From positions 4,769,213 through 4,833,212 of the forward strand of contig NC_049995.1 in NCBI RefSeq assembly GCF_000003815.2: DNA of 64,000 nucleotides, in the 5' to 3' direction. Shown in pieces: positions 1 through 64,000 of the stretch (its first letter is position 1; each line of letters starts with the position of its first letter). Source of the DNA: Branchiostoma floridae. Taxonomy: Eukaryota; Chordata; Leptocardii; Amphioxiformes; Branchiostomatidae. The notes beneath the pieces are model-generated. The model was not told where the DNA came from and searched no databases. It was given only the letters and a program-made list of their open reading frames with translations. A program made the translations under genes and the position numbers.

Positions 1-93
1 TCTCTAGGGCATTGGCGAAAGTGTTTTTTTGGGGGGGGGGGGTTATCCGGGAATACGACGGGGGAGAAAATATGCCGGGAAAGGAAAAATGCC

Positions 94-193
94 NNNNNNN
101 NNNNNNNNNNNNNNNNNNNNNNNNNNNNNNNNNNNNNNNNNNNNNNNNNNNNNNNNNNNNNNNNNNNNNNNNNNNNNNNNNNNNNNNNNNNNN
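94..193. other. Assembly gap (100 N)
   Basis: A run of exactly 100 N, the usual size for a gap of unknown length. It cuts the outer end of the left arm of the palindrome that starts at 194. Confidence 0.99.
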
Positions 194-852
194 CAGACAC
201 TTGTGACAGTCGTATTGAGGTCACCTGAGTGGCGCCCAATGGCAGCTCGCTCCAGATCCTTGCGATTCAGCCCCGCCTATTGTAAGCTCCTCGCAATTCA
301 GCCCATGGCTGCAAAGAGTGAGTAGTCGGCCCACCCAATAACAAGAACAACAACCATAACAAACAAGTAGTACACATTACTTTGATTGTAATATCTAAGT
401 TGATTATATGGTCTTGTGTAATATTAGATCTGTTATTGGAAGTGTGAAGCTATATGTAATACCTATCAAAATGGTAGTCTCCTCCGGGAGAGGAGTATAT
501 ACCGGGGGTCTTGTACCGGCCCTAGCACGGTACAAGCCCCCCGGTATATACTCCTCTCCCGGAGGAGACTACCATTTTGATAGGTATTACATATAGCTTC
601 ACACTTCCAATAACAGATCTAATATTACACAAGACCATATAATCAACTTAGATATTACAATCAAAGTAATGTGTACTACTTGTTTGTTATGGTTGTTGTT
701 CTTGTTATTGGGTGGGCCGACTACTCACTCTTTGCAGCCATGGGCTGAATTGCGAGGAGCTTACAATAGGCGGGGCTGAATCGCAAGGGTCTGGAGCGAG
801 CTGCCATTGGGCGCCACTCAGGTGACCTCAATACGACTGTCACAAGTGTCTG
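194..852. repeat. Near-perfect ~660 bp palindrome
   Basis: Positions 194-518 are almost the exact reverse complement of 528-852, around a 9 bp spacer (519-527). The innermost stem pairs CTTGTACCG with CGGTACAAG. The right arm is followed at 850-896 by a second, diverged copy of its last ~48 bases (791-839), so the outer sequence is also tandemly duplicated. The left arm runs directly into the N gap, so the true palindrome may be longer. It may be a real foldback element or an assembly/cloning artefact. The short frames within it are symmetric shadows. Confidence 0.9.
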
Positions 853-934
853 GAGTGAGCTGCCATTCGGCGCCACTCAGGTGACCCCAATACGACAATG
901 ATTGCCCCAGGTGCGGCCAAGGTACTGTAGGTTT

Positions 935-1112
935 TTGAACCACTCACACCGCACCATCGCACGTGTGGCGGGTTCTTTAACGTGCCTGTGGTATGGCTTT
1001 CCCCAGACACGGGACCTCCATTTTACGTCGTATCCGAGGAACGGCCCTAGCCAAAGCTAGGTACTCATTTTCACCCGAGTTAAGTGAGGAAAGTCGTGTA
1101 AAGTGCCTTCTA
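935..1112 (-). repeat. SINE core fragment
   Basis: Reading on the minus strand, this carries the same conserved block as the better SINE at 6355-6595: an AAAGTGCC-type stretch, then TTTCCTCACTTAACTC, then GGAGGTCCCGTGTCTGGGG and CACGTTAAAGAACCCGCC. The tRNA-derived head is missing or diverged. Confidence 0.6.
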
Positions 1113-1117
1113 TCGCC

Positions 1118-1192
1118 TGGGTACCATCCGATGATTACCGGAGTAACAAGCGTGCAGCGAGCGTAACAAGCCCTTGCAATCGGGTGGTACCC
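1118..1192. repeat. Short inverted repeat
   Basis: CTGGGTACCATCCGATGATT near 1118 is matched in reverse complement by GCAATCGGGTGGTACCCA near 1174-1191. This is a small stem-loop or mini-MITE of about 75 bp directly beside the SINE fragment. Confidence 0.45.
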
Positions 1193-1758
1193 AAGCTAGT
1201 GTTTTTGCTAATTTTGGGTCTGTTTTCACAGCTATATATTTATATATGCTTATCACGTATACCTAAGGTAACAGAAGGTGATTAATAGGCACCTTTGCGT
1301 AATCAATGAACTGCAATCAAACAAAAAGTAATTAAACAAATTTGAGACTTCGTTTCAAACAAATTTGATATCGTACATGAGCCAGACATTTAAACAAACT
1401 TCAGCAAATTACGTCCATAATTTTGACAGCCTATCAATCATACCTGTAAACTTTATGTAATAAAATGTTGTATATTCCAAACTATGTCATAATCTGTTTT
1501 TCCCGCACATTAAGTGACGAAACGCCGAAAGATAATCCGTTTAACCAGTAGCTCAATACCCAACTGTTTTTGATCAGACGAGGAATGAACACATTGAACA
1601 GTCAGACGATATTCCCTGGGGAATTGTAATGTGCATCAGGCCATTACTGTAATGATTTTAATCATCTCTATTTCTATTCTCTCATATTTGATTACCAGCA
1701 ATTAGTGGATATGTATAACAGGTCCATTTCATCTGGACTGATACAATTATGTTTATGT
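1193..1758. other. No gene seen
   Basis: AT-rich sequence without a supported exon, terminal repeat or RNA-like structure. Confidence 0.5.
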
Positions 1759-1759
1759 T

Positions 1760-1963
1760 ATTACCTCCATGAAATGTCATGGAGGTTATATTTTACCCTG
1801 CGTCTGTCTGTCTGTCTGTCTGTCTGTCAACAAGATAACTCAAGAACGGCTGATCATGAGTGGATTGGTTTTATACTTGGTGTGTTGGTAGTGTGTGATG
1901 AAAGCTGGAAATGATTTTGGGCCCCCTAGCGGCCTCCCTTGGTACTGCAGTGCAACTTCTGGT
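1760..1963 (+). repeat. Dispersed repeat with hairpin head
   Basis: It opens with a hairpin (CCTCCATGAAATGTCATGGAGG), continues into a CTGT microsatellite, and ends near GGTACTGCAGTGCAACTTC. A second copy lies in opposite orientation at 44683-44863 with the same order of blocks, so this is an interspersed family. No coding capacity is seen. Confidence 0.75.
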
Positions 1964-2149
1964 TTTGCTATGTCGTGCTCCGTGTCAAGCTATGGTCACG
2001 AATTTTGAGTATTATATATATATATATTGTGCTCAGGAATAAGTTTGGGCCCCCTAGCGACTAGTTAGTTGTACGGCGTTGCTGTCTATATGCAACAATG
2101 TATATGTACACTAGAAAGGCCGACATTTGCTTGGGAGCAAATACAGCAT

Positions 2150-3000
2150 ATTTCAGCCATCTCCCCCCTCATGTAACGATAGACTGTTCCAAAATCACCC
2201 ATGTGCAAAAATGGAACACTTCTGCTTAAAATGACTTCTAACTACTAATCACACTTATGAGCAAAAATGAATCTTACAAAACCCCCTTCAAGAATGGACT
2301 CTTCTAGTGCACCCCATGTAGAAAGGTATAATAGACGACTCCAAAAACACTTCCGCTAAGAAACAGAATTTTGAATCATCAGCCGTCCAAAACCATATTT
2401 GAAAAAAAACCTCTGTGCAAGAATCGACTCTGTCTGTTATACCCCTATGTAAAGTGGAGCGATCCAAAAATACATCAGCTAAAATAGGACATCGACATAA
2501 TCACCAAAGTCCACAAAATGAATTTAGAAAAATACTCCCTTCGTCGAAGAATGGAATCTCCCAGCACACCCTGTTTAAAATTGCACAATAGACAAGTCCA
2601 GAAATACTCACAGTACATGGCCTTTTGTATAATAAGCAACCCAGTCCAAAACTGAATTTTAAAAAAGTCCCCCGTGCATGAATGGACTATTCCAGATAAC
2701 ACCAGGCTTGCTGATTGGCTGCCAAATCCTCCTCATGTTCAGTCTTCAGGTGGGGGTCAACTTCCATTCAACAAATGGAATTCGGAATCATCACCCATGT
2801 CCAAAACTGATTTTTTTTAAAATCCCCCCTATGTGCAAAAATGGACTGTCCCAGTAGTAGTCTTATGTCAAGTGGTTCAGTGAAAAAACACTTCCGCTAA
2901 AAAAACAATGGCATTATCACCAAAGTCTAAAAGTAAATTTAAAAAAACACCCCCTGTCCAACAATGGACTCTTCCAGCAAAATGAGCTCGCTCATTGGCT
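2150..3000. repeat. Diverged tandem array, unit ~130 bp
   Basis: About six imperfect units recur. Each contains a block like TGCAAGAATGGACTCTTCCAG, then an AACACTTCCGCTAA block, then TCACC(A/C)AAGTCCAAAA and an A-rich stretch. Clear copies start near 2285, 2410, 2545, 2670, 2830 and 2955. The units differ a good deal, so the array is old. Confidence 0.65.
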
Positions 3001-3239
3001 GGTCATTAATTGGATTTACCTTGTCCTCCAACCACCTGGATGTCTATGGACTAGGTAGGTAGGTAGATAATTGGATCTACCTGACACACCTGTGGCCCTG
3101 ACACACCAGAATGACCTAGAGGTCGTTGACCTCGGCACTTCAACCTTACATATCCAAAACTCTCCCACAAAAACCTCCTTAAGGAGCCATTTTGAAGTGA
3201 TTTATACCAAATATTATACATGGATCCTTTGAATAAGTA

Positions 3240-3481
3240 TCTAGGGCACCTCTGTCCCAAATTTCAGGTCATTTGGATGTAATACCATGGTACAGGGGGA
3301 CAAATTATACAGCTTTGGTCGAAAAGTTGCAATAAAACCTCAATAAAATCATTTAAGGAGCAGATATGAAAAAAATGAAAAAAAAACACATTTGGGTATT
3401 AGCCCACTCTACCCTTGTGCCAAATTCCAAGTCATTTGGTCAAGGAACGGCGGAGATGAATCGCTTTGAAAATTTGACAGG

Positions 3482-3528
<47 letters not shown>

Positions 3529-3532
3529 AACA
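3240..3532 (+). repeat. Repeat ending in a (GAAA)n microsatellite
   Basis: Two related blocks (near 3255 and 3418) carry a motif like CCAAATTYCAGTCATTTGG, followed by a pure GAAA tract at 3483-3530. This resembles a retroposon-type tail, but the element is not identified. The short frames that read through it are not genes. Confidence 0.55.
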
Positions 3533-4276
3533 TTACGAATACAATATATTTCACCATACCTATGGTATGGCTGAAATATAATAAATCATGAAGTATGGTA
3601 TACACAGCTGACGCAGTTGAAAATGAAACACATCTCAATTGTTTTCCTCCTATTTATGAGGCATAGACCAACTTTCCGAAACAACTAAAACAATCTCTAC
3701 ATGCATTCACTATCTAAAAGACTTCCAAATTAATCCGAAGGATGATAATATAGTTCCGAATCTCAACCAAAAATAAGGCACACAACTCAATTTTTGCACA
3801 ATTGTATAGTATGGAGCCTTTTATCAATATACAATAAATTTCGAATCATTATTATTATTACTCTGCTTTGCAGACGACACCCAGCAATATCCGTTGAGCG
3901 AGAATATAAAAAGAAAATTAAAAACAAACAAACAGAAAAACATGGACAAATGAGCCACGGTATATGTGCGGGTCGGCTTGCTTTTCTGAAAGCCGGATAC
4001 AGGCCCTTTTCTAGTCGAAATAGGAAGCCAATTCTCATTAAAAATTTTGACAATGTCTCCGTAGATTTATTAGCGTGAGGAATACGACCCACACAGCTCT
4101 AATCACAGTTCACCCTCGTCTTTCTTGCCAATTACTGATCTGCAAAAGGACCCCCCCCCCCCCCAAGTAATGACTGCACGGATTTTAAATCTGATGGATA
4201 ACAATGAAAAGCTTTATAACTTTGCTACGAAATTTAAGCCACGCAACATATTTCTGTGTGAAACCAAAAACTTATG

Positions 4277-4575
4277 NNNNNNNNNNNNNNNNNNNNNNNN
4301 NNNNNNNNNNNNNNNNNNNNNNNNNNNNNNNNNNNNNNNNNNNNNNNNNNNNNNNNNNNNNNNNNNNNNNNNNNNNNNNNNNNNNNNNNNNNNNNNNNNN
4401 NNNNNNNNNNNNNNNNNNNNNNNNNNNNNNNNNNNNNNNNNNNNNNNNNNNNNNNNNNNNNNNNNNNNNNNNNNNNNNNNNNNNNNNNNNNNNNNNNNNN
4501 NNNNNNNNNNNNNNNNNNNNNNNNNNNNNNNNNNNNNNNNNNNNNNNNNNNNNNNNNNNNNNNNNNNNNNNNNNN
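4277..4575. other. Assembly gap (299 N)
   Basis: A run of 299 N. Its size is not round, so it was probably estimated from read pairs. Downstream exons of the GPCR at 5048-5255 (minus) could lie in it. Confidence 0.99.
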
Positions 4576-4749
4576 CAGCATGAAATAGTTATATTTACCA
4601 GGGCTTCTAAAACGTATACAGTACAAACTTGGTCTAAAACGGAGGCAATCAGCGTTGTTTACATGCTTTTAAAATGCCTATAAACATTGGATATTCTACC
4701 AAACAGAATCCTGCAAAATGCATCATTATTTTGAGTATTGCCCATTCAC

Positions 4750-4985
4750 AATTAGGTCCAGGTTCAGGTCCGGACCTGGACCTGATCTTCCGGACCTGGA
4801 CCATACCTGGACCTGGATTTTCGGTACCGGTACCCAAACCTATCCAAGACAGTTCGCTACGCAAGGCACACACACACTGGTTGAAATCCAGAACTGGACC
4901 TGATCTTCTGGACCTGGACCGGACCTGGACCTGAATTATCTGTACCGATACCCAACCTATCCAAGACAGTTCGCTACGCAAGGCA
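4750..4985. repeat. Duplicated end of a GGTACC-type hAT MITE
   Basis: Two blocks rich in GGACCTGGACCTGA, each ending in a GTACCGGTACCCA-like sequence, are followed by the same flank (CCTATCCAAGACAGTTCGCT) at about 4840 and 4955. The blocks match the right half of the intact element at 13508-13940. A degenerate element end therefore appears to have been duplicated together with its flank. Confidence 0.65.
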
Positions 4986-5047
4986 AGCACACGTACGCAC
5001 ACGCACACACGTTCCCAACAAGGCATCCACACCGCAACACTACTCAC

Positions 5048-5255
5048 CTACTACGTTATACGGATCCACAATAATCGTCACGAACAAGTCCGCTATGGCC
5101 AGGTTGATAATGAAGGTGTTGGTCGTGGTCCAGAGGTCCTTGGTAAGAGAGATGACGAGTATGATTGACAAGTTGCCGACAGTTCCCAACAAAATGAGAA
5201 TAACCACGAGTATGATCATGAGCACTCGCGGTAACTCCGTTTCTACCACCGCCAT
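5048..5255 (-). CDS. Rhodopsin-family GPCR, first coding exon (TM1-TM2)
   Basis: The exon starts at an ATG (5253-5255, minus strand) and codes for 69 residues before a GTGAGTA donor at 5047-5041, leaving phase 1. It begins with a short acidic N-terminus. A hydrophobic helix follows with the class A TM1 signature GTVGN (the conserved Asn), then a loop and TM2 with NLAIADL (the conserved Asp). This is the standard opening of a rhodopsin-like seven-helix receptor, which couples to G proteins at the plasma membrane. No DRY, CWxP or NPxxY exon is visible in 1-5047, but a gap lies at 4277-4575 and the rest may also be outside the window. The subfamily cannot be told from two helices. The N-terminus has no signal peptide, as is common in this class. 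Confidence 0.75.
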
Positions 5256-5447
5256 GTCAAAATTACCCGATGATATATACCTTCATAATAAACATAACAT
5301 TTCTATGTGGATAATCAGGTAGAAAAAATGAATGGTCATGATACTAGCTAGTAGTAAATCATTTTGCGCCCGCGACAGTTTTGCTTGACAGCCGAGTGGG
5401 GATGTGTAGGCGGACTGTGGATAATGAATTCCCCTGGGAACGCGGGT

Positions 5448-5767
5448 GGTCACATGGATGAACTTATAAGTGTTTCAAAGCTGGGAATATGATTTCCGTC
5501 TTTACGCAAGCGCAGTGGATTAAGTCCCATATCCCGGACAGAATTAGGGTCTTAAAGAAGGACAATTTTTCATGTTGTTTGGTTCTAGAGAGCTTGTCAC
5601 TTTATTTTTCATGGTCACATGGATAAACTTATAAGTGTTTCAAAGCTTGGAATATGATTTCCGTTTTCAAACGCAAGTTCGGTAGATTTTGCTCCCACAT
5701 ACTGGATAGAATTATAGTCTTAAAGAAGGAGAACATTTTCATGTTGTTTGTTTCTAGAGAATGTTGG
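5448..5767. repeat. Tandem duplication, unit ~165 bp
   Basis: The block from 5448 (GGTCACATGGATGAACTTAT) recurs from 5613 (GGTCACATGGATAAACTTAT). Both copies contain TTTCAAAGCTGGGAATATGATT-like and TCTTAAAGAAGGA blocks. Divergence is moderate. It lies upstream of the GPCR exon. Confidence 0.75.
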
Positions 5768-5925
5768 TGACTGTGTTGTTTTTTTAACTATGTCAGTAAA
5801 CATATGATTTTTGTTACGTCTTGGTTATTGGGTAAATGATCATATATTTATTGGATATTGATTTCTGAGGCCTATTGATATTGTTGGGAGATATGGGCAT
5901 TATTTGGTTCATATCGTGAGAAATA

Positions 5926-6133
5926 CTGTAAATGCATTTAAGTTCGCGGGATTTAATTTCGCGGTAGCGGGGAAAATGACTTCTCGCGGTGGATTTAAGT
6001 TGGCGGTAACACCGTAGACTGCAGTCTAATACCATTATAGAAAAAATGTTCGCGGTGGATTTAAGTTCGCGGTGAAGTGGTCACCGCGAAAACCGCGAAC
6101 ATTAATCCACCGCGAACATCTCTGCATTTACAG
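5926..6133. mobile_element. MITE with CTGTAAATGC termini (TA target)
   Basis: The 208 bp element is bounded by CTGTAAATGC and GCATTTACAG with TA on both sides, and is filled with CGCGG/CCGCG repeats. A second copy in reversed order lies at 21075-21281 with the same ends and flanking TA. A TA target site suggests a Tc1/mariner-type non-autonomous element. The internal GCGGTTTTCGCG motifs make it highly self-complementary. Confidence 0.75.
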
Positions 6134-6354
6134 TAAATCCAAGGTGAGCGTAGGGTGTTTCGGGCGCAGGTGTAAAACGTAGATGAAGGTGAAAAGCGCA
6201 CGCACATGCATTGTATTTAATAATCGTACAGGCAGGCGTAAGACTACAATCATTGACATTACCTGGTGTAAAACGTACAAGAAGGGAAAACGTTTTGTAA
6301 TTTGTATTGCTAGGTTCATATATATGGACTCAGAAGAACCCCTACACTTTTCGA

Positions 6355-6595
6355 TAAGTGGGTGGGATCTTTAACGTGCTCGAGGTGTGGCTCTCCTCAA
6401 ACACGGGACCTCCATTTAACGTCCTATCCCAGGGACAGTCCTAACCAAAACCAGATACTCATTTACACCTGTATAAAGGTTAAAAAAAAGTCGTGTCAAG
6501 TGTCTTTCAAGGGCACAACATCGGGACGAATCAGCGGTTTCGAACCCGTTACCTCTGGGGTCTGGGTCAAACACCTTGACGATTGCGCCACTTGC
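6355..6595 (-). mobile_element. tRNA-headed SINE with conserved core
   Basis: Read on the minus strand, the head (~6595-6530) contains a Pol III B box, GGTTCGAAACC (6537-6547), and an A-box-like GTGGCGCAATCGTC region. Next come a GTGCCCTTGAAAGACACTT block and a core with GGACGTTAAATGGAGGTCCC and GAGCACGTTAAAGATCCC. The same core is found at 935-1112, 24440-24730, 26238-26400 and, behind a 5S-type head, at 55330-55590. This is a tRNA-derived SINE; its core resembles that of the MetaSINE-type superfamilies, which is my inference. Confidence 0.75.
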
Positions 6596-6599
6596 ATAT

Positions 6600-7950
6600 A
6601 TACTTGTAAATTAAACCTTCTGCTATATATGAGATCGGAGTCTCTTTATTATGGATTGTTCACGATATAATGACAAACGCACAGAGCTGTTCACATTTCT
6701 TTCCGCTTACTTTAAAGAATTTGCTTTCTCTGTTCGATAGATAAATTCAACTACATTCTGGGAGGCGATAACCCTTACTGTGTACAGGTAGGCAAATACG
6801 ATATCCACGAATGTTTATACCGTAGAATCAATAGTGTAAATGACATGCTAGACCCTATATGCTGACTTATTCATACCTGTAGATATCCATATATGTCTGT
6901 TTAGTTGTACTGTAAGTAGTCGCTATAGACCTTACAAAACTCGCTATACTTTTGTCGTCTCAATAAAGATTTCATATACATGTATCATTATCTCAGTGGA
7001 CGCAGGTGCGAAATTCGCGAGAAACAAGCCGAACAACGTGTTTGCCTCCTAGTAGTGCTTCTTTAAAGCATTATTAACCTTCTCTTCTAATTGAAGCCCG
7101 AAGATATGAAGCATGATCTGGTCGAAAAACTGCTTTGATTCATTAATGATACTGATATATGATATAAAAATGACGTCATTTGCCCACCAGATGCAAGAAA
7201 CTACTTTGAATATTTCTTTGATGGCATTATCATTTTTGCCGGATTTTGGTTTCAATGCTAAGAGCGCTTATTAGGATATTAAAAAAATAACGTCATTTGC
7301 CCACTAGGTACAAAAACATACTTTGAATATTTCTTTGATAAATATGGTATTAGGGTTTCAAAGGATGATATTATCCACTGTAAACAGATTTCATAGACTG
7401 CTTGTTCATTGATGGTCTAGTTTTTTCAAATCATGTTATCTTAGCTATATGCCGGGCTGAATTTCTTAGAATTCCAATAAAGTTCTTTCTTTTGAATTTA
7501 ATCCGATTTCTGAAAGAGTAATTACTATGGTCACAGATGTTGGACTGTGTTTTTGAAGTATCCGCGCAGTGTTTCAAGAGAATTATCACAATTATTTGAG
7601 ATCTAAAGCTAACTTCACTTCTAAAGCATTTTCATTTTTAAGATTTGTGTCCATCGAAGCATTAATTTCTATAGCTACTAGTCTTTGCCAGACTGACTAC
7701 ACTGGCTGTTATAGCATCTGTTTTAGATGACAGGTATCGCTAGTTGATGACCTTTATTTCACTTTTTGATCATTTTGCTATTGTATACTATACCGTATTA
7801 TCATCGTCATTATATTTCCATGTATATTCTTCTTAGTAAAAAATCCTTAGTGTTTAGTTGGCCACCATCGTCTTGCTGATGTTTCTGCCACACTTAACAG
7901 AGGTGCTGGTACAGAAGGTTGTCTGTCGTAGCTTGAGGTATAACGGTCCG
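6600..7950. other. No gene seen; one small duplication
   Basis: No supported exon. Two related ~80 bp blocks (about 7155-7235 and 7275-7345) share AACGTCATTTGCCCAC and ACTTTGAATATTTCTTTGAT, a local tandem duplication. Confidence 0.5.
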
Positions 7951-7964
7951 TTTTGGGGGTCTAG

Positions 7965-8056
7965 TGTCAGTGTAAGTTTAAATTTGCCACCTTATTCCTG
8001 AAGGATTCCAGGGATGGGGCAGTCACCATCTCTGCAGGAAGCAGGTTCCATATTTG
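7965..8056 (-). pseudogene. 3' end of a LINE reverse-transcriptase ORF
   Basis: Minus-strand translation from about 8056 reads WNLLPAEMV, then APSLESFRNKV, and ends at a stop after NLNLH. WNxLP followed by SLxxFK is the usual extreme C-terminus of non-LTR retrotransposon ORF2 proteins. Only the last ~30 codons remain recognisable, so this is a 5'-truncated, dead insertion. Confidence 0.65.
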
Positions 8057-8139
8057 CAATTAGTCTTCGGGCATGAATTTGCAATATATTAAAGATTCAT
8101 TCGTTATAGGGAGAATATCACGGAGAATTTGTCCCTATT

Positions 8140-8505
8140 TGGCCAAATTCTTTTCTCACACCTGCGTATATATTTAAATCCGTATGAGGCGCGCATGGGA
8201 GTATTTACCTCCACCAGGTTCCACAGGTCGTTGATATTACAATAATATAATATAAATATAATAGAAATTGGACAAACGTAAACAGGTAACATGTCAGACG
8301 AGTTAGCTGGGTCGCTAACCATGCTTTTCGGTCAGCTAACTCATCTGGCATGTTATGTATCTATGTTTGTCCAATTTGTACTATTTTTCCCGCGGCCTGT
8401 GGAGCCTGCTGGTAGAGACCAAAAGCGCCATACGCACCTCAAACGGACTTGAATATATATATATACGCATGTGTGACCCCACCTTTAGCATGGACTTGAT
8501 CTCCT
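8140..8505. repeat. Imperfect ~365 bp palindrome
   Basis: The two halves pair around ~8322: ACATGTCAGACGAGTTAGCTG with CAGCTAACTCATCTGGCATGT, GGTTCCACAGGTC with GGCCTGTGGAGCC, and TATATACGCA-type blocks farther out. It is probably an old foldback-type MITE; no clean target duplication was found. Confidence 0.6.
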
Positions 8506-8557
8506 GGCCAATTTTTCTCATTTATTTTGCCGGCTCCTTGTGCGGGCTAGATTTCTA

Positions 8558-9153
8558 CTAGTCTCCAAGCAGACCCTACGGTGCCTTAGAGATAGTATCA
8601 AAGCTCGCAAAGGAGTATAGCAGACCCTACGGTACCTTAGACTTTTAGAGATAGTGTCTGTATCTTTATCTTTATAGCCGGTATAACCGACGTTCGGCAT
8701 AACACACCAACTTCGCAGGCCCGCGGCGCGGCAGCAGCTGGTTATATCACACCGAACAACCCGTCACACCTAACTTTTGCACATCTATCTGTAAGCGTTC
8801 TTTAAAACTACCCAGAGAAGATGCCCCTACTGTACTTGGTGATACCAAATTCCACTATACGATAGTTCTGGGAAAATACGAATTTTTAAACACATCAATC
8901 CTAGGTTGGTAACTCTCTGGTATTTGAATTCATAACTGTTTCTTGTTCTTTTTTTTTGAGCTGGTATTAGATACTTGGTAACACTAGAATCCCTGTCCTT
9001 TAGATAGTATCAAAGCTGGCAAAGGAGTAGAGCGGGCACCCGTTGGACTCCCTTTGGCTTAAGCTATACTCCTTTGCCAGCTTTGATACTATCTCTAACT
9101 CTAACCAAGGATCTTTTATATTACAGGCACCGTAGGGTTTGCTTGGAGACTAG
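8558..9153. mobile_element. Inverted-repeat element, 7 bp target duplication
   Basis: The ends are CTAGTCTCCAAGCAGACCCT and its near reverse complement AGGGTTTGCTTGGAGACTAG. The flanks repeat ATTTCTA (8551-8557 and 9154-9160), a 7 bp target-site duplication. Inside are a second inverted repeat pair (AGTATCAAAGCTGGCAAAGG type, ~9003-9095) and a LINE 3' end (8640-8985). A second member with the same ends and another 7 bp duplication is at 50285-50717. Confidence 0.8.
8640..8985 (-). pseudogene. Truncated LINE 3' end inside the 8558-9153 element
   Basis: On the minus strand the frame reads WNLVSPSTVGASSLGSFKER and continues to GVTGCSV before a stop. This is the typical C-terminus of a non-LTR reverse-transcriptase protein, followed by a 3' UTR ending in GATAAAGATA-type repeats. 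The same family occurs in plus orientation at 15325-15630. Confidence 0.7.
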
Positions 9154-9622
9154 ATTTCTATCACTCTTCAACCAATCTACAGAGACTATTTTTGAGACGG
9201 GGGATATGAGATGCTCTGGACCTAGTGTGAAGTCATCTACGTCGCTCGTCACTTTCAGGGCGCCGGCTTTCCGGCTGCAAGAGGTGCCAGATTACGGTTT
9301 GACGCAGTGTATCCCCCTTGAGCCAAGCAATATAGCGCGGTAAAGGGTCAAAATAACCTGCCAGCATACATCATGAGCAATGCTGTATATACCGTAGACG
9401 TGCCGTGGACGAAAATGTGTCGGTTATAGTTCTGAACAAGCCAGATGGGAGCCAATATATGATCATAAATATACGACTAGTGCCACACGCTTCCCTGCAG
9501 GATTTGCGTTACGCATCTGTGGTGTGTGTTTCTTCTACTGTAAATTGCCTTTCTTTGCACTTGAGACGGCCCCAGATCGTTGTAGATCTGCCTGAAAGTA
9601 GCCATCGTCATTTTAAACCCTT
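9154..9622. other. No gene seen
   Basis: Short frames here have no recognisable domain or splice pattern. Confidence 0.45.
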
Positions 9623-9877
9623 AAGGTGGTATCTCACTGCACTTGGTGCACCGGTGCGGCACTGTGGGGTTCGAAAGATGTAACTCAACGAATTCCAGAA
9701 ATAAAGAACGAATTTGTTTTTACGTTTTGTGTATTTTTTTGCCCTCTTAGTCAGACTTTTACGTATTACGCAATATCTAATATTATATAAAAATCGGCGA
9801 AAATAACACAACAGTGCCGCAGTGAACGAACCCTGCAGTGCCACAACGGTGCCCCAAGTGCAATGAGAGAACACCTT
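9623..9877. mobile_element. MITE with ~50 bp terminal inverted repeats
   Basis: The left end, AAGGTGGTATCTCACTGCAC and onward, pairs over ~50 bases with the right end running to GCAATGAGAGAACACCTT. GGTGCACC and GGTTCG blocks match in both arms. The element is about 255 bp with an AT-rich centre. The target duplication is unclear. Confidence 0.7.
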
Positions 9878-12394
9878 TGCGTACAATACTGCCAAAAATG
9901 ATTTTTCTTATTTTGCTTACCCCATGGACAATTCTCATATGAAGAAAAATATTCTTGCAAAAAGAAAATGTAGAATAAAACTCAAGCAAAACAAGAAACT
10001 GCAAAAAAAATTCTGAAAAGTCAAGCAAAATCTTCTCCTTTTTGTCTTATTATGCAAGAAAAAAAAATCTAGAAATTCTTGCTTTGTTTTAGAACTAGAT
10101 TAAACTTTCAAGAAATACAAGAGTTTTTTCTTCCCTTTCTCCGAATATGACAGGACTTAATTCCTAGAAGAAAAATTTTCTGTGAGGAAGCAAATCAAGA
10201 TAAACAAGAAAAAGCATTTTTGGCATTGTAAGAAAACGAATTTCAAATCGTCTTAAAAACTTAATAAGCAAAAATTTGCAAAATAAGCAAACATTTTTCT
10301 AAGATTTCTTAGGGACAAAATAATTTTCTTCCTGGAAGATAAGTTTTCTGTGAGGAAGCAAAACAAGATAAACAAGAAAAAACATTTTGGCAGTGAACAC
10401 GCGTACGCGCGCTGTCAGAGTCCACAAAGGGTCAAGATATGGGATCACCAATTTTCTCCGACAAATTGCTGACAAATCGCTGATGCAAATAGCCGATTTC
10501 TACTGTACAACGTTGGACGCAGCGGGAGTCCCATGTCTGTGTGTGTGAACAGGAATCTGACGCACAATATGACTTCGTCGTACGCCACCCCTGTCACTTT
10601 TCCTTCAACCAAATGAGGCACCTCGATATGAGCATGACTTTTTTCACAGGGCAGCTATACCATAGCGTCATATCCGGAGTTACAATGAAATCGAATGACG
10701 TCATTTCCTGAGTTACAAAGGAATTGATATACCGTTTTACAAACGACATACTGGTTTAGAAACGAGATAGCACTTTTAGAAATCGTATACATTACAAGAT
10801 TTGAAAGCAGTATCAACTTTTTAAATTCATAGCACCACAGGTGTATTGTCTGCTCAAAAATGGTATTCTTTTTTCAAAACATATATGCGATTTTCAACAA
10901 TACATGTTCAATTTTAAATTTCATATGTATTCTATTCGAAAATGTATATATTGTATTTTTGACACTATTTCTGCCCCATAGTAGGAAGCCGTATAAACTG
11001 CCAATCAGTCGTACTTCAAGGCACAAAAACTTATTTGCGGCGAGGACAACGAAAGATTTACTGAACCTAGTTTGACTTCCATGTGCGATATCGTGCGCTT
11101 ACCTTTGCCCATATGTATACATGTATTCTGTTGTTTTGTTATCGTCTTGTTGGTATAACGTCAATGAAGAGGTTTTCATTAATTAACACATGAAATAGTT
11201 TTAACTTATTCATGTATTTTAACAATCAATTTTAATTGCAATCTATGTATGTAAAATCAACGCAATTCAGTCTGATTGACTGCCAAGTTGAGTTTGATTT
11301 GGTTTGATTTGCCATCGTCCCATGGAACAGAAAATTTTCATTCTGTGAATTAAGCCTCATCTGCTAAAATAATTCCAGAAAGTCCCCCAAATATGGTCAC
11401 GTACTTCAGTTCCTGTTATCTAAGCATCATAATCAGTCCATAATCCTGAGGAGTATGACGATATTTACTGCGATCCAATTTCAGGAAACAACTTCAAAGT
11501 AACACATTGTACTGTCAGTTCTCTCACATGTCGATTCCAAATTTGGGGTTAGCCCTTTCCAACCAAGGACCCTAGAGAACTCTTTCAGCATCTTAGATTG
11601 ATAAGGTGCAGGGAAGAGAAGCATCGCAGCCATTAGCGTATAATTGCATGCATTTCTCGTGCATTGGCGGGCTTCTTTGACTTACGTTTCCTTAGAAGTG
11701 GTGCAGGCAATTACACGAATAGAGGTTAAGTCCCCGGAGGGGTTAGGTAGGTTCTCACATGGCTCAGACATGTGTAAAACGCAGGGACGTTTAGTTAAGC
11801 CCCGGTCTTACCGCCAAGGAGCTTCAGTCGTACTTGTGATCCTCAAAAGGTTCGCAGAGAGCATATTTTACACACCTGATAAACAAATAGGGACTACGAA
11901 TCTTCCATGGCTAGCCTTTTGATCCTGATGAGTTCAGTTAGTAGTAATACAAATGTATATCTTATTGCATTATTCAGAATATGTAACGGTAATATTGGCA
12001 ATTATTTAGTTCCATGTTACTGATTTAGATATCAATTTCGTCGTTTGTTTATGGAGCTTGTTTGTATGTAATTTGTTGGTCTTATCTTTAAGGTATCAAT
12101 CTTTACTGATGCGGGCATGTGAATAACAAAAACAAAACTTTGACAAGAACGTTTTTGTGGTCAAGTGTGTTGAAAATATGACTGAACACACAGAGTACGG
12201 TCTTGGAGTGCGATGTACTACGATTTGTGAAATTGCAAAATTAACACCAGCATCATCAGTTTTGTTATTCCCACCTTCAAGCTCTTTGGTGCAAACGCCT
12301 TTTCCCGTCATTTCTTTTATTGGGGAAAAAATGAAATATGCAAATAGCACAGAATCATTTTGAAACTGGTGTGTAACATGGGCCAAAAGCAACG
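9878..12394. other. Intergenic; one direct repeat
   Basis: No supported exon. A ~55 bp block with TTTTCTGTGAGGAAGCAAA and AAGATAAACAAGAAAAA occurs near 10172 and again near 10346 in the same orientation. The rest is AT-rich with no feature I can name. Confidence 0.45.
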
Positions 12395-12695
12395 CCTATT
12401 GCAGAGCCGTGTAAGGAGCCTCCTAGTAGCGTCAGTGAGTATTGCATTATACAAAGCCTGAAAAGCATGACCGCAAAAGTTGCAGTAACGCCATCAATAT
12501 GATTGCTGTAAATACAGATAAATCTATAACGCGATTACGGTCTACAACATCAACAGGTGGCAGCACTACAGATGACCTGTACAAGAGCGCCTCCTAGCAG
12601 TTTGGGTAAGTATTGCGTCTTACATAGCCTACGAAGCATGGTCACATCTTGCAACAACACCAAATAAATGTGCTTCTCAGTAAATACAGATTACA
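12395..12695. repeat. Diverged tandem duplication, ~170 bp
   Basis: Blocks AGGAGCCTCCTAGTAGCGTC and GAGCGCCTCCTAGCAGTTTG, each followed by a GAGTATTGC or AAGTATTGC stretch, an AAAGCATG block and GTAAATACAGAT, mark two units starting near 12405 and 12575. Confidence 0.6.
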
Positions 12696-12950
12696 ACCAA
12701 AGTACACGAGCGCCACGAAAAAGTCCTGTCGATGTCACTTTTTGAATTTCCCTGATTTTCCTGTGACTCATCCGGGAATCCCCGAAGTTTCACCCTATCG
12801 CTCTGGTCACGTGATCATTACCATATTAGGGAAAGTGAAACCAACGTGACGTCAGTTCCGGGGTTGTAGCAGTGAGGAAGAAGTTGCATGTAGTTGGCAC
12901 GTCTTCCAGGATTTAGTGAGCTGTTTCTTCTTTAATCTCCGCCAAGTTCA

Positions 12951-12998
12951 ATGTCACAGGCCGGACCAACCCCGTGTTCCCCTCCCAACATCGCGGTG
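12951..12998 (+). other. Candidate 5' exon upstream of the Ig-Death gene
   Basis: An ATG at 12951 opens 16 codons (start MSQAGPTPCS) before a good donor, GTAAGT, at 12999. Spliced to the acceptor at 20753-20755 it would reach a stop one codon later, so it could only be a 5' UTR exon carrying a short upstream ORF. It lies in a more GC-rich patch, as first exons often do. No transcript evidence; weak call. Confidence 0.25.
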
Positions 12999-13507
12999 GT
13001 AAGTTAGCTACATGTTTCCTGTTTGTAAAACAGCCTGAAATGCAGAATTTGTGAAACAGTGCTCTACTCTACTCTACTCTAAAACTTTTGTCGCCAGTAT
13101 GATGATTGACATATGACATGTGGCTGTAACTATAAAAGTAGAGCGAGGCTATTGACACACCCAGTGTGTCAATAGCCTAAACAGGCTATTGACACACTGA
13201 GTGTGTCGATAGCCTGTTTAGGCTATTGGCACACTCAGTGTGGCGATAGCCTGTTTAGGCTATTGACACACCCAGTGCTAGAAACCACTAAAATGAGGAA
13301 ATCTTACGATTATATTTGACAATCAACACTCTGAAAAATACAAATGGCATCCTGTGTCCATTATCAACCCAAAATACGATCTTTTTCACGTGTTTACGGC
13401 ACAATTTTAAACATCGGAATCTGCTATCATATACTATGATATAGGGTGCTAGTTTTACTGTCACCGCATGTGATCATGGCAGCCATGTTGGATCGGTTAG
13501 GAACACG

Positions 13508-13940
13508 TAGGGCTGGGTATCGGTACAGCGTACCGGTACGAAACCGGTTTTTCTTATTGGACCGGTCCAGAAAAACCGGACCTGAAAAAATTAGGTGGAC
13601 CGGATGTTGGACCAATTGGAAAATTATCAGATTATTTTATCAGGTATTCACACGTTTTGGCGCTTGCAGATGGAAGAAAATAACAAGAGTGAAGTAGAGT
13701 AGAGTTTATATTAATTTCTACCAAGTTTTACAGCCAATCGTACATGTGCAGTTAGCGTTGTAGGATTTTAAAACGCCAGTGTAAGTCTAATATTCCACCA
13801 AACAGATTTCTTTGTAGTGAAATGGACCATTGGTAAGAGTCATACTGCATCAGGTCCAGGTTCAGGTCCGGACCTGGACCTGATCCTTTGGACCTGAACC
13901 GGACCTGGACCTGAATTTTCTGTACCGGTACCCAGCCCTA
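13508..13940. mobile_element. hAT-type MITE with 8 bp target duplication
   Basis: The ends are TAGGGCTGGGTATCGGTACA and TGTACCGGTACCCAGCCCTA, inverted repeats with one mismatch. GGAACACG is duplicated at 13500-13507 and 13941-13948. An 8 bp target duplication is the mark of hAT transposition. The inside is rich in GGACCGG/GGACCTG repeats. No transposase is encoded. Degenerate relatives are at 4750-4985 and inside 59916-60680. Confidence 0.9.
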
Positions 13941-14261
13941 GGAACACGTTTTCAGCTGTGTTTACCGACGAATTCCTGCCGTATTGGAGAATTGGCGGCC
14001 TCAAAACTTATATCACTAAGGAAGCGAAGTTATAGTTGTTGTTTTACCTCCATTATTTTTAATGTGAAAGAAATATCCTTCCGAGTCGCTGCCGATAGCG
14101 CCGGAACCACACGGCCGAAAATTATGACATGTTTTGTGGTCAGTGTTATTTTTGGTTTATGATGTTAACAGAAACTTTAAAAGTTGTTTATATATAAAAT
14201 ATTCTTATATCAAATGGATGTTTAAAAAGGGACAAGAAAAATTAAAAAAAAAAAAAATTAA

Positions 14262-14347
14262 AAAATCCCCGGCGGGGACTCGAACCGGGTCGTAACTGTT
14301 ATCACGAATTCCCGGCTCATCGCTCTATCCACTACGCTACGCCAAAC
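14262..14347 (-). repeat. tRNA-like sequence (SINE head or tRNA pseudogene)
   Basis: On the minus strand an A-box-like TAGTGGATAGAGC is followed by a perfect B box, GGTTCGAGTCC, and about 12 bases farther by T runs that could end Pol III transcription. A seven-pair acceptor with G-U pairs and a weak anticodon stem can be drawn, but the T stem mispairs and the base before the anticodon is not T. This is therefore unlikely to be a working tRNA. Confidence 0.5.
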
Positions 14348-14582
14348 ATACACGATGAGGGCTGTATTAACAGGTATCCAAATGTAGGGCATAACTTGAA
14401 TACGTCCGTTCATTCCAAGATTCAAAGATTCCAATGTCTAATCTTCCGAACAATGTCTAATCAACTATTGCTTGTGTAAAATATTGCCGGAAAGGCATGT
14501 TACAAGCTCTGATTGGCTGACTGGCATCTCGGTGTGTCAATAGCCTGTTTGGCTATTGGCACACTGAGTGTGTCAATAGCCA

Positions 14583-15324
14583 CAGCGATATTAAAGTATA
14601 ATAGTTCAATCAAGTAAGACACAGCATGCAGTACTTGGGACCTGGTTGCAGGTTGTTTGTTAGTAAGTTATCTTGTACATGTAATTTGCTAAAAAAACAA
14701 GAAATAACTGAATTTGCTAACACACAGTACGTTTAGACAGAGCCCTGGTTTGCAACTTACTGTTACAACATTTTTATTGTGATTCATACTCGATGATTCA
14801 TGATCAATGCATCCACAATGCTTTAAAAACAGAACTGAGTCTATGTTTCAGTATGTACGTAGGTTAGGGCATGTAGAATCATGGTATGCTGATTTTTAGT
14901 GTTAAACGTTGGAGGGGGAGGGGGTTATAATATTTCTCAGAGCAGTCAGGTTGATGGGGAAAGTCGTGACCTAATTTTTGCACCCCTCCATTCTCAAATT
15001 GTAAGCTATGTATATGTTTACATCTACAGTACTGTATGGATTAAAGGATCAATATGGTGATAAATTGTCTATCATGTAGACATACATGTACATGTTCTTC
15101 AACTTCAATTTGACAGTAAACAATGAGTGATCACTATAGATTCTTATTTTTTAAATTAATATTTATCATGTCATGCTTGTGTCAATGGGAAGAATTACGT
15201 CAAGTGACAAAAAGCGGTCTTGTTAGCCATTGTAAAGTTGTATTGCAACGGTTTTAGTTTTTTTTACTGATTCTTGCGATTTTTTACGATATAATGTAAT
15301 AGTCTGATAAGTATCTAATTCCAG
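14583..15324. other. No gene seen
   Basis: AT-rich sequence without supported exons or terminal repeats. Confidence 0.45.
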
Positions 15325-15630
15325 CTCAAAAAAGAACAAGAAACAGTCATGCCTTCAAATACCAGAGTTACCGACCTAGAATTGATGTGTTCAAAAATTC
15401 TTACTTTCCCAGAACTATCATAGAGTGGAATTTGTTATCACCAAGTAGTACGTAGGGGCATCTTCTCTTGGTAGTTTTAAAGAACGCTTGCAGATAGATG
15501 TGCAAAGTTAGGTGTGATGGGTTGTTCAGTGTAATATAACCAGCTGCTGCCACGCCGTGTGCCTGCGAAGCTGGTGTGTTACGCCGAACGGCAGTTATAC
15601 CGGCTATGTAGATACAGATACAGATACAGT
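15325..15630 (+). pseudogene. LINE reverse-transcriptase 3' end
   Basis: The plus frame reads RTRNSHAFKYQSYRPRIDVF, then SYFPRTIIEWN, and meets a stop after LLSPSST. SFFPRTI..WN is the classic C-terminal signature of CR1/L2-like ORF2 proteins. It is followed by the same 3' UTR as the copy at 8640-8985, ending in GATACAGATACAGATACAG repeats. The insertion is truncated at the 5' side and dead. Confidence 0.75.
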
Positions 15631-15856
15631 CTTTGTATAACAGTCATTTCAACAATTTAGGTCATGTTACCTTTTCTACGTTAGATTATATAACTACATA
15701 AACCCCAACTGTTTATGCATATGATTGACAGAAAGCTTGGATAAGTTGGCTGTTCCATTCTCAGTGCTAAATTAACTGTAACTAATATGTTTCCTCCACA
15801 TTCAAGTGGATTTACCAGTGCTTGCTTAGGGCTGTCCGTCGTTGCCGACGATGACG

Positions 15857-18800
15857 TCACGTTCGGTTGACCGCATGTGTTCTTTGGTGGCTGGTAAGTC
15901 CGATTCTGGATTTGCACGTCCTGCCGCACTCTTCGCATATGTGGTTGCTGGAAGTGGATGTGTTGCTAGTTGGCAGGTGCCGGCGTCGTCTTCTTTCTTC
16001 GTACTGCTGGTTGAAGCTGGCGGTGAATCTTGCAGCCCCCGCAGCACACTCCTGTCTCCATCTGTTTCTGTCAGCTGCAGAGGTCTCGAGGCCCTGCGGA
16101 GGTATGCCACACTTCTTGAGGTTTGCTTTCAGGTTGTCCTTGAAGCGTTTATGCTGTCCCCCTACTGTTCGTTTACCCTTGGTGAGTTCCCCGTACAGCA
16201 TGTGTCTAGGTAGGCGATTGCCAGGCATGCGTATGACATGGCCGGCCCACCTGAGTTGCCTCTGGAGGAGCAGTGTTTCCAGTGGTTCGGTGTCAGCCCT
16301 GCGTCGAATCTCGGCATGTGGGACCTTGTGCCACCACTTAAGTCCAAGTATTCTTTGCAGACATCTCGTGTGGAACTGCTCGAGCATGCGAATGTGCCGT
16401 CTGTATGGTGTCCAGGCCTCACTAGCGTACAAGAGGATAGACAGACAGATGGCTTTGTACACTGCCACTTTGGTTTTAATTGTGAGGTCCTTGTTGAGAA
16501 ATACCCTGGATGCAAGTCTCCCAAAGGATGAAGAGGCTAGCCCGATGCGTCTCTGCACCTCATCCGTGATGTCGCCTGTGACACTTAGCACCGATCCTAA
16601 GTAGGTGAATGCTGGGACACTCTTCAGTGCTGTGTCTTTGATGGAGAACGCGGCAGGCTCTGTACCAGGCCGACCCAGGTCCATGGCCTCCGTCTTACCA
16701 CAGTTAATGAGAAGCCCAGCCCGTGTATAGGTATCATCCAGCGTGTTGAGGTTTCTCTGTAGTCCTGCAGCTGTTGAGCCAGTAACGGCGGCATCATCAG
16801 CATATTGTAGCTCCAGTATGTCCTCTTGTGTGACCCTCGTGTGAGCTTTCAGCCTGCGCAGGTTGAACAGGTTGCCGTCCAGCCGGTATGTGAGAGAGAT
16901 GCAGTCCTCGGGTTTTATTCGCTGCTTGGCTGCCAACATCACTGCAGCGAGGAATAAGTTGAAGATCACTGGGGCAATGACGCATCCTTGTCTAACACCT
17001 GTGCAGACTTCGAAGGGATCGGACTTGCCCCCGCCGCCTATGACTCTCACTCTAGCTCCATCGTGCAGTGCTTTAAGGACCCTTAGGAACCTGTCGGGAC
17101 AGCCAAATCTCCCCAGTACCTCCCACAGCAACGGCCTGTTTACTGTATCAAAGGCCTTGGTTAGGTCTATAAAGACCATGTAGAGATCCTGGTGTTGTTC
17201 CCTGCATTTCTCCTGAACTTGTCTAAGTACGAAGATCATGTCGACAGTGCTGCGGTCCTTTCTGAAGCCGCACTGGCTTTCTGGGAGGACCTCTTCCGCT
17301 ACTGCCTTGATGAGTCTCAGGAGCATGATCCTAGAGAGCACCTTGCCCGCGCTTGACAGGAGTGAGATGCCACGACTGTTGCTACAGGATGCCCTATCTC
17401 CCTTCTTCTTGTAGATGCTGACAAGGTCTGCGTCTTTCCATTGCTGAGGGACACAGCCTGAGTTCCAGCAAGCCACCACGAAGGAATGTAGACAGAGGGC
17501 AACTGCCTCACCTCCGTGCCGCAGGATTTCACCTGGAACTTCATCAGGGCCTGCTGCCTTGTTGTTTTTGAGGGAGTTCACTGATGCCTGCACCTCTTCA
17601 AGTGTTGGGGGATCATCGAGGCTCTCCAGCACTGGGAGCTTTGGGACATCGTCCAGGACGCTGTCATCGACTTCTGTGTGTCTATTCAGGAGCTGTCTGT
17701 AATGTTCTGCCCATCGGGCCAGAATGGCAGCTTTCTCGGTTATAAGGGTTGTTCCATCTGCGCTTCGGACTGGGAAGTTTGAACCTCGCCTTGGCCCGTA
17801 GGCAGCCTTCAGAGCACAGTAGAATTGTTGCTGGTTTCCCTTGTCCGCGTAGCCCTGTATTTCTGTGGCGAGGCGGGTCCACCATTCGTTTTTCATTTTC
17901 CTAATTTCTCGCTGTGCTTGAGACCGGACTTCAGCAAGCCTGGCTCTGTTAGCTGGTGATGGGCTCCTTAGGACGGCGGCATGAGCGGAGTGTTGCTCCC
18001 TTAGGAGGGTGTGTATGTCCTCTCTCTGCTCGTCAAACCAGTCTCTGTTCCGTTTGGTGGTGGTGCCAAGTACTTGGCGTGCAGTGGTGTTGAGGGTGCT
18101 GGCTACTGCTTCCCAGGCAGTGGTCAGGAGCTCTGTGTCTGCAGTCAAGTCTTCCAGTGCGTGGGAAAGACGACTGGCCAGTGCCGTTTGTAGTTCTTCT
18201 CTTTTGCCACTGTCTTCTAGGGCCCTGGTGTTAAGTTTTCCAGCATGTGCATTCTTACGTGCGTGTTTCTTGATGTGTATTTCAAGTCTTGTGCGTACCA
18301 TTCTATGGTCAGTCCATCCTTGTGCTCCTCTCATAACTCGTGTGATTTTAACGTCTTTCCGGTCAAGTTGCCGTACTAGGACATAGTCCAGCATGTGCCA
18401 TCTTTTTGACCTTGGATGCATCCATGTGGTCTTGTGCATTGTGCGCAGTTGAAAAAGTGTATTTGTGATCACGAGGTCGTGCTCAGCACAGAAGGAGAGG
18501 AGGCGCAGTCCGTTGTCGTTACACTTGCCTACGCCGTGGACTCCCATCACTCTCTGCCACAGGTGATGGCTGTTTCCAACTCGGGCGTTGAAGTCCCCTA
18601 GTATGGCCAGTTTGTCTGCATGTGGAACTGCTCTTACGGCTGTGTTTAAGGCCTCGTAGAATGAGTCTTTTTCCGCATCACTAGCAACAAGTGTGGGTGC
18701 GTATGTGCTTATCAGAGTCAGGTATCTGTTGTTCTGTAGAGGTATACGCCATGTCATTATCCTTTCACTTAGTCCTTGAGGGTCTTCCTTTGCTACTTTC

Positions 18801-19141
18801 AGGAGTTCTGTTCGAATTGCAAAACCTACTCCATATAGCCTTCTTTCATCCTCAGGGAGGCCTTTCCAGAAGAAGGTGTAACCTTCGCCTTCCTCAGTCA
18901 ACGAACCCTCCTCTGCTAGTCGTGTCTCTGAGAGTGCAGCTATGTCTATGTTGTACCTGCCTAATTCAGCTGCGATCAGTGCGGTACGCCGTTCAGGACA
19001 TTCAGATTGGTCATTGTCAAGTAATGTTCTTATATTCCAGCTTGCAAGTGTTAGGTTTATTCTCTTCTTCTTGTTGCGACCGCATATGTGGGACGCCACG
19101 ACAGGTACGGCCGCCTGCCCGTGGTAAGTTGGAGCGAACAA
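15857..19141 (-). CDS. Non-LTR retrotransposon ORF2: APE endonuclease, reverse transcriptase, C2H2 finger
   Basis: A continuous 1,094-codon frame. The N-terminal endonuclease carries SWNIRT (~35), ALSETRL (~70), GDFNARVG (~181) and TDHRMV, the metal-binding and catalytic blocks of APE-type nucleases. Reverse-transcriptase blocks follow: DLTKAFDTVN, TGVRQGCVIAP, LQYADDAA (~781, catalytic YADD) and NCGKTEAM. The C-terminus ends in one canonical C2H2 finger (CEECGRTCKS...HQRTH, ~1066-1086). Together these nick target DNA and copy the element's RNA into it. The frame has no ATG ahead of the endonuclease: the first methionine is ~129, the frame opens after a stop just upstream, and 19141 is a TTG. 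So either the start is lost or frameshifted, or a non-ATG start is used. The clade is uncertain (RTE-like or a relative). It sits between the candidate 5' exon at 12951 and exon 1 of the Ig-Death gene. Confidence 0.9.
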   Translation of the reverse strand: MFAPTYHGQAAVPVVASHICGRNKKKRINLTLASWNIRTLLDNDQSECPERRTALIAAELGRYNIDIAALSETRLAEEGSLTEEGEGYTFFWKGLPEDERRLYGVGFAIRTELLKVAKEDPQGLSERIMTWRIPLQNNRYLTLISTYAPTLVASDAEKDSFYEALNTAVRAVPHADKLAILGDFNARVGNSHHLWQRVMGVHGVGKCNDNGLRLLSFCAEHDLVITNTLFQLRTMHKTTWMHPRSKRWHMLDYVLVRQLDRKDVKITRVMRGAQGWTDHRMVRTRLEIHIKKHARKNAHAGKLNTRALEDSGKREELQTALASRLSHALEDLTADTELLTTAWEAVASTLNTTARQVLGTTTKRNRDWFDEQREDIHTLLREQHSAHAAVLRSPSPANRARLAEVRSQAQREIRKMKNEWWTRLATEIQGYADKGNQQQFYCALKAAYGPRRGSNFPVRSADGTTLITEKAAILARWAEHYRQLLNRHTEVDDSVLDDVPKLPVLESLDDPPTLEEVQASVNSLKNNKAAGPDEVPGEILRHGGEAVALCLHSFVVACWNSGCVPQQWKDADLVSIYKKKGDRASCSNSRGISLLSSAGKVLSRIMLLRLIKAVAEEVLPESQCGFRKDRSTVDMIFVLRQVQEKCREQHQDLYMVFIDLTKAFDTVNRPLLWEVLGRFGCPDRFLRVLKALHDGARVRVIGGGGKSDPFEVCTGVRQGCVIAPVIFNLFLAAVMLAAKQRIKPEDCISLTYRLDGNLFNLRRLKAHTRVTQEDILELQYADDAAVTGSTAAGLQRNLNTLDDTYTRAGLLINCGKTEAMDLGRPGTEPAAFSIKDTALKSVPAFTYLGSVLSVTGDITDEVQRRIGLASSSFGRLASRVFLNKDLTIKTKVAVYKAICLSILLYASEAWTPYRRHIRMLEQFHTRCLQRILGLKWWHKVPHAEIRRRADTEPLETLLLQRQLRWAGHVIRMPGNRLPRHMLYGELTKGKRTVGGQHKRFKDNLKANLKKCGIPPQGLETSAADRNRWRQECAAGAARFTASFNQQYEERRRRRHLPTSNTSTSSNHICEECGRTCKSRIGLTSHQRTHAVNRT

Positions 19142-19545
19142 TGTTTAGGCCACCTTTTCTAGGCCCTTCCCCAGCTTTGGGGTGGGCAGTGTGATCCCTG
19201 AAAAGGGCTGCCCAGACGCTTCAGGCGCTGCCTTCGGGGGCTGTCGCTCCTCTTCCAGCCATCCGACGACCATCAGCACTGAAGCCGCCACACGTGCAGG
19301 TTAAGAGCTGAGAGCTTCTGGTTGCGTCTCACCTGCTCCCGTCACTCCGCCCCTATCGCCGTGGGACTTGAGACTTGGTGCGGAAATGCTTCTGTGACAT
19401 GCGGTCGGTAGAAGTGAAGCATGTGCTTGAGAGGTTTTAAGTGTAGAGGGAGCGCACGAGCCCAATCCACTGTCTTGACCGTCCTGGCGAGTGCTCCAGT
19501 ACCACTCCCTGCCATTTACCAGTACCACTTAAATAAGCTGCCATT
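19142..19545 (-). mobile_element. Probable 5' region of the LINE
   Basis: GC-rich sequence continuous with the ORF above and unlike the AT-rich surroundings, which resume near 19550. It is probably the 5' UTR or the remains of an upstream ORF. No protein domain was recognised. Confidence 0.5.
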
Positions 19546-19600
19546 GTAATTTCAAAACTGACTTGTTCACAGAGTCAACAATTTTGAGCCCTATCACTTA

Positions 19601-19972
19601 GGCCACACCAATTTAATTCCTTGGTTCACGGATTCGCTCGTTCCTATTTTTTGGAAAAAAAAAATAAAAATAAGAATTACCACTCAGCAAATTTTCACCA
19701 TTAATGAAACCATTCACCAATTTTCTGGTGTAGCAAATTGGCCTTTATAATAAATTATATCATAAGCTCCTTAAAGTGTGGGTACAGGTGCTGTTACTGT
19801 ACAATAATAGTGTTTTTGTACTTTTTTCAAGCTGAAAACTTTTTTTCTTTATGTTTGGGATTAGCCGTTACCTTTCCCTGAACCATTTTACAATTTTTAT
19901 TTTTATTTCGCCCTCTCGCTCCATATTTTTTATGAAAAAATCCGTGAACCAAGAAATTAAATTGGTGTGGCC
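19601..19972. mobile_element. PIF/Harbinger-type MITE (TTA target)
   Basis: GGCCACACCAATTTAATTCC pairs with AATTAAATTGGTGTGGCC over ~35 bases, and TTA flanks both sides (19598-19600, 19973-19975). A 3 bp TWA duplication and GGCCA ends fit PIF/Harbinger. Related ends with TAA occur at 26599-27133 and 59916-60680. Confidence 0.75.
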
Positions 19973-19975
19973 TTA

Positions 19976-20755
19976 GGCTAACAATAAGTGAATAACTCCC
20001 CTATTAAATTCTATACCTATGTTATAAAAAATATGATTTTAACCATGCAGAAAGTTTGCTTGAACCAAAGTTTCACGTGTTAAAAGTTTAGTTTGATTTG
20101 AATTGATATTTTTCACATTTGGTATTTTCCCAAACTTGATACAAAATAAATTAATAGGTATATGTGTATAATGAATAGGCATGTGTAACGGTATATCAAG
20201 TTGTTTGCTTGGTAAACAATTATTTTCGCTGTCAATACTGTACATAAACAACAAATATCTACTTTCAAAGTTTACAGGAGAGAGAATGCAACATGCATGT
20301 ATATTCAGTCTATGTAAAAAATGTTGTTTTTCCTGTTTCAGTCCAGAAAAAGTTAGGGTCAGTAGGTAGGGTTTATCTTTTTTTCTTGTCATTTTTTAGG
20401 CTGGTCAAAGTCCAGTGATTACAATGAGAGTTGAACAAAGTAAACTGAAATGTGTGAGGACACTTGAAGTTGTCTTTCAATGTCAAACTTTAATTTTGTG
20501 CATAATAGATTCATCTATCCTTCATTAGATAGGACAAGCAGTGTTTTTACTTCAATAGGAAGCAGGCTGAGGAAAAAAATTCTAACTGGAAGCCATGTGA
20601 CTCCACTGCCCACCCCCCCAAAAAAGTTTGGGGTCAGCAGGTTTTTCTATGGTAGGTAGGGAAACAGGAAACACAACATTTTTTTCCTAGGTAGGTAATC
20701 AGATGTACAATAAGTGCGAGTTGTTTTAACTTTCCTTATTTGTTTCCGCGTGCAG
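19976..20755. other. No gene seen
   Basis: AT-rich sequence upstream of exon 1 of the Ig-Death gene, with no core promoter motif I would defend. It ends in a good pyrimidine tract and CAG (20753-20755), so 20756 can be read as a splice acceptor. Confidence 0.4.
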
Positions 20756-20835
20756 ACATGAATACAGCTGCTGTACCCTGTCAACAATGGCCGACACGGA
20801 AATGGGAACAGGTCAAAGGTCATCCCAGCGGCAAG
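20756..20835 (+). CDS. Ig-Death gene exon 1 (start codon)
   Basis: The exon lies between CAG at 20753 and GTGAGA at 20836. The ATG at 20787 gives 16 codons plus one base (phase 1), matching the next exon. Another ATG at 20758 is in a different frame and would not read into the Ig domain, so 20787 is preferred. Confidence 0.55.
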
Positions 20836-23800
20836 GTGAGAAAGTTTGTTTACTCAGTGTCAATAACAAACAGGTACAGGAAGTTTTGACTGTGCCCAGA
20901 CTTTCGATCGTGACTCAGTGGTCGCGGGAAACCTATATGTAATCCTTTCACTGGTTCTACACTGTTGTACACTGTAGATTTATTTCCTTTTGTAGTGGTT
21001 TTATTTCAGGGTAGGAGGAAAAATGAGCCTTTGGTTGGGTTTCAAGTTTGTGGTTGGAAAAGTTCCATATAGTACTGTAAATGCAGAAACTTTCGCGGTG
21101 GATTAATGTTCACGGTTTTCGCGACGGCCGCTGCACCGCAAATTTAAAACCACCGCGAACATTTAATCATGGCAGTAAGAGACTGCAGTGTATGGTGCTA
21201 CCGCGAAATTAAAACCACCGCGAAAAGTCCATTTCCCGCTACCGCGAAATTAAATCTCCGCGAAATTAAATGTATTTACAGTATACAAGGGAAATTCGCA
21301 ATGAAATTTGGATGAATGTGCCTTGCCATTAAAAAACTGTCACAGTTGGAAGAAAGTAAATGTAGTAACTGCAATGAAGAGGTCAATTAATGAAACCACT
21401 GCAAACGTTTCATGATTTACAGTAACTAACAATATAATCCTTGATCATATAGACCTGCCATTGGCAATTCTATTCTTTTCCCATTTTAAAAATGTATCCT
21501 AGCTTCCAGGGGATTTTAGTCACTAGCCCAACTTATGAGCACAAGAAAAGGTACCATTTTAAAGACAGAATTAAAGATCTCCAAATGTTGCCATACAATA
21601 TAAAAGTGAATTACTGTTATAAACAGAAAGACAGCCTTAAGTTTATCCAGTGTACCCTAGTTTCGGCCCACAATGGCCAGTTGCAAGCCCGCCCACCTAT
21701 TTAACTGAAACTTGAATTTGTCACTGAAACCTGGGGACAAAAAAATCCAACTTCTTTGTTGTACAACTTGTAGTCATGTAACTGTCTATGTTAGACAGTA
21801 ACAATTACATTTACATGGGGAAACCTTGGGGAACTAATATTTTTCATGACTTTGACCGTGATGACTTTTTTTTGTATGAAAATACATCCTATTTCAGTAT
21901 GTTGTACTACTAGACAGTACTACTAGTTGTGTATCAGACACTAGCAGATGATTATAGTCATTAAATTTTGTAAAGTGGGCTGTTTACTTTTACTAACTCA
22001 TGATCAGAAATGATTTCCACTTTATCTTATCATTTTAAATGGACAGGTAAGAAAACATCAACTTTTTTGTAGTTTCATAGATATTTATTTATTTATTTAT
22101 TGGTTTGGCTGCACCGAACACACAGCCAGGGCTGCCCAACTAGCCTATGGCTATTACAAAGGGCTAGCCCTGCTGACAAACACATAAACAATACAAATTT
22201 TAAAAAAAAAGAACATTTGTATGTACATGGTGTAGGATAACTTACATATCATCTAATCATAGATATTAAGGCATAATTATTTCTAAACAAGTTTTTGGTC
22301 AATTATCACGTTTTTTTATAAATCTTATAGTTGTAGTACATTATAATAGGGCCTGAAAGTCATCTTTGGAGACACGTTACCTAAATAGGAAATTATGAAA
22401 GTTGATGTTAACGCTAGTTTACCTTTATCCTTGGGGTAACCTATATCCATTGCTTTTCAAAGGTTGTTTCCAATTGTAATATTTTCAAAATAAAGCGGTT
22501 AGAACTCACATTTCGTCAGCATGATAGCTCTAAATTCCCTGCTTTTGAAAACAACGAATATAGGTTACACCATGGATAAAGGTGAACTAGCGTTACATAT
22601 TTTTTCTTCATTTAACAGCGTACATGGTGTGGTCGTGCCTACTGGTCCTACTGGCCACAACTACAGTCTTAGGGGAGGACAAAAACGAATCCTTTAGCAT
22701 CATCGTGAAAGAAGGAGAAGACGTCATTCTCAACAATTGTACGTCCCAGGACCAGGGCGTCATCTGGACGTACAAAAAGCCTGGCGCCGCGTCGTACACA
22801 CCGCAGTCGTGTCCGCAGGAGTGCGACAACCGTTGCCAGGGGCGCGATGACGTCATCAACCTTCCCGCGGTCAGTCGAACGTGCGGCGGGTCCTATCAGT
22901 ACGTCTCTTCTGGCGACGATGCAGGAATCCGTTGGAAGTGTACCTACCACTTACAAGTACACTGTGAGTTTTGTTTGCTACCCTTACAATTTTCAACTGA
23001 TCTTAAACTGTATTCACACGGGAAGTCATGTGCTTCTTAACCCTTATAGTTTCAGCCCTATAAAATGCTACCAGTGCCAGGGTTGGCCGCTGACCTCCAA
23101 AAAGAAACCCCTGAGCAAGGCCGAAGTCCCCAACTTCCAGGGCTCATGCACTACACGCTCCCAAAGCTGCTACTTTGGGGGAATACGCTATCCTGGATAT
23201 ATCCGGGCTCAGCACACAGGGCATGTATATGTGTGCCAGATATATCCGGGTTTGGCAGTTTAAGGTTTAAGATCAAACTTCAACAAAATTTATGTAAGAC
23301 CTAGGAAAAAAGTTTCCTGTTTCCAGGTACCAACCCTGGAAAAACCTGCCAACCCAAAATTTTTGTCAAACTTATGATCAATAAAAAACTTTCGTCAAAC
23401 TTATGATCAATAATTCCGATATTTTTCTGTCTGTAATCCACAGACTTGCCCCTCCCAGTCAACATCAGGAACCCCACCCCAGCTGTGTTCGAGAACGACC
23501 GCGTGGCCATCACGTGCCAAACTGACGACCTGGGGAATCCGCCAGCGAGTTTCACCAGTCCGGACTTTCCTCCAACGTCAGGTTCCGAGCCCAGCACGAC
23601 CCAAATTATCCAGTCTGCTAACAGGGATGATAACGGGACAACCTTCACTTGTACCCTTGAGTATGAAGGTCAAGATCAAAATGCTGAAGCCTTCACTCGG
23701 ACATATGAGGAGACCACCAGTCTTATTGTATACTGTAAGTTCAGACCTTCCTGTTTTTTAATTACTAAAAGTAGAACAGTTAAATTCAGCGCTCCCCATC

Positions 23801-26800
23801 TTTAAGATACAACAGTCCTACACTTTTCCGAAAGTAGATAGACTTTTGTTAGGAATGCTGCGACTATCAAAATACACAATAGATACAGATACTGTATATA
23901 TTTATATATATATATATATATATATAAGTGTAAGAGTGTGTGTGTGTGTGTATGAGTATGTATGTGTGTGTAGGGGTGTATGTGCATGTGTGTGTACATG
24001 TATAAAAAAAATACTGTTGCTCTAAAAGTTGACAATTTTTCCCCAGATCTTCCAAGAGAAGTCACCATAAAAGTCCACAATAACAACGCAACTCTGGAAG
24101 AAGGGGACAACGTCATCTTAGAATGCGTTTTCGGGGACTCTTATCCTCGACCCAGTGTAACGTGGTGGAAGAACGGCAGAAAACTGCCAGGAGAAACTTC
24201 AACGACCTTGGAGTTGCGTTCCTTGAAGGTCGTAGACAAAGGAGAGTACATGTGTGACACAACAGTGAATGCTCTTGGCCAAGAGAGATCTAAGAGAAGT
24301 GCAGCAGTGTTTCTGAATGTCACTGGTACTCCCAATACTGGAACGGGTAAGAATGAAAAGTCCTAATTTGTTGTAATTCATGTTTTATCAGACTGTAGAC
24401 TGATATAATTCTGAATCAACAATGTTACCTTCATGCACAACACATGCACTGACATGCTCCAATGTTGTGCCCTTGGGAAAGGCACTTTACACAAATTTCC
24501 TCACTTCACTCAAGTGGAAATGATTATAGTGTAATTGGACTAGTCCCAAGGGACTCATTTGCGCTTCCCGCATATTCATTACCCTTTGATATGTACTCAG
24601 TGGAGTTATGGACTGAAGTCCAGAATTAGAATGTTTTTCCATAATTAAAGTGATGCCTGTTGTACCTAGCCACAGTTAGGTTCATCCCTCGGATAGGATG
24701 TTAAATGGAGGTGCTGTGTCATGTAAAATAAACCTACAACATTCATCAAAAAGAGTAGGGGTGCTTCCTGGTGTGAGTGGACCAAATAAATCTGTCCGGA
24801 TATGCAGCTTGTACTTTTGAGAACAAACCTGGTGTGTTACGCCTAGATGTGGTTTACCAGGTACTACATGTGAATGGGTATACAAACAAATTCAGTGTTA
24901 TTCAAACAACACAGACTACCTCTGTCAATGTTCTTAATCGTAAACAAGAGAAATTGAAATTTTGATCACAATGAAAGTCATGTTGTAAATCTTTGTTTTG
25001 CTACTTTTATGCATAAAGGTTATGAAATTCTATTGGTAATGTATTCTACTTAAACTAAGTTAAAGTAAAAGTGCACGGGTGACTTTTTGCATTTTTCTGT
25101 AACTGCAGGTCCTCCAATTGTACCATCTGCACTTCCTTTCACCAGTGGCCTTCCAGTATCCACTATTGGCACCATAGCAGGTTTGCTTGACTGTTTTGTT
25201 TTGCCTAAGATAAGAAAGAACCACCTTAAGACATACATTCTAACATGTACACATCTGGTTCTGTTCTGAGACTGTGCACAGAGTACAAGCTGCAATTAAA
25301 ATTAAGATCATACTTTAAAGGTCTACTACGCAGTTTTTTGCGCTCAAATTTGAAATATTCTAGAACTAAGAAATCTCAGATTTACTACTAACTTTTTGAT
25401 ACTTTTTGACACTTTTGTGTCATTATTTCACGTTTGCAACGTAGAGAATTAGCCTACAAACATTTCGTCCTACGCACGCTGTAACTTGTTGACCCCCCTA
25501 GTTAGGCACTGGTGAGAATTCAAACAAGAATTAATCATCAACGGTTATTGGTCGGGAATCTCCGGTGAGTTCCGGGTGCGTGAAAGGTCACGGTGAACCA
25601 CGTGACCAATCTCCGGGTAGGCTCGGGCAGACTCGGGACTACTCGGATTTCGTCAGTGAAGAAACAAAATGGCTGAAACCCAGCGCGGGCGTGCAGATTC
25701 CCAGGTTTTCAAACGCGCTCGCACGGGGAAAATATCGACTCCTGACATGCCTTGAGTAGTGTTCCGTAACATGGTAGGCTTGATTCAACTAACTATATAA
25801 AGAAATGGCCGGAAAATGGATTTTTTGTTTTCAGTTTGAAGCGCAAATAACTGCGTAGTAGACCTTTAATATGGTTTGATACACTCGCACTGAAATGGAC
25901 TATTACTCCAGGGCTCTAGCCAGCGTCCGTCTTTCCGTCAATTGACGGAAATTCGCTGCGTCTGACGGAAAGGTTTTAAAACCAATCCGTCAACCTTGAC
26001 AGACAAAAATCCTTGTTGGAAGCTATAGGCGGCTGTTTGTTTTGCTATTGTTATTATTGTTGACGAAGTGTGTCGGCGCCCTTTCGCATACGATAATCTC
26101 ATTAAAAACCTGTTTTTCAAGGTCTCAGTTCAGTCTTTCTAACTCCTGGAATAGTGTTTTCGCGGTTTTCGCGACAATGGGAATTGGCTGACGGAAAAAA
26201 AATTCGAGCTGGCTAGAGCCCTGTATTACTCTAAGTGTGGGAGGATTTTTATCATGCTCGAGGTGTGGCTCTCCTCAAACACTGGACCTCTAACTTTATG
26301 TCCCATCCATAGGAGTGGTGTAATTTTTCCCAAGGGCACATTACATTCAGTGACTGCTAAGGATTTGAACCCAGCACCTTTAAGATTCTGACGTCAAGAC
26401 CATCATCATCATCTAAAGTCAACAACTCTAACGACAAGACTACCTTTCTTCTAGGTGTCGCAGGTGTTCTACTACTAGTTGTCATTGCTATAGCGTCAGT
26501 CATCTGTATACGCCAGAAAAGGAGGAACCCTGATCGTGGAGGTAGGTTTTCTGTTAATGTGTCACACTCTTTATAAGAAACAGTTATTGTAACAATAAGG
26601 CCACAGCAAGTAAATTTTATAGATGACATCAGCGCGCGCATCAATTTTCGCCTGATTTCAGAAGAGAAAAAAATTTTTTTTCTTCTGCAGGGATGGTTAA
26701 CATGACGATAAAGTACCAAAATGAGCAAATATGTTGTATTGCATTTATTGTAGCCTAATAATTGTACTTGTAGAAGTGACACTTGAGAGGTACCCAGGGC

Positions 26801-29800
26801 TGTAGTTGTAGAAATAAAACTTATTGGATAGTTGTAAAAGTGACACCAATATGGAAGCCATGAGTATGGTTACCAACTTTGTTGGTGATGCCAGTCTACC
26901 ACACTAGTGTCACTAGTACATGTCTTGAATACAGGAATGAATGCCTTGTTGGCTCTGATACCATGTTTTGTCCCTTTAATTCTTGTTACAACATTCATCA
27001 CAACTTTATGGTGCCTATTTTTGAAAATGTAGCCATCTTGTTTATTTTCACCCAATCTTGTTTTTTTTCGCCCTATCACACTATTTTTGCAGTCTGCAGA
27101 GTATGTCATCCATAGAATTAACTTGCTGTGGCCTAATTGACACATCAAATTCACTCTATTTTTGCACCACTTAACAATGTTGATATCAAGAACTTCATAT
27201 TGAACACTGTTAGCTAAATTGACTTTGTTGCTCTATTTCAGGTGAGGAGCAAATAGATGGAAGACACTCGAATGTTCGCTATCAGCCAAATGGAGGCTGC
27301 CAAATTGGACAAGATGTTGTAAGTTCACAAGATTGTCTAATAAAACTGAGAACTTGGCATTATAGGTTATCTGACATTCTACATGTCCTTTTGTTGTGCA
27401 CCAAAGATTTTGTTTGTGCACCTAAATCTAAGGTAAGTTGCGCCAGTGCACCTTGAGTTTTTATTGTCTTATTCAAAAGGACATTGTGGTTTATATCTTA
27501 AAGTTTGTAGAAAACTGTATATAGGCCCAAGTCAATTGTAAATGTCATACATGTAGATAGAAGTTATAAGAAAACAACTTACATGTACAACGCAGTAAGC
27601 ACATAATTAGAATTTTTCATTGCCAATGAAACATATTTTCTGTTTATTCTGCAGAGACCCTTGCTGGGCAACTCAATTGGTAACTATTTTTCTTCTGTAT
27701 GTTTTTTGCAATTATACTCACACAGACAATTGCCTTTAAGTTTATGATTTAACTGGTGAGACTATGGTGCTGTAACAGTGGGGTTCAAGTGCCGCCAAAC
27801 TGACCATGCCAAAGGGCCAGGCTTTTAGCTAGGATTTTAAAATAGGGAGTAGAAACTTATTGGTGAGTCACGGTAAGTGACTATTGTAGGGGGGTCCGGG
27901 GGCATCCACCTTCCATGTTGCAGAGTTTTTGATGATTTTAAGTTTAAAAAGTGCATTCTTAGGTATCCCAAGAGGCAAAAATACTGTTCCAGAGGTCACA
28001 GTAGAAGACTGTGACCACAGATGACCTGGTAGCATCCCTGGTCAATCAGAATTTCATGCTTGTCAGTCAATTTTCTCCCAGTGTAAGGGCGTCCAAGGGC
28101 ATCAAATTTCTTGTTATTCTAAGAAAAGTGCGTCCAGATGACGCGTTGACGCATGCCTGGCTAAAAGCCTGCAAAGGGCCCAACCTTCTGGTGTAGTGGT
28201 TGGCGGCATTGGGTTTGTGAGTTGGTAGCCCGGGTTTGGTACGGGTTCGAATCTCAGGAGCCAGGAGACTGTTTCTCAATGCCACAGATAGTAAAAATTT
28301 ATTTACAATTCTATAATAACATTAGACCAATTTCATCTTAAAATCTATCTTTAATGAATTAGCTGCTGATCAAGACTTCAGTCACAGATCATCTAACAGT
28401 TCACACAGCAACGGAGCGAAAGGACACAAAATCATCATTGAGTGCAGGGATGCAAAAATCTACCAATCACAAGCCTGTAAGTATCAACTGGTTATCATTA
28501 TTTAGACTTAAGTTCTTGGGACTAGGAGGACTTACACGCTGGTCCGTTGCTAGGCTATTCTTCTCGTTGCTATGCTAATAGGCCACACCCACAGGCGGGT
28601 CTGAAGTGCCGCACGGCATATATACAGAAAGCAGCAGAAGTGTTTCCCAAGATTACGATCGATTAGTTTATGATATAAATTAACAAAAGTATATACATGA
28701 TAAATGAAAATGTCAGCCTTGGAACGACGTAAAACTTAAAAAATGTCAGTGTAATACAGTGCTCAAATCCCCGCTTTCACGGAACGTGGCAAAAGTGACT
28801 TTCGGTCGCTGAACTCTGAACCCCACCGACTTTTTTCTCTCATTTACGTTGGAATCAAACATTTATACCATTATCTAAGCTCAAACTTTCTAAAATCAAT
28901 TTCTACTGTGTAGTTTTTTATGTCTGATACATTTAAAATCATGTTCCTATTTACCAATACTTTTTTCTCCCATAATTCCTGAACGCACCGATAGAAAAAC
29001 AAATACGAAAACCAAGATGGCGGGCGGCTTTTGCTCTTTCAAATGGAGTAGTTTTTGTTTCATTTTATCGGTAGGATCGGAAGATATCGGTCAAAATATG
29101 AAATGTGCACTTTATTCAGAGTTTTCACGCTGAAAAAGAGATGTTTTGAAGCTATAATGAGGCGGTGTTGGCATAGATGACAGAGCCTTATTAGCGCCCC
29201 TTTGTCTTCGCGGGCACTTTCATGCAAATCGCCCCTTTGTGTCTGTGCTGGGAGCGGGGTTTTCAACTGTAAATCAAGGTTACGGTCGCATTTGTCTCGT
29301 CACGAAAATGCAAATGAGCAAACGCCCGATTTCACGACCACGAAATTGGAATATGACCTGACGTTGCGACGCCGCACGTGAGTTGCCCAATCCCGGCACG
29401 CGAGGAAGCCCAGGACAGCGATCGTGCCCCACGACGTATGTCTATGATTCTCAAACTGACAACATACAATTGACGAATCGCTGGGAAAAATGATGCCCCA
29501 CTACGTAACGTTATGTCTATGATTCTCAAACTGACAACATACAATAATTGACGAATCGCTGGGAAAAATGATGCCCCACGACGTATGTCTATGATTCTCA
29601 AACTGACAACATACAATTGACGAATCGCTGGGGAAAATGATGCCCCACGACGTATGTCTATGATTCTCAAACTGACAACATACAATAATTGACGAATCGC
29701 TGGGAAAAATGATGCCCCACGACGTATGTCTATGATTCTCAAACTGACAACATACAATTGACGAATCGCTGGGAAAAATGATGCCCCACGACGTATAGCT

Positions 29801-32800
29801 ATGTCTATGATTCTCAAACTGACAACATACAATTGACGAATCGCTGGGAAAAATGATGCCCCACGACGTATGTCTATGATTCTCAAACTGACAACATACA
29901 ATTGACGAATCGCTGGGAAAAATGATGCCCCACGACGTATGTCTATGATTCTCAAACTGACAACATACAATTGACGAATCGCTGGGAAAAAATGATGCCC
30001 CACGACGTAACGTTATGTCTATGATTCTCAAACTGACAACATACAATAATTGACGAATCGCTGGGAAAAATGATGCCCCACGACGTATGTCTATGATTCT
30101 CAAACTGACAACAAACAATTGACGAATCGCTGGGAAAAATGATGCCCCACGACGTATGTCTATGATTCTCAAACTGACAACATACAATTGACGAATCGCT
30201 GGGAAAAATGATGCCCCACGACGTATGTCTATGATTCTCAAACTGACAACTTTGTCATCTGCCCTACTATGATTTTAAATCTAGTAACATCTCACAATGG
30301 TCCTTACAACCGGTGTCAGATTTTTTATCTAAGATCTGACATTGGCCCTTACACCATGTCAGGTTTTCAATCTAACATCTGACATTTGTCCTTACGCCAT
30401 GTCAGATTTTTAATCTAACACCTGACATTTTTCATATTATTGTCAGATTTCCTGTCTGACATCTGACAATCATCCTCCCAATGTAAGATTTCTAGTCTAA
30501 CATCTGACACTTTTTGTAGCACTGTCAGATTTTTTAATCAAACATCAAACATTCGTCTTCAAACAGTCAGATTATTTCAATCTAAAATCTGATTTAAAAA
30601 TCTGACATGGCGCAAGGACCAATGTCAGATGTTATATTAAAAACCTGACTTGGTGTAAGGACCAATGTCAGATGTTAGATAAAAAATCTGACTTGGTGTA
30701 AGGACCAATGTCAGATGTTAGATTAAAAACCTGACTTGGTGTAAGGACCAATGTCAGATGTTAGATTAAAAACCTGACTTGGTGTAAGGACCAATGTCAG
30801 ATGTTAGATTAAAAACCTGATACCGGTTGTAAGGACCATTGTCAGATGTTAGATGTTAAAATCATAGGTCATATTTTAGGTCATCATAGTAGGGCAGATG
30901 ACAGAATTAGTTCTTCGCATTGTCATATGTCACATATTCACATCATTACGGTTGTCAGATGTGAAATCAGATATGACAGAACTGATGTATGTTGTTAGTT
31001 TGAGAATCATAGACATACGTCGTGGGGCATCATTTTTCCCAGCGATTCGTCAATTGTATGTTGTCAGTTTGAGAATCATAGACATACGTCGTGGGGCATC
31101 ATTTTTCCCAGCGATTCGTCAATTATTGTATGTTGTCAGTTTGAGAATCATAGACATAACGTTACGTCGTGGGGCATCATTTTTCCCAGCGATTCGTCAA
31201 TTATTGTATGTTGTCAGTTTGAGAATCATAGACATACGTCGTGGGGCATCATTTTTCCCAGCGATTCGTCAATTCACCTCCTTGGTCAATTGTATGTTGT
31301 CAGTTTGAGAATCATAGACGTACGTCGTGGGGCATCATTTTTCCCAGCGATTCGTCAATTATTGTATGTTGTCGGTTTGAGAATCATAGACATAACGTTA
31401 CGTAGTGGGGCATCATTTTCCCCAGCGATTCGTCAATTGTATGTTGTCAGTTTGAGAATCATAGACATACGTCGTGGGGCACGATCGCTGTCCTGGGCTT
31501 CCTCGCGTGCCGGGATTGGGCAACTCACGTGCGGCGTCGCAACGTCAGGTCATATTCCAATTTCGTGTTCGTGAAACCGGGCGTTTGCTCATTTGCATTT
31601 TCGTGACGAGACAAATGCGACCGTAACCTAAATCAAAGTCTCTGAAATCGTTTGGTGCGTGTATTCAGTACTTTTGCCCTGTAAGTTACAAGCAAGAAAT
31701 TTTGGTCAAAGCTGCTTGTTTTGAGCTAAATTTGGACGAACCACGTTTTTTTTTCACTATCGTTCCGTAATTTGATTTGATCAGCAACTATATTCTGGGC
31801 ATCGGTTACATGAATCAGACTTAAGTTTTATTCCTCCTAAGTTGTGTGTGTTTTGTGTATGCTTGTGTATTTTTCCTTCTTTATTCTGTTTTTGGGTCGA
31901 GTTTTCGTGACCGCTTGGGAAATCAAACATGACGCCCGCCAGTTCATCTCAGGTCAATGGGATAGTCTACTGTATTGTGGTGGGAAATGTTGCGTGCGGT
32001 TTCGGATTGTTTTCTTTATTAAACTAAACACAACGTTAGTTAATTCATTCCAGGACTTTTTTTCAAAATGACCAGAACACATTTCAAAGAATATGTGACT
32101 CAATTAGATAATTGGTCTCAAAATAAATGGTGCCTGTGTTTTTTTAATGTACAACTCACCCATGCTGCTACAAATGATGTTACCCAAGCGGGATGATTGT
32201 TGTCAAGAACTGACGGCGTCGGTATTATAATTCGTAACAATTTACAAGGCACCTTTTTAAAAAGGTCTAAAATGCCAGTTCAGGATTACAAATAAACTTT
32301 ACGGTTGGTCTACAACCTGGGCAATGATTGGAGAGAAAAACATACAAACTGTACAAACTCAATGTAAACAAGAGAAATTGAAATTTTGATCACAATGAAA
32401 GTCATGTTGTAAATCTTTGTTTTGCTACTTTTATGCATAAAGGTTATGAAATTCCATTGGTAATGTATTCTACTTAAACTAAGTTAAAGTAAAAGTGCAC
32501 GGGTGACTTTTTGCATTTTTCTTTAACTGCAGGTCCTCCAATTGTACCATCTGCACTTCCTTTCACCAGTGGCCTTCCAGTATCCACTATTGGCACCATA
32601 GCAGATTTGCTTGACTGTTTTGTTTTGCCTAAGATAAGAAAGAACAACCTTAAGACATACATTCTAACATGTACACATCTGGTTCTGTTCTGAGACTGTG
32701 CACAGAGTACAAGCTGCAATTAAAATTAAGATCATACTTTAAAGGTCTACTACGCAGTTTTTTGTGCTCAAATTTGAAATATTCTAGAACTAAGAAATCT

Positions 32801-35800
32801 CAGATTTACTACTAACTTTTTGATACTTTTTGACACTTTTGTGTCATTATTTCACGTTTGCAACGTAGAGAATTAGCCTACAAACATTTCGTCCTACGCA
32901 CGCTGTAACTTGTTGACCCCCCTAGTTAGGCACTGGTGAGAATTCAAACAAGAATTAATCATCAACGGTTATTGGTCGGGAATCTCCGGTGAGTTCCGGG
33001 TGCGTGAAAGGTCACGGTGAACCACGTGACCAATCTCCGGGTAGGCTCGGGCAGACTCGGGACTACTCGGATTTCGTCAGTGAAGAAACAAAATGGCTGA
33101 AACCCAGCGCGGGCGTGCAGATTCCCAGGTTTTCAAACGCGCTCGCACGGGGAAAATATCGACTCCTGACATGCCTTGAGTAGTGTTCCGTAACATGGTA
33201 GGCTTGATTCAACTAACTATATAAAGAAATGGCCGGAAAATGGATTTTTTGTTTTCAGTTTGAAGCGCAAATAACTGCGTAGTAGACCTTTAATATGGTT
33301 TGATACACTCGCACTGAAATGGACTATTACTCCAGGGCTCTAGCCAGCGTCCGTCTTTCCGTCAATTGACGGAAATTCGCTGCGTCTGACGGAAAGGTTT
33401 TAAAACCAATCCGTCAACCTTGACAGACAAAAATCCTTGTTGGAAGCTATAGGCGGCTGTTTGTTTTGCTATTGTTATTATTGTTGACGAAGTGTGTCGG
33501 CGCCCTTTCGCATACGATAATCTCATTAAAAACCTGTTTTTCAAGGTCTCAGTTCAGTCTTTCTAACTCCTGGAATAGTGTATGAAAAACATACAAACTG
33601 GGACTGGCCATGGACAGTTTAATAAATGGTGTCTTCTATTTGAGCACAGTGGCGCTCGGTGCAACTTGGTGCAACCAATCCGTTCCAACTGTTGCGCTAT
33701 CTTGTTCTATTTTATCGGAAGGAACTTTCAACCCGTATCCTGTCAATAATTTGTCGCTGAAAAGTGGCTTGGTAAAGCTGTTTATATTACAAATACGTTC
33801 AGTTTGGAATATTTTACTACTACTAGCGCCACATTGAATCTTTTGCCGTCGAAACCCAGCACTAGTAAATCGTCCAACTTCACCAGCGGCGAGCTGACTG
33901 ATATATATATTTTTTTTGATGATGGAATATCTTTGGGTATTTTGACCGTCAGATAGACAAAACTATACTGAAAATCCTGTTGGTTTTGAGTCAGGCAACG
34001 AATTGGTATTGTTAAAACGTGCTAATGTAATAACAATTGGAACCAGCGGCAGGTAACGCATATGAATAGCGACGTTGACACAGGGGAGATATCGTAACAT
34101 AAACATTACTACGGCCCGCCTTTTGAATTTTTAACCAATCACGGACAGTTTCCAATGGAGACAACAGTGACTGGCATGTAATTATCATCAATATTCATGT
34201 CCCACAAGTGGGGATTTTTCATGCCCTTTTGGACCATCGTGTTATAAAAGAGATTGGAATGATAGCTTTTATATTTTACATCTTTTGTGTATCTATATTT
34301 CTAGGTTATTCTGTTGCAATGTATGAAAAGTTTCTACACATGATCAAGACATTTGAAAGGATGGTCTCTCATTTAACATTAACAACTGTAATGAAATCTA
34401 AACTTTAACTCAACTTTTACGAGCATTGACTATTATCTATATTATAAGGAATGTGATTTTTTTTCAATAATAAGCAGTTCCTAATCCTTTGCATCTAATA
34501 CAGGTGATGCAGAGTCCTTGGAAACCCCCTCAGAGCCATCCATGCAGCTGTCAACCCTTAGTCCATCCTCACTTCCGTATGACACCTCCAGTAGTGTGGA
34601 ACCTCGGAGTGATACCACCCCCAAGCGGGCCCCATCAGACCTCTCCCTGACCAATGAGAAGCTACCGTATCACCGCCACGAATCGAGCAACAACGACTTG
34701 TCCCAGGACACAAGAAGCCCTGACATGTCCCCAACATCCGAGAAGTTACTGTACCAAAAGGAGGACTCGAGCAGTGGCGGCTACCCAAAAACAGTAACAA
34801 GCACAGAAGGTGGCGACCACACTTCTTTCTCGCTTTCATCCAATCTCGAGGAAAGCACCAACCCAAAGCGAACTGCAGACTCCAGTGATCCACTGTCTCT
34901 CCAATCGCACTCTTCCTTGCCGGACAATTTGAATGTCGCTGATATGATAAGTATAGATAGCGACAACGCATCTAGGCAAACCAACTCAAACCCTAACATA
35001 CTGGACAACGGTACATCCAACATCACAGGTGTCCCCGCAGACAGTAATAACCTGAACAAACCAGTCAACAAACCACAACCGGACAAAAGCTCGGCAATCA
35101 AAAACCTGTCAGAGAGCTCGGAAAGTATGGAAGAGTCCATTGTACTTTTGGGGGCTGGAGGGACAGACCAAGAAGACCCGCCACCCATGAATGAAGATGT
35201 TGACTCTCTGAGGGAAAAAGGAGATGAGGTAAGAGCTTTTCATGCTTTGCTTATGCTTTGAATCAGGCAAAAAGGATGTTTGGTATGTCCCCATGTAGAA
35301 ACTTCAATTTCAAAGGTTAAGTTCTCTGAATCAGAAGATCTTGTAGACTTCAAATCTTTTAGAATATCTTAATTATAAATTCCTACAGTCCAGTATGAAG
35401 TGTATAGTTTTGTTTAACATTATTTATAGTATTTTACATACTGCATTATTTAAGACTGTATACGTACATGTAGACAAAAACATTTTTCTAGATCTAGCTA
35501 TTGATAACTTTTATTACTCTTTAATGTATTTCTACAGGTGGCCATCACTATAGACCTGATGTTGAAGAAGACACCACTGAAGACAGACCACCTTGGCGTT
35601 TCTTTTCTTAGGTTGACAGAACTGTATGTAAACCTGTCATACGCTGGCCACGGCCTCAATGATTGGAAAATGTTTGCTCATAAACTTGGTAAGTTCTGCC
35701 AGCATTTCTTAACACATGCTCTATACCTTGATGCTTGTTTTACTTCCATTATTCTTAGTGACTCTGCAACAGACCTGAATCAGCTTACAGATGTGCCCTA

Positions 35801-36696
35801 TGTGGCAGGGACTGTCATTCTCTTATAGGACTGTTTAGCCACAGTCGACGCTGTAGGGCGGATATCAATTAGGATTTTATCATGCTCAATATTGACCGAA
35901 GGAGGCCATATAGCTTAGTGACATACATAATGAAAGTAAGATTTAGATTATTGTGAAATCTGTTTTTCAATAATGGCATATTGATTCTAATAGCAACATG
36001 ATTCACACTGTTAAAAAGTTGATGTGACTTGGTCTTGAAGAAATTGAGGTATTCATTTCTAAATTTCTTCTCCTTAAAAGTTGCATGACCCATACACAAC
36101 ATGAATAAAATCAAACAAAGACAATGTAATTATAATCATTACCATTCTTTCTGCAGTATTGTACTGGACTGATTTTTCCATCAACTCTTTCAAACCACAT
36201 GGTGCATTGGGCATCGCCCATCTCTGTTTCAGCAGCCCAGGGCCACACAACTTTGTGCAATCACTACAACAAGGGGCTAGTCCACTGCCTGGTAGTAGTG
36301 TGTGCTCGAGTACCTTACTTTTTTCCAACTGATTTCTAAACAGAGAAAGCAGTACATTGTGTATGTACCATTCTTATGTCAATGGTACATGGCATGATAC
36401 GGCCAAGGATCGAACTCACTACCTACCAAATGCAAAGCAAACACTCTACCCACTCAGCACTGATGTATCAACCCTAGTATTCTTTTATCTTTCCAGGTTT
36501 GGACAGTCTGCATATCCAGGTGATTGACGGTTGTAGCTCCAAGCACAACTTAAAGCCAGCAGAGATTGTTGTCTACCACTGGCAGCGCATGGCAGACAGA
36601 GAGGGCAGCATTCCTTGTAGCAAAGAGAAACTAAGAGAGATTCTGGAGGAAATTGAAAGGCATGACTTAATTGCCATATTAGATGGGGAACAATAA
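20787..36696 (+). CDS. Ig-superfamily transmembrane receptor with cytoplasmic Death domain (12 exons)
   Basis: Exons: 20787-20835, 22619-22963, 23444-23734, 24047-24346, 25109-25180, 26455-26541, 27242-27318, 27655-27679, 28363-28476, 34504-35228, 35538-35688, 36497-36696. All introns are GT-AG, phases agree throughout, and the total is 2,436 nt (811 residues plus stop). Order: hydrophobic signal segment (~20-35), three Ig-like domains (~37-325), membrane helix (~349-371) with a basic RQKRR stop, a long Ser/Thr/Asn-rich tail, and a C-terminal Death domain (~722-808) with NDWKMFAHKLGL, HWQRMADREG and EEIERHDLIAIL. Death domains bind each other to assemble adaptor and caspase or NF-kB complexes, so this is probably a surface receptor with Death-domain output. 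A start at the second methionine (22624) would also give a clean signal peptide. A Death-less paralogue follows at 40649-45235. Ligand and adaptor are unknown. Confidence 0.82.
21075..21281. mobile_element. MITE with CTGTAAATGC termini, second copy
   Basis: Same family as 5926-6133: ends CTGTAAATGCAG and ATGTATTTACAG, TA on both sides, and CCGCGAAATTAAA repeats inside. It lies in intron 1 of the Ig-Death gene. Confidence 0.75.
21282..22082. other. Intron 1 sequence without named features
   Basis: AT-rich intronic sequence; no extra exon or repeat is supported. Confidence 0.45.
22083..22205 (-). mobile_element. LINE 3' tail fragment
   Basis: Read on the minus strand, a GC-rich 3' UTR-like block (GGCAGCCCTGGCTGTGTGTT) runs into AATAAATAAATAAATAAAT at 22083-22102. 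A 5'-truncated piece ending in a tetranucleotide tail is typical of CR1/L2-like insertions. The family is not proven. Confidence 0.5.
22409..22595. mobile_element. MITE just upstream of exon 2
   Basis: TAACGCTAGTTTACCTTTAT pairs with ATAAAGGTGAACTAGCGTTA, and the inner GGTAACCTATAT/ATATAGGTTACACC also pair. The element ends 23 bp before the exon 2 acceptor (AG at 22617-22618), so the branch point probably lies within it. Confidence 0.75.
22619..22963 (+). CDS. Ig-Death gene exon 2: signal segment and Ig1
   Basis: Acceptor AACAG, donor GTGAGT, phase 1 to 1. It encodes MVWSCLLVLLATTTVLG (signal) and the first Ig-like domain, which has extra cysteines (CPQECDNRC) and TCGGSYQYVSS...RWKC. The paralogue has the same pattern. 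Confidence 0.85.
23444..23734 (+). CDS. Ig-Death gene exon 3: Ig2
   Basis: One Ig-like domain per exon, phase 1 to 1. Key residues: NPTPAVFENDRVAITCQTDD near the start and GTTFTCTLEYEG near the end supply the disulphide pair. Donor GTAAGT. Confidence 0.85.
23900..24000. repeat. (TA)n and (TG)n microsatellites in intron 3
   Basis: A pure TA stretch near 23907-23926 and interrupted TG/TATG tracts near 23936-24000, 46 bp before exon 4. Confidence 0.8.
24047..24346 (+). CDS. Ig-Death gene exon 4: Ig3
   Basis: C2/I-type Ig domain: EEGDNVILECVF, SVTWWKNGRKL (the core Trp) and DKGEYMCD (the DxGxYxC motif). Phase 1 to 1, donor GTAAGA. Confidence 0.9.
24440..24730 (+). mobile_element. SINE copy in intron 4
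   Basis: Plus-strand order: TTGTGCCCTTGGGAAAGGCA, TTTCCTCACTTCACTCAAGT, then the core at ~24690 (GGATGTTAAATGGAGGTG). Same family as 6355-6595 but diverged, with an insertion between the blocks. Confidence 0.6.
25109..25180 (+). CDS. Ig-Death gene exon 5: juxtamembrane spacer
   Basis: A 72 nt exon, phase 1 to 1, coding a Pro/Ser/Thr stalk (GPPIVPSALPFTSG...). The donor is the weak GTTTGC. Skipping would keep the frame. A 99.6% copy at 32533-32604 has the donor changed to AT. Confidence 0.7.
25319..25865. mobile_element. MITE with TTAA target
   Basis: AGGTCTACTACGCAG and CTGCGTAGTAGACCT are perfect inverted ends, each flanked by TTAA (25315-25318, 25866-25869), as in piggyBac or Kolobok elements. 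The second duplicate is at 32743-33289. The interior frame is not a recognisable protein. Confidence 0.8.
25909..26223. mobile_element. hAT-type MITE with 8 bp target duplication
   Basis: Ends CAGGGCTCTAGCCAGC and GCTGGCTAGAGCCCTG; TATTACTC is duplicated at 25901-25908 and 26224-26231. A truncated copy (its first 249 bp) ends the duplicated segment at 33333-33581. Confidence 0.9.
26238..26400 (-). mobile_element. SINE fragment in intron 5
   Basis: Minus-strand copy of the core (GAGGAGAGCCACACCTCGAG, GTTAGAGGTCCAGTGTTTG) with the GTGCCCTTGGG block and a degenerate B box (GGTTCAAATCC) near 26365. Confidence 0.65.
26455..26541 (+). CDS. Ig-Death gene exon 6: transmembrane helix
   Basis: It encodes GVAGVLLLVVIAIASVIC followed by IRQKRR, a single-pass helix with a basic cytoplasmic flank. 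Phase 1 to 1, acceptor TTCTAG, donor GTAGGT. Confidence 0.85.
26599..27133. mobile_element. PIF/Harbinger-type MITE in intron 6 (TAA target)
   Basis: GGCCACAGCAAGTAAATTTT pairs imperfectly with AGAATTAACTTGCTGTGGCC over ~33 bases, including a GATGACAT/ATGTCATC block. TAA lies on both sides (26596-26598, 27134-27136). Confidence 0.75.
27242..27318 (+). CDS. Ig-Death gene exon 7: cytoplasmic
   Basis: Phase 1 in, phase 0 out, with strong acceptor TATTTCAG and donor GTAAGT. It encodes a short polar stretch containing SNVRYQPNGG, a possible tyrosine motif. Confidence 0.75.
27655..27679 (+). CDS. Ig-Death gene exon 8: 25 nt micro-exon
   Basis: CTGCAG acceptor and GTAACT donor frame only 25 nt (RPLLGNSI plus one base). 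Its phase change (0 to 1) is exactly what joins exon 7 to exon 9. Confidence 0.6.
27818..28171. mobile_element. hAT-type MITE with 8 bp target duplication, inside a SINE
   Basis: Ends CAGGCTTTTAGC and GCTAAAAGCCTG; CAAAGGGC is duplicated at 27810-27817 and 28172-28179. The flanks (27765-27809 and 28180-28275) look like one interrupted tRNA-like SINE, whose right part has AGTGGTTGGCGG and the B box GGTTCGAATCT. Confidence 0.85.
28180..28275 (+). repeat. tRNA-like SINE head
   Basis: TGGTGTAGTGGTTGGCGGC (A box) and GGGTTCGAATCTC (B box) lie at normal spacing; CTTCTGG and CCAGGAG could form an acceptor-like stem. The T stem is poor, so it is read as a retroposon head in intron 8, not a tRNA gene. 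Confidence 0.55.
28363..28476 (+). CDS. Ig-Death gene exon 9: cytoplasmic
   Basis: 114 nt, phase 1 to 1, donor GTAAGT. Polar sequence with SSNSSHSNGAKG and AKIYQSQA. Upstream, the intron holds a SINE interrupted by a hAT MITE. Confidence 0.75.
28477..29277. other. Intron 9, left part; nothing named
   Basis: Intronic sequence with no supported exon between exon 9 and the foldback element. Confidence 0.45.
29278..31628. mobile_element. 2.35 kb foldback element with 8 bp target duplication
   Basis: Outer arms of ~160 bp are inverted repeats starting GGTTACGGTCGCATTTGTCT and ending in CCGTAACC. TAAATCAA is duplicated at 29270-29277 and 31629-31636. Inside each arm is a tandem array of a 69-78 bp unit (GCCCCACGACGTATGTCTAT...): about 12 copies on the left (29425-30250) and about 7, inverted, on the right (30985-31490). 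The centre (30255-30895) is itself an inverted pair built of ~43 bp units (CAGATGTTAGATTAAAAACC, CTGACTTGGTGTAAGGACCA). Long peptide repeats read through the arrays (GASFFPAIRQLYVVSLRI) are by-products, not genes. It lies in intron 9 of the Ig-Death gene and has no transposase of its own. Confidence 0.9.
32364..33581 (+). repeat. 1,218 bp duplicated segment, copy 2 (dead exon 5)
   Basis: Copy of 24940-26157. The block is bounded by a 17 bp direct repeat, GAAAAACATACAAACTG (32335-32351 and 33584-33600), which is not part of copy 1. This copy therefore looks like the inserted, derived one. Confidence 0.9.
32533..32604 (+). pseudogene. Duplicated exon 5 with broken donor
   Basis: Same 72 nt as exon 5 (25109-25180), but the first intron base pair is AT (CAGATTTGC), not GT (CAGGTTTGC). 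The copy cannot be spliced in normally and would be out of order relative to the membrane exon. Confidence 0.85.
33601..34503. other. Intron 9, right part; nothing named
   Basis: AT-rich intronic sequence ending in a pyrimidine-poor but usable acceptor (CTAATACAG) for exon 10. No other exon is supported. Confidence 0.45.
34504..35228 (+). CDS. Ig-Death gene exon 10: long disordered tail
   Basis: 725 nt coding ~241 residues rich in Ser, Thr, Pro and Asn. A short motif recurs three times: SSLPYDTSSS, EKLPYHRHESS and EKLLYQKEDSSS. Farther on is SLPDNLNVADMIS, nearly the same as the last residues of the paralogue (LPANLTISDMIS). Phase 1 in, 0 out; donor GTAAGA. Confidence 0.85.
35538..35688 (+). 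CDS. Ig-Death gene exon 11: Death domain, first half
   Basis: Phase 0 to 1. It encodes the start of the Death fold, ending LNDWKMFAHKL; the Trp and following hydrophobics are helix 2 core residues of the family. Confidence 0.85.
36170..36478 (-). mobile_element. tRNA-derived SINE in intron 11
   Basis: Read on the minus strand, the head starts near 36478 with GTGCTGAGTGGGTAGAGTGT (A box) and GAGTTCGATCCTTG (B box), as in a tRNA. The body runs to ~36170. The core differs from the 6355-6595 family, so this is another SINE family. Confidence 0.65.
36497..36696 (+). CDS. Ig-Death gene exon 12: Death domain, second half, and stop
   Basis: It encodes the rest of the Death domain: VVYHWQRMADREG, then LREILEEIERHDLIAILDG, ending at TAA 36694-36696. 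The ERxDL helix is typical of Death domains. Confidence 0.88.
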
Positions 36697-39600
36697 GAAA
36701 CATTTTATCATTGTATTTGTAAATATTACGATTGTAATGATGATATGCAAATTTATGAATGCCACTTGCATGTAAATTGCTGTTTGGGGGAAAATGTCTT
36801 ATTGTGTGGAAAAAGTTTTCATTTTCACTGGTTGGAGATGAACTGGATTGCGTTAGTGAAAGCAGTCCGTAATTTTGGTCGCATATAAGCACAGTGACTA
36901 CTAGTATATTAAGTGAGGAATAACATTTTTCTTGCAATTTTACTGTACAGACAATATAATAGCTTTTATTACTTATAATCAAAAAGTATGCTTCTGTAAG
37001 AAAAGTTCTGCTACTTGGAAAATTGAAATGGTGAATGAAGGTAGAGTTTGTATTTGCTATTCTATTTTTATATTCTGAAACAAATAATATGTGGATTGAC
37101 AATAGTTATAGGAATGCTATGCAAGAATTTTGTTGTGTTTGGATAAAGTTTTTTTCCCATGATTGCTTTGCATATTTTTCTTTGATGGAAAAAGTTTGTT
37201 ACAATGTAGCTGAATAGTATTGTCTATTTGGATGTGTTAAGTTCCTGCAAAATGTATGTTTTCTGCAATTATTGTACAATATATTTGTATCTTAGAAAAC
37301 TACATGTGATATCAGCATAAATATGATTTTGACTGTATCATTGCTGATATTCTAGATAACAACTATATGTGAAGTTTGTTGTATTAAAAGTTATCATACA
37401 ATATGAGATTATAGGACAAAATATGCAGCATCAGCAAAATGTACTTACGTCAAGGGCACATACAGAAAAGCTGATTTGGTGTCAAATAATTAGATTAACA
37501 TTATTATGACACAATTGATACTAGAGTGTTAAGCAAGTCTTAAACAGTCTTCCAAATTGAATTTTTGATGGACAACTGAAATGTGTGAAAACTTTGTTCT
37601 ATTTTCATGATAACTTTTTCAATGGTAACAAAAGTGATCAGGATAGGTTGTTTAGGAATCGGTGCTTTTATATTTGCTACTACATGTACACATGTACATG
37701 TTTTTAACGTTACATCTACAATGTAGGTCTAGCGTTGATTCCTAATAACATGACATTTACTAACAATGATATTGGTGAAACATACTTATAAACTGTTGCA
37801 AACAAAGCTAAGAAACAAACTTATAGTGAACTAAAAAGTAACAATCTTTTTTTTTAATGTACATGTACTTCAAGACAGTACACTTATGCTGTGCTTTGAC
37901 CTGTTCTAGTCTAAGAGTAATTACATAACTTTGTAAGATGCATGTAATCATTTCTTTGTGTACAAATGCTACTACAAAAATATTGTGTATTCAACTGAAT
38001 TTTTTATTTTACTATTACAAAAATGGTCAAATTTTTCTGCATGTTTACATCAAAATTGTTTGCAATTTCCAAATTGTTTTGTATAATCTAGGCTTGGTGT
38101 GTACTTGAATGAAACAATATTTCAAGTTTGCCAGTAACATATGATATGATATGTTGTCAAACAACAGATATCAAATAGTAGCCAATGTTAGTATTGAGTC
38201 TAAAATTAAACAGTATTACGATTGCTTCCATTATTAAAAGTAGCTCTCACCTATTGATACCCTTTACTCAGTGATACATTGATATTAATGAATGGATGAA
38301 CTTTATTGCAGACAATTGTACATGGTACAATGTATGGCAACAACTATTACACAAGGTGCAAAATAGAGGTCTAGAGTAAAAACTTCCTAATTACTATGAT
38401 AACAATTATTGCAAGCCTGGGGCTATTCAGTGAAACAACCAGAGGGGCGAGTAGAACAGAAAGAAACAACATGCCCCCACCCGGGATCAAATCCCGGGGC
38501 GGCAGATCACAGATCATGACTGTTATCGCTGTCGCCACAAAAGCCTGGCGCTATGTAACCTTCACCAAAGGCCTGTGTGGGGACCTCCATATATACATTT
38601 AAATGCCAAGCAAGTACACCCTCACAGGGTTGTCAACGCTAATATAAATGTAACTTTGTGTAGCAGCTTGAATTTCTTGCGTCTTTTGTGTTAAAATGCT
38701 TGAAATGTAGCCTTGCAAAGATACTCAGTTTTTAAGCCAGTGTATTTTCTTTTTTTGAAGCCAGTGTATTTTCTTTTACATTAAAGATGGTGTGAAAAAA
38801 TGGTGTTACTGTTTGTTTGATATCAGTAGAATTAATCAAAGGGAGATGCATGGTAAAGCAACTTTGTGAAGCAATTTTTACATATTTCACTCTTTTCTCA
38901 TAAAAAGAAAAGGCTGTGGGTTATCCATGTCCATCTTTGAAATAGAATTTTCAAATCTTACCACAAATTTACGATACAGAAATAAATATCAAGCTGATGT
39001 TAATTAGAAAGGGATAAATTTTGTTTTGTTTGGGGGAGGAGATTATTATTGATAATGACTCATTGATAATGAATATACGTCTACGAATAATTGTTTTGTC
39101 GCTGCCCGTATCTCTCATATACTTGAGATTCCTTTTGTGAAATGTTTTTGTGATTGAGATATAACCATCAATATTGCAGGACTACACAATGAATCAAAGT
39201 ATATGCTCAACTATTATATCATATTGGAAAAATTCAACAAAAACAACACAAGTACACTAAAATTTGGAGAGATTTTATTACAGCATTCAGAGTACCTTTG
39301 CTTGTTCCTTTTTTTTTTTTTTTAATGCTATCTACATCCTAAACATCATGTCAACGTGTTTCTGCTATTTAGTGCCAGGTTTGTCTTTTAATATGATAAA
39401 GCCGCGCGCAATAACAATATCAGACGTCACTTCGTCTTGACCAGCAGGCCTTGGGGAAAGCCCATCCCTGAATGTTATTGGAACGTTGACGTCATCTAAC
39501 CAATGGACTGTTCCATTCTGCTATCCCACGGGGGGGGGGGGGGACATGCAAGCCCAATCGAAACATAATGACGTCAAATGTTTATACGACCGAAGTCCTT

Positions 39601-40242
39601 GATGTAATTGTGTTTTTACTGTTCTTCTTTGTTTTATCATTCTAACGGTGCTGAGTAATTGTTTTGAGCCCCCTTTTCAAAAGTGGAATAGTCTTCTGAG
39701 TAACAGGTTTCGGTAGGTTGTTCTCTTGTACTCTACTTCCGCCTTTAGGTTCGTGTATAAGTAAATGTGTGTGGTACGAGTGTATAACTGTAGTCTTACA
39801 GCAGCCCAACTTAAGGTAAGATGACACTTTCCAACCTTTTTATTCTCGATGCTTATTCTAAGTGCGTTCTTTAGGCACTAGAAGGGCCAGAAACTTTATT
39901 TGCACGCAACAGGCTAGTCTGCCTGTAACAAGTTTAAGGGTATTTCACGCAATGACCGTCATTCATTCATTGTAAAAGGTTACTGTTTCAAATACGTTTC
40001 TAATCGTTGAAAACAATAGTCTCAACGTTTGATTGTATGCTTCCCTTTATATGTGTAGCGATCTGTTTGAAAACTATGGATATGGTTGAGTAGGGTACAT
40101 GGTTTGCTTATATGTAGTGTAACGTTATATCATATACAACAACGTCGGCGTAGACTGAAACTCAGAACGGAAGTACTGATAGTGATAGTCCACCCTGCCC
40201 TAATCACACAAACTCAAGAATATCAGTTTGTTCTAGTAATAA
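36697..40242. other. 3' region of the Ig-Death gene and intergenic DNA
   Basis: Very AT-rich after the stop at 36696. Candidate poly(A) signals are ATTAAA near 37383 and 38781, and AATAAA near 38981; which is used cannot be told. 38400-38560 has a degenerate minus-strand tRNA-like block (CCCACCCGGGATCAAATCCC). 38285-38340 resembles a retroposon tail. A G run lies at about 39528-39543. No other gene is supported. Confidence 0.5.
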
Positions 40243-40500
40243 GGCCCCCTTTCCACTAGACGGCGATCGCGCTGCGCTCTCACTGCGACCTAAATATAAA
40301 ATAGGATAAGTGTATCCTTCGCTTTCACACTATATAGATATATCGTACAAAATGCAAAAGTGTTACCGAGCAGACGACAAAACACACAAAGTGTTAAGTG
40401 ATTCGTTTCTTTTCTATACAATTCGTTGAGCGATATGTCAAATTTCAGGTCGCAGAGAGAGCGCGGTGAGAGCACTGTCCTTGTGGAAATGGGGTATAAG
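40243..40500. mobile_element. MITE with 7 bp target duplication
   Basis: The left arm, GGCCCCCTTTCCACTAGACG, continuing to GCGCTCTCACTGCGACCT, pairs with the right arm, AGGTCGCAGAGAGAGCGC, continuing to GTGGAAATGGGGTATAAG. GTAATAA repeats at 40236-40242 and 40501-40507. It is just upstream of the first exon of the second Ig receptor. Confidence 0.75.
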
Positions 40501-40648
40501 GTAATAACTTGCAAAATTATGTCCGAAATTGTGTCAAAACAATCAAAGTCCAAGATAGTAACGTAATCGTAATCACTGTTGCTTGTTGCCTTTCAGTAGA
40601 AAATGAAAATGAATTCTGTTAACTCCTCCTGACAGCGAAATGTTATAA

Positions 40649-40712
40649 ATGGCTATAAAAACGAAACCTGATTCGTCCTGGAATTGCCAAAGGGGGTGTG
40701 TGAGTCATCAAG
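40649..40712 (+). CDS. Ig paralogue exon 1 (start)
   Basis: ATG, 21 codons (MAIKTKPDSSWNCQRG...) and one base before GTAGGT, giving the phase 1 that exon 2 needs. The short polar N-terminus before the signal helix mirrors exon 1 of the Ig-Death gene. Two short upstream ORFs precede it. No alternative phase-1 start was found nearer. Confidence 0.5.
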
Positions 40713-43700
40713 GTAGGTTTGGTTCTTAGTAAATGGTGTATTTATGATTAATATTGTAATCTAGTTTAACGGTAATATTTGTAATTGTGACATATTTTAT
40801 CATAGATTAAACACGAAGATGCGACCGAACCGTGTAAATATGACTGTGTAGACCACAGGAAGAATAGCCTCTTATGAGGCCAATTGTGAATCTAAAAAAA
40901 CTCAACTCAACCGAACGTTTAAATATATAACATCCATTGGCATAATACCGGTCGGTTTACTGCAATTTCTCAAGCAATGCTAATTTGGCAAATGATCAAC
41001 GCATCATTTTCTCCAGTTACATGTTGCTGTTACAGCTTACCTTTGCCACTTCTTCTGTGTAAATTATTTTGTCTCTCTGGTCCTGCTAAAAACATAATAT
41101 CGTAATTGGAACACACCGCGGAATTGCACGGAGAACGGGCGCGTGGTTGGAAGGGGGTGCACTATACCGGTCGAACGAAACACGGCACAATTAACTGCCG
41201 CTATGTACCTTTATACATCCTCTGTTGTTCCTTTCTTTCCTGTTAGTAGTTGCACAAAACAAAAATCTGCATGAGCATACAAAAAGTCATGAGAAAATGG
41301 GCGTATACTGACAAGAATTTTCATTTAATTTTGATCCGTCACAACCGCTATGACGTAAAACTTTACTGCTGGCCGTAGCATTAAAAATGGCGGGAAAATG
41401 GCGGCGTACGTTCAATTTGACCCATTCAGCCGTAGATCCGGGCGATAATGCAACGGTTCCTCACACTTTTACACGAGTTGTAGGTCACCAAAAGAAATTC
41501 AAGATTGCTGTTGAATCATGCTCGTCTTGTGCCGTGAGGACATGTGATTATTATCTACAAATCTGGCGCTGAACGTGACAGTGTGTTTGTCCCACGACGA
41601 GCTCGCCTGCCCCGAAAATGACCTGAAAACTTTTGGCCTTGTTGTCTTCGTATGCATTGCTATCGATGCTTTGTAAATGATGTATTGGACACCTAGATGT
41701 CTGAAATGTGCATACCTCAGAAATAACTATTGTTGCATGTGTAGATCTCTTTAAGTTCCACTATTTTTAATCGACCGGTATAAGGCTTATGACCGGTATT
41801 ATGCCAATGCATGTTACATTGCATGAATGACCGGTTTATAACTTCTCCCAACAGTGATCCTGGTCATCCTTGCTCTGTTGCCTGCTATTGTACAATCCCG
41901 GATTGCTTACAGCCAGCATCATCTGGTTGTACAAGAAGGGGAGAATGTGGTATTTGATCAGTGCCCATCGCCACCAGACTCAGACGGTCACTGGGGATAT
42001 AAAAGGAGTCTTGAGACCAAGGATTATAGCGAATGTTGGGGAAAGTGTAGCACGTGTTCGTCACGTGTACTCATCATCTCTGACGTCATCAGAAGTTGTG
42101 GTGGATATTATCAGTACAACACGTCACCGGATAGCAATGGCACAAGATGGAGATGTGATTTACAGTTGGACGTATACTGTAAGTAAACGTTCTGGCTAAA
42201 AACAATATGGCTGCGCCCATGAGGGCCAACCAAAACAAGAGAGTTTTAACACACGTCAAACCTGAAATTCATACACTAAATTCCGGAATTTCATATACTT
42301 CCAGCATTTGGAAGTGATTATGAACGACCTTCAACATAAATCATGACAATCAGGACATCGTTTGCATAATAAGGAATTTCTAGAATAGCTTTTTATGTCA
42401 AGATAAAATGTTATACTTTAGGCGAAAAACTCTACTTCCAGGGTTTGTCACGTAACTTAAGCCGTTCATGTTAGAATGGAATCAAAAGTTTCTCGCATAG
42501 TTTTAAAATAGAGAATTCAGTACCTATAAATAATTTCACGAAAGTCCCCATCTTTCTTACGATATCATGCCTATACCTCACGTTATAATAATTGGTCGTG
42601 GAGGAACTTTCATGAATATGATTGAATGATCGATATATATATATGTTTCATCCGGTAATTTTTTGTTTTGATTATGGTGCATGTAATATTCTTATCATAT
42701 GAATTTATAGTAAAAATTGGTATTTCCATCCCAGACCCTCCGAGCCCAATTCATATAGACAATCCTCAACCTCAGGTGTTTGAGGGTGATGACGTCACGA
42801 TGACGTGTAGCACTGATGACGTAGGCAACCCTCCTGGTAACTTCACCGGACGACAGTTTCCTAAAACCATGGGAACTCAAAACTCCACCAGTCTGCGTCT
42901 GCAAGCTACGAGGGAGCAGGACGGAGAAGAAATCGTTTGTGAATTTCAGTACAGACGCTTCAACCAAACGAGGAGTAACACGACGACTACAATGTTAACA
43001 GTGTTCTGTGAGTAATTATTGTTTTGTGAGGAATTCAGATTTCGTGAGAAATTCGTGAAAATAATATTATAGTAGAAAACAATCTGAACCGTTCAATTTC
43101 TTTCTTCAATTTAAACTGTTATGTCGAAAGTTTTCCAACGAAAACAAAACAACTTTTAGAAAAATATGGTAATCACATTAAATGTAGTCATTAAAATGTT
43201 TATTTATTTTTACCAAAACAGATTATATATTACATCATGACACTATTCACAGATAACAGCTACACTAATGTACAGTTTTTATTTCAAACAGATCTTCCCG
43301 AAACTGTGTCAATCAAAGAACAACATTCCGTTACCACATTCAACGTTGGTGACAACGTTACACTGCAGTGCATCATGGGAAGCTCTAATCCCGACGTCCC
43401 TACAATATCATGGTGGAAGGATGACGTCATATTACGAGGCGAAACTTTCAGAATCTTTTCGAAAAACTCTGTTAGCGTGCAAGATAGCGGGAAGTACAAA
43501 TGTAAAGCTACCATCCAAGCTCTCGGTCAACAGAAATCCAAGGAAAGCAAAGGAGTTTACATCAGTGTGACGTCACCAGGTGAGTTCATCCATGAACGTT
43601 TTGACATTACTTTTTTAATGACTCTGATAATAATCGTAACACATTTTGCATCCGCTTCCCATTCCAATTAAGAAAGTACTTAATTGTTTTTAAGGAAACA

Positions 43701-45235
43701 GACTATAGGTGAACTTCTTATTACAATCATTATCGTGAATTCCTTACTATCCAGTTCCGTTCATGCATTTCCTGCGTATACAACTTTGAACCCTAGCCAA
43801 GCCAATCTTCCGCTGTAGAACACATGACATCCTCGTGAATTTGAACCCGTACCATCTCCACTTCCTGCCACTCATCAGTTGAAACGACTTGAAACCTAAG
43901 CCAATTCTGGACCCAGCCGGCCAGCGGAAACAAACATAAACACACACCACGACAACTTGTGACAAACAGACAAACCTTAAAGATTGCCCACGTTTTTCAC
44001 CTTAGTAACAGTCATTAACCAATATTTATGTCCATCCCATAGACCCAACCCATGGGACGCCATCTTCGAATACTGGAGCAATCGCGCTGTTGACAACGAT
44101 AGATCTCATCATCATAGGCGGTGCCGCCTTTGTTGTCATGGTGATCATCCTCGTTGTAACAGCACTCCTTTGTTTCTGGAAACGGCGAGAGTCACGAGAC
44201 AATAGAACACAGACTCTTCAAGCCAACGGTATGGATTACGCTGATTATTATGCATTTTTGATATAATTTTTACAGTCAATGTGATTTTATAATGGTAGAA
44301 AGAAATGAAAATATTGCAGAAATAGATTTCACCATCTTTTTCTAGGTTCTTTCCATCTTGTGCCATCCCGTCCCACGGATGACGTCATGGTCCCCGGAAG
44401 TGACCGAGGTAACCTTGATGGTGAAGAATTCGAACCCCAGCCTCCTCCGTACTCAAGTAAGTTCCTCAAAGTTGCATTCAAGGTTTGGGCTGATGGGGTT
44501 TAGGTTTACACACCGTAATTGTCTTATAAATGATAGCACGTAGAATAATACATACACTTACAAACACACACACACACACACATGCAAGAACAAACGCTTG
44601 GTTTACTTTTGATATACTTTTCTTCAACTTGCCCGTTAAAAAAACGTAACCAAAGCTTGTTCAGAACACGAGATATCAGACCCGGAGTTCTGCTGCAGTA
44701 CCAAGAGAAGCCGCTAGGCGTCACAAAATCTATTCATTTGTTGTTTACACACCAAGTTTGAGACCAATCCATCCAGCCGTTCATGAATAAACTTAAGCTT
44801 GTTGACGAACAGACAGACTCGATTGAAAACATAACCTCCATGACATACTTCATGGGGGTAATAACGGTGAAAACCGTACTTCTATTTGCTGCAGGAGTTA
44901 ACCCTGACCCGAGGTTCCCCACCACACAGACGTGTCCGTGGGCAGACGGAGCCTGTCACCTTCCACTGGTGACACATTATCAGTCACCCGGAACAACTTT
45001 AACACTCAACGAAGAAACCAATAACGGTACCATTCCTTCAGCTGCAGCATCTGTACCGTCTGTAACAGAGGGAACCAGGCCGAAGGTGACGGGTGATGGT
45101 CCGACCCCGAGGAGTGTGGAGGACTCCAGTATACCGGATAAACCCGGCTCCTTGCGGTCTCATCCTGAGTTACATGTACCCCGGCCTCTTCCTGCCAACC
45201 TTACCATCAGCGATATGATCAGCGAAGGCTCTTAA
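40649..45235 (+). CDS. Ig-superfamily transmembrane receptor, Death-less paralogue (7 exons)
   Basis: Exons: 40649-40712, 41855-42178, 42735-43007, 43292-43579, 44043-44228, 44346-44456, 44895-45235. All introns are GT-AG and phase 1; total 1,587 nt (528 residues plus stop). Order: short N-terminus, hydrophobic signal (ILVILALLPAIV), three Ig-like domains, membrane helix (~338-362, then KRR), and a tail of ~165 residues with FEPQPPPYS (a PPxY motif for WW domains) and a last motif LPANLTISDMIS. Ig1 shares CGG.YQY.....G.RW+C, and Ig2 shares TDD.GNPP..F, with the receptor at 20787-36696. The order and phase of the Ig exons match too, so this is a tandem duplicate on the same strand. It has no Death domain; the protein stops where the paralogue continues. 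Possible roles are a decoy, a partner, or a receptor signalling through WW proteins. Exon 1 is the least certain part. Confidence 0.8.
41855..42178 (+). CDS. Ig paralogue exon 2: signal and Ig1
   Basis: Acceptor CCCAACAG, donor GTAAGT, phase 1 to 1. The signal helix is followed by an Ig-like domain with extra cysteines (ECWGKCSTC) and SCGGYYQYNTS...TRWRC. Confidence 0.85.
42735..43007 (+). CDS. Ig paralogue exon 3: Ig2
   Basis: NPQPQVFEGDDVTMTCSTDD and EEIVCEFQYRR give the Ig disulphide. Phase 1 to 1, donor GTGAGT. Confidence 0.85.
43292..43579 (+). CDS. Ig paralogue exon 4: Ig3
   Basis: NVGDNVTLQCIMG, TISWWKDDVIL and QDSGKYKCKA give a full C2/I-type Ig signature. Phase 1 to 1, donor GTGAGT. 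Confidence 0.9.
44043..44228 (+). CDS. Ig paralogue exon 5: stalk and transmembrane helix
   Basis: Stalk (DPTHGTPSSNTG), helix (LIIIGGAAFVVMVIILVVTA) and KRRESR stop-transfer sequence lie in one exon. In the Ig-Death gene the stalk and the helix are on two exons. Confidence 0.85.
44346..44456 (+). CDS. Ig paralogue exon 6: tail with PPPY
   Basis: Phase 1 to 1. Acidic sequence ending FEPQPPPYS, a consensus PPxY ligand for WW domains such as those of Nedd4-type ubiquitin ligases. Confidence 0.75.
44548..44582. repeat. (CA)n microsatellite
   Basis: A run of alternating CA with few interruptions in intron 6 of the Ig paralogue. Confidence 0.8.
44683..44863 (-). repeat. Dispersed repeat, second copy
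   Basis: The reverse complement matches 1760-1963 block by block: hairpin CCCCCATGAAGTATGTCATGG, GTCTGTCTGT, GAACGGCTGGATGGATTGGT, CAAACTTGGTGTGT, then CTAGCGGCTTCTCTTGGTAC. Confidence 0.75.
44895..45235 (+). CDS. Ig paralogue exon 7: tail end and stop
   Basis: Pro/Ser/Thr-rich tail ending NLTISDMISEGS and TAA at 45233-45235. The acceptor (TGCTGCAG) lies 31 bp after the dispersed repeat at 44683-44863. Confidence 0.8.
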
Positions 45236-47574
45236 ATAAGTCCCAAACTCTAGCTTTTTACCTTTGGGAATAGTAACGTAAACACATGCAGATCACCTAC
45301 AAAACAATACGTTTAGGCAATTCAATTCAGCTTGTTTTATGTCTAGCTTGTGAACTTTGATACTTATACTTGTTACTTTGATAGAGTATGATAGAAAGCT
45401 TTGAAAATGTAATGAAATTACAGTAACACAAAGCTGCTCACTTTGAGACAATTTAGTTAGGGCTGGTCCCTCATGTTTGAGGTAGTCAGACTTGCCTTCG
45501 CTTCAGAATGGTTTGTAAATGCTTAATAGATCTTAGTAGCGCCGCTTAGCGATTGTGTACATAACAGCAGTTGTGGTGCATTTCTTTATCGAAGCAAATC
45601 ATTTGAGGTGTGCAATACATCTTGTATGTACATATAGAAATGTAATCTAGCCATCATAGTTAAGTTAACTGTTTCCCTGCCTAAACGTTTCAGACTTTAA
45701 AACACTATGTCGTTCTTCTTTTTTTGCCAAATAACAATAGCAATGAACTGTATATATGCATAAACATAATATATTTAGAATTACTACATTTTTCATATAG
45801 TTCGCAATACTCATTTGTAACACGTGGTGAATATCAAAACTGGAGAATGCAAACACGGTCTGTTTACTGACTCAAGTATTGGTTTGGTCTTCGTTTTTCT
45901 CATACATTAATTACATTTATTTTACAAACAGGTAAAATGATGTTGTTAGGTACACAGTGCAATGTTTTCAGTTAAGAAGTCTATATAGCCAGTCTATATT
46001 TTACAGGAACATTATTTTGTGGTCTAATGTCCGAGGCAAAGGTTGTCACAGGAAATTGGACCAAGGAGGTTCCCTTTTCAACCTCCTTGATTGGACAATG
46101 TCTGCAAACAGATGTTAAGGTGAAAGATCGTCATGTCTTCTGAGTGATGGTTTTGCTTCTCTGACAGTCCTTACATACCCTTATAAGCATAAAGCAGTTA
46201 AATGAAAGACCCAAGATCTTAAGGGATATAGAATAATGTTAGCAGATGTCTTTGAACCACTCAAAACGTTAAATAAGCGAAGTGTGTATGAATACAGGCG
46301 GCGCTTCTTACGGCGACTAGGGTGTTACCCGAGCTCCTCGAGCGGCACTTGAAAATTGACATTTCTCATGTTGACTCGTGTTTTTAAAAGTCTGAAAGGT
46401 GATTCAAGATGCACGCGAAGACATCGGGACCTGTTTGAGAAAGAATTCACTGCCTTTTAGTCTATTGTTTTGCGTATTTTGACGTTTGTACAAGTCGGGG
46501 TGATAAACCCAATGAGAGCCCAACCTGCAGTACCGCCCCCGGCCGCGACAAGAAAAGTTGCTAAAACGACCGCCAAATTGCCAAATTTCCGTCTTTTGGG
46601 GAATGGGGAAATCTCGAAAGACTCTCAAAGGGGTTTGAATTTTTAAAGGTTCTGTATGTTTTTGTTCAATAATTCGACAATAAATAAGGCTATAAACAAA
46701 GAATAACAGCATTTCAAACGTTTCATAAAGAAAATTAAGGGATTTAGGCCATAAATGACGCAAATTTTCTTTCCAATTTACCAATTGAAGTCATTGAGTA
46801 TCCGTTTTCTTATCATGATAACTGTCACGTTCTGATGGACTGATATGCACATCAAAATGCCAATGTTATTTAATAGAATAAGAATACGTTGAACAAATAT
46901 AATTGAACTGCGTTGTTTGTAACATGTTGATTGATTGCCGACATACAACGGAGTTATATATCCAGCTTAGATTACAGTCACTTGCAATTGTGTTCATGGG
47001 TACTCATGAGCATAATTCATCCAATTTACACAAGCGAAAGATACAATCAGTGGGTGGTGGAAACATTTGCGATGATCGATATCCGAGAAAGAGCCTTTGG
47101 CTCACCTTGTAGCATCCAGTTTGACATAAAACTTTAGATTGAAAAAAAACGGGCTCAGTATAACTTGAGGGAAGATGGGATTAAAAGGAAAGAGGGCTGA
47201 GATGAATAAGAGGAAATACAGGATTGTTATAAAGAATATCTCTGACAATTTCTTTGTGACTTGGGGAACATTTTTGCTATAAAGTTTGGGTAGATGCAAC
47301 GTTGTTGTAGTTGCAACGTTGTTGTCATTCTTAGGGACGTTCTACCTGTAAGGGGATATGGGGTCTAAGATCTTAAGATGACCTAAGACACTAAGTTCCC
47401 AAGTCAGGGAGCTTGTAATGTATAATCACATCATTTCAGGCTACAATATGAAAATCTGACGTGTATACTTGAAACTGATGCTCTAAGGTAGGAAGCAACA
47501 TAACTATAGATACACACACTCAAGACTTTGCATGTAAGTAGAACTCTGAAACTTTTACATATGGTTGGTTTAGT
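45236..47574. other. 3' region of the Ig paralogue and intergenic DNA
   Basis: No further gene is supported. A 12 bp stem hairpin (CCAAGGAGGTT...AACCTCCTTG) lies near 46060-46095. GCAACGTTGTTGT is repeated near 47297 and 47313. A distant AATAAA is at 46679. Confidence 0.5.
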
Positions 47575-47674
47575 NNNNNNNNNNNNNNNNNNNNNNNNNN
47601 NNNNNNNNNNNNNNNNNNNNNNNNNNNNNNNNNNNNNNNNNNNNNNNNNNNNNNNNNNNNNNNNNNNNNNNNNN
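47575..47674. other. Assembly gap (100 N)
   Basis: A run of 100 N between the convergent genes. Confidence 0.99.
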
Positions 47675-48329
47675 TTTTTAAACACAATAGCATCATCGTA
47701 ATGTCATTTTGCTTCAAGAAGTTTATTTCAATTACCTTCCGTCAAAATGATATTTACAAAATCACATCCCAGCATCTGTTTGGAGGCCTTACATGTTTTT
47801 TTATATAATAAAGTGTTCTGCGTGTTCAATTATTAGCTGTATTCTACAATCTTCGTCATCTCATAGAATCTAGTCAATGAGGCCTGAACATAACGTATGA
47901 AATAGCTGATCTACTAGATACATCTCTGCTTTTCTTACTACTCTCCTAGCTCAATAACTCATACTACAGATTTAAAAATTGGAAACGGTAACAAAACTTA
48001 AAACATAACACAAAAACTAGTTCCAAAATTCCATGATGAAAAAAACTGTACAATTTTAAGCCGTGATGTCTGTAATGAGCAAACAGATCTATTCTTACAT
48101 GTCTGTAGATAATGTACTGTAATGTAAGTAAGTACTGTCATGTTTAAAAGCTCAATAGCAACGTATCTGCTTTCGTCAGCATTATTTGCGTGGATATTAA
48201 ACTTATCTATATTAATAATCAAAACTTCAGTGTAAAAAGCATTTGAAAATAAACAACATCTAACGTCTACATCATCATACATTTACATCCAGGTTTTTAT
48301 ACATATCCAGCATGTCCTTGGTGCAACTA
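47675..48329. other. Intergenic, downstream of the adhesion GPCR
   Basis: No supported exon. It is probably the 3' UTR of the minus-strand gene in part; on that strand AATAAA occurs at about 47727-47722. Confidence 0.4.
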
Positions 48330-48605
48330 AAAATCCCCACACCTCTACGGTATCTTTAAACACTACTAGATATCAGCGACAAGTTTCTACGCTTTGCTAA
48401 AAGACGGAGAAGTTTTTAAACTAATTCCCTGGGGGAATTGAGCTTGAAACGTATGTCCATTGCATTCCACCGTTCGTGGTGAAACTAATAATTCCTACAC
48501 CTCCACGATATTACGAAGACTAGACTAAGTACAAGATATTAGTGACTAGTTTTCACAGCGACTACGCTTTGCTAACAGACGGAGAAGGTTTCAAACTAAT
48601 TCCCT
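48330..48605. repeat. Tandem duplication covering the end of the adhesion GPCR
   Basis: CTACGCTTTGCTAAAAGACG...TAATTCCCTGGGGG at ~48388-48437 repeats CTACGCTTTGCTAACAGACG...TAATTCCCTGAGG at 48562-48610, with CACACCTCTACGGTAT-like flanks also shared. The last ~15 codons and the start of the 3' UTR were duplicated into the 3' UTR. Confidence 0.7.
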
Positions 48606-48920
48606 GAGGCGTTCGCGTGGCAGACGATGAAAACGTACTCCTATTGACAACATAATGATTCTTCTTCTTTCCTTTACAAAGGAACTCCTTTCTCCACTTC
48701 TGAACGTCTTCTCGCATGACGCAATGGAAGAGGAAGATGAAGAGACCTTGTAGAGTGTTAAAGATGCAGAAGAGGTAGGCGAAGACTGTCCGGGCGGTGT
48801 TGTCGTCGATGACGAAGAAGAAACCGAAGAGCCAGGTGAGACCGAACAGGACCATGATGCTAAAGGCACGCCGTAAATGTCGGAGCACCCACTGGTGGTC
48901 TGCCTCGTTTTTCTTAGCAC
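48562..48920 (-). CDS. Adhesion GPCR exon: TM6, TM7, tail and stop
   Basis: IMVLFGLTWLFGFFFV (TM6 with the family's GLTWLFG), VFAYLFCIFNTLQGLFIFLF (TM7), a short basic tail and a TAG stop at 48564-48562. No PDZ-ligand terminus is obvious. Confidence 0.92.
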
Positions 48921-51900
48921 CTGCGTTACAAACACATTCATTATAATCATTACGTGGCTACAACTTGTAGTAAACCATCGGTAAAACTTCGGTAAATTAT
49001 GCAGCAAAAGTTTTATTTCCTTGCAAGCTTGAATGGTTAATATTATTTTGTTTTCTTCGACATTATTAACAAACAAATTAATTCATTTGCTGCAATAGTT
49101 AGATGGCAAATACGATAGCATATCACATAGCTAAATGATTATATGTATGCAAATCTACGGCCGGAAACATTTTTGTTGCAAGACATCTTGTTCCTGTCAT
49201 ACTTTCAGGTCACGTGACAGAAAAGAGTTGTCAGTTTTTGTGAAGAAGGCCAAATTACAGTTTGAACCTTCGGGATGTGTTTGGAGTAAAGTTTGAATCT
49301 CGATGAATTTCTTCTAAAAAAACTTTTTGTTTGAAGCTCATGTTTAAACATTACCTGTTAACTTTTTCTGTTTCTTCTCCCTCTTCAGCAGTTTGTACAT
49401 GACGATGGAGAACACCACCACGTTGAACAGCAGGATGAGACCCGCTGGCAGCAGAAACGCGTACTGTAGTGGAATTCTTGCTAACCAGCAGCTGTGGACA
49501 GGGGGGGGGGGCGGTAGAAGAAATTTTTAGAAAAATCCAAGAAATGAAAGTATATCTAGTAGTTAGTTGTTTCTATTTTCATTTGACAAACAGTATGACA
49601 TGATATCTAATAATATACACTCGTTGCAACCGTGATGACGGGGGAAGGGGGATACAAGTTCAGTCACGTGTTGAACCGCATCATTTCCCACTGAAGCGCC
49701 ACCTAGCTGCAGTGAGAAGCAGAACAAGTCCGCATTGCCCTGTTGAAGGTGCCAGACTGTTCACGGAAACGACGGCAGTTGAAAATCGGTAATGTACAAA
49801 GAATTTTGTTTGCCAGTATTCAATCGTATTGAAGATGCTGCTGCTGCTTGAGAAGCCACCGCAAAATGTACGAAAACAACAAACAATGGCAAGGGAAAAG
49901 TCTTGAAAATGCAGCAGAAAATACACTTACTATTTGTTGCTCCTGTATTCGTAGAGATTTGAAGGACCAGCAGTTGATAGGGCAAGGAGAAAAGGGAAGC
50001 CTGGAAAAAAATTCAAATTATGTTGTTGTTTGAGATTGTTTATTCTTACTTGACCCCCCCCCCTTACTTAACTGTAATCTAATGCTATCTTGAGCTCGTT
50101 AAAGAACCCACCACATTTAAAAGATCAGGAGCCTATATCCCTATTAGTATGTGAGTGGTTCAAACCTTACAGTCCGGCCTTACACAACTTGTACTTACTG
50201 TATCAAACTACCGGAAATAGTTTCATCAAGTTGGTAGAATACAGGATGAAGGAGAATTCTTGTTACACAACCAGTGGGTACTTACTAATCTCCAAGCAGA
50301 TCCTACGGTAGCATAAGACAGTATTAAAAGCTGCCAGAGGAGTGAAGCTGGCTTAGGAGTGTGTTTTGCTACCAGGGATCTGCCCCCAGTCGGCTAGAAC
50401 AAAGGCTATTAACATCCAATTGTTTCCCATTCAAACTATGCTTGCAGTGTAGGTGCTAATTGCCCTCCTTCCTGTTTGGTGTTAACTTCCAACTGGGACA
50501 TGTGATGGTCACTGACTTGACCCAGTGTAATTCGCTCATAAAATAATTAGCACATGGCAACAGGGTGGGGCAGCAACACCATTGTTGAATAGAAATGCTC
50601 CTCCCTGTTTCAGTGGAGGCAGATCCCCGGTAGCAAAACACACTCCTAAGCCGGCTTCACTCCTCTGGCAGCTTTTGATCCTGTCTTATGCTACCGTAGG
50701 ATCTGCTTGGAGATTAGGTACTTACATAGCTTACGTTTCGATGTCTCTCAGACACCTTCATCACTTCTAACTACTGCTGCTTCTCACCGCTATATGTAGC
50801 CGATGTGAACCGGGACGAGGGAGGATACAAGCTAAGCCATGTTTGGGACTGTTTTCTCACCGCAAAAGCGCCACCTACATCGGCTACATATAGCGGTGAG
50901 AAGCAGAACTCCAGTTAGAAGCTCTGACGAAGGTGTCTGAGAGACATCGAAACGTAAGCTAAGTAAGTACCCACTGGTTGTGTAACAAGAATTCTCTTTC
51001 ATCCTGTATCAAACTGGTGTATTACTCCTAAAGATGTTCTACTGGTTAAGATACACAGCAAACAAACAAAATTGATCACCCCATGCTACTGCAGCAGCCT
51101 TGTATATAAAGTTCCTGGTGACGTAATGATCAAACACCATCACGGTCGCCAGGTAGATGTTCACGGCCTCCATCGCCATCCAGATCAGGGCAGCCAATAG
51201 GAAGAAGTGTAAGAACGCCGCCGCGACGGTGCAGCCAATGGGAGAAGCCGTCTGATTGATGCCGGCGAGGAAGGTGACGAGGATAGCTAACAAGGCCACG
51301 CATAGGTTGATGAGAACGAGGCGCTGATTCTTCGCGTGAGCTCCGACTATACGACGGTTATATTTCCTAGAGTCAAAGACATTTGAAACCGCACATTCAA
51401 GTTTATGAACTGAAAATACCTGGCGTTGTAAGGCCATCTTGACTTGATTATATGCATGGATGGCATCCACTGGGACCCCAACAACTGATGCGAGCGTGCG
51501 ATTAAAAAAACGAATTAGCCAAAAAAAGTTGCATTCATTATGAAATCTAAGTGGCCAGGAAGGTGGTCATAGAACAAATGACCAAAACTCAGAGTACGGT
51601 ATACCGAACAATATATCCTTCGTTTTCGTTATATCACTTCTTCTCATATGATCTTGGAATTGACCTTGCCATTATATGACATTAGTAAACGTTTTCCGAT
51701 TTTTTTTCTTTCTACAGCATATCTTTGCTCATTCTAATTACGATTTACAGTATGATTGAAAACTTTTCTTTGAGGGGGGGGGGGATTGATGTCATACGGA
51801 TGCCACCCATATAATCAAATCATGTAATATTTAAGTTTCTAAGCTTCTAGACTTCCTTTGCCTACATGCACCAATACATGCATATTTCTAACATCTACAG

Positions 51901-54900
51901 TTCCATTCTCTACATTCTAAGCATCACCTACCCTGGAAACCCGATTTTAGCTAGGGAATCTGTCCGGCAGTGAAGGCAGGTCTTCCCGAGTACCTTAGAT
52001 AAGCACACCGGGAGGCGTCATGCAGGGAGAGTTTGCCGGTCTAGCTACGAGCATGCGCCACCTTATATCCTTCCGCCAATAGGAGTGAACCTTTTTACTT
52101 TGTTTTCTGGATCTTGGTTCCCCCTAGTCCAGATTTGGAATCGTCCGACTGTTGAATATCTGAACCAACTCTAGATCTTCTTCTCGGAACCTCATACCTT
52201 CATATTTTTATGGCCAAACGCAAGGAAATTTCGAAAATCGTTAGATATGAATTTTTCCTTGTCTTTCTTTTCTAATCTTTCATTCCAATTCAGTGTTTTA
52301 TGCTAAATCCAAAGACGAAATTGTTACAAAGAGTCTAGATAGTAGCAGAGTAGAAAGGAAATGATTGGAACAGTTGACCTTTGTTTACTTCCGAAACGTC
52401 CAGAAGTAAATCTCCGTTTATATCCAGTTGTAGAGATTGAATTGTATTAAGATTATGTTTACCTGGATGTCTAACCTTCATAAACGATATCTTTACTACC
52501 ACTGAAAAAAATATCATGATTAGATACTACTTTAAATAATGTAATGGAAAATATTTCATATTTAGATAAAACCAAATATTTTCTTTATGATCATAACTTA
52601 CGTAGTAACGATGAATGACAGTAGAGTCAGAACCAGACCAGTGATAGACACGATGCAGCCGATAGTGGTGATGATCTCCAATACTCTTTCGTGGTCTCCG
52701 AATCCGTCTTTCAGATCCTGGAAAATGAATAATGTACACATTACTCTAGGCAAAGAAGTTCAATTTTTTTTTACACCCAGCTCTTCAAAAAGTAGTGACA
52801 TAGAAAAGAAGAGTCAGTGCGTTTTTTCTGTTGTGACATGAAACTTATAAAATGTTGTACTATGGCCAGTAAGACAGTTGCTATTCACTTATTGTGATCC
52901 CTAAACGTCTTGAAAACCAGCTGTATTTGCTGTCGTCCCCGATTAGCATTAAAGGATCATTTATCTGTACCATGTCTTTGCCATAGCTGTAAAGCACGAC
53001 CTTAGCATGACCAAAACAAGAGATATAAACAGTTGAAGTTCCACTGCAGTGACGTAGGAAGACATTGATATTAATTTTGCTCAATCCCTAACCACCAAAT
53101 ATCCTACGAAGGCATTCAAGTACCACATTTCCACATTTGCAGTAATGCTGTTTATTTACAAACAAACACAAAAAAGGTACCGAAAACATCTTCCCAACGA
53201 ATGTAATCATTGAAATGAAATAATGTTTTCTTGACTCACAAAGAAGACGGCAAAGTTGGTGAGGTGGTTGAAGCTACAGGTGTACCGTCCGTTGTCTTCT
53301 GTTTGGTCCACACACCCCTCATTTGACCACGCCCCCTGGCCTGCCTCAGCCTCGAAATCCCAGAACACACAGCGGACGTTCCGAACACCATCAGGTGAAA
53401 AATCCTGAAATGTAAAAGTAAGTCATTTACTTAAGATTTTGAAAAGACAAAGGCAAATAATATATCCAGAGTACTAGTAATGTACAACTATGCCTGCCTA
53501 TGTCGCAGTATGTGCTTACTAATAGTATACTGTCGCAGTATGTGCTTACTTACACAAGTTACTAAAAAAGTTAAATAACAAGATGCAGTTGATATGCAAA
53601 AAGTTTTGCAGCCATCGGCAAATTTGAAGTGTTAGTATTCTAAGGATATGGTTCTTCAACATTATCATGCAGACCTATTACTGGTGCAATGACATGGACA
53701 AGACGATCTTGTCCTCTTAAAAAAGCTCTTAAGGACATGAATCAAGCATCAAATCGAGGCCAAACAAGCTTCCATGTTATAGGGCTTCACATTCAATCCT
53801 TTTTAATCTTTTTTATCGAAAATCCTTCGAGGCAATACATGGGGCGCAAGAGAACTTGCTTATTACGACGTTTAGTTACCTGCAGAGGCGTGAAGGTCAC
53901 GATGACCGGCTGGGTCAGGTTCTTCATCGGCAAGCCCGCGATTCTGCTGCCGACGATTCGGGTTCCCACTGCACCCTGGGAAGGCTGAACGAACAGGCTG
54001 CTGTCGTTGTACAGGGTATAACTCACTCGCACATCTGTAAACAGGGTAACTTTTATTTCAAATCTCATGTTTTAGTTGTTGTTCTTGTTCATAGATAAAT
54101 GTATTAAACGACATATATCATTTAGAAATAAAGACGACATACCCATTTGTTTATGACATAAATGCACACAAAAATATGTCAATTTATCAACATAAATTCA
54201 AGGTTCAAATATTCCGAAATCGTGTTTGGCATAACATTCCCTTAAAAGACGGGGGACGCTACAAACTTCCTGTAACTTATGAATTGCTGCTCACCGAATC
54301 ACGTATCTATCTGCATAACATGACGTCACAGAAACGGTCTATTGCTCAATTCTTGACAAATACTGGTTCTCTACTGTTCAGTCGAAATTTTTACTTCTGT
54401 TCAACTTTACAGATTAATCATTTCATAATAAATATTTCAACAAAAACAAATCTTGCAAAAGTACTTCTTACCTGCAGTGTTGTTGATCTGTACCATGGTT
54501 GATATGTTAGCAGGTAGAGTTATGGAGATGTCGGCAGTCTCTAGAGGTTCTCTCACATCGTCAACAGTGAAGCCGGAAACACTGCCTTCAGCCAAGCCGT
54601 CAGAACGGTTTCCACTCGGATAGAAAGAAAATCCTAAAGAGAACAGTCAATCTTTTTGGTTAACTTATCCGTTGTTTTTTTTTTTTTCATTTTATTTCAT
54701 AGCTCAAAACTCAGAGAAATTGAAAAAAAAATCAATGAACATGGTCACATTCAACATGGTGGCGCCCACGGATACCTACGAAATCAATACAGGTTCTGCT
54801 ATCGCAAACCTATAAATTTGCGTTAACATAATGCTAACCTTGCCCCTTGTCTAGCTCGTCTACGCTGATGTCCGATGCCTGCAGTGCCACACCTGGCCGC

Positions 54901-56297
54901 AGGGAGGTGTAACTATCTCCAGTCAGTGCCAATGTGTCTGAAAATGTCTCTAACGACCGGACAACTCTGAAGAAAGCAAAATGAAACGTATTTCAATACA
55001 TCACATTGTAACATAAACTCTTCTTTTCTCTTCGCTGTTTCCTTCTTTTAAGAAGGTAATTTAAACTAACCTTTAAATCTTGAGTCAGAAATGACTCCTA
55101 GACGTTTGACTTTACTTTAAGACAGGCTGTATACTAGTATGTTTGGTAATCAAAAGCGTCATGTGATGCAATGACGAAAGTTTTCAATAGTTCCTGTACC
55201 TAGTCGGTCCTCCTCTATCCTGTTGACTCTGTTCCAGCACGGCTGAATCCACCTTCATCAAGTTGTCTATAGTTGTCAGGATAGAATCTCCGATCTAAAA
55301 CAAAAATTATACAAAGTTCTATATCATAGCTACGGCCGCGTGGCGCGTTGGTACACCCGATCCCTCGATCTCGGAAGTTAAGCAACGCGCGGTCCGGACA
55401 GTGCTTGGATGGGGGGCCAACCAAGGACGTCTGGATTGCTGTAGCCTCACGAAGTTTTCCACGAAATCGTCTTCCGGGAGGGACGTAAACCGGGGGTCCC
55501 GTGCTCGAGGAGGTGCCTCGACCACGTTAAACAGCCTCATTACTCATACTTGGGGTACCTACTGGTTGGCAAAATACACCAGATGATTATTATCATAGTA
55601 GTATCCGAGACACCCCGAAACATTCATAAAGATACCTTCATATCTAATTCCATATCCGCGGTCTTTAATTTGCTGTGGTTTGAAACTAACCCGTTATGAC
55701 TACGACACTTACACAACAAGAAATTGAATACCCTACACCTCTGTGAAATATCTTAAGTTTTTAAAAAAGTATTTCGTTCTATTCAAACACAGATTTCTCA
55801 ACAATTCTGTTGTTCTGTTTATTCACATCTAAATTTATATTCTATCTATTCGGACACACACGAGTGCAAACAAACATACAGGCGGAAGAATAGCTGTTTT
55901 GATAGTAATCAATACGACTAGAACATTGTAGGACGCTATTATATATAGTAAAATTTACATACCTCTTCAGTTTGACTCACGTTGATAATTTGCTGTATCA
56001 ACATGCTGGTCAGAGTGACGTCATCAGACGAGAGGTTGTCAGGTTGTGACGTAAGCACCTGCAGTTGCGTGGCCACCGCTAGGGCCGCTTCTGCGGTCGC
56101 TACTATAATCTGTGATCAACAAAATACAGTTTGTTCATAAGCAAGATGCTACTACTTATTAAAATCATCGTTGGTGTTATGCATGCTATGTAGCATGTAT
56201 TTGTGACATAAAAAGTATGATGTTGAAAAATTGAGTGCGTGAGCGAGTCAGTCAGTCAGTCACTCACTCACTCACTCACTCACTTCACTCACTCACT

Positions 56298-56351
<54 letters not shown>

Positions 56352-56354
56352 TTG

Positions 56355-56404
<50 letters not shown>

Positions 56405-59400
56405 ACTCTGTTTGTTTGTTTGTTTGTTTGTGACGGTACGCTGGAGACAAATATCTACCTGAGACAAGTTCCGTAAGCTGACGTCACATGTAAGGAAGAC
56501 AGGTGGGTCCCACACCGCAGTTCCAGCCGAAGTAATCCGACAGAAGCGAGAGGCCCGGGGCTTCTCTGTTCAATAGAGCATTCCGAAAAACACAAATGTT
56601 AAAATTCTATATAAAAACGATACTGCATTTTAAAGTCAAAAGTCCTAACAAAACAACGTACAGCGATTTCTTAGACCTTCATCAGATGTCTGATTCTCTG
56701 CGCTGTCTTTCCGGAATTTGTTTATATATATATAGTTACTTGCCTGGGAAAGAGGGGCAGCGTTCTACGGAGTATGAGAAATCTCCGCCCTCAGTACGCG
56801 GGAAGACAACCGGTTCGGTCTCCGTCTCAACAACGGCCTCCGGACAGTAGCCTGAATAGTTACAGAGTGATGATTATGTAATGGCAGTAATAACATAAAG
56901 GACCATAAAAAGTAAACATCAAAGTGAACATCGCCATGGGTTGGTATTGGTATGTACAACATCGAAGATCACCACAAAACAAGTCTCATTGAGCCACCCT
57001 TGCTGTCAAAAAGACTACAAAATACGACAGACAAACTTAGATGTATTGTTGATATCGATATCGTGCCTTTTCAGTAGCTTTCAACAGTCTGGTTACAGTA
57101 CTGGATTCTGAAGACAGATGTTTGTTAACCCTCGTCTTAACTTTCTAATACGTAAAGCCTTTACCTTTACTAAAGGTGTTGTTACTATTTTGAATTAAAA
57201 AAAATACCTCTTCATTAGATATTTGAAGTCTGTTCTAAAACTTCCTTAAGCAATAGATGGAAGCTACATACGCGAATAAACTTTCTTTTTATACACATGC
57301 TTCTAAACTCTTCATTTTCCACATTTTCCTCGAGCTTTCTGCCTTCTGAAATGGTGCGCTCTTTTACCTTGTGTATCCATGGTTGTTACAGTCATCTGCA
57401 CCGTTGTAGCTGTTGTATTTCCCGGTTGTACGCAGCTGTACCCCACTTCCAGGTACTTGTGCGTGCCCACACAGGGATCGCCGAACACCGAGTTAGACGC
57501 CAGTATGGAGCAATGCGTTTCCCCATTACACGTTTCAGAAACTATATCTTGACTGGTTTCGGAGGTACAGTCGGTGTCGGTAACGCGGGGGCCCTGTTGG
57601 AATAAGACGAAAGAAAAGCAAACATTACTTAATCTATCTCCATAGTATCCAAAAACTCATGATGATCCCTCAACTCCTCCTTTAGTTATTCTCTTTCAAA
57701 GTCCGAAACTAAACCAGCAGTACTAAAAAAAGTTAAAAGAGGGCCAAATCATACTCCACTTACTGTCTGCCACAAGATCTATGTACATATCATAAATCAT
57801 GACCATAGCATGTCTAGAACTCAAGATATTAAAACCGCAAGTTACACTGTATTGCCGTCAGAGGTCGGCAGGTGGCCCTAATCTATTCATTCAATGTATT
57901 ATCAACACCTTCCTACATATCAAGTATCAAATGAATACAATCCTTCTTATGATTACGATGGTGGTGATAATGTTGATAATCGTGGTGATGATGATGACGT
58001 TTATCAGCTATCGTGAACTTTCGGGTGTTCTCGTGTGTTTCGTGTGTTCTCGTGACCGTTCGGCCGGGTGCTCTCGTTTTCATTCAGAGTACTGAAACCT
58101 GTTTGCCAGAATGCAGAACCACTCCCCGTTTCTGCATACATGTACACTGTGCTTACCTCAGTACAGTATGTGGATGAGGTGCGCCCATAGTTTGCGTGTG
58201 AAACAAGGATAGTTCCTCCTTCGGCACATGTGATCGTCAGCCATTCTCTTTCGCACGCTCGACCAACTTCAGTACCTGTATAAAAAAGGAAGTTATTGCC
58301 TTTCGTATAAGTTCAAATTCACACAGTAACTCTATACTATGTTCCATATAGTTGCCTATGATATATTCTTTGTATTCATCGAAAGATGTTTCCATTTAGT
58401 GTTGCTGTTGTTAGTTTCAGATTGTTTGAATTTGGAGGAATAGTTATTCAATGATATCACCAATATTCAAAATAATCGTTAATTTTCCCTTTGTTTTCCC
58501 TTCGTCTTTGTCTGAGCTGCATACACCTAAAGGTGGTTATTCAAAGATGGCAGAATGTCACTGAAATGTTAAAAATAGAAATAGGGACCCCAATATGGCG
58601 ATTGATTCACTCATGACGTCACGTGAATTGGGTTCATTTTAGGAAGGCCGACATCGTATCTAGTACGCTCTAACCCTAAAAAAAGACATATTTATATTTG
58701 TACTTGTATTTGCACCATAGTAACCTACGTGGGCGTAGTAATTGTAAGGATGTCACAAAGTAGTTCTGCATATATAGAAGCGCTCCAGGCTTTGAACAAT
58801 AGAACGGTGTTTGGTAAACAAAGATTAGTGGTGACACATGTCACGTACGCTTGTCTCTCGCGTTGTGGGAAAATACAGAACTATATTCACAGAAAACAGT
58901 CACGTAGTAAAGATGACTTCATCGGCACAATTTACTGCGAAACAAGTGAGTAGCTTTCAACAGAGTCAGGAGCTTCTACATATTGTAATACCTGACACAC
59001 AGCAACACATTTATAGTGATAAGCGTTAAGGTGTATTAAAGAATCATTAAACATACACATACCCAGTTGACAGATAAATCCCCAGGTACGGTCACAAGGT
59101 GCATCATTCCAGGCGTGTTCGGAAGTATAGATTTGTGCACAGTCCTCGCCGCGACGCCCAAGATCGTTCGGCTCCCCGCGTTTCCAGTTGCTGTAGCTGG
59201 CTTCCTCCAGGGTTTGGCCGTCCTCAAACACAAACTGGCCTTCGTTGTTGATGTCATTTAACCCAATCCAACGTATAGCACCACCAGACAGATCGTGGAT
59301 AAAGGTGTTGATGGCGTCGTCTTTCGGCATGGCTAGCAGTCCACCGTCCCTGGCACATGTCTGTCTGGCCTCTTCGTAGGTTTTTTCCTCGGCAAAGTCC

Positions 59401-59446
59401 TTGTAGCAAATTCCGTTGAAACTGACGTAGTCTGCTTCCGAACATC
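48562..59446 (-). CDS. Adhesion GPCR, latrophilin-like, with N-terminal C-type lectin domain (16 exons, 5' incomplete)
   Basis: Exons in coding order: 59446-59063, 58275-58157, 57593-57368, 56851-56744, 56565-56459, 56109-55963, 55294-55200, 54966-54839, 54633-54472, 54034-53880, 53404-53240, 52717-52602, 51366-51080, 50000-49931, 49491-49355, 48920-48562. Phases agree at every junction; 920 codons are visible. Order: C-type lectin (~1-128), SUEL/galactose-binding lectin (~129-243), hormone-receptor-motif-like module (~244-315), GAIN with GPS (~316-599, cleavage site HL/T), seven helices (~610-877), and a 43-residue tail. SUEL-HRM-GAIN-7TM is the latrophilin plan without olfactomedin; the C-type lectin is an addition. 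Such receptors are cut in the secretory pathway, stay paired, and signal through G proteins when the ectodomain is pulled off. The signal-peptide exon (phase 1) upstream of 59446 was not found. One intron is GC-AG, and one GPS cysteine is missing. The gene is convergent with the Ig paralogue. Confidence 0.85.
49355..49491 (-). CDS. Adhesion GPCR exon: TM5
   Basis: CWLARIPLQYAFLLPAGLIL and LFNVVVFSIVMYKLLKREKK. Phase 2 to 1, donor GTAATG. Confidence 0.88.
49632..49765 (-). mobile_element. Diverged partial copy of the 50241-51006 palindromic element
   Basis: GGGGGATACAAGTTCAGTCA, AAGCGCCACCT and GTGAGAAGCAGAAC match the centre and right arm of the larger element at 50812-50910. Confidence 0.6.
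49931..50000 (-). CDS. Adhesion GPCR exon: TM4 to second extracellular loop (70 nt)
   Basis: Acceptor TTTTTTTCCAG, donor GTAAGT, phase 1 to 2. It adds GFPFLLALSTAGPSNLYEYR and joins AWG to CWLARIPLQY, the invariant loop cysteine before TM5. The exon is isolated between transposon copies. Confidence 0.8.
50241..51006. mobile_element. Palindromic element with a nested insertion
   Basis: ACAGGATGAAGGAGAATTCT...GTACTTAC, then from 50725 ATAGCTTACGTTTCGATGTC...GCCGATGT, form a left arm matching ACATCGGC...GACATCGAAACGTAAGCT...AGAATTC...CATCCTGT (50877-51006). The left arm is split at 50285-50717 by the 7 bp-duplication element. The whole lies in the intron between the TM2-TM4 exon and the 70 nt exon. 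Confidence 0.8.
50285..50717. mobile_element. Inverted-repeat element, 7 bp target duplication, second member
   Basis: Ends CTAATCTCCAAGCAGATCCT and AGGATCTGCTTGGAGATTAG, GTACTTA duplicated at 50278-50284 and 50718-50724, and internal GCTGCCAGAGGAGTGAAGC / GCTTCACTCCTCTGGCAGC arms. Same family as 8558-9153. Confidence 0.85.
51080..51366 (-). CDS. Adhesion GPCR exon: TM2, TM3 and start of TM4
   Basis: LVLINLCVALLAILVTFLAG (TM2), GCTVAAAFLHFFLLAALIWM (TM3 with its conserved Cys), MEAVNIYLATVMV, and IYKAAAVAWG leading into TM4. Phase 2 to 1. The upstream intron starts 66 bp from a MITE. Confidence 0.9.
51432..51824. mobile_element. Degenerate PIF/Harbinger-type MITE
   Basis: TAAGGCCATCTTGACTTGAT...GGATGGCATCC pairs with GGATGCCACCCATATAATCA near 51799. 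It belongs with 59916-60680. A G run (51773-51783) lies inside. The right end is diverged. Confidence 0.6.
51825..52601. other. Intron of the adhesion GPCR; nothing named
   Basis: No further exon or repeat is supported between the MITE and the TM1 exon. Confidence 0.4.
52602..52717 (-). CDS. Adhesion GPCR exon: TM1
   Basis: VLEIITTIGCIVSITGLVLT is helix 1 of a family B2 receptor. Phase 0 to 2, donor GTAAGT. Confidence 0.85.
53240..53404 (-). CDS. Adhesion GPCR exon: GPS motif
   Basis: VRCVFWDFE, WSNEGC and YTCSFNHLTNFAVFF. The autoproteolysis triad HL/T is intact. The fourth GPS cysteine (normally CxC before HLT) is Phe here. Phase 0 to 0, donor GTGAGT. Confidence 0.9.
53880..54034 (-). CDS. 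Adhesion GPCR exon: GAIN subdomain B
   Basis: DVRVSYTLYNDSSLF, GSRIAGLPMKNLTQPVIVTF: the strands just ahead of the GPS. Phase 1 to 0. Confidence 0.85.
54472..54633 (-). CDS. Adhesion GPCR exon: GAIN subdomain B
   Basis: ADISITLPANISTMVQINN fits the beta-rich part of GAIN. Phase 1 to 1, donor GTAAGA. Confidence 0.8.
54839..54966 (-). CDS. Adhesion GPCR exon: GAIN
   Basis: RVVRSLETFSDTLAL and LRPGVALQASDISVDEL. Phase 2 to 1, donor GTTAGC (weak but in frame). Confidence 0.75.
55200..55294 (-). CDS. Adhesion GPCR exon: GAIN subdomain A
   Basis: ILTTIDNLMKVDSAVLEQSQ continues the helical bundle. Phase 0 to 2, donor GTACAG (weaker). Confidence 0.7.
55330..55590 (+). mobile_element. 5S rRNA-derived SINE with target duplication
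   Basis: The first ~119 bp (to ~55448) are a full-length 5S rRNA-like sequence: TACGGCCGCGTGGCGCG, GATCTCGGAAGTTAAGCAA (box A region) and GTGCTTGGATGGGGGGCC (box C), ending GCTGTAGCCT. Behind it is the SINE core (GGGACGTAAACCGGGGGTCC, CGACCACGTTAAACAGCC) and a short ATT-rich tail. TATCATAG is repeated on both sides (55322-55329, 55591-55598). Such 5S-headed elements are called SINE3. It lies in an intron, antisense to the adhesion GPCR. Confidence 0.88.
55963..56109 (-). CDS. Adhesion GPCR exon: GAIN subdomain A
   Basis: Helical sequence with NLSSDDVTLTSMLIQQIINV, like the helical part of GAIN domains. Phase 0 to 0, donor GTATGT. Confidence 0.8.
56247..56430. repeat. (CACT)n / (CT)n / (TTTG)n microsatellites
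   Basis: TCAGTCAG and CACT runs, then about 100 bp of nearly pure CT, then GTTT repeats (~56408-56430), 28 bp from the HRM exon. Frames through it are artefacts. Confidence 0.9.
56459..56565 (-). CDS. Adhesion GPCR exon: HRM-like module, second half
   Basis: RFCRITSAGTAVWDPPVFLT and the next Cys give the C...W.P...C pattern of hormone-receptor motifs. Phase 1 to 0. It is directly preceded, in genome order, by the CT/CACT microsatellite. Confidence 0.75.
56744..56851 (-). CDS. Adhesion GPCR exon: HRM-like module, first half, GC donor
   Basis: GYCPEAVVETETEPVVFPRT and ERCPSFP. The exon ends CCCAG before GCAAGT, a GC-AG intron; the nearby GT would break the frame. Confidence 0.7.
57003..57100. 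repeat. Intronic segment also present at 63478-63570
   Basis: AATACGACAGACAAACTTAG, ATGTATTGTTGATATCG and GCCTTTTCAGT match AATACGACAGACAATCTTAG, ATGTATTGTTGATATCG and GCCTTCTCAAGT at 63490-63540. Confidence 0.7.
57368..57593 (-). CDS. Adhesion GPCR exon: SUEL lectin, second half
   Basis: SVFGDPCVGTHKYLEVGYSC is the FGDPC..T.KYL...Y.C block that closes the SUEL domain. A Thr-rich linker follows. Phase 0 to 1. Confidence 0.88.
58157..58275 (-). CDS. Adhesion GPCR exon: SUEL lectin, first half
   Basis: RACEREWLTITCAEGGTI and SHANYGRTS are the ANYGR signature of SUEL/rhamnose-binding lectin domains. Phase 1 to 0, donor GTAAGC. Confidence 0.85.
58610..59010. repeat. Intronic segment duplicated upstream of the lectin exon
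   Basis: 58610-58720 resembles 60838-60930 (GACGTCA..TGAATTGGGT, CTCTAACCCTAAA, TTTATATTTGT). 58735-59010 resembles one unit of the array at 61940-62990 (TTTGGTAAACAAAG, CACG.AGTAAA.ATG, GAGTAGCTTTCAACAG). Confidence 0.65.
59063..59446 (-). CDS. Adhesion GPCR exon: C-type lectin domain
   Basis: 384 nt, phase 1 to 1. It has the six-cysteine long-form pattern, WIGLND, the EPN sugar-specificity motif (RGEPNDLG) and the WND calcium motif (HAWNDAPC). EPN plus WND predicts calcium-dependent mannose-type binding. A whole domain on one symmetric exon is easily shuffled or skipped. Confidence 0.9.
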
Positions 59447-59915
59447 CTGTAGAACATGTACAAGACATAGATGATTTTTAACTGTCTCAAATTTTGAGTT
59501 TAAATAGTGTATTTTAATTGTGAATTCAAATTGTGAATTTCCTGTGATGCCATAGTCCTAACCATATACAGATGTTAGTGATACTCCCCTTTTAGCCTTC
59601 GTCCCTAATCAATCCCAGCTATGTCCCTCCCAAAAGGAGTTATTGGTCATCCCCATTCCATGGGGTCAGCTGACCAGCTGTCCATGGGCGATGCCACATA
59701 ATTTTTAGCAAGGGGGTGTTGATCTGCAAGGTTGCATTACCTGAAAGTACTCTTAGGACTGGAAGTCTAAAATTGCCCTACTTCTTTGATACTTACAAAA
59801 ACTACTTACGATCAAAAATCTATACTAAACTATTAAAACGATCTTGAGTTACAGATGCAACACGCACACATACATAACCAAAAACAGTACCCCTGAACAT
59901 TTTTTCCGGAGGTAA

Positions 59916-60680
59916 GGCCATGTTGATTTGATTATATGGATGACATCCGAGCTCGCACCAATTTTCAGTCGTTTCCAAAAAAAAAGTCTTTAACTACACA
60001 GTAAATTGTGCAAAGCAGCTGTAAAATGAGCACATATATGCTGTAGATTGAAGAAAAAGTATCAGAAAACATATAACTAATGCCATAGAATGCCAAAATA
60101 AATCTAAAGTCAAAGAATAAGATGTGAAAGGACAGAATTTAAAAAGTACAGAAAATTCAGTACAGTACAGAAAATTCAGGTGTAAGTCCTGTTCAGGTCC
60201 AAAGGATCATTTCCAGATCCGGACCTGAGCCTGATTGTATGTGGAAACTTGAGAATTGGGAATACTCAAAACAATGGTAATTGGTCAATTTTGCTACAAA
60301 GGAATCTGTTTGGTGGACTCCCATTCTAAAATCCCATCTCCATGTAATAAATGCTGTCTCTCTACCTTTGACTGTAGAAACTTGGTACAATTTTATAATT
60401 GGCAAAACCCGTTCCACTGATTTTTTTTCAGGTCTGTTTTTATTGGATCGGTCCAAGAAGAAAAAAATGTTTTGCACCTGTACAATGTACTGGTCCCTAC
60501 ACTTCAGAGTGTTGTTATACCATACTATGTGTTTTTAGTCCTATGTTCAATCTTCCTGACCACTTAGATTTCATACTGAAGGCAACTTTTTTTTTGGCCA
60601 AACTTTTTTTTTATTCGCTCGCTCGCATCAATTTTGGAGTTCCCAGAGGATGTCATCCATATAATCAAATCAACATAGCC
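59916..60680. mobile_element. PIF/Harbinger-type MITE (TAA target)
   Basis: GGCCATGTTGATTTGATTAT...GGATGACATCC and GGATGTCATCC...ATAATCAAATCAACATAGCC pair over 33 bases with one mismatch; TAA is on both sides (59913-59915, 60681-60683). Inside are degenerate GGACCTG/GGTCC pieces of the hAT family seen at 13508-13940. Confidence 0.85.
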
Positions 60681-61110
60681 TAACAAAAAAATAAAGACGC
60701 CTTGATGACACGCGATTCTTTCTCCCCAAAATGTGCGTAAAGGGACAAGCTCCTGTTCCAATATACCCTCGTACCAAAATGTCAGATCATATCATTCTAA
60801 GATTCAATTTACACTACTGAACAATCAATTGTAAGTTTTAAGTGACGTCATGTAAATAGGGTCTATTTAAAACGGCTGTCCTACTCTAACCCTAAACATC
60901 AGTTTATATTTGTGCATTTGTACATTTGAAAAAGAAGTCAAACATAATACGATACAGATTAGCGTTAGGTTTTTAGACCAGAGTAGTTGCTTACTATACT
61001 GTGTACAATTGTCTGTATGTCATTTTTTGTCACTTACAATTAGACCTCGAGCAAGAACTTGCAATTAAGGTATCTATCTATTGAACATTACCTGCTTGTA
61101 CGTGTGCTTA

Positions 61111-61926
61111 TACCCCCTTCACAATAGGCGCGATTCGATCGGAAGACTAGTTTACGAACTCTGAATGACATTTTCGTGAGTAAGACGTCCGGTGTTCTCA
61201 CGATCATCTTGCGATTTTTACGGATCGCCGGCAGTTTTCAGGAGTCTTACGACGGTCGCGGTGCAGCGAAACATGTTCTTAACATATGCGACTAGTCGAA
61301 GGAAATCTCCAAAATCGCACAGCTCGTTACCGAGTCGCAGATTGTGCGTACAAATCGTGCGTACCTTGCAAGGGTATCGGTCAATAGTCTTGCGTCAATC
61401 CAACGATTGAAGATCGATAGGCGAGCAAAGACATAGTTATTAATCATCGAACGCAAATCGGATGGCGAACGCCCGTCAGTTGGGCAACGTTCGGGCGACG
61501 TTCGCCCGACTTCCGTTTGTTTACAAANNNNNNNNNNNNNNNNNNNNNNNNNNNNNNNNNNNNNNNNNNNNNNNNNNNNNNNNNNNNNNNNNNNNNNNNN
61601 NNNNNNNNNNNNNNNNNNNNNNNNNNNNNNNNNNNNNNNNNNNNNNNNNNNNNNNNNNNNNNNNNNNNNNNNNNNNNNNNNNNNNNNNNNNNNNNNNNNN
61701 NNNNNNNNNNNNNNNNNNNNNNNNNNNNNNNTGTCCGCGTGCAAGAGGTCATGGGAGGTTTATTATCATAGATTTATTCACCGTCGATCTCACGAGCCTC
61801 GCGTATATGTGAGGGGGACAGTTTTGAGGCGAAAAATACGCAAGACCATCTTAAGATCTTAAAATCAGCCGACCTTCCTGCGATCGCGAAGAACGTCCGA
61901 AGATCGTATATAATGTGAAGGGGGTA
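61111..61926. mobile_element. Inverted-repeat element (TTA target) containing a gap
   Basis: TACCCCCTTCACAATAGGCG pairs with TAATGTGAAGGGGGTA; CGATTCGATCGGA and CCGAAGATCG also pair. TTA lies on both sides (61108-61110, 61927-61929). The N run 61528-61731 hides the centre. Confidence 0.75.
61528..61731. other. Assembly gap (204 N)
   Basis: A run of 204 N in the middle of an inverted-repeat element, where self-complementarity may have blocked assembly. Confidence 0.99.
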
Positions 61927-61939
61927 TTAGCACTTGTAA

Positions 61940-62990
61940 GGAATTTTATCACCATAGCAATTAGTACTAAATAGTAGTGTCTGCCAAGAAGGCCTCCAGA
62001 CGCTAAACAATGGAACAATGTTTGGTAAACAAAGTGTAGGAGCGACAGATGGCACACACGCGTGTGTCACGCTTTATCAAAAAAGGACTATTAATAGATA
62101 ACAGCCACGAAGTAAAATGCACGTCACTGGCTTAGTTTACTAAGGAACGAATGAGTACCTTTTAACGAAGTCCGGAACTATTGTTGTCACCTAATACCTT
62201 TTTTTTACCTCATCACCATGTTTGGCAGCAATAACAGTTGGAATATTTGGTAAACATTGCTACGTACGTGACAAATTGCATGTTTTGAGTTTGACATAAC
62301 GAGAAAGGATGAGCCTATTCATAGAGGTACAGTCATGAAGTAAAATGGACGTCACTGGCATAGTTTACTAAGAAACAGATACGTAGCTTTTAACAGTCCG
62401 GAACTCCGATATATTGTTGTCACACTTTCAACCTCTCCGTGTTTTATAAGTTGTAATCCGTGAAATATTTGGTAAACAGTTAGTACGTGACAAATTACTG
62501 GTTTGTTACAGTCACGATGTAAAATGCACGTCTCTGATAAAGTAGTTTACGTATAGACGAATGAGTAGCTTTTAACAGTCCGGAACTCCGACAGATTGTA
62601 ATCACCCGATACCTGTTCTATCTCATCGCCGTGATTTTTAACTAGCGGTTGTAACGTTAAGATATTTGGTTAACAGTTAGTACGTGACAAATAACAGATT
62701 TTGTTTCTGACATGAGGAGAAAAGACAAGATTATTTATAGAGTTACAGTCACGATGTAAAACAGAACGTCATTGGTCACGTTTGCCGTGAAAGAAATGAG
62801 TCGACATATTGTAGTTAACCTATACACTTCACTTGACAGTCGTATACATTGAAATATATGGTAAATAGACGGTACGTGACAACTCATATAGATTTTGTCT
62901 TTGGCATTGTTGAAAGACATGATTTATATAGTTACCGTCATGAAGTAAAACAGAACGTCGTTGGCATAGCATACCTAGAAATAAATTAAT
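61940..62990. repeat. Diverged tandem array, unit ~180-235 bp, about 5 copies
   Basis: Blocks recur in order: ATTTGGTAAACAGTTAGTAC, GTGACAAAT, TTACAGTCACGATGTAAAA, ACGTCACTGGC.TAGTTTAC, AGCTTTTAACAGTCCGGAAC. Copies of the GTAAAA block start near 62115, 62337, 62518, 62755 and 62943. A sixth relative is at 58790-59010, on the other side of the lectin exon. Confidence 0.75.
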
Positions 62991-62999
62991 AGCACGGAA

Positions 63000-64000
63000 A
63001 TCCGACATATTGTCCGGTCATCGGACAAACTCTCTTGTGTACTTGAACGCATATTATGAAAACTATTTCACTCAGTTTAAATGAATGCGCTCAACACATT
63101 ATACTTATTGTTGTTGTTGCTCACTTTGTAGTGCTTAGTGACGAATAGGTCAGCAAATTTCCTTGTTGTTACATCTATTGTAGCAGGGTATGTTTCTACA
63201 GTGGGGTTAGCCACTCCCCTAACACATTATACGGTAACATCTAAATATTATTTTGCTATACATTGCAAATTACACTTAATGTCATTCGTTGTATGTATTT
63301 CGTTTCCTTGAAAATTATTCAAATTCATCCAAAAAAATCTGTTTTAGACCATTTTCGCTGTTAGAATTTTTCAATAGTAACGTATACAATATGACAAATG
63401 TTTTCGTTTGCATAATGACATAAATATTTTAGATATGAGACTTAGAAAACACTTTTTATAAAGTGTTATGGGCGGCTGTCAAAAAGGATACGTAATACGA
63501 CAGACAATCTTAGATGTATTGTTGATATCGCGCCTTCTCAAGTCACCATACACTGACGACTAAGTCTTGGTTATTGGTTCTGTATTATACTGCTAATACC
63601 CTAAGCTGTCCTCAATCATGTTCTTTTGCATTCAATAGAACTGGTCATACTTCTGAAAAGAAAGAAAAGTTGACTGAAATTGCTGTGTCTATCCTATTTT
63701 GTGAAAGACCGGTAGTTCTTGTTATGTTCCACACTTAAATCAAGGGGTTTGAGTGGATCTGTGGCTGAGTGCTAACAACAGTTTAGTTCATAGCAAACTC
63801 TTGCTACAATCGCACAATGTAACAAGAAAGGGGACAGACAAAAAATTAAACAAATAGTGTAGAACAGTATAGAGTATGCCTGTTCCAGTCTGAAAGCTAA
63901 CTCTAAACTGTAACTTTGTAGGTTCGACTTCTTTTACTGAAACAGTGTAAGACGAAAGATCCAAATTTTCCAAAATGTGTGGGTTCTGTGATGTTAGGGA
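63000..64000. other. No gene seen; one duplicated block
   Basis: AT-rich. It contains the 63478-63570 relative of 57003-57100. The missing signal exon of the adhesion GPCR could lie here or beyond, but no convincing ATG-hydrophobic-donor exon was found. Confidence 0.4.

What the first reader, a model, noticed from the sequence alone, without database searches (positions are those of the whole stretch)
20787..36696. An Ig-ectodomain receptor wired to a cytoplasmic Death domain
Seen: twelve exons with matching phases join to 811 codons giving signal, three Ig-like domains, one helix, a long tail and a C-terminal Death domain (WKMFAHKLG, HWQRMAD, EEIERHDLIAIL). Known: among well-studied receptors Ig and Death domains meet in UNC5, which also has thrombospondin and ZU5 modules; none are visible here. 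Amphioxus is known for new combinations of immune domains. Inference: a direct Ig-to-Death signalling receptor, possibly immune.
Basis: partly seen in the sequence, partly recalled or inferred. Interest (0 to 1): 0.88.

Follow-up and report, generated by a model that had tools for sequence, protein, structure and literature searches.

The report
Ig-domain receptors ending in Death domains
This gene, probably from a lancelet, encodes a predicted cell-surface receptor whose antibody-like outer part is joined, by a long inner tail, to a Death domain of the kind that can trigger cell death or inflammation; two related genes on the same chromosome have the same design and a neighbouring gene lacks only the Death domain, so the design looks real rather than a gene-prediction error.

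Summary
Twelve GT-AG exons (20787-36696, +) join to one 811-codon frame: signal, three Ig-like units, one membrane helix, a 324-residue tail, and a C-terminal Death domain split by a phase-1 intron. This copy's Death domain alone misses Pfam's cut-off (21.2 vs 22.6 bits), but two further genes on the same chromosome have Death domains that pass it (34.3, 30.3), the same exon phases, a shared tail motif, and Ig plus membrane exons upstream. One closes as signal-V-Ig-Ig-helix-tail-Death, 738 aa. This answers the usual objection to novel lancelet domain pairs, gene-prediction error. A tandem neighbour (41855-45235) has three similar Ig units, helix and tail motif but stops three residues after the motif, without a Death domain. 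No ZU5, UPA or thrombospondin match was found in the protein, and the Death domain shows no special likeness to UNC5. Most likely mechanism: clustering brings Death domains together to recruit Death-domain adaptors; the neighbour may be a decoy. Transcripts, ligand, adaptor and immune role are untested. Verdict: a real small receptor family, a new variant of death-domain receptors.

The parts
20787..20835 (+). Gene A exon 1, proposed start codon; unverified 16-codon leader
   Evidence: frame and GT donor, phase 1 out; no homologue tested
22619..22963 (+). Exon 2: signal peptide and first Ig-like unit (phase 1-1)
   Evidence: no Pfam match; Ig part 36% identical to that of gene B; P3 relative passes V-set
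23444..23734 (+). Exon 3: second Ig domain (phase 1-1)
   Evidence: Ig_2 28.4 bits, cut-off 27
24047..24346 (+). Exon 4: third Ig domain (phase 1-1)
   Evidence: Ig_3 48.7 bits, cut-off 30
25109..25180 (+). Exon 5: juxtamembrane stalk (phase 1-1)
26455..26541 (+). Exon 6: transmembrane helix and basic stop-transfer (phase 1-1)
27242..27318 (+). Exon 7: cytoplasmic, phase 1-0
   Evidence: P3 has an exon of the same phases here
27655..27679 (+). Exon 8: 25-nt cytoplasmic micro-exon, phase 0-1
   Evidence: P3 has an exon of the same phases here
28363..28476 (+). Exon 9: cytoplasmic, symmetric 1-1, no counterpart in the P3 model
34504..35228 (+). Exon 10: long tail with motif DMIS at 34941-34952 (phase 1-0)
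   Evidence: [DE]MIS occurs once in each of four tails, and in 442 of 100000 shuffles of this tail
35538..35688 (+). Exon 11: first part of the Death domain (phase 0-1)
   Evidence: tblastn hits of P3 and P4 Death domains, E 0.001 and 2e-5
36497..36696 (+). Exon 12: rest of the Death domain and stop codon
41855..45235 (+). Gene B, tandem paralogue: six exons found (41855-42178, 42735-43007, 43292-43579, 44043-44228, 44346-44456, 44895-45235); three Ig units, helix, tail ending SDMISEGS-stop, no Death domain; its first exon was not found
   Evidence: one search had a wrong end for the third exon
28477..34503 (+). Intron 9 of gene A, holding a palindromic repeat element and a 99.4% copy of exon 5 with parts of introns 4 and 5

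Best explanation
A type I membrane receptor of a small family (three genes with a Death domain on one chromosome). Ig-type outer domains bind a ligand or a partner cell. Binding clusters the receptor, the long tail lets the C-terminal Death domains meet, and these assemble with Death domains of cytosolic adaptors (FADD-, MyD88-, RIPK- or CRADD-like) to start a caspase or NF-kB type response. Gene B, with the same kind of outer part and tail motif but no Death domain, most likely acts as a decoy or dampener. Shown by sequence: architecture, family, a Death domain conserved between paralogues in a way consistent with purifying selection. Inferred: surface display, ligand-driven clustering, adaptor recruitment, outcome, decoy role.
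For: 811-codon frame over 12 GT-AG exons. Three loci with the same block: tail exon 1-0, Death exons 0-1 and 1-stop; P3 also repeats the 1-0 / 0-1 exon pair after the helix. Ig and helix upstream in P3 and P4. PF00531 matches 3 of 3 Death domains, 2 of 3 over the cut-off. A profile of the three finds 11 PDB sequences at E up to 10: four of RIPK1 (E about 0.003), then at E 0.1 to 2 three of THOC1 and one each of NRADD, UNC5h2, FADD and ETV7; all but ETV7 carry a Death domain (THOC1's is recalled). dN/dS below 1 by NG86: P3-P4 0.26/1.73, A-P3 0.55/2.25 (YN00 0.68/1.33); the other estimates failed from saturation. Amphioxus (B. belcheri) has a FADD - caspase-8 pathway (PMC3196919, passages).
Against: This copy alone misses the Pfam cut-off. 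Both structure predictions were too poor to judge the fold (mean pLDDT 53). No transcript, protein, ligand or adaptor data. Outside the motif, A's tail is not more like P3's or P4's than shuffles (93 and 131 of 500 reach the score). A's first Ig-like unit and P4's V-like unit have no Pfam match, and P4's Ig stretch also passes the PKD profile (29.2 bits, cut-off 23.5, against Ig_3 34.1, cut-off 30). The nearest solved Death domains do not point to one adaptor. Death domains also occur in proteins without death signalling (ankyrins, THOC1; recalled).
Confidence: 0.62

Rival explanations
1. Gene-model artefact: exons 11-12 (or 10-12) belong to a separate gene and the Ig-Death join is false.
For: Apparent novel lancelet domain pairs have been argued to be prediction errors in many cases (PMC4967905, passages). 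Intron 9 is 6 kb and full of repeats.
Against: The same Ig - helix - tail - Death order and tail/Death phases recur in two diverged loci (39 and 45% identity to A in the Death domain). P3 closes as one 738-aa frame over 5.5 kb. Gene B ties exon 10 to the Ig gene: its terminal exon aligns with A's exon 10 (7 of 1000 shuffles reach the score) and with P4's (1 of 1000), though with P3's only 68 of 1000.
Confidence: 0.05
2. A stripped UNC5: an UNC5-type netrin receptor that lost its thrombospondin and ZU5-UPA modules and works as a dependence receptor.
For: UNC5 is the known receptor with Ig outside and a C-terminal Death domain (recalled). Weak pairing of the family with two UNC5/MyD88-like Death domains in the tree (68/89, flagged as long branches). 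UNC5h2 is among the weak profile hits (E 1.2).
Against: The family profile ranks this genome's likeliest UNC5 28th and UNC5h2 (PDB 1wmg) 25th of 43 Death domains tested, while RIPK1 ranks 3rd. The intron inside the Death domain differs: phase 1 in the codon after KL in the family, phase 2 three codons further on in that UNC5. No ZU5 match in the gene span (44 matches from 53 candidates genome-wide, none there).
Confidence: 0.12
3. An adhesion or guidance receptor whose Death domain serves as a scaffold or trafficking module and triggers no death or inflammatory pathway.
For: Ig outer parts are common in adhesion molecules; Death domains of ankyrins and THOC1 are not death-signalling modules (recalled); THOC1 is among the profile's weak hits.
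Against: Single-pass receptors ending in a Death domain that have been studied (TNFR1, Fas, p75, UNC5) signal through it (recalled). The Death domain is kept better than the ectodomain: A against P3, 39% over the Death domain and 30% over the one Ig exon that a genome search found, at E 0.007.
Confidence: 0.2

Closest known systems
UNC5 netrin receptors
   Same: Type I receptor, Ig domains outside, C-terminal Death domain (recalled)
   Different: UNC5 has thrombospondin repeats and ZU5-UPA (recalled), not found here; no special Death-domain likeness and a different intron inside the domain
TNF-receptor family death receptors (Fas, TNFR1, p75NTR) and NRADD
   Same: Single-pass receptor with cytoplasmic Death domain at or near the C-terminus (recalled); NRADD is the best solved-structure hit of P3 (E 0.014); Death-less members act as decoys in vertebrates (recalled)
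   Different: Cysteine-rich TNFR repeats outside in the TNF-receptor family (recalled); Ig domains here, no TNFR repeat match
IL-1 receptor / sponge Ig-TIR receptors
   Same: Ig ectodomain wired to an adaptor-type signalling domain
   Different: TIR domain instead of Death domain; the Ig-TIR link is noted in Nematostella (PMC2575513, passage) and in sponges (PMC7308585, passage)
MALT1 paracaspase
   Same: Combines a Death domain with Ig domains (recalled)
   Different: Cytosolic, Death domain N-terminal, caspase-like domain, no signal or membrane helix (recalled)
Amphioxus hybrid signalling genes (TNFR-caspase, Death-NACHT, Death-caspase)
   Same: Lancelet shortcuts between sensing and death-fold modules (PMC2575513, passages)
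   Different: An Ig-Death receptor is not among the passages read, and the word immunoglobulin has no occurrence in the main text; supplementary tables were not seen

Membership tests
Death domain superfamily (PF00531) | Profile match over the curated cut-off | tested here: met
   2 of 3 family members over 22.6 bits (34.3, 30.3); the window's own copy just under (21.2) but P3 and P4 are 39 and 45% identical to it
Death domain superfamily (PF00531) | Six-helix bundle fold | tested here: inconclusive
   only exon 12 was folded, without relatives; mean pLDDT 53
Immunoglobulin superfamily receptor | Ig domains outside a single membrane helix, with signal peptide | tested here: met
   2 of 3 Ig-like units have a Pfam match of their own over cut-off; the signal peptide is judged by hydropathy and eye
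UNC5 | ZU5 (and UPA) domain between helix and Death domain | tested here: not met
   no ZU5 or UPA match in the 811 aa or in 10 selected + strand intron frames; no ZU5 in the gene span in the genome-wide search
UNC5 | Thrombospondin type 1 repeats outside | tested here: not met
   none in the 811 aa or in 10 selected intron frames; the genome-wide search scored only 150 of 809 candidates, so it adds little
UNC5 | Death domain groups with UNC5 Death domains | tested here: inconclusive
   UNC5 ranks 25th and 28th of 43 by profile score; the tree did not include UNC5 itself and its link to two UNC5/MyD88-like domains is weak (68/89)
TNFR-type death receptor | TNFR cysteine-rich repeats outside | tested here: not met
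   no TNFR match among the 15 families listed for the 811 aa at E up to 10
Death-domain signalling receptor (as a way of working) | Recruits Death-domain adaptors on clustering | not testable with these tools
   needs binding or cell assays
Immune receptor | Binds microbes or is induced by infection | not tested
   no expression or binding data were looked for or held

The most novel reading that the evidence does not exclude
A chordate class of Ig death receptors in which different Ig ectodomains (three Ig-like units; V plus Ig; a V-like unit, judged by eye, plus Ig) are wired to one tail-and-Death cassette, with a paired Death-less sibling next door acting as decoy: an activating/decoy receptor set built from Ig domains instead of TNFR repeats, used for immune or cell-cell recognition.
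Probability: 0.3. Interest if true: 0.78.

Novelty: new variant of a known kind. Interest (0 to 1): 0.6.

Why it matters
It adds a direct link between Ig-type recognition and Death-domain signalling without UNC5's ZU5 module, supported by three loci and so harder to dismiss than single predicted lancelet domain pairs. It gives a compact, testable system: three receptors with different outer parts but the same signalling end, plus a natural Death-less control in tandem.

Tried and rejected
First Ig unit with gene B's as a two-row alignment: also unusable. No fold search was run on either.

UNC5 origin: tested by ZU5 and thrombospondin searches, profile rank, tree and intron position; not supported, not excluded.

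Single-sequence PDB searches: weak and mixed for A and P3 (both list non-Death proteins too, such as AVR-Pik and mal3). P4 hits no Death-domain protein at E up to 10; its top hit, a designed TIM barrel at 3e-9, sums repeated short matches that are each insignificant (E 6-38) and I take it for a repeat artefact.

Tail similarity: gene B was read in a wrong frame; its three comparisons were dropped and repeated.

Death-domain remnant after gene B: no tblastn hit below E = 1 between 45236 and 48700, but the window has an unread gap at 47575-47674.

Literature: the searches listed no paper on an Ig-Death receptor of lancelets as far as titles, abstract starts and the passages read show. Passages only were read of PMC2575513, PMC4967905, PMC7308585, PMC4284660, PMC8195603 and PMC3196919. 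Huang et al. 2008 (Genome Research), a likely place, is not held, and no supplementary file was seen.
Full report
WHAT IS THERE. All borders are GT-AG and the phases fit. They join to 2436 nt, 811 codons and a stop at 36696. The protein has a hydrophobic N-terminus, three Ig-like units in phase 1-1 exons, one strong membrane helix at residues 353-371, and a 324-residue tail (23% Ser+Thr). Its last 116 residues come from exons 11 and 12. Pfam finds Ig in exons 3 and 4 but not in exon 2. The Death profile gives 16.4 bits in the whole protein and 21.1-21.2 for the fragment, against a cut-off of 22.6. So from this copy alone the Death assignment is likely, not certain.

THE FAMILY. The window lies at C17:4769213-4833212 of a 513-Mb assembly. 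Its size fits Branchiostoma floridae; this is recalled, the assembly is unnamed and no call proves the species. A search with the Death region finds, besides the gene's own two exons, two other places, both on the same chromosome. A search with one of these finds the same three loci and then nothing better than E = 0.48 (6 matches from 11 candidates). I fetched 30 kb around the one and 40 kb around the other. P3 (C17 ~12.42 Mb, + strand) closes as a 738-aa protein of nine exons: signal, V-set Ig (27.8 bits, cut-off 26), a second Ig (45.8 bits, cut-off 30), membrane helix, tail, Death domain (34.3 bits); its start codon is a choice by eye. P4 (C17 ~17.42 Mb, - strand) has signal, a V-like unit without a Pfam match, an Ig domain (34.1 bits, cut-off 30; the same stretch also passes PKD, 29.2, cut-off 23.5), helix, tail, Death domain (30.3 bits); its small exons between helix and tail were not resolved. 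In all three genes the tail exon is phase 1-0, the first Death exon 0-1 and the last begins in phase 1. P3 also repeats the 1-0 / 0-1 exon pair just after the helix. The Death domains of P3 and P4 are 39 and 45% identical to A's. By NG86 protein changes are fewer than silent ones: 0.26/1.73 for P3-P4 and 0.55/2.25 for A-P3; by YN00 A-P3 is 0.68/1.33; the remaining three estimates failed, and dS is near or past saturation. This is consistent with purifying selection, no more.

WHY NOT AN ARTEFACT. Banyai and Patthy argued that the apparent flood of new lancelet domain pairs may come from wrong gene models (PMC4967905, passages). A chance fusion would not be expected to recur with the same phases in three diverged loci. 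Gene B gives an independent tie between the Ig exons and exon 10: its last exon aligns with A's exon 10 (7 of 1000 shuffles reach the score) and P4's (1 of 1000), more weakly with P3's (68 of 1000). The motif [DE]MIS occurs once in each of the four tails (in 442, 49, 179 and 245 of 100000 shuffles for A, B, P3, P4); it was picked after seeing the tails, so these numbers flatter it. Against this: beyond the motif, A's tail is no more like P3's or P4's than shuffles are (93 and 131 of 500), whereas P3 and P4 are clearly alike (0 of 500). Transcript evidence is lacking.

THE DEATH-LESS NEIGHBOUR. Gene B, 5 kb downstream on the same strand, has three Ig units, a helix and the tail motif, and stops three residues after it. 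No Death-like sequence was found after it in the window (no tblastn hit below E = 1 there). With an ectodomain query the genome gives 58 matches at E up to 1 (80 candidates scored): the best six are the exons of A and B, the next is at 2.5e-5, and P3's Ig exon is at 0.007. Since P3 and P4 have the Death block, the simplest history is loss in B (inference).

IS IT UNC5? No ZU5 in the gene span (44 matches from 53 candidates genome-wide); no ZU5, UPA or thrombospondin match in the protein or in 10 intron frames that I picked from the + strand frames. The likeliest UNC5 of this genome lies on C3: its best ZU5 match and, 8 kb on, a split Death domain 52-55% identical to that of UNC5h2. The intron in that domain is at a different codon and phase. 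The family profile ranks UNC5 25th (1wmg) and 28th (this genome's) of 43 Death domains, RIPK1 3rd. In a tree of A, P3, P4 and 40 Death places that I picked from the 150 listed for this genome, the three form one clade (100/97), apart from the nine that lie beside ZU5; its deeper placement is open and long-branched. The three-member profile hits 11 PDB sequences at E up to 10: RIPK1 four times at about 0.003, and seven weaker ones of which six are Death-domain proteins and one, ETV7, is not.

HOW IT LIKELY WORKS. Shown: architecture, family, conservation of the Death domain. From established knowledge (recalled): Death domains assemble with each other, and single-pass receptors carrying one signal by clustering. 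Amphioxus has a FADD - caspase-8 route (PMC3196919, passages), and this genome has a large Death-domain set (150 of 588 candidates were scored, all 150 over the Pfam cut-off). Inferred: Ig-mediated binding clusters the receptor, the tail acts as tether, the Death domains recruit an adaptor, and B competes as a decoy. An immune role is possible, not shown.

NOVELTY. The text searches listed returned no description of such a receptor in what I saw (listings, and passages of six papers). The library lacks most subscription papers and the main amphioxus immune-repertoire paper. Lancelets are reported to shuffle Ig exons in phase 1-1 (PMC4284660, passages) and to build shortcuts between receptors and death-fold domains (PMC2575513, passages). 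I therefore rate it a new variant of a known kind, death-domain receptors, and not a new kind.

Noticed in passing
window 41855-45235 (+): Tandem paralogue B: three similar Ig units, helix and tail motif, but it ends right after the motif without a Death domain; its first exon was not located.
   Followed up: yes
window 24933-26157 and 32358-33581: A 1225-nt stretch (exon 5 with parts of introns 4 and 5) is repeated at 99.4% inside intron 9; the exon-5 copy has AT instead of the GT donor. Either a very young duplication or an assembly artefact.
   Followed up: partly
window 29277-31629: Long palindromic element in intron 9: 348-nt arms 98% complementary, arms made of ~70-nt tandem units, with a second nested inverted repeat (30285-30851).
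   Followed up: partly
window 15857-19144 (-): Uninterrupted frame of about 1095 codons with endonuclease and reverse transcriptase domains of a non-LTR retrotransposon (RVT_1 116 bits) and a C2H2-finger-like end below that family's cut-off.
   Followed up: partly
window ~48565-59477 (-): Adhesion-GPCR-like gene with C-type lectin (72.8 bits), SUEL lectin (80.5), GPS (59.2) and 7tm_2 (48.2) domains; convergent with gene B. Exons not assembled into one model.
   Followed up: partly
G000 C12:2898886-2958964 and C12:3255496-3259293: ZU5 and Death places 3-9 kb apart on the same strand, five times, suggesting a tandem array of ZU5-Death genes.
   Followed up: no
window 34941-34952, window 45212-45223, L006 from 6451, L009 ending 7220 (- strand): Short tail motif [DE]MIS shared by the three Death receptors and the Death-less gene B; function unknown, perhaps a docking site.
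   Followed up: partly
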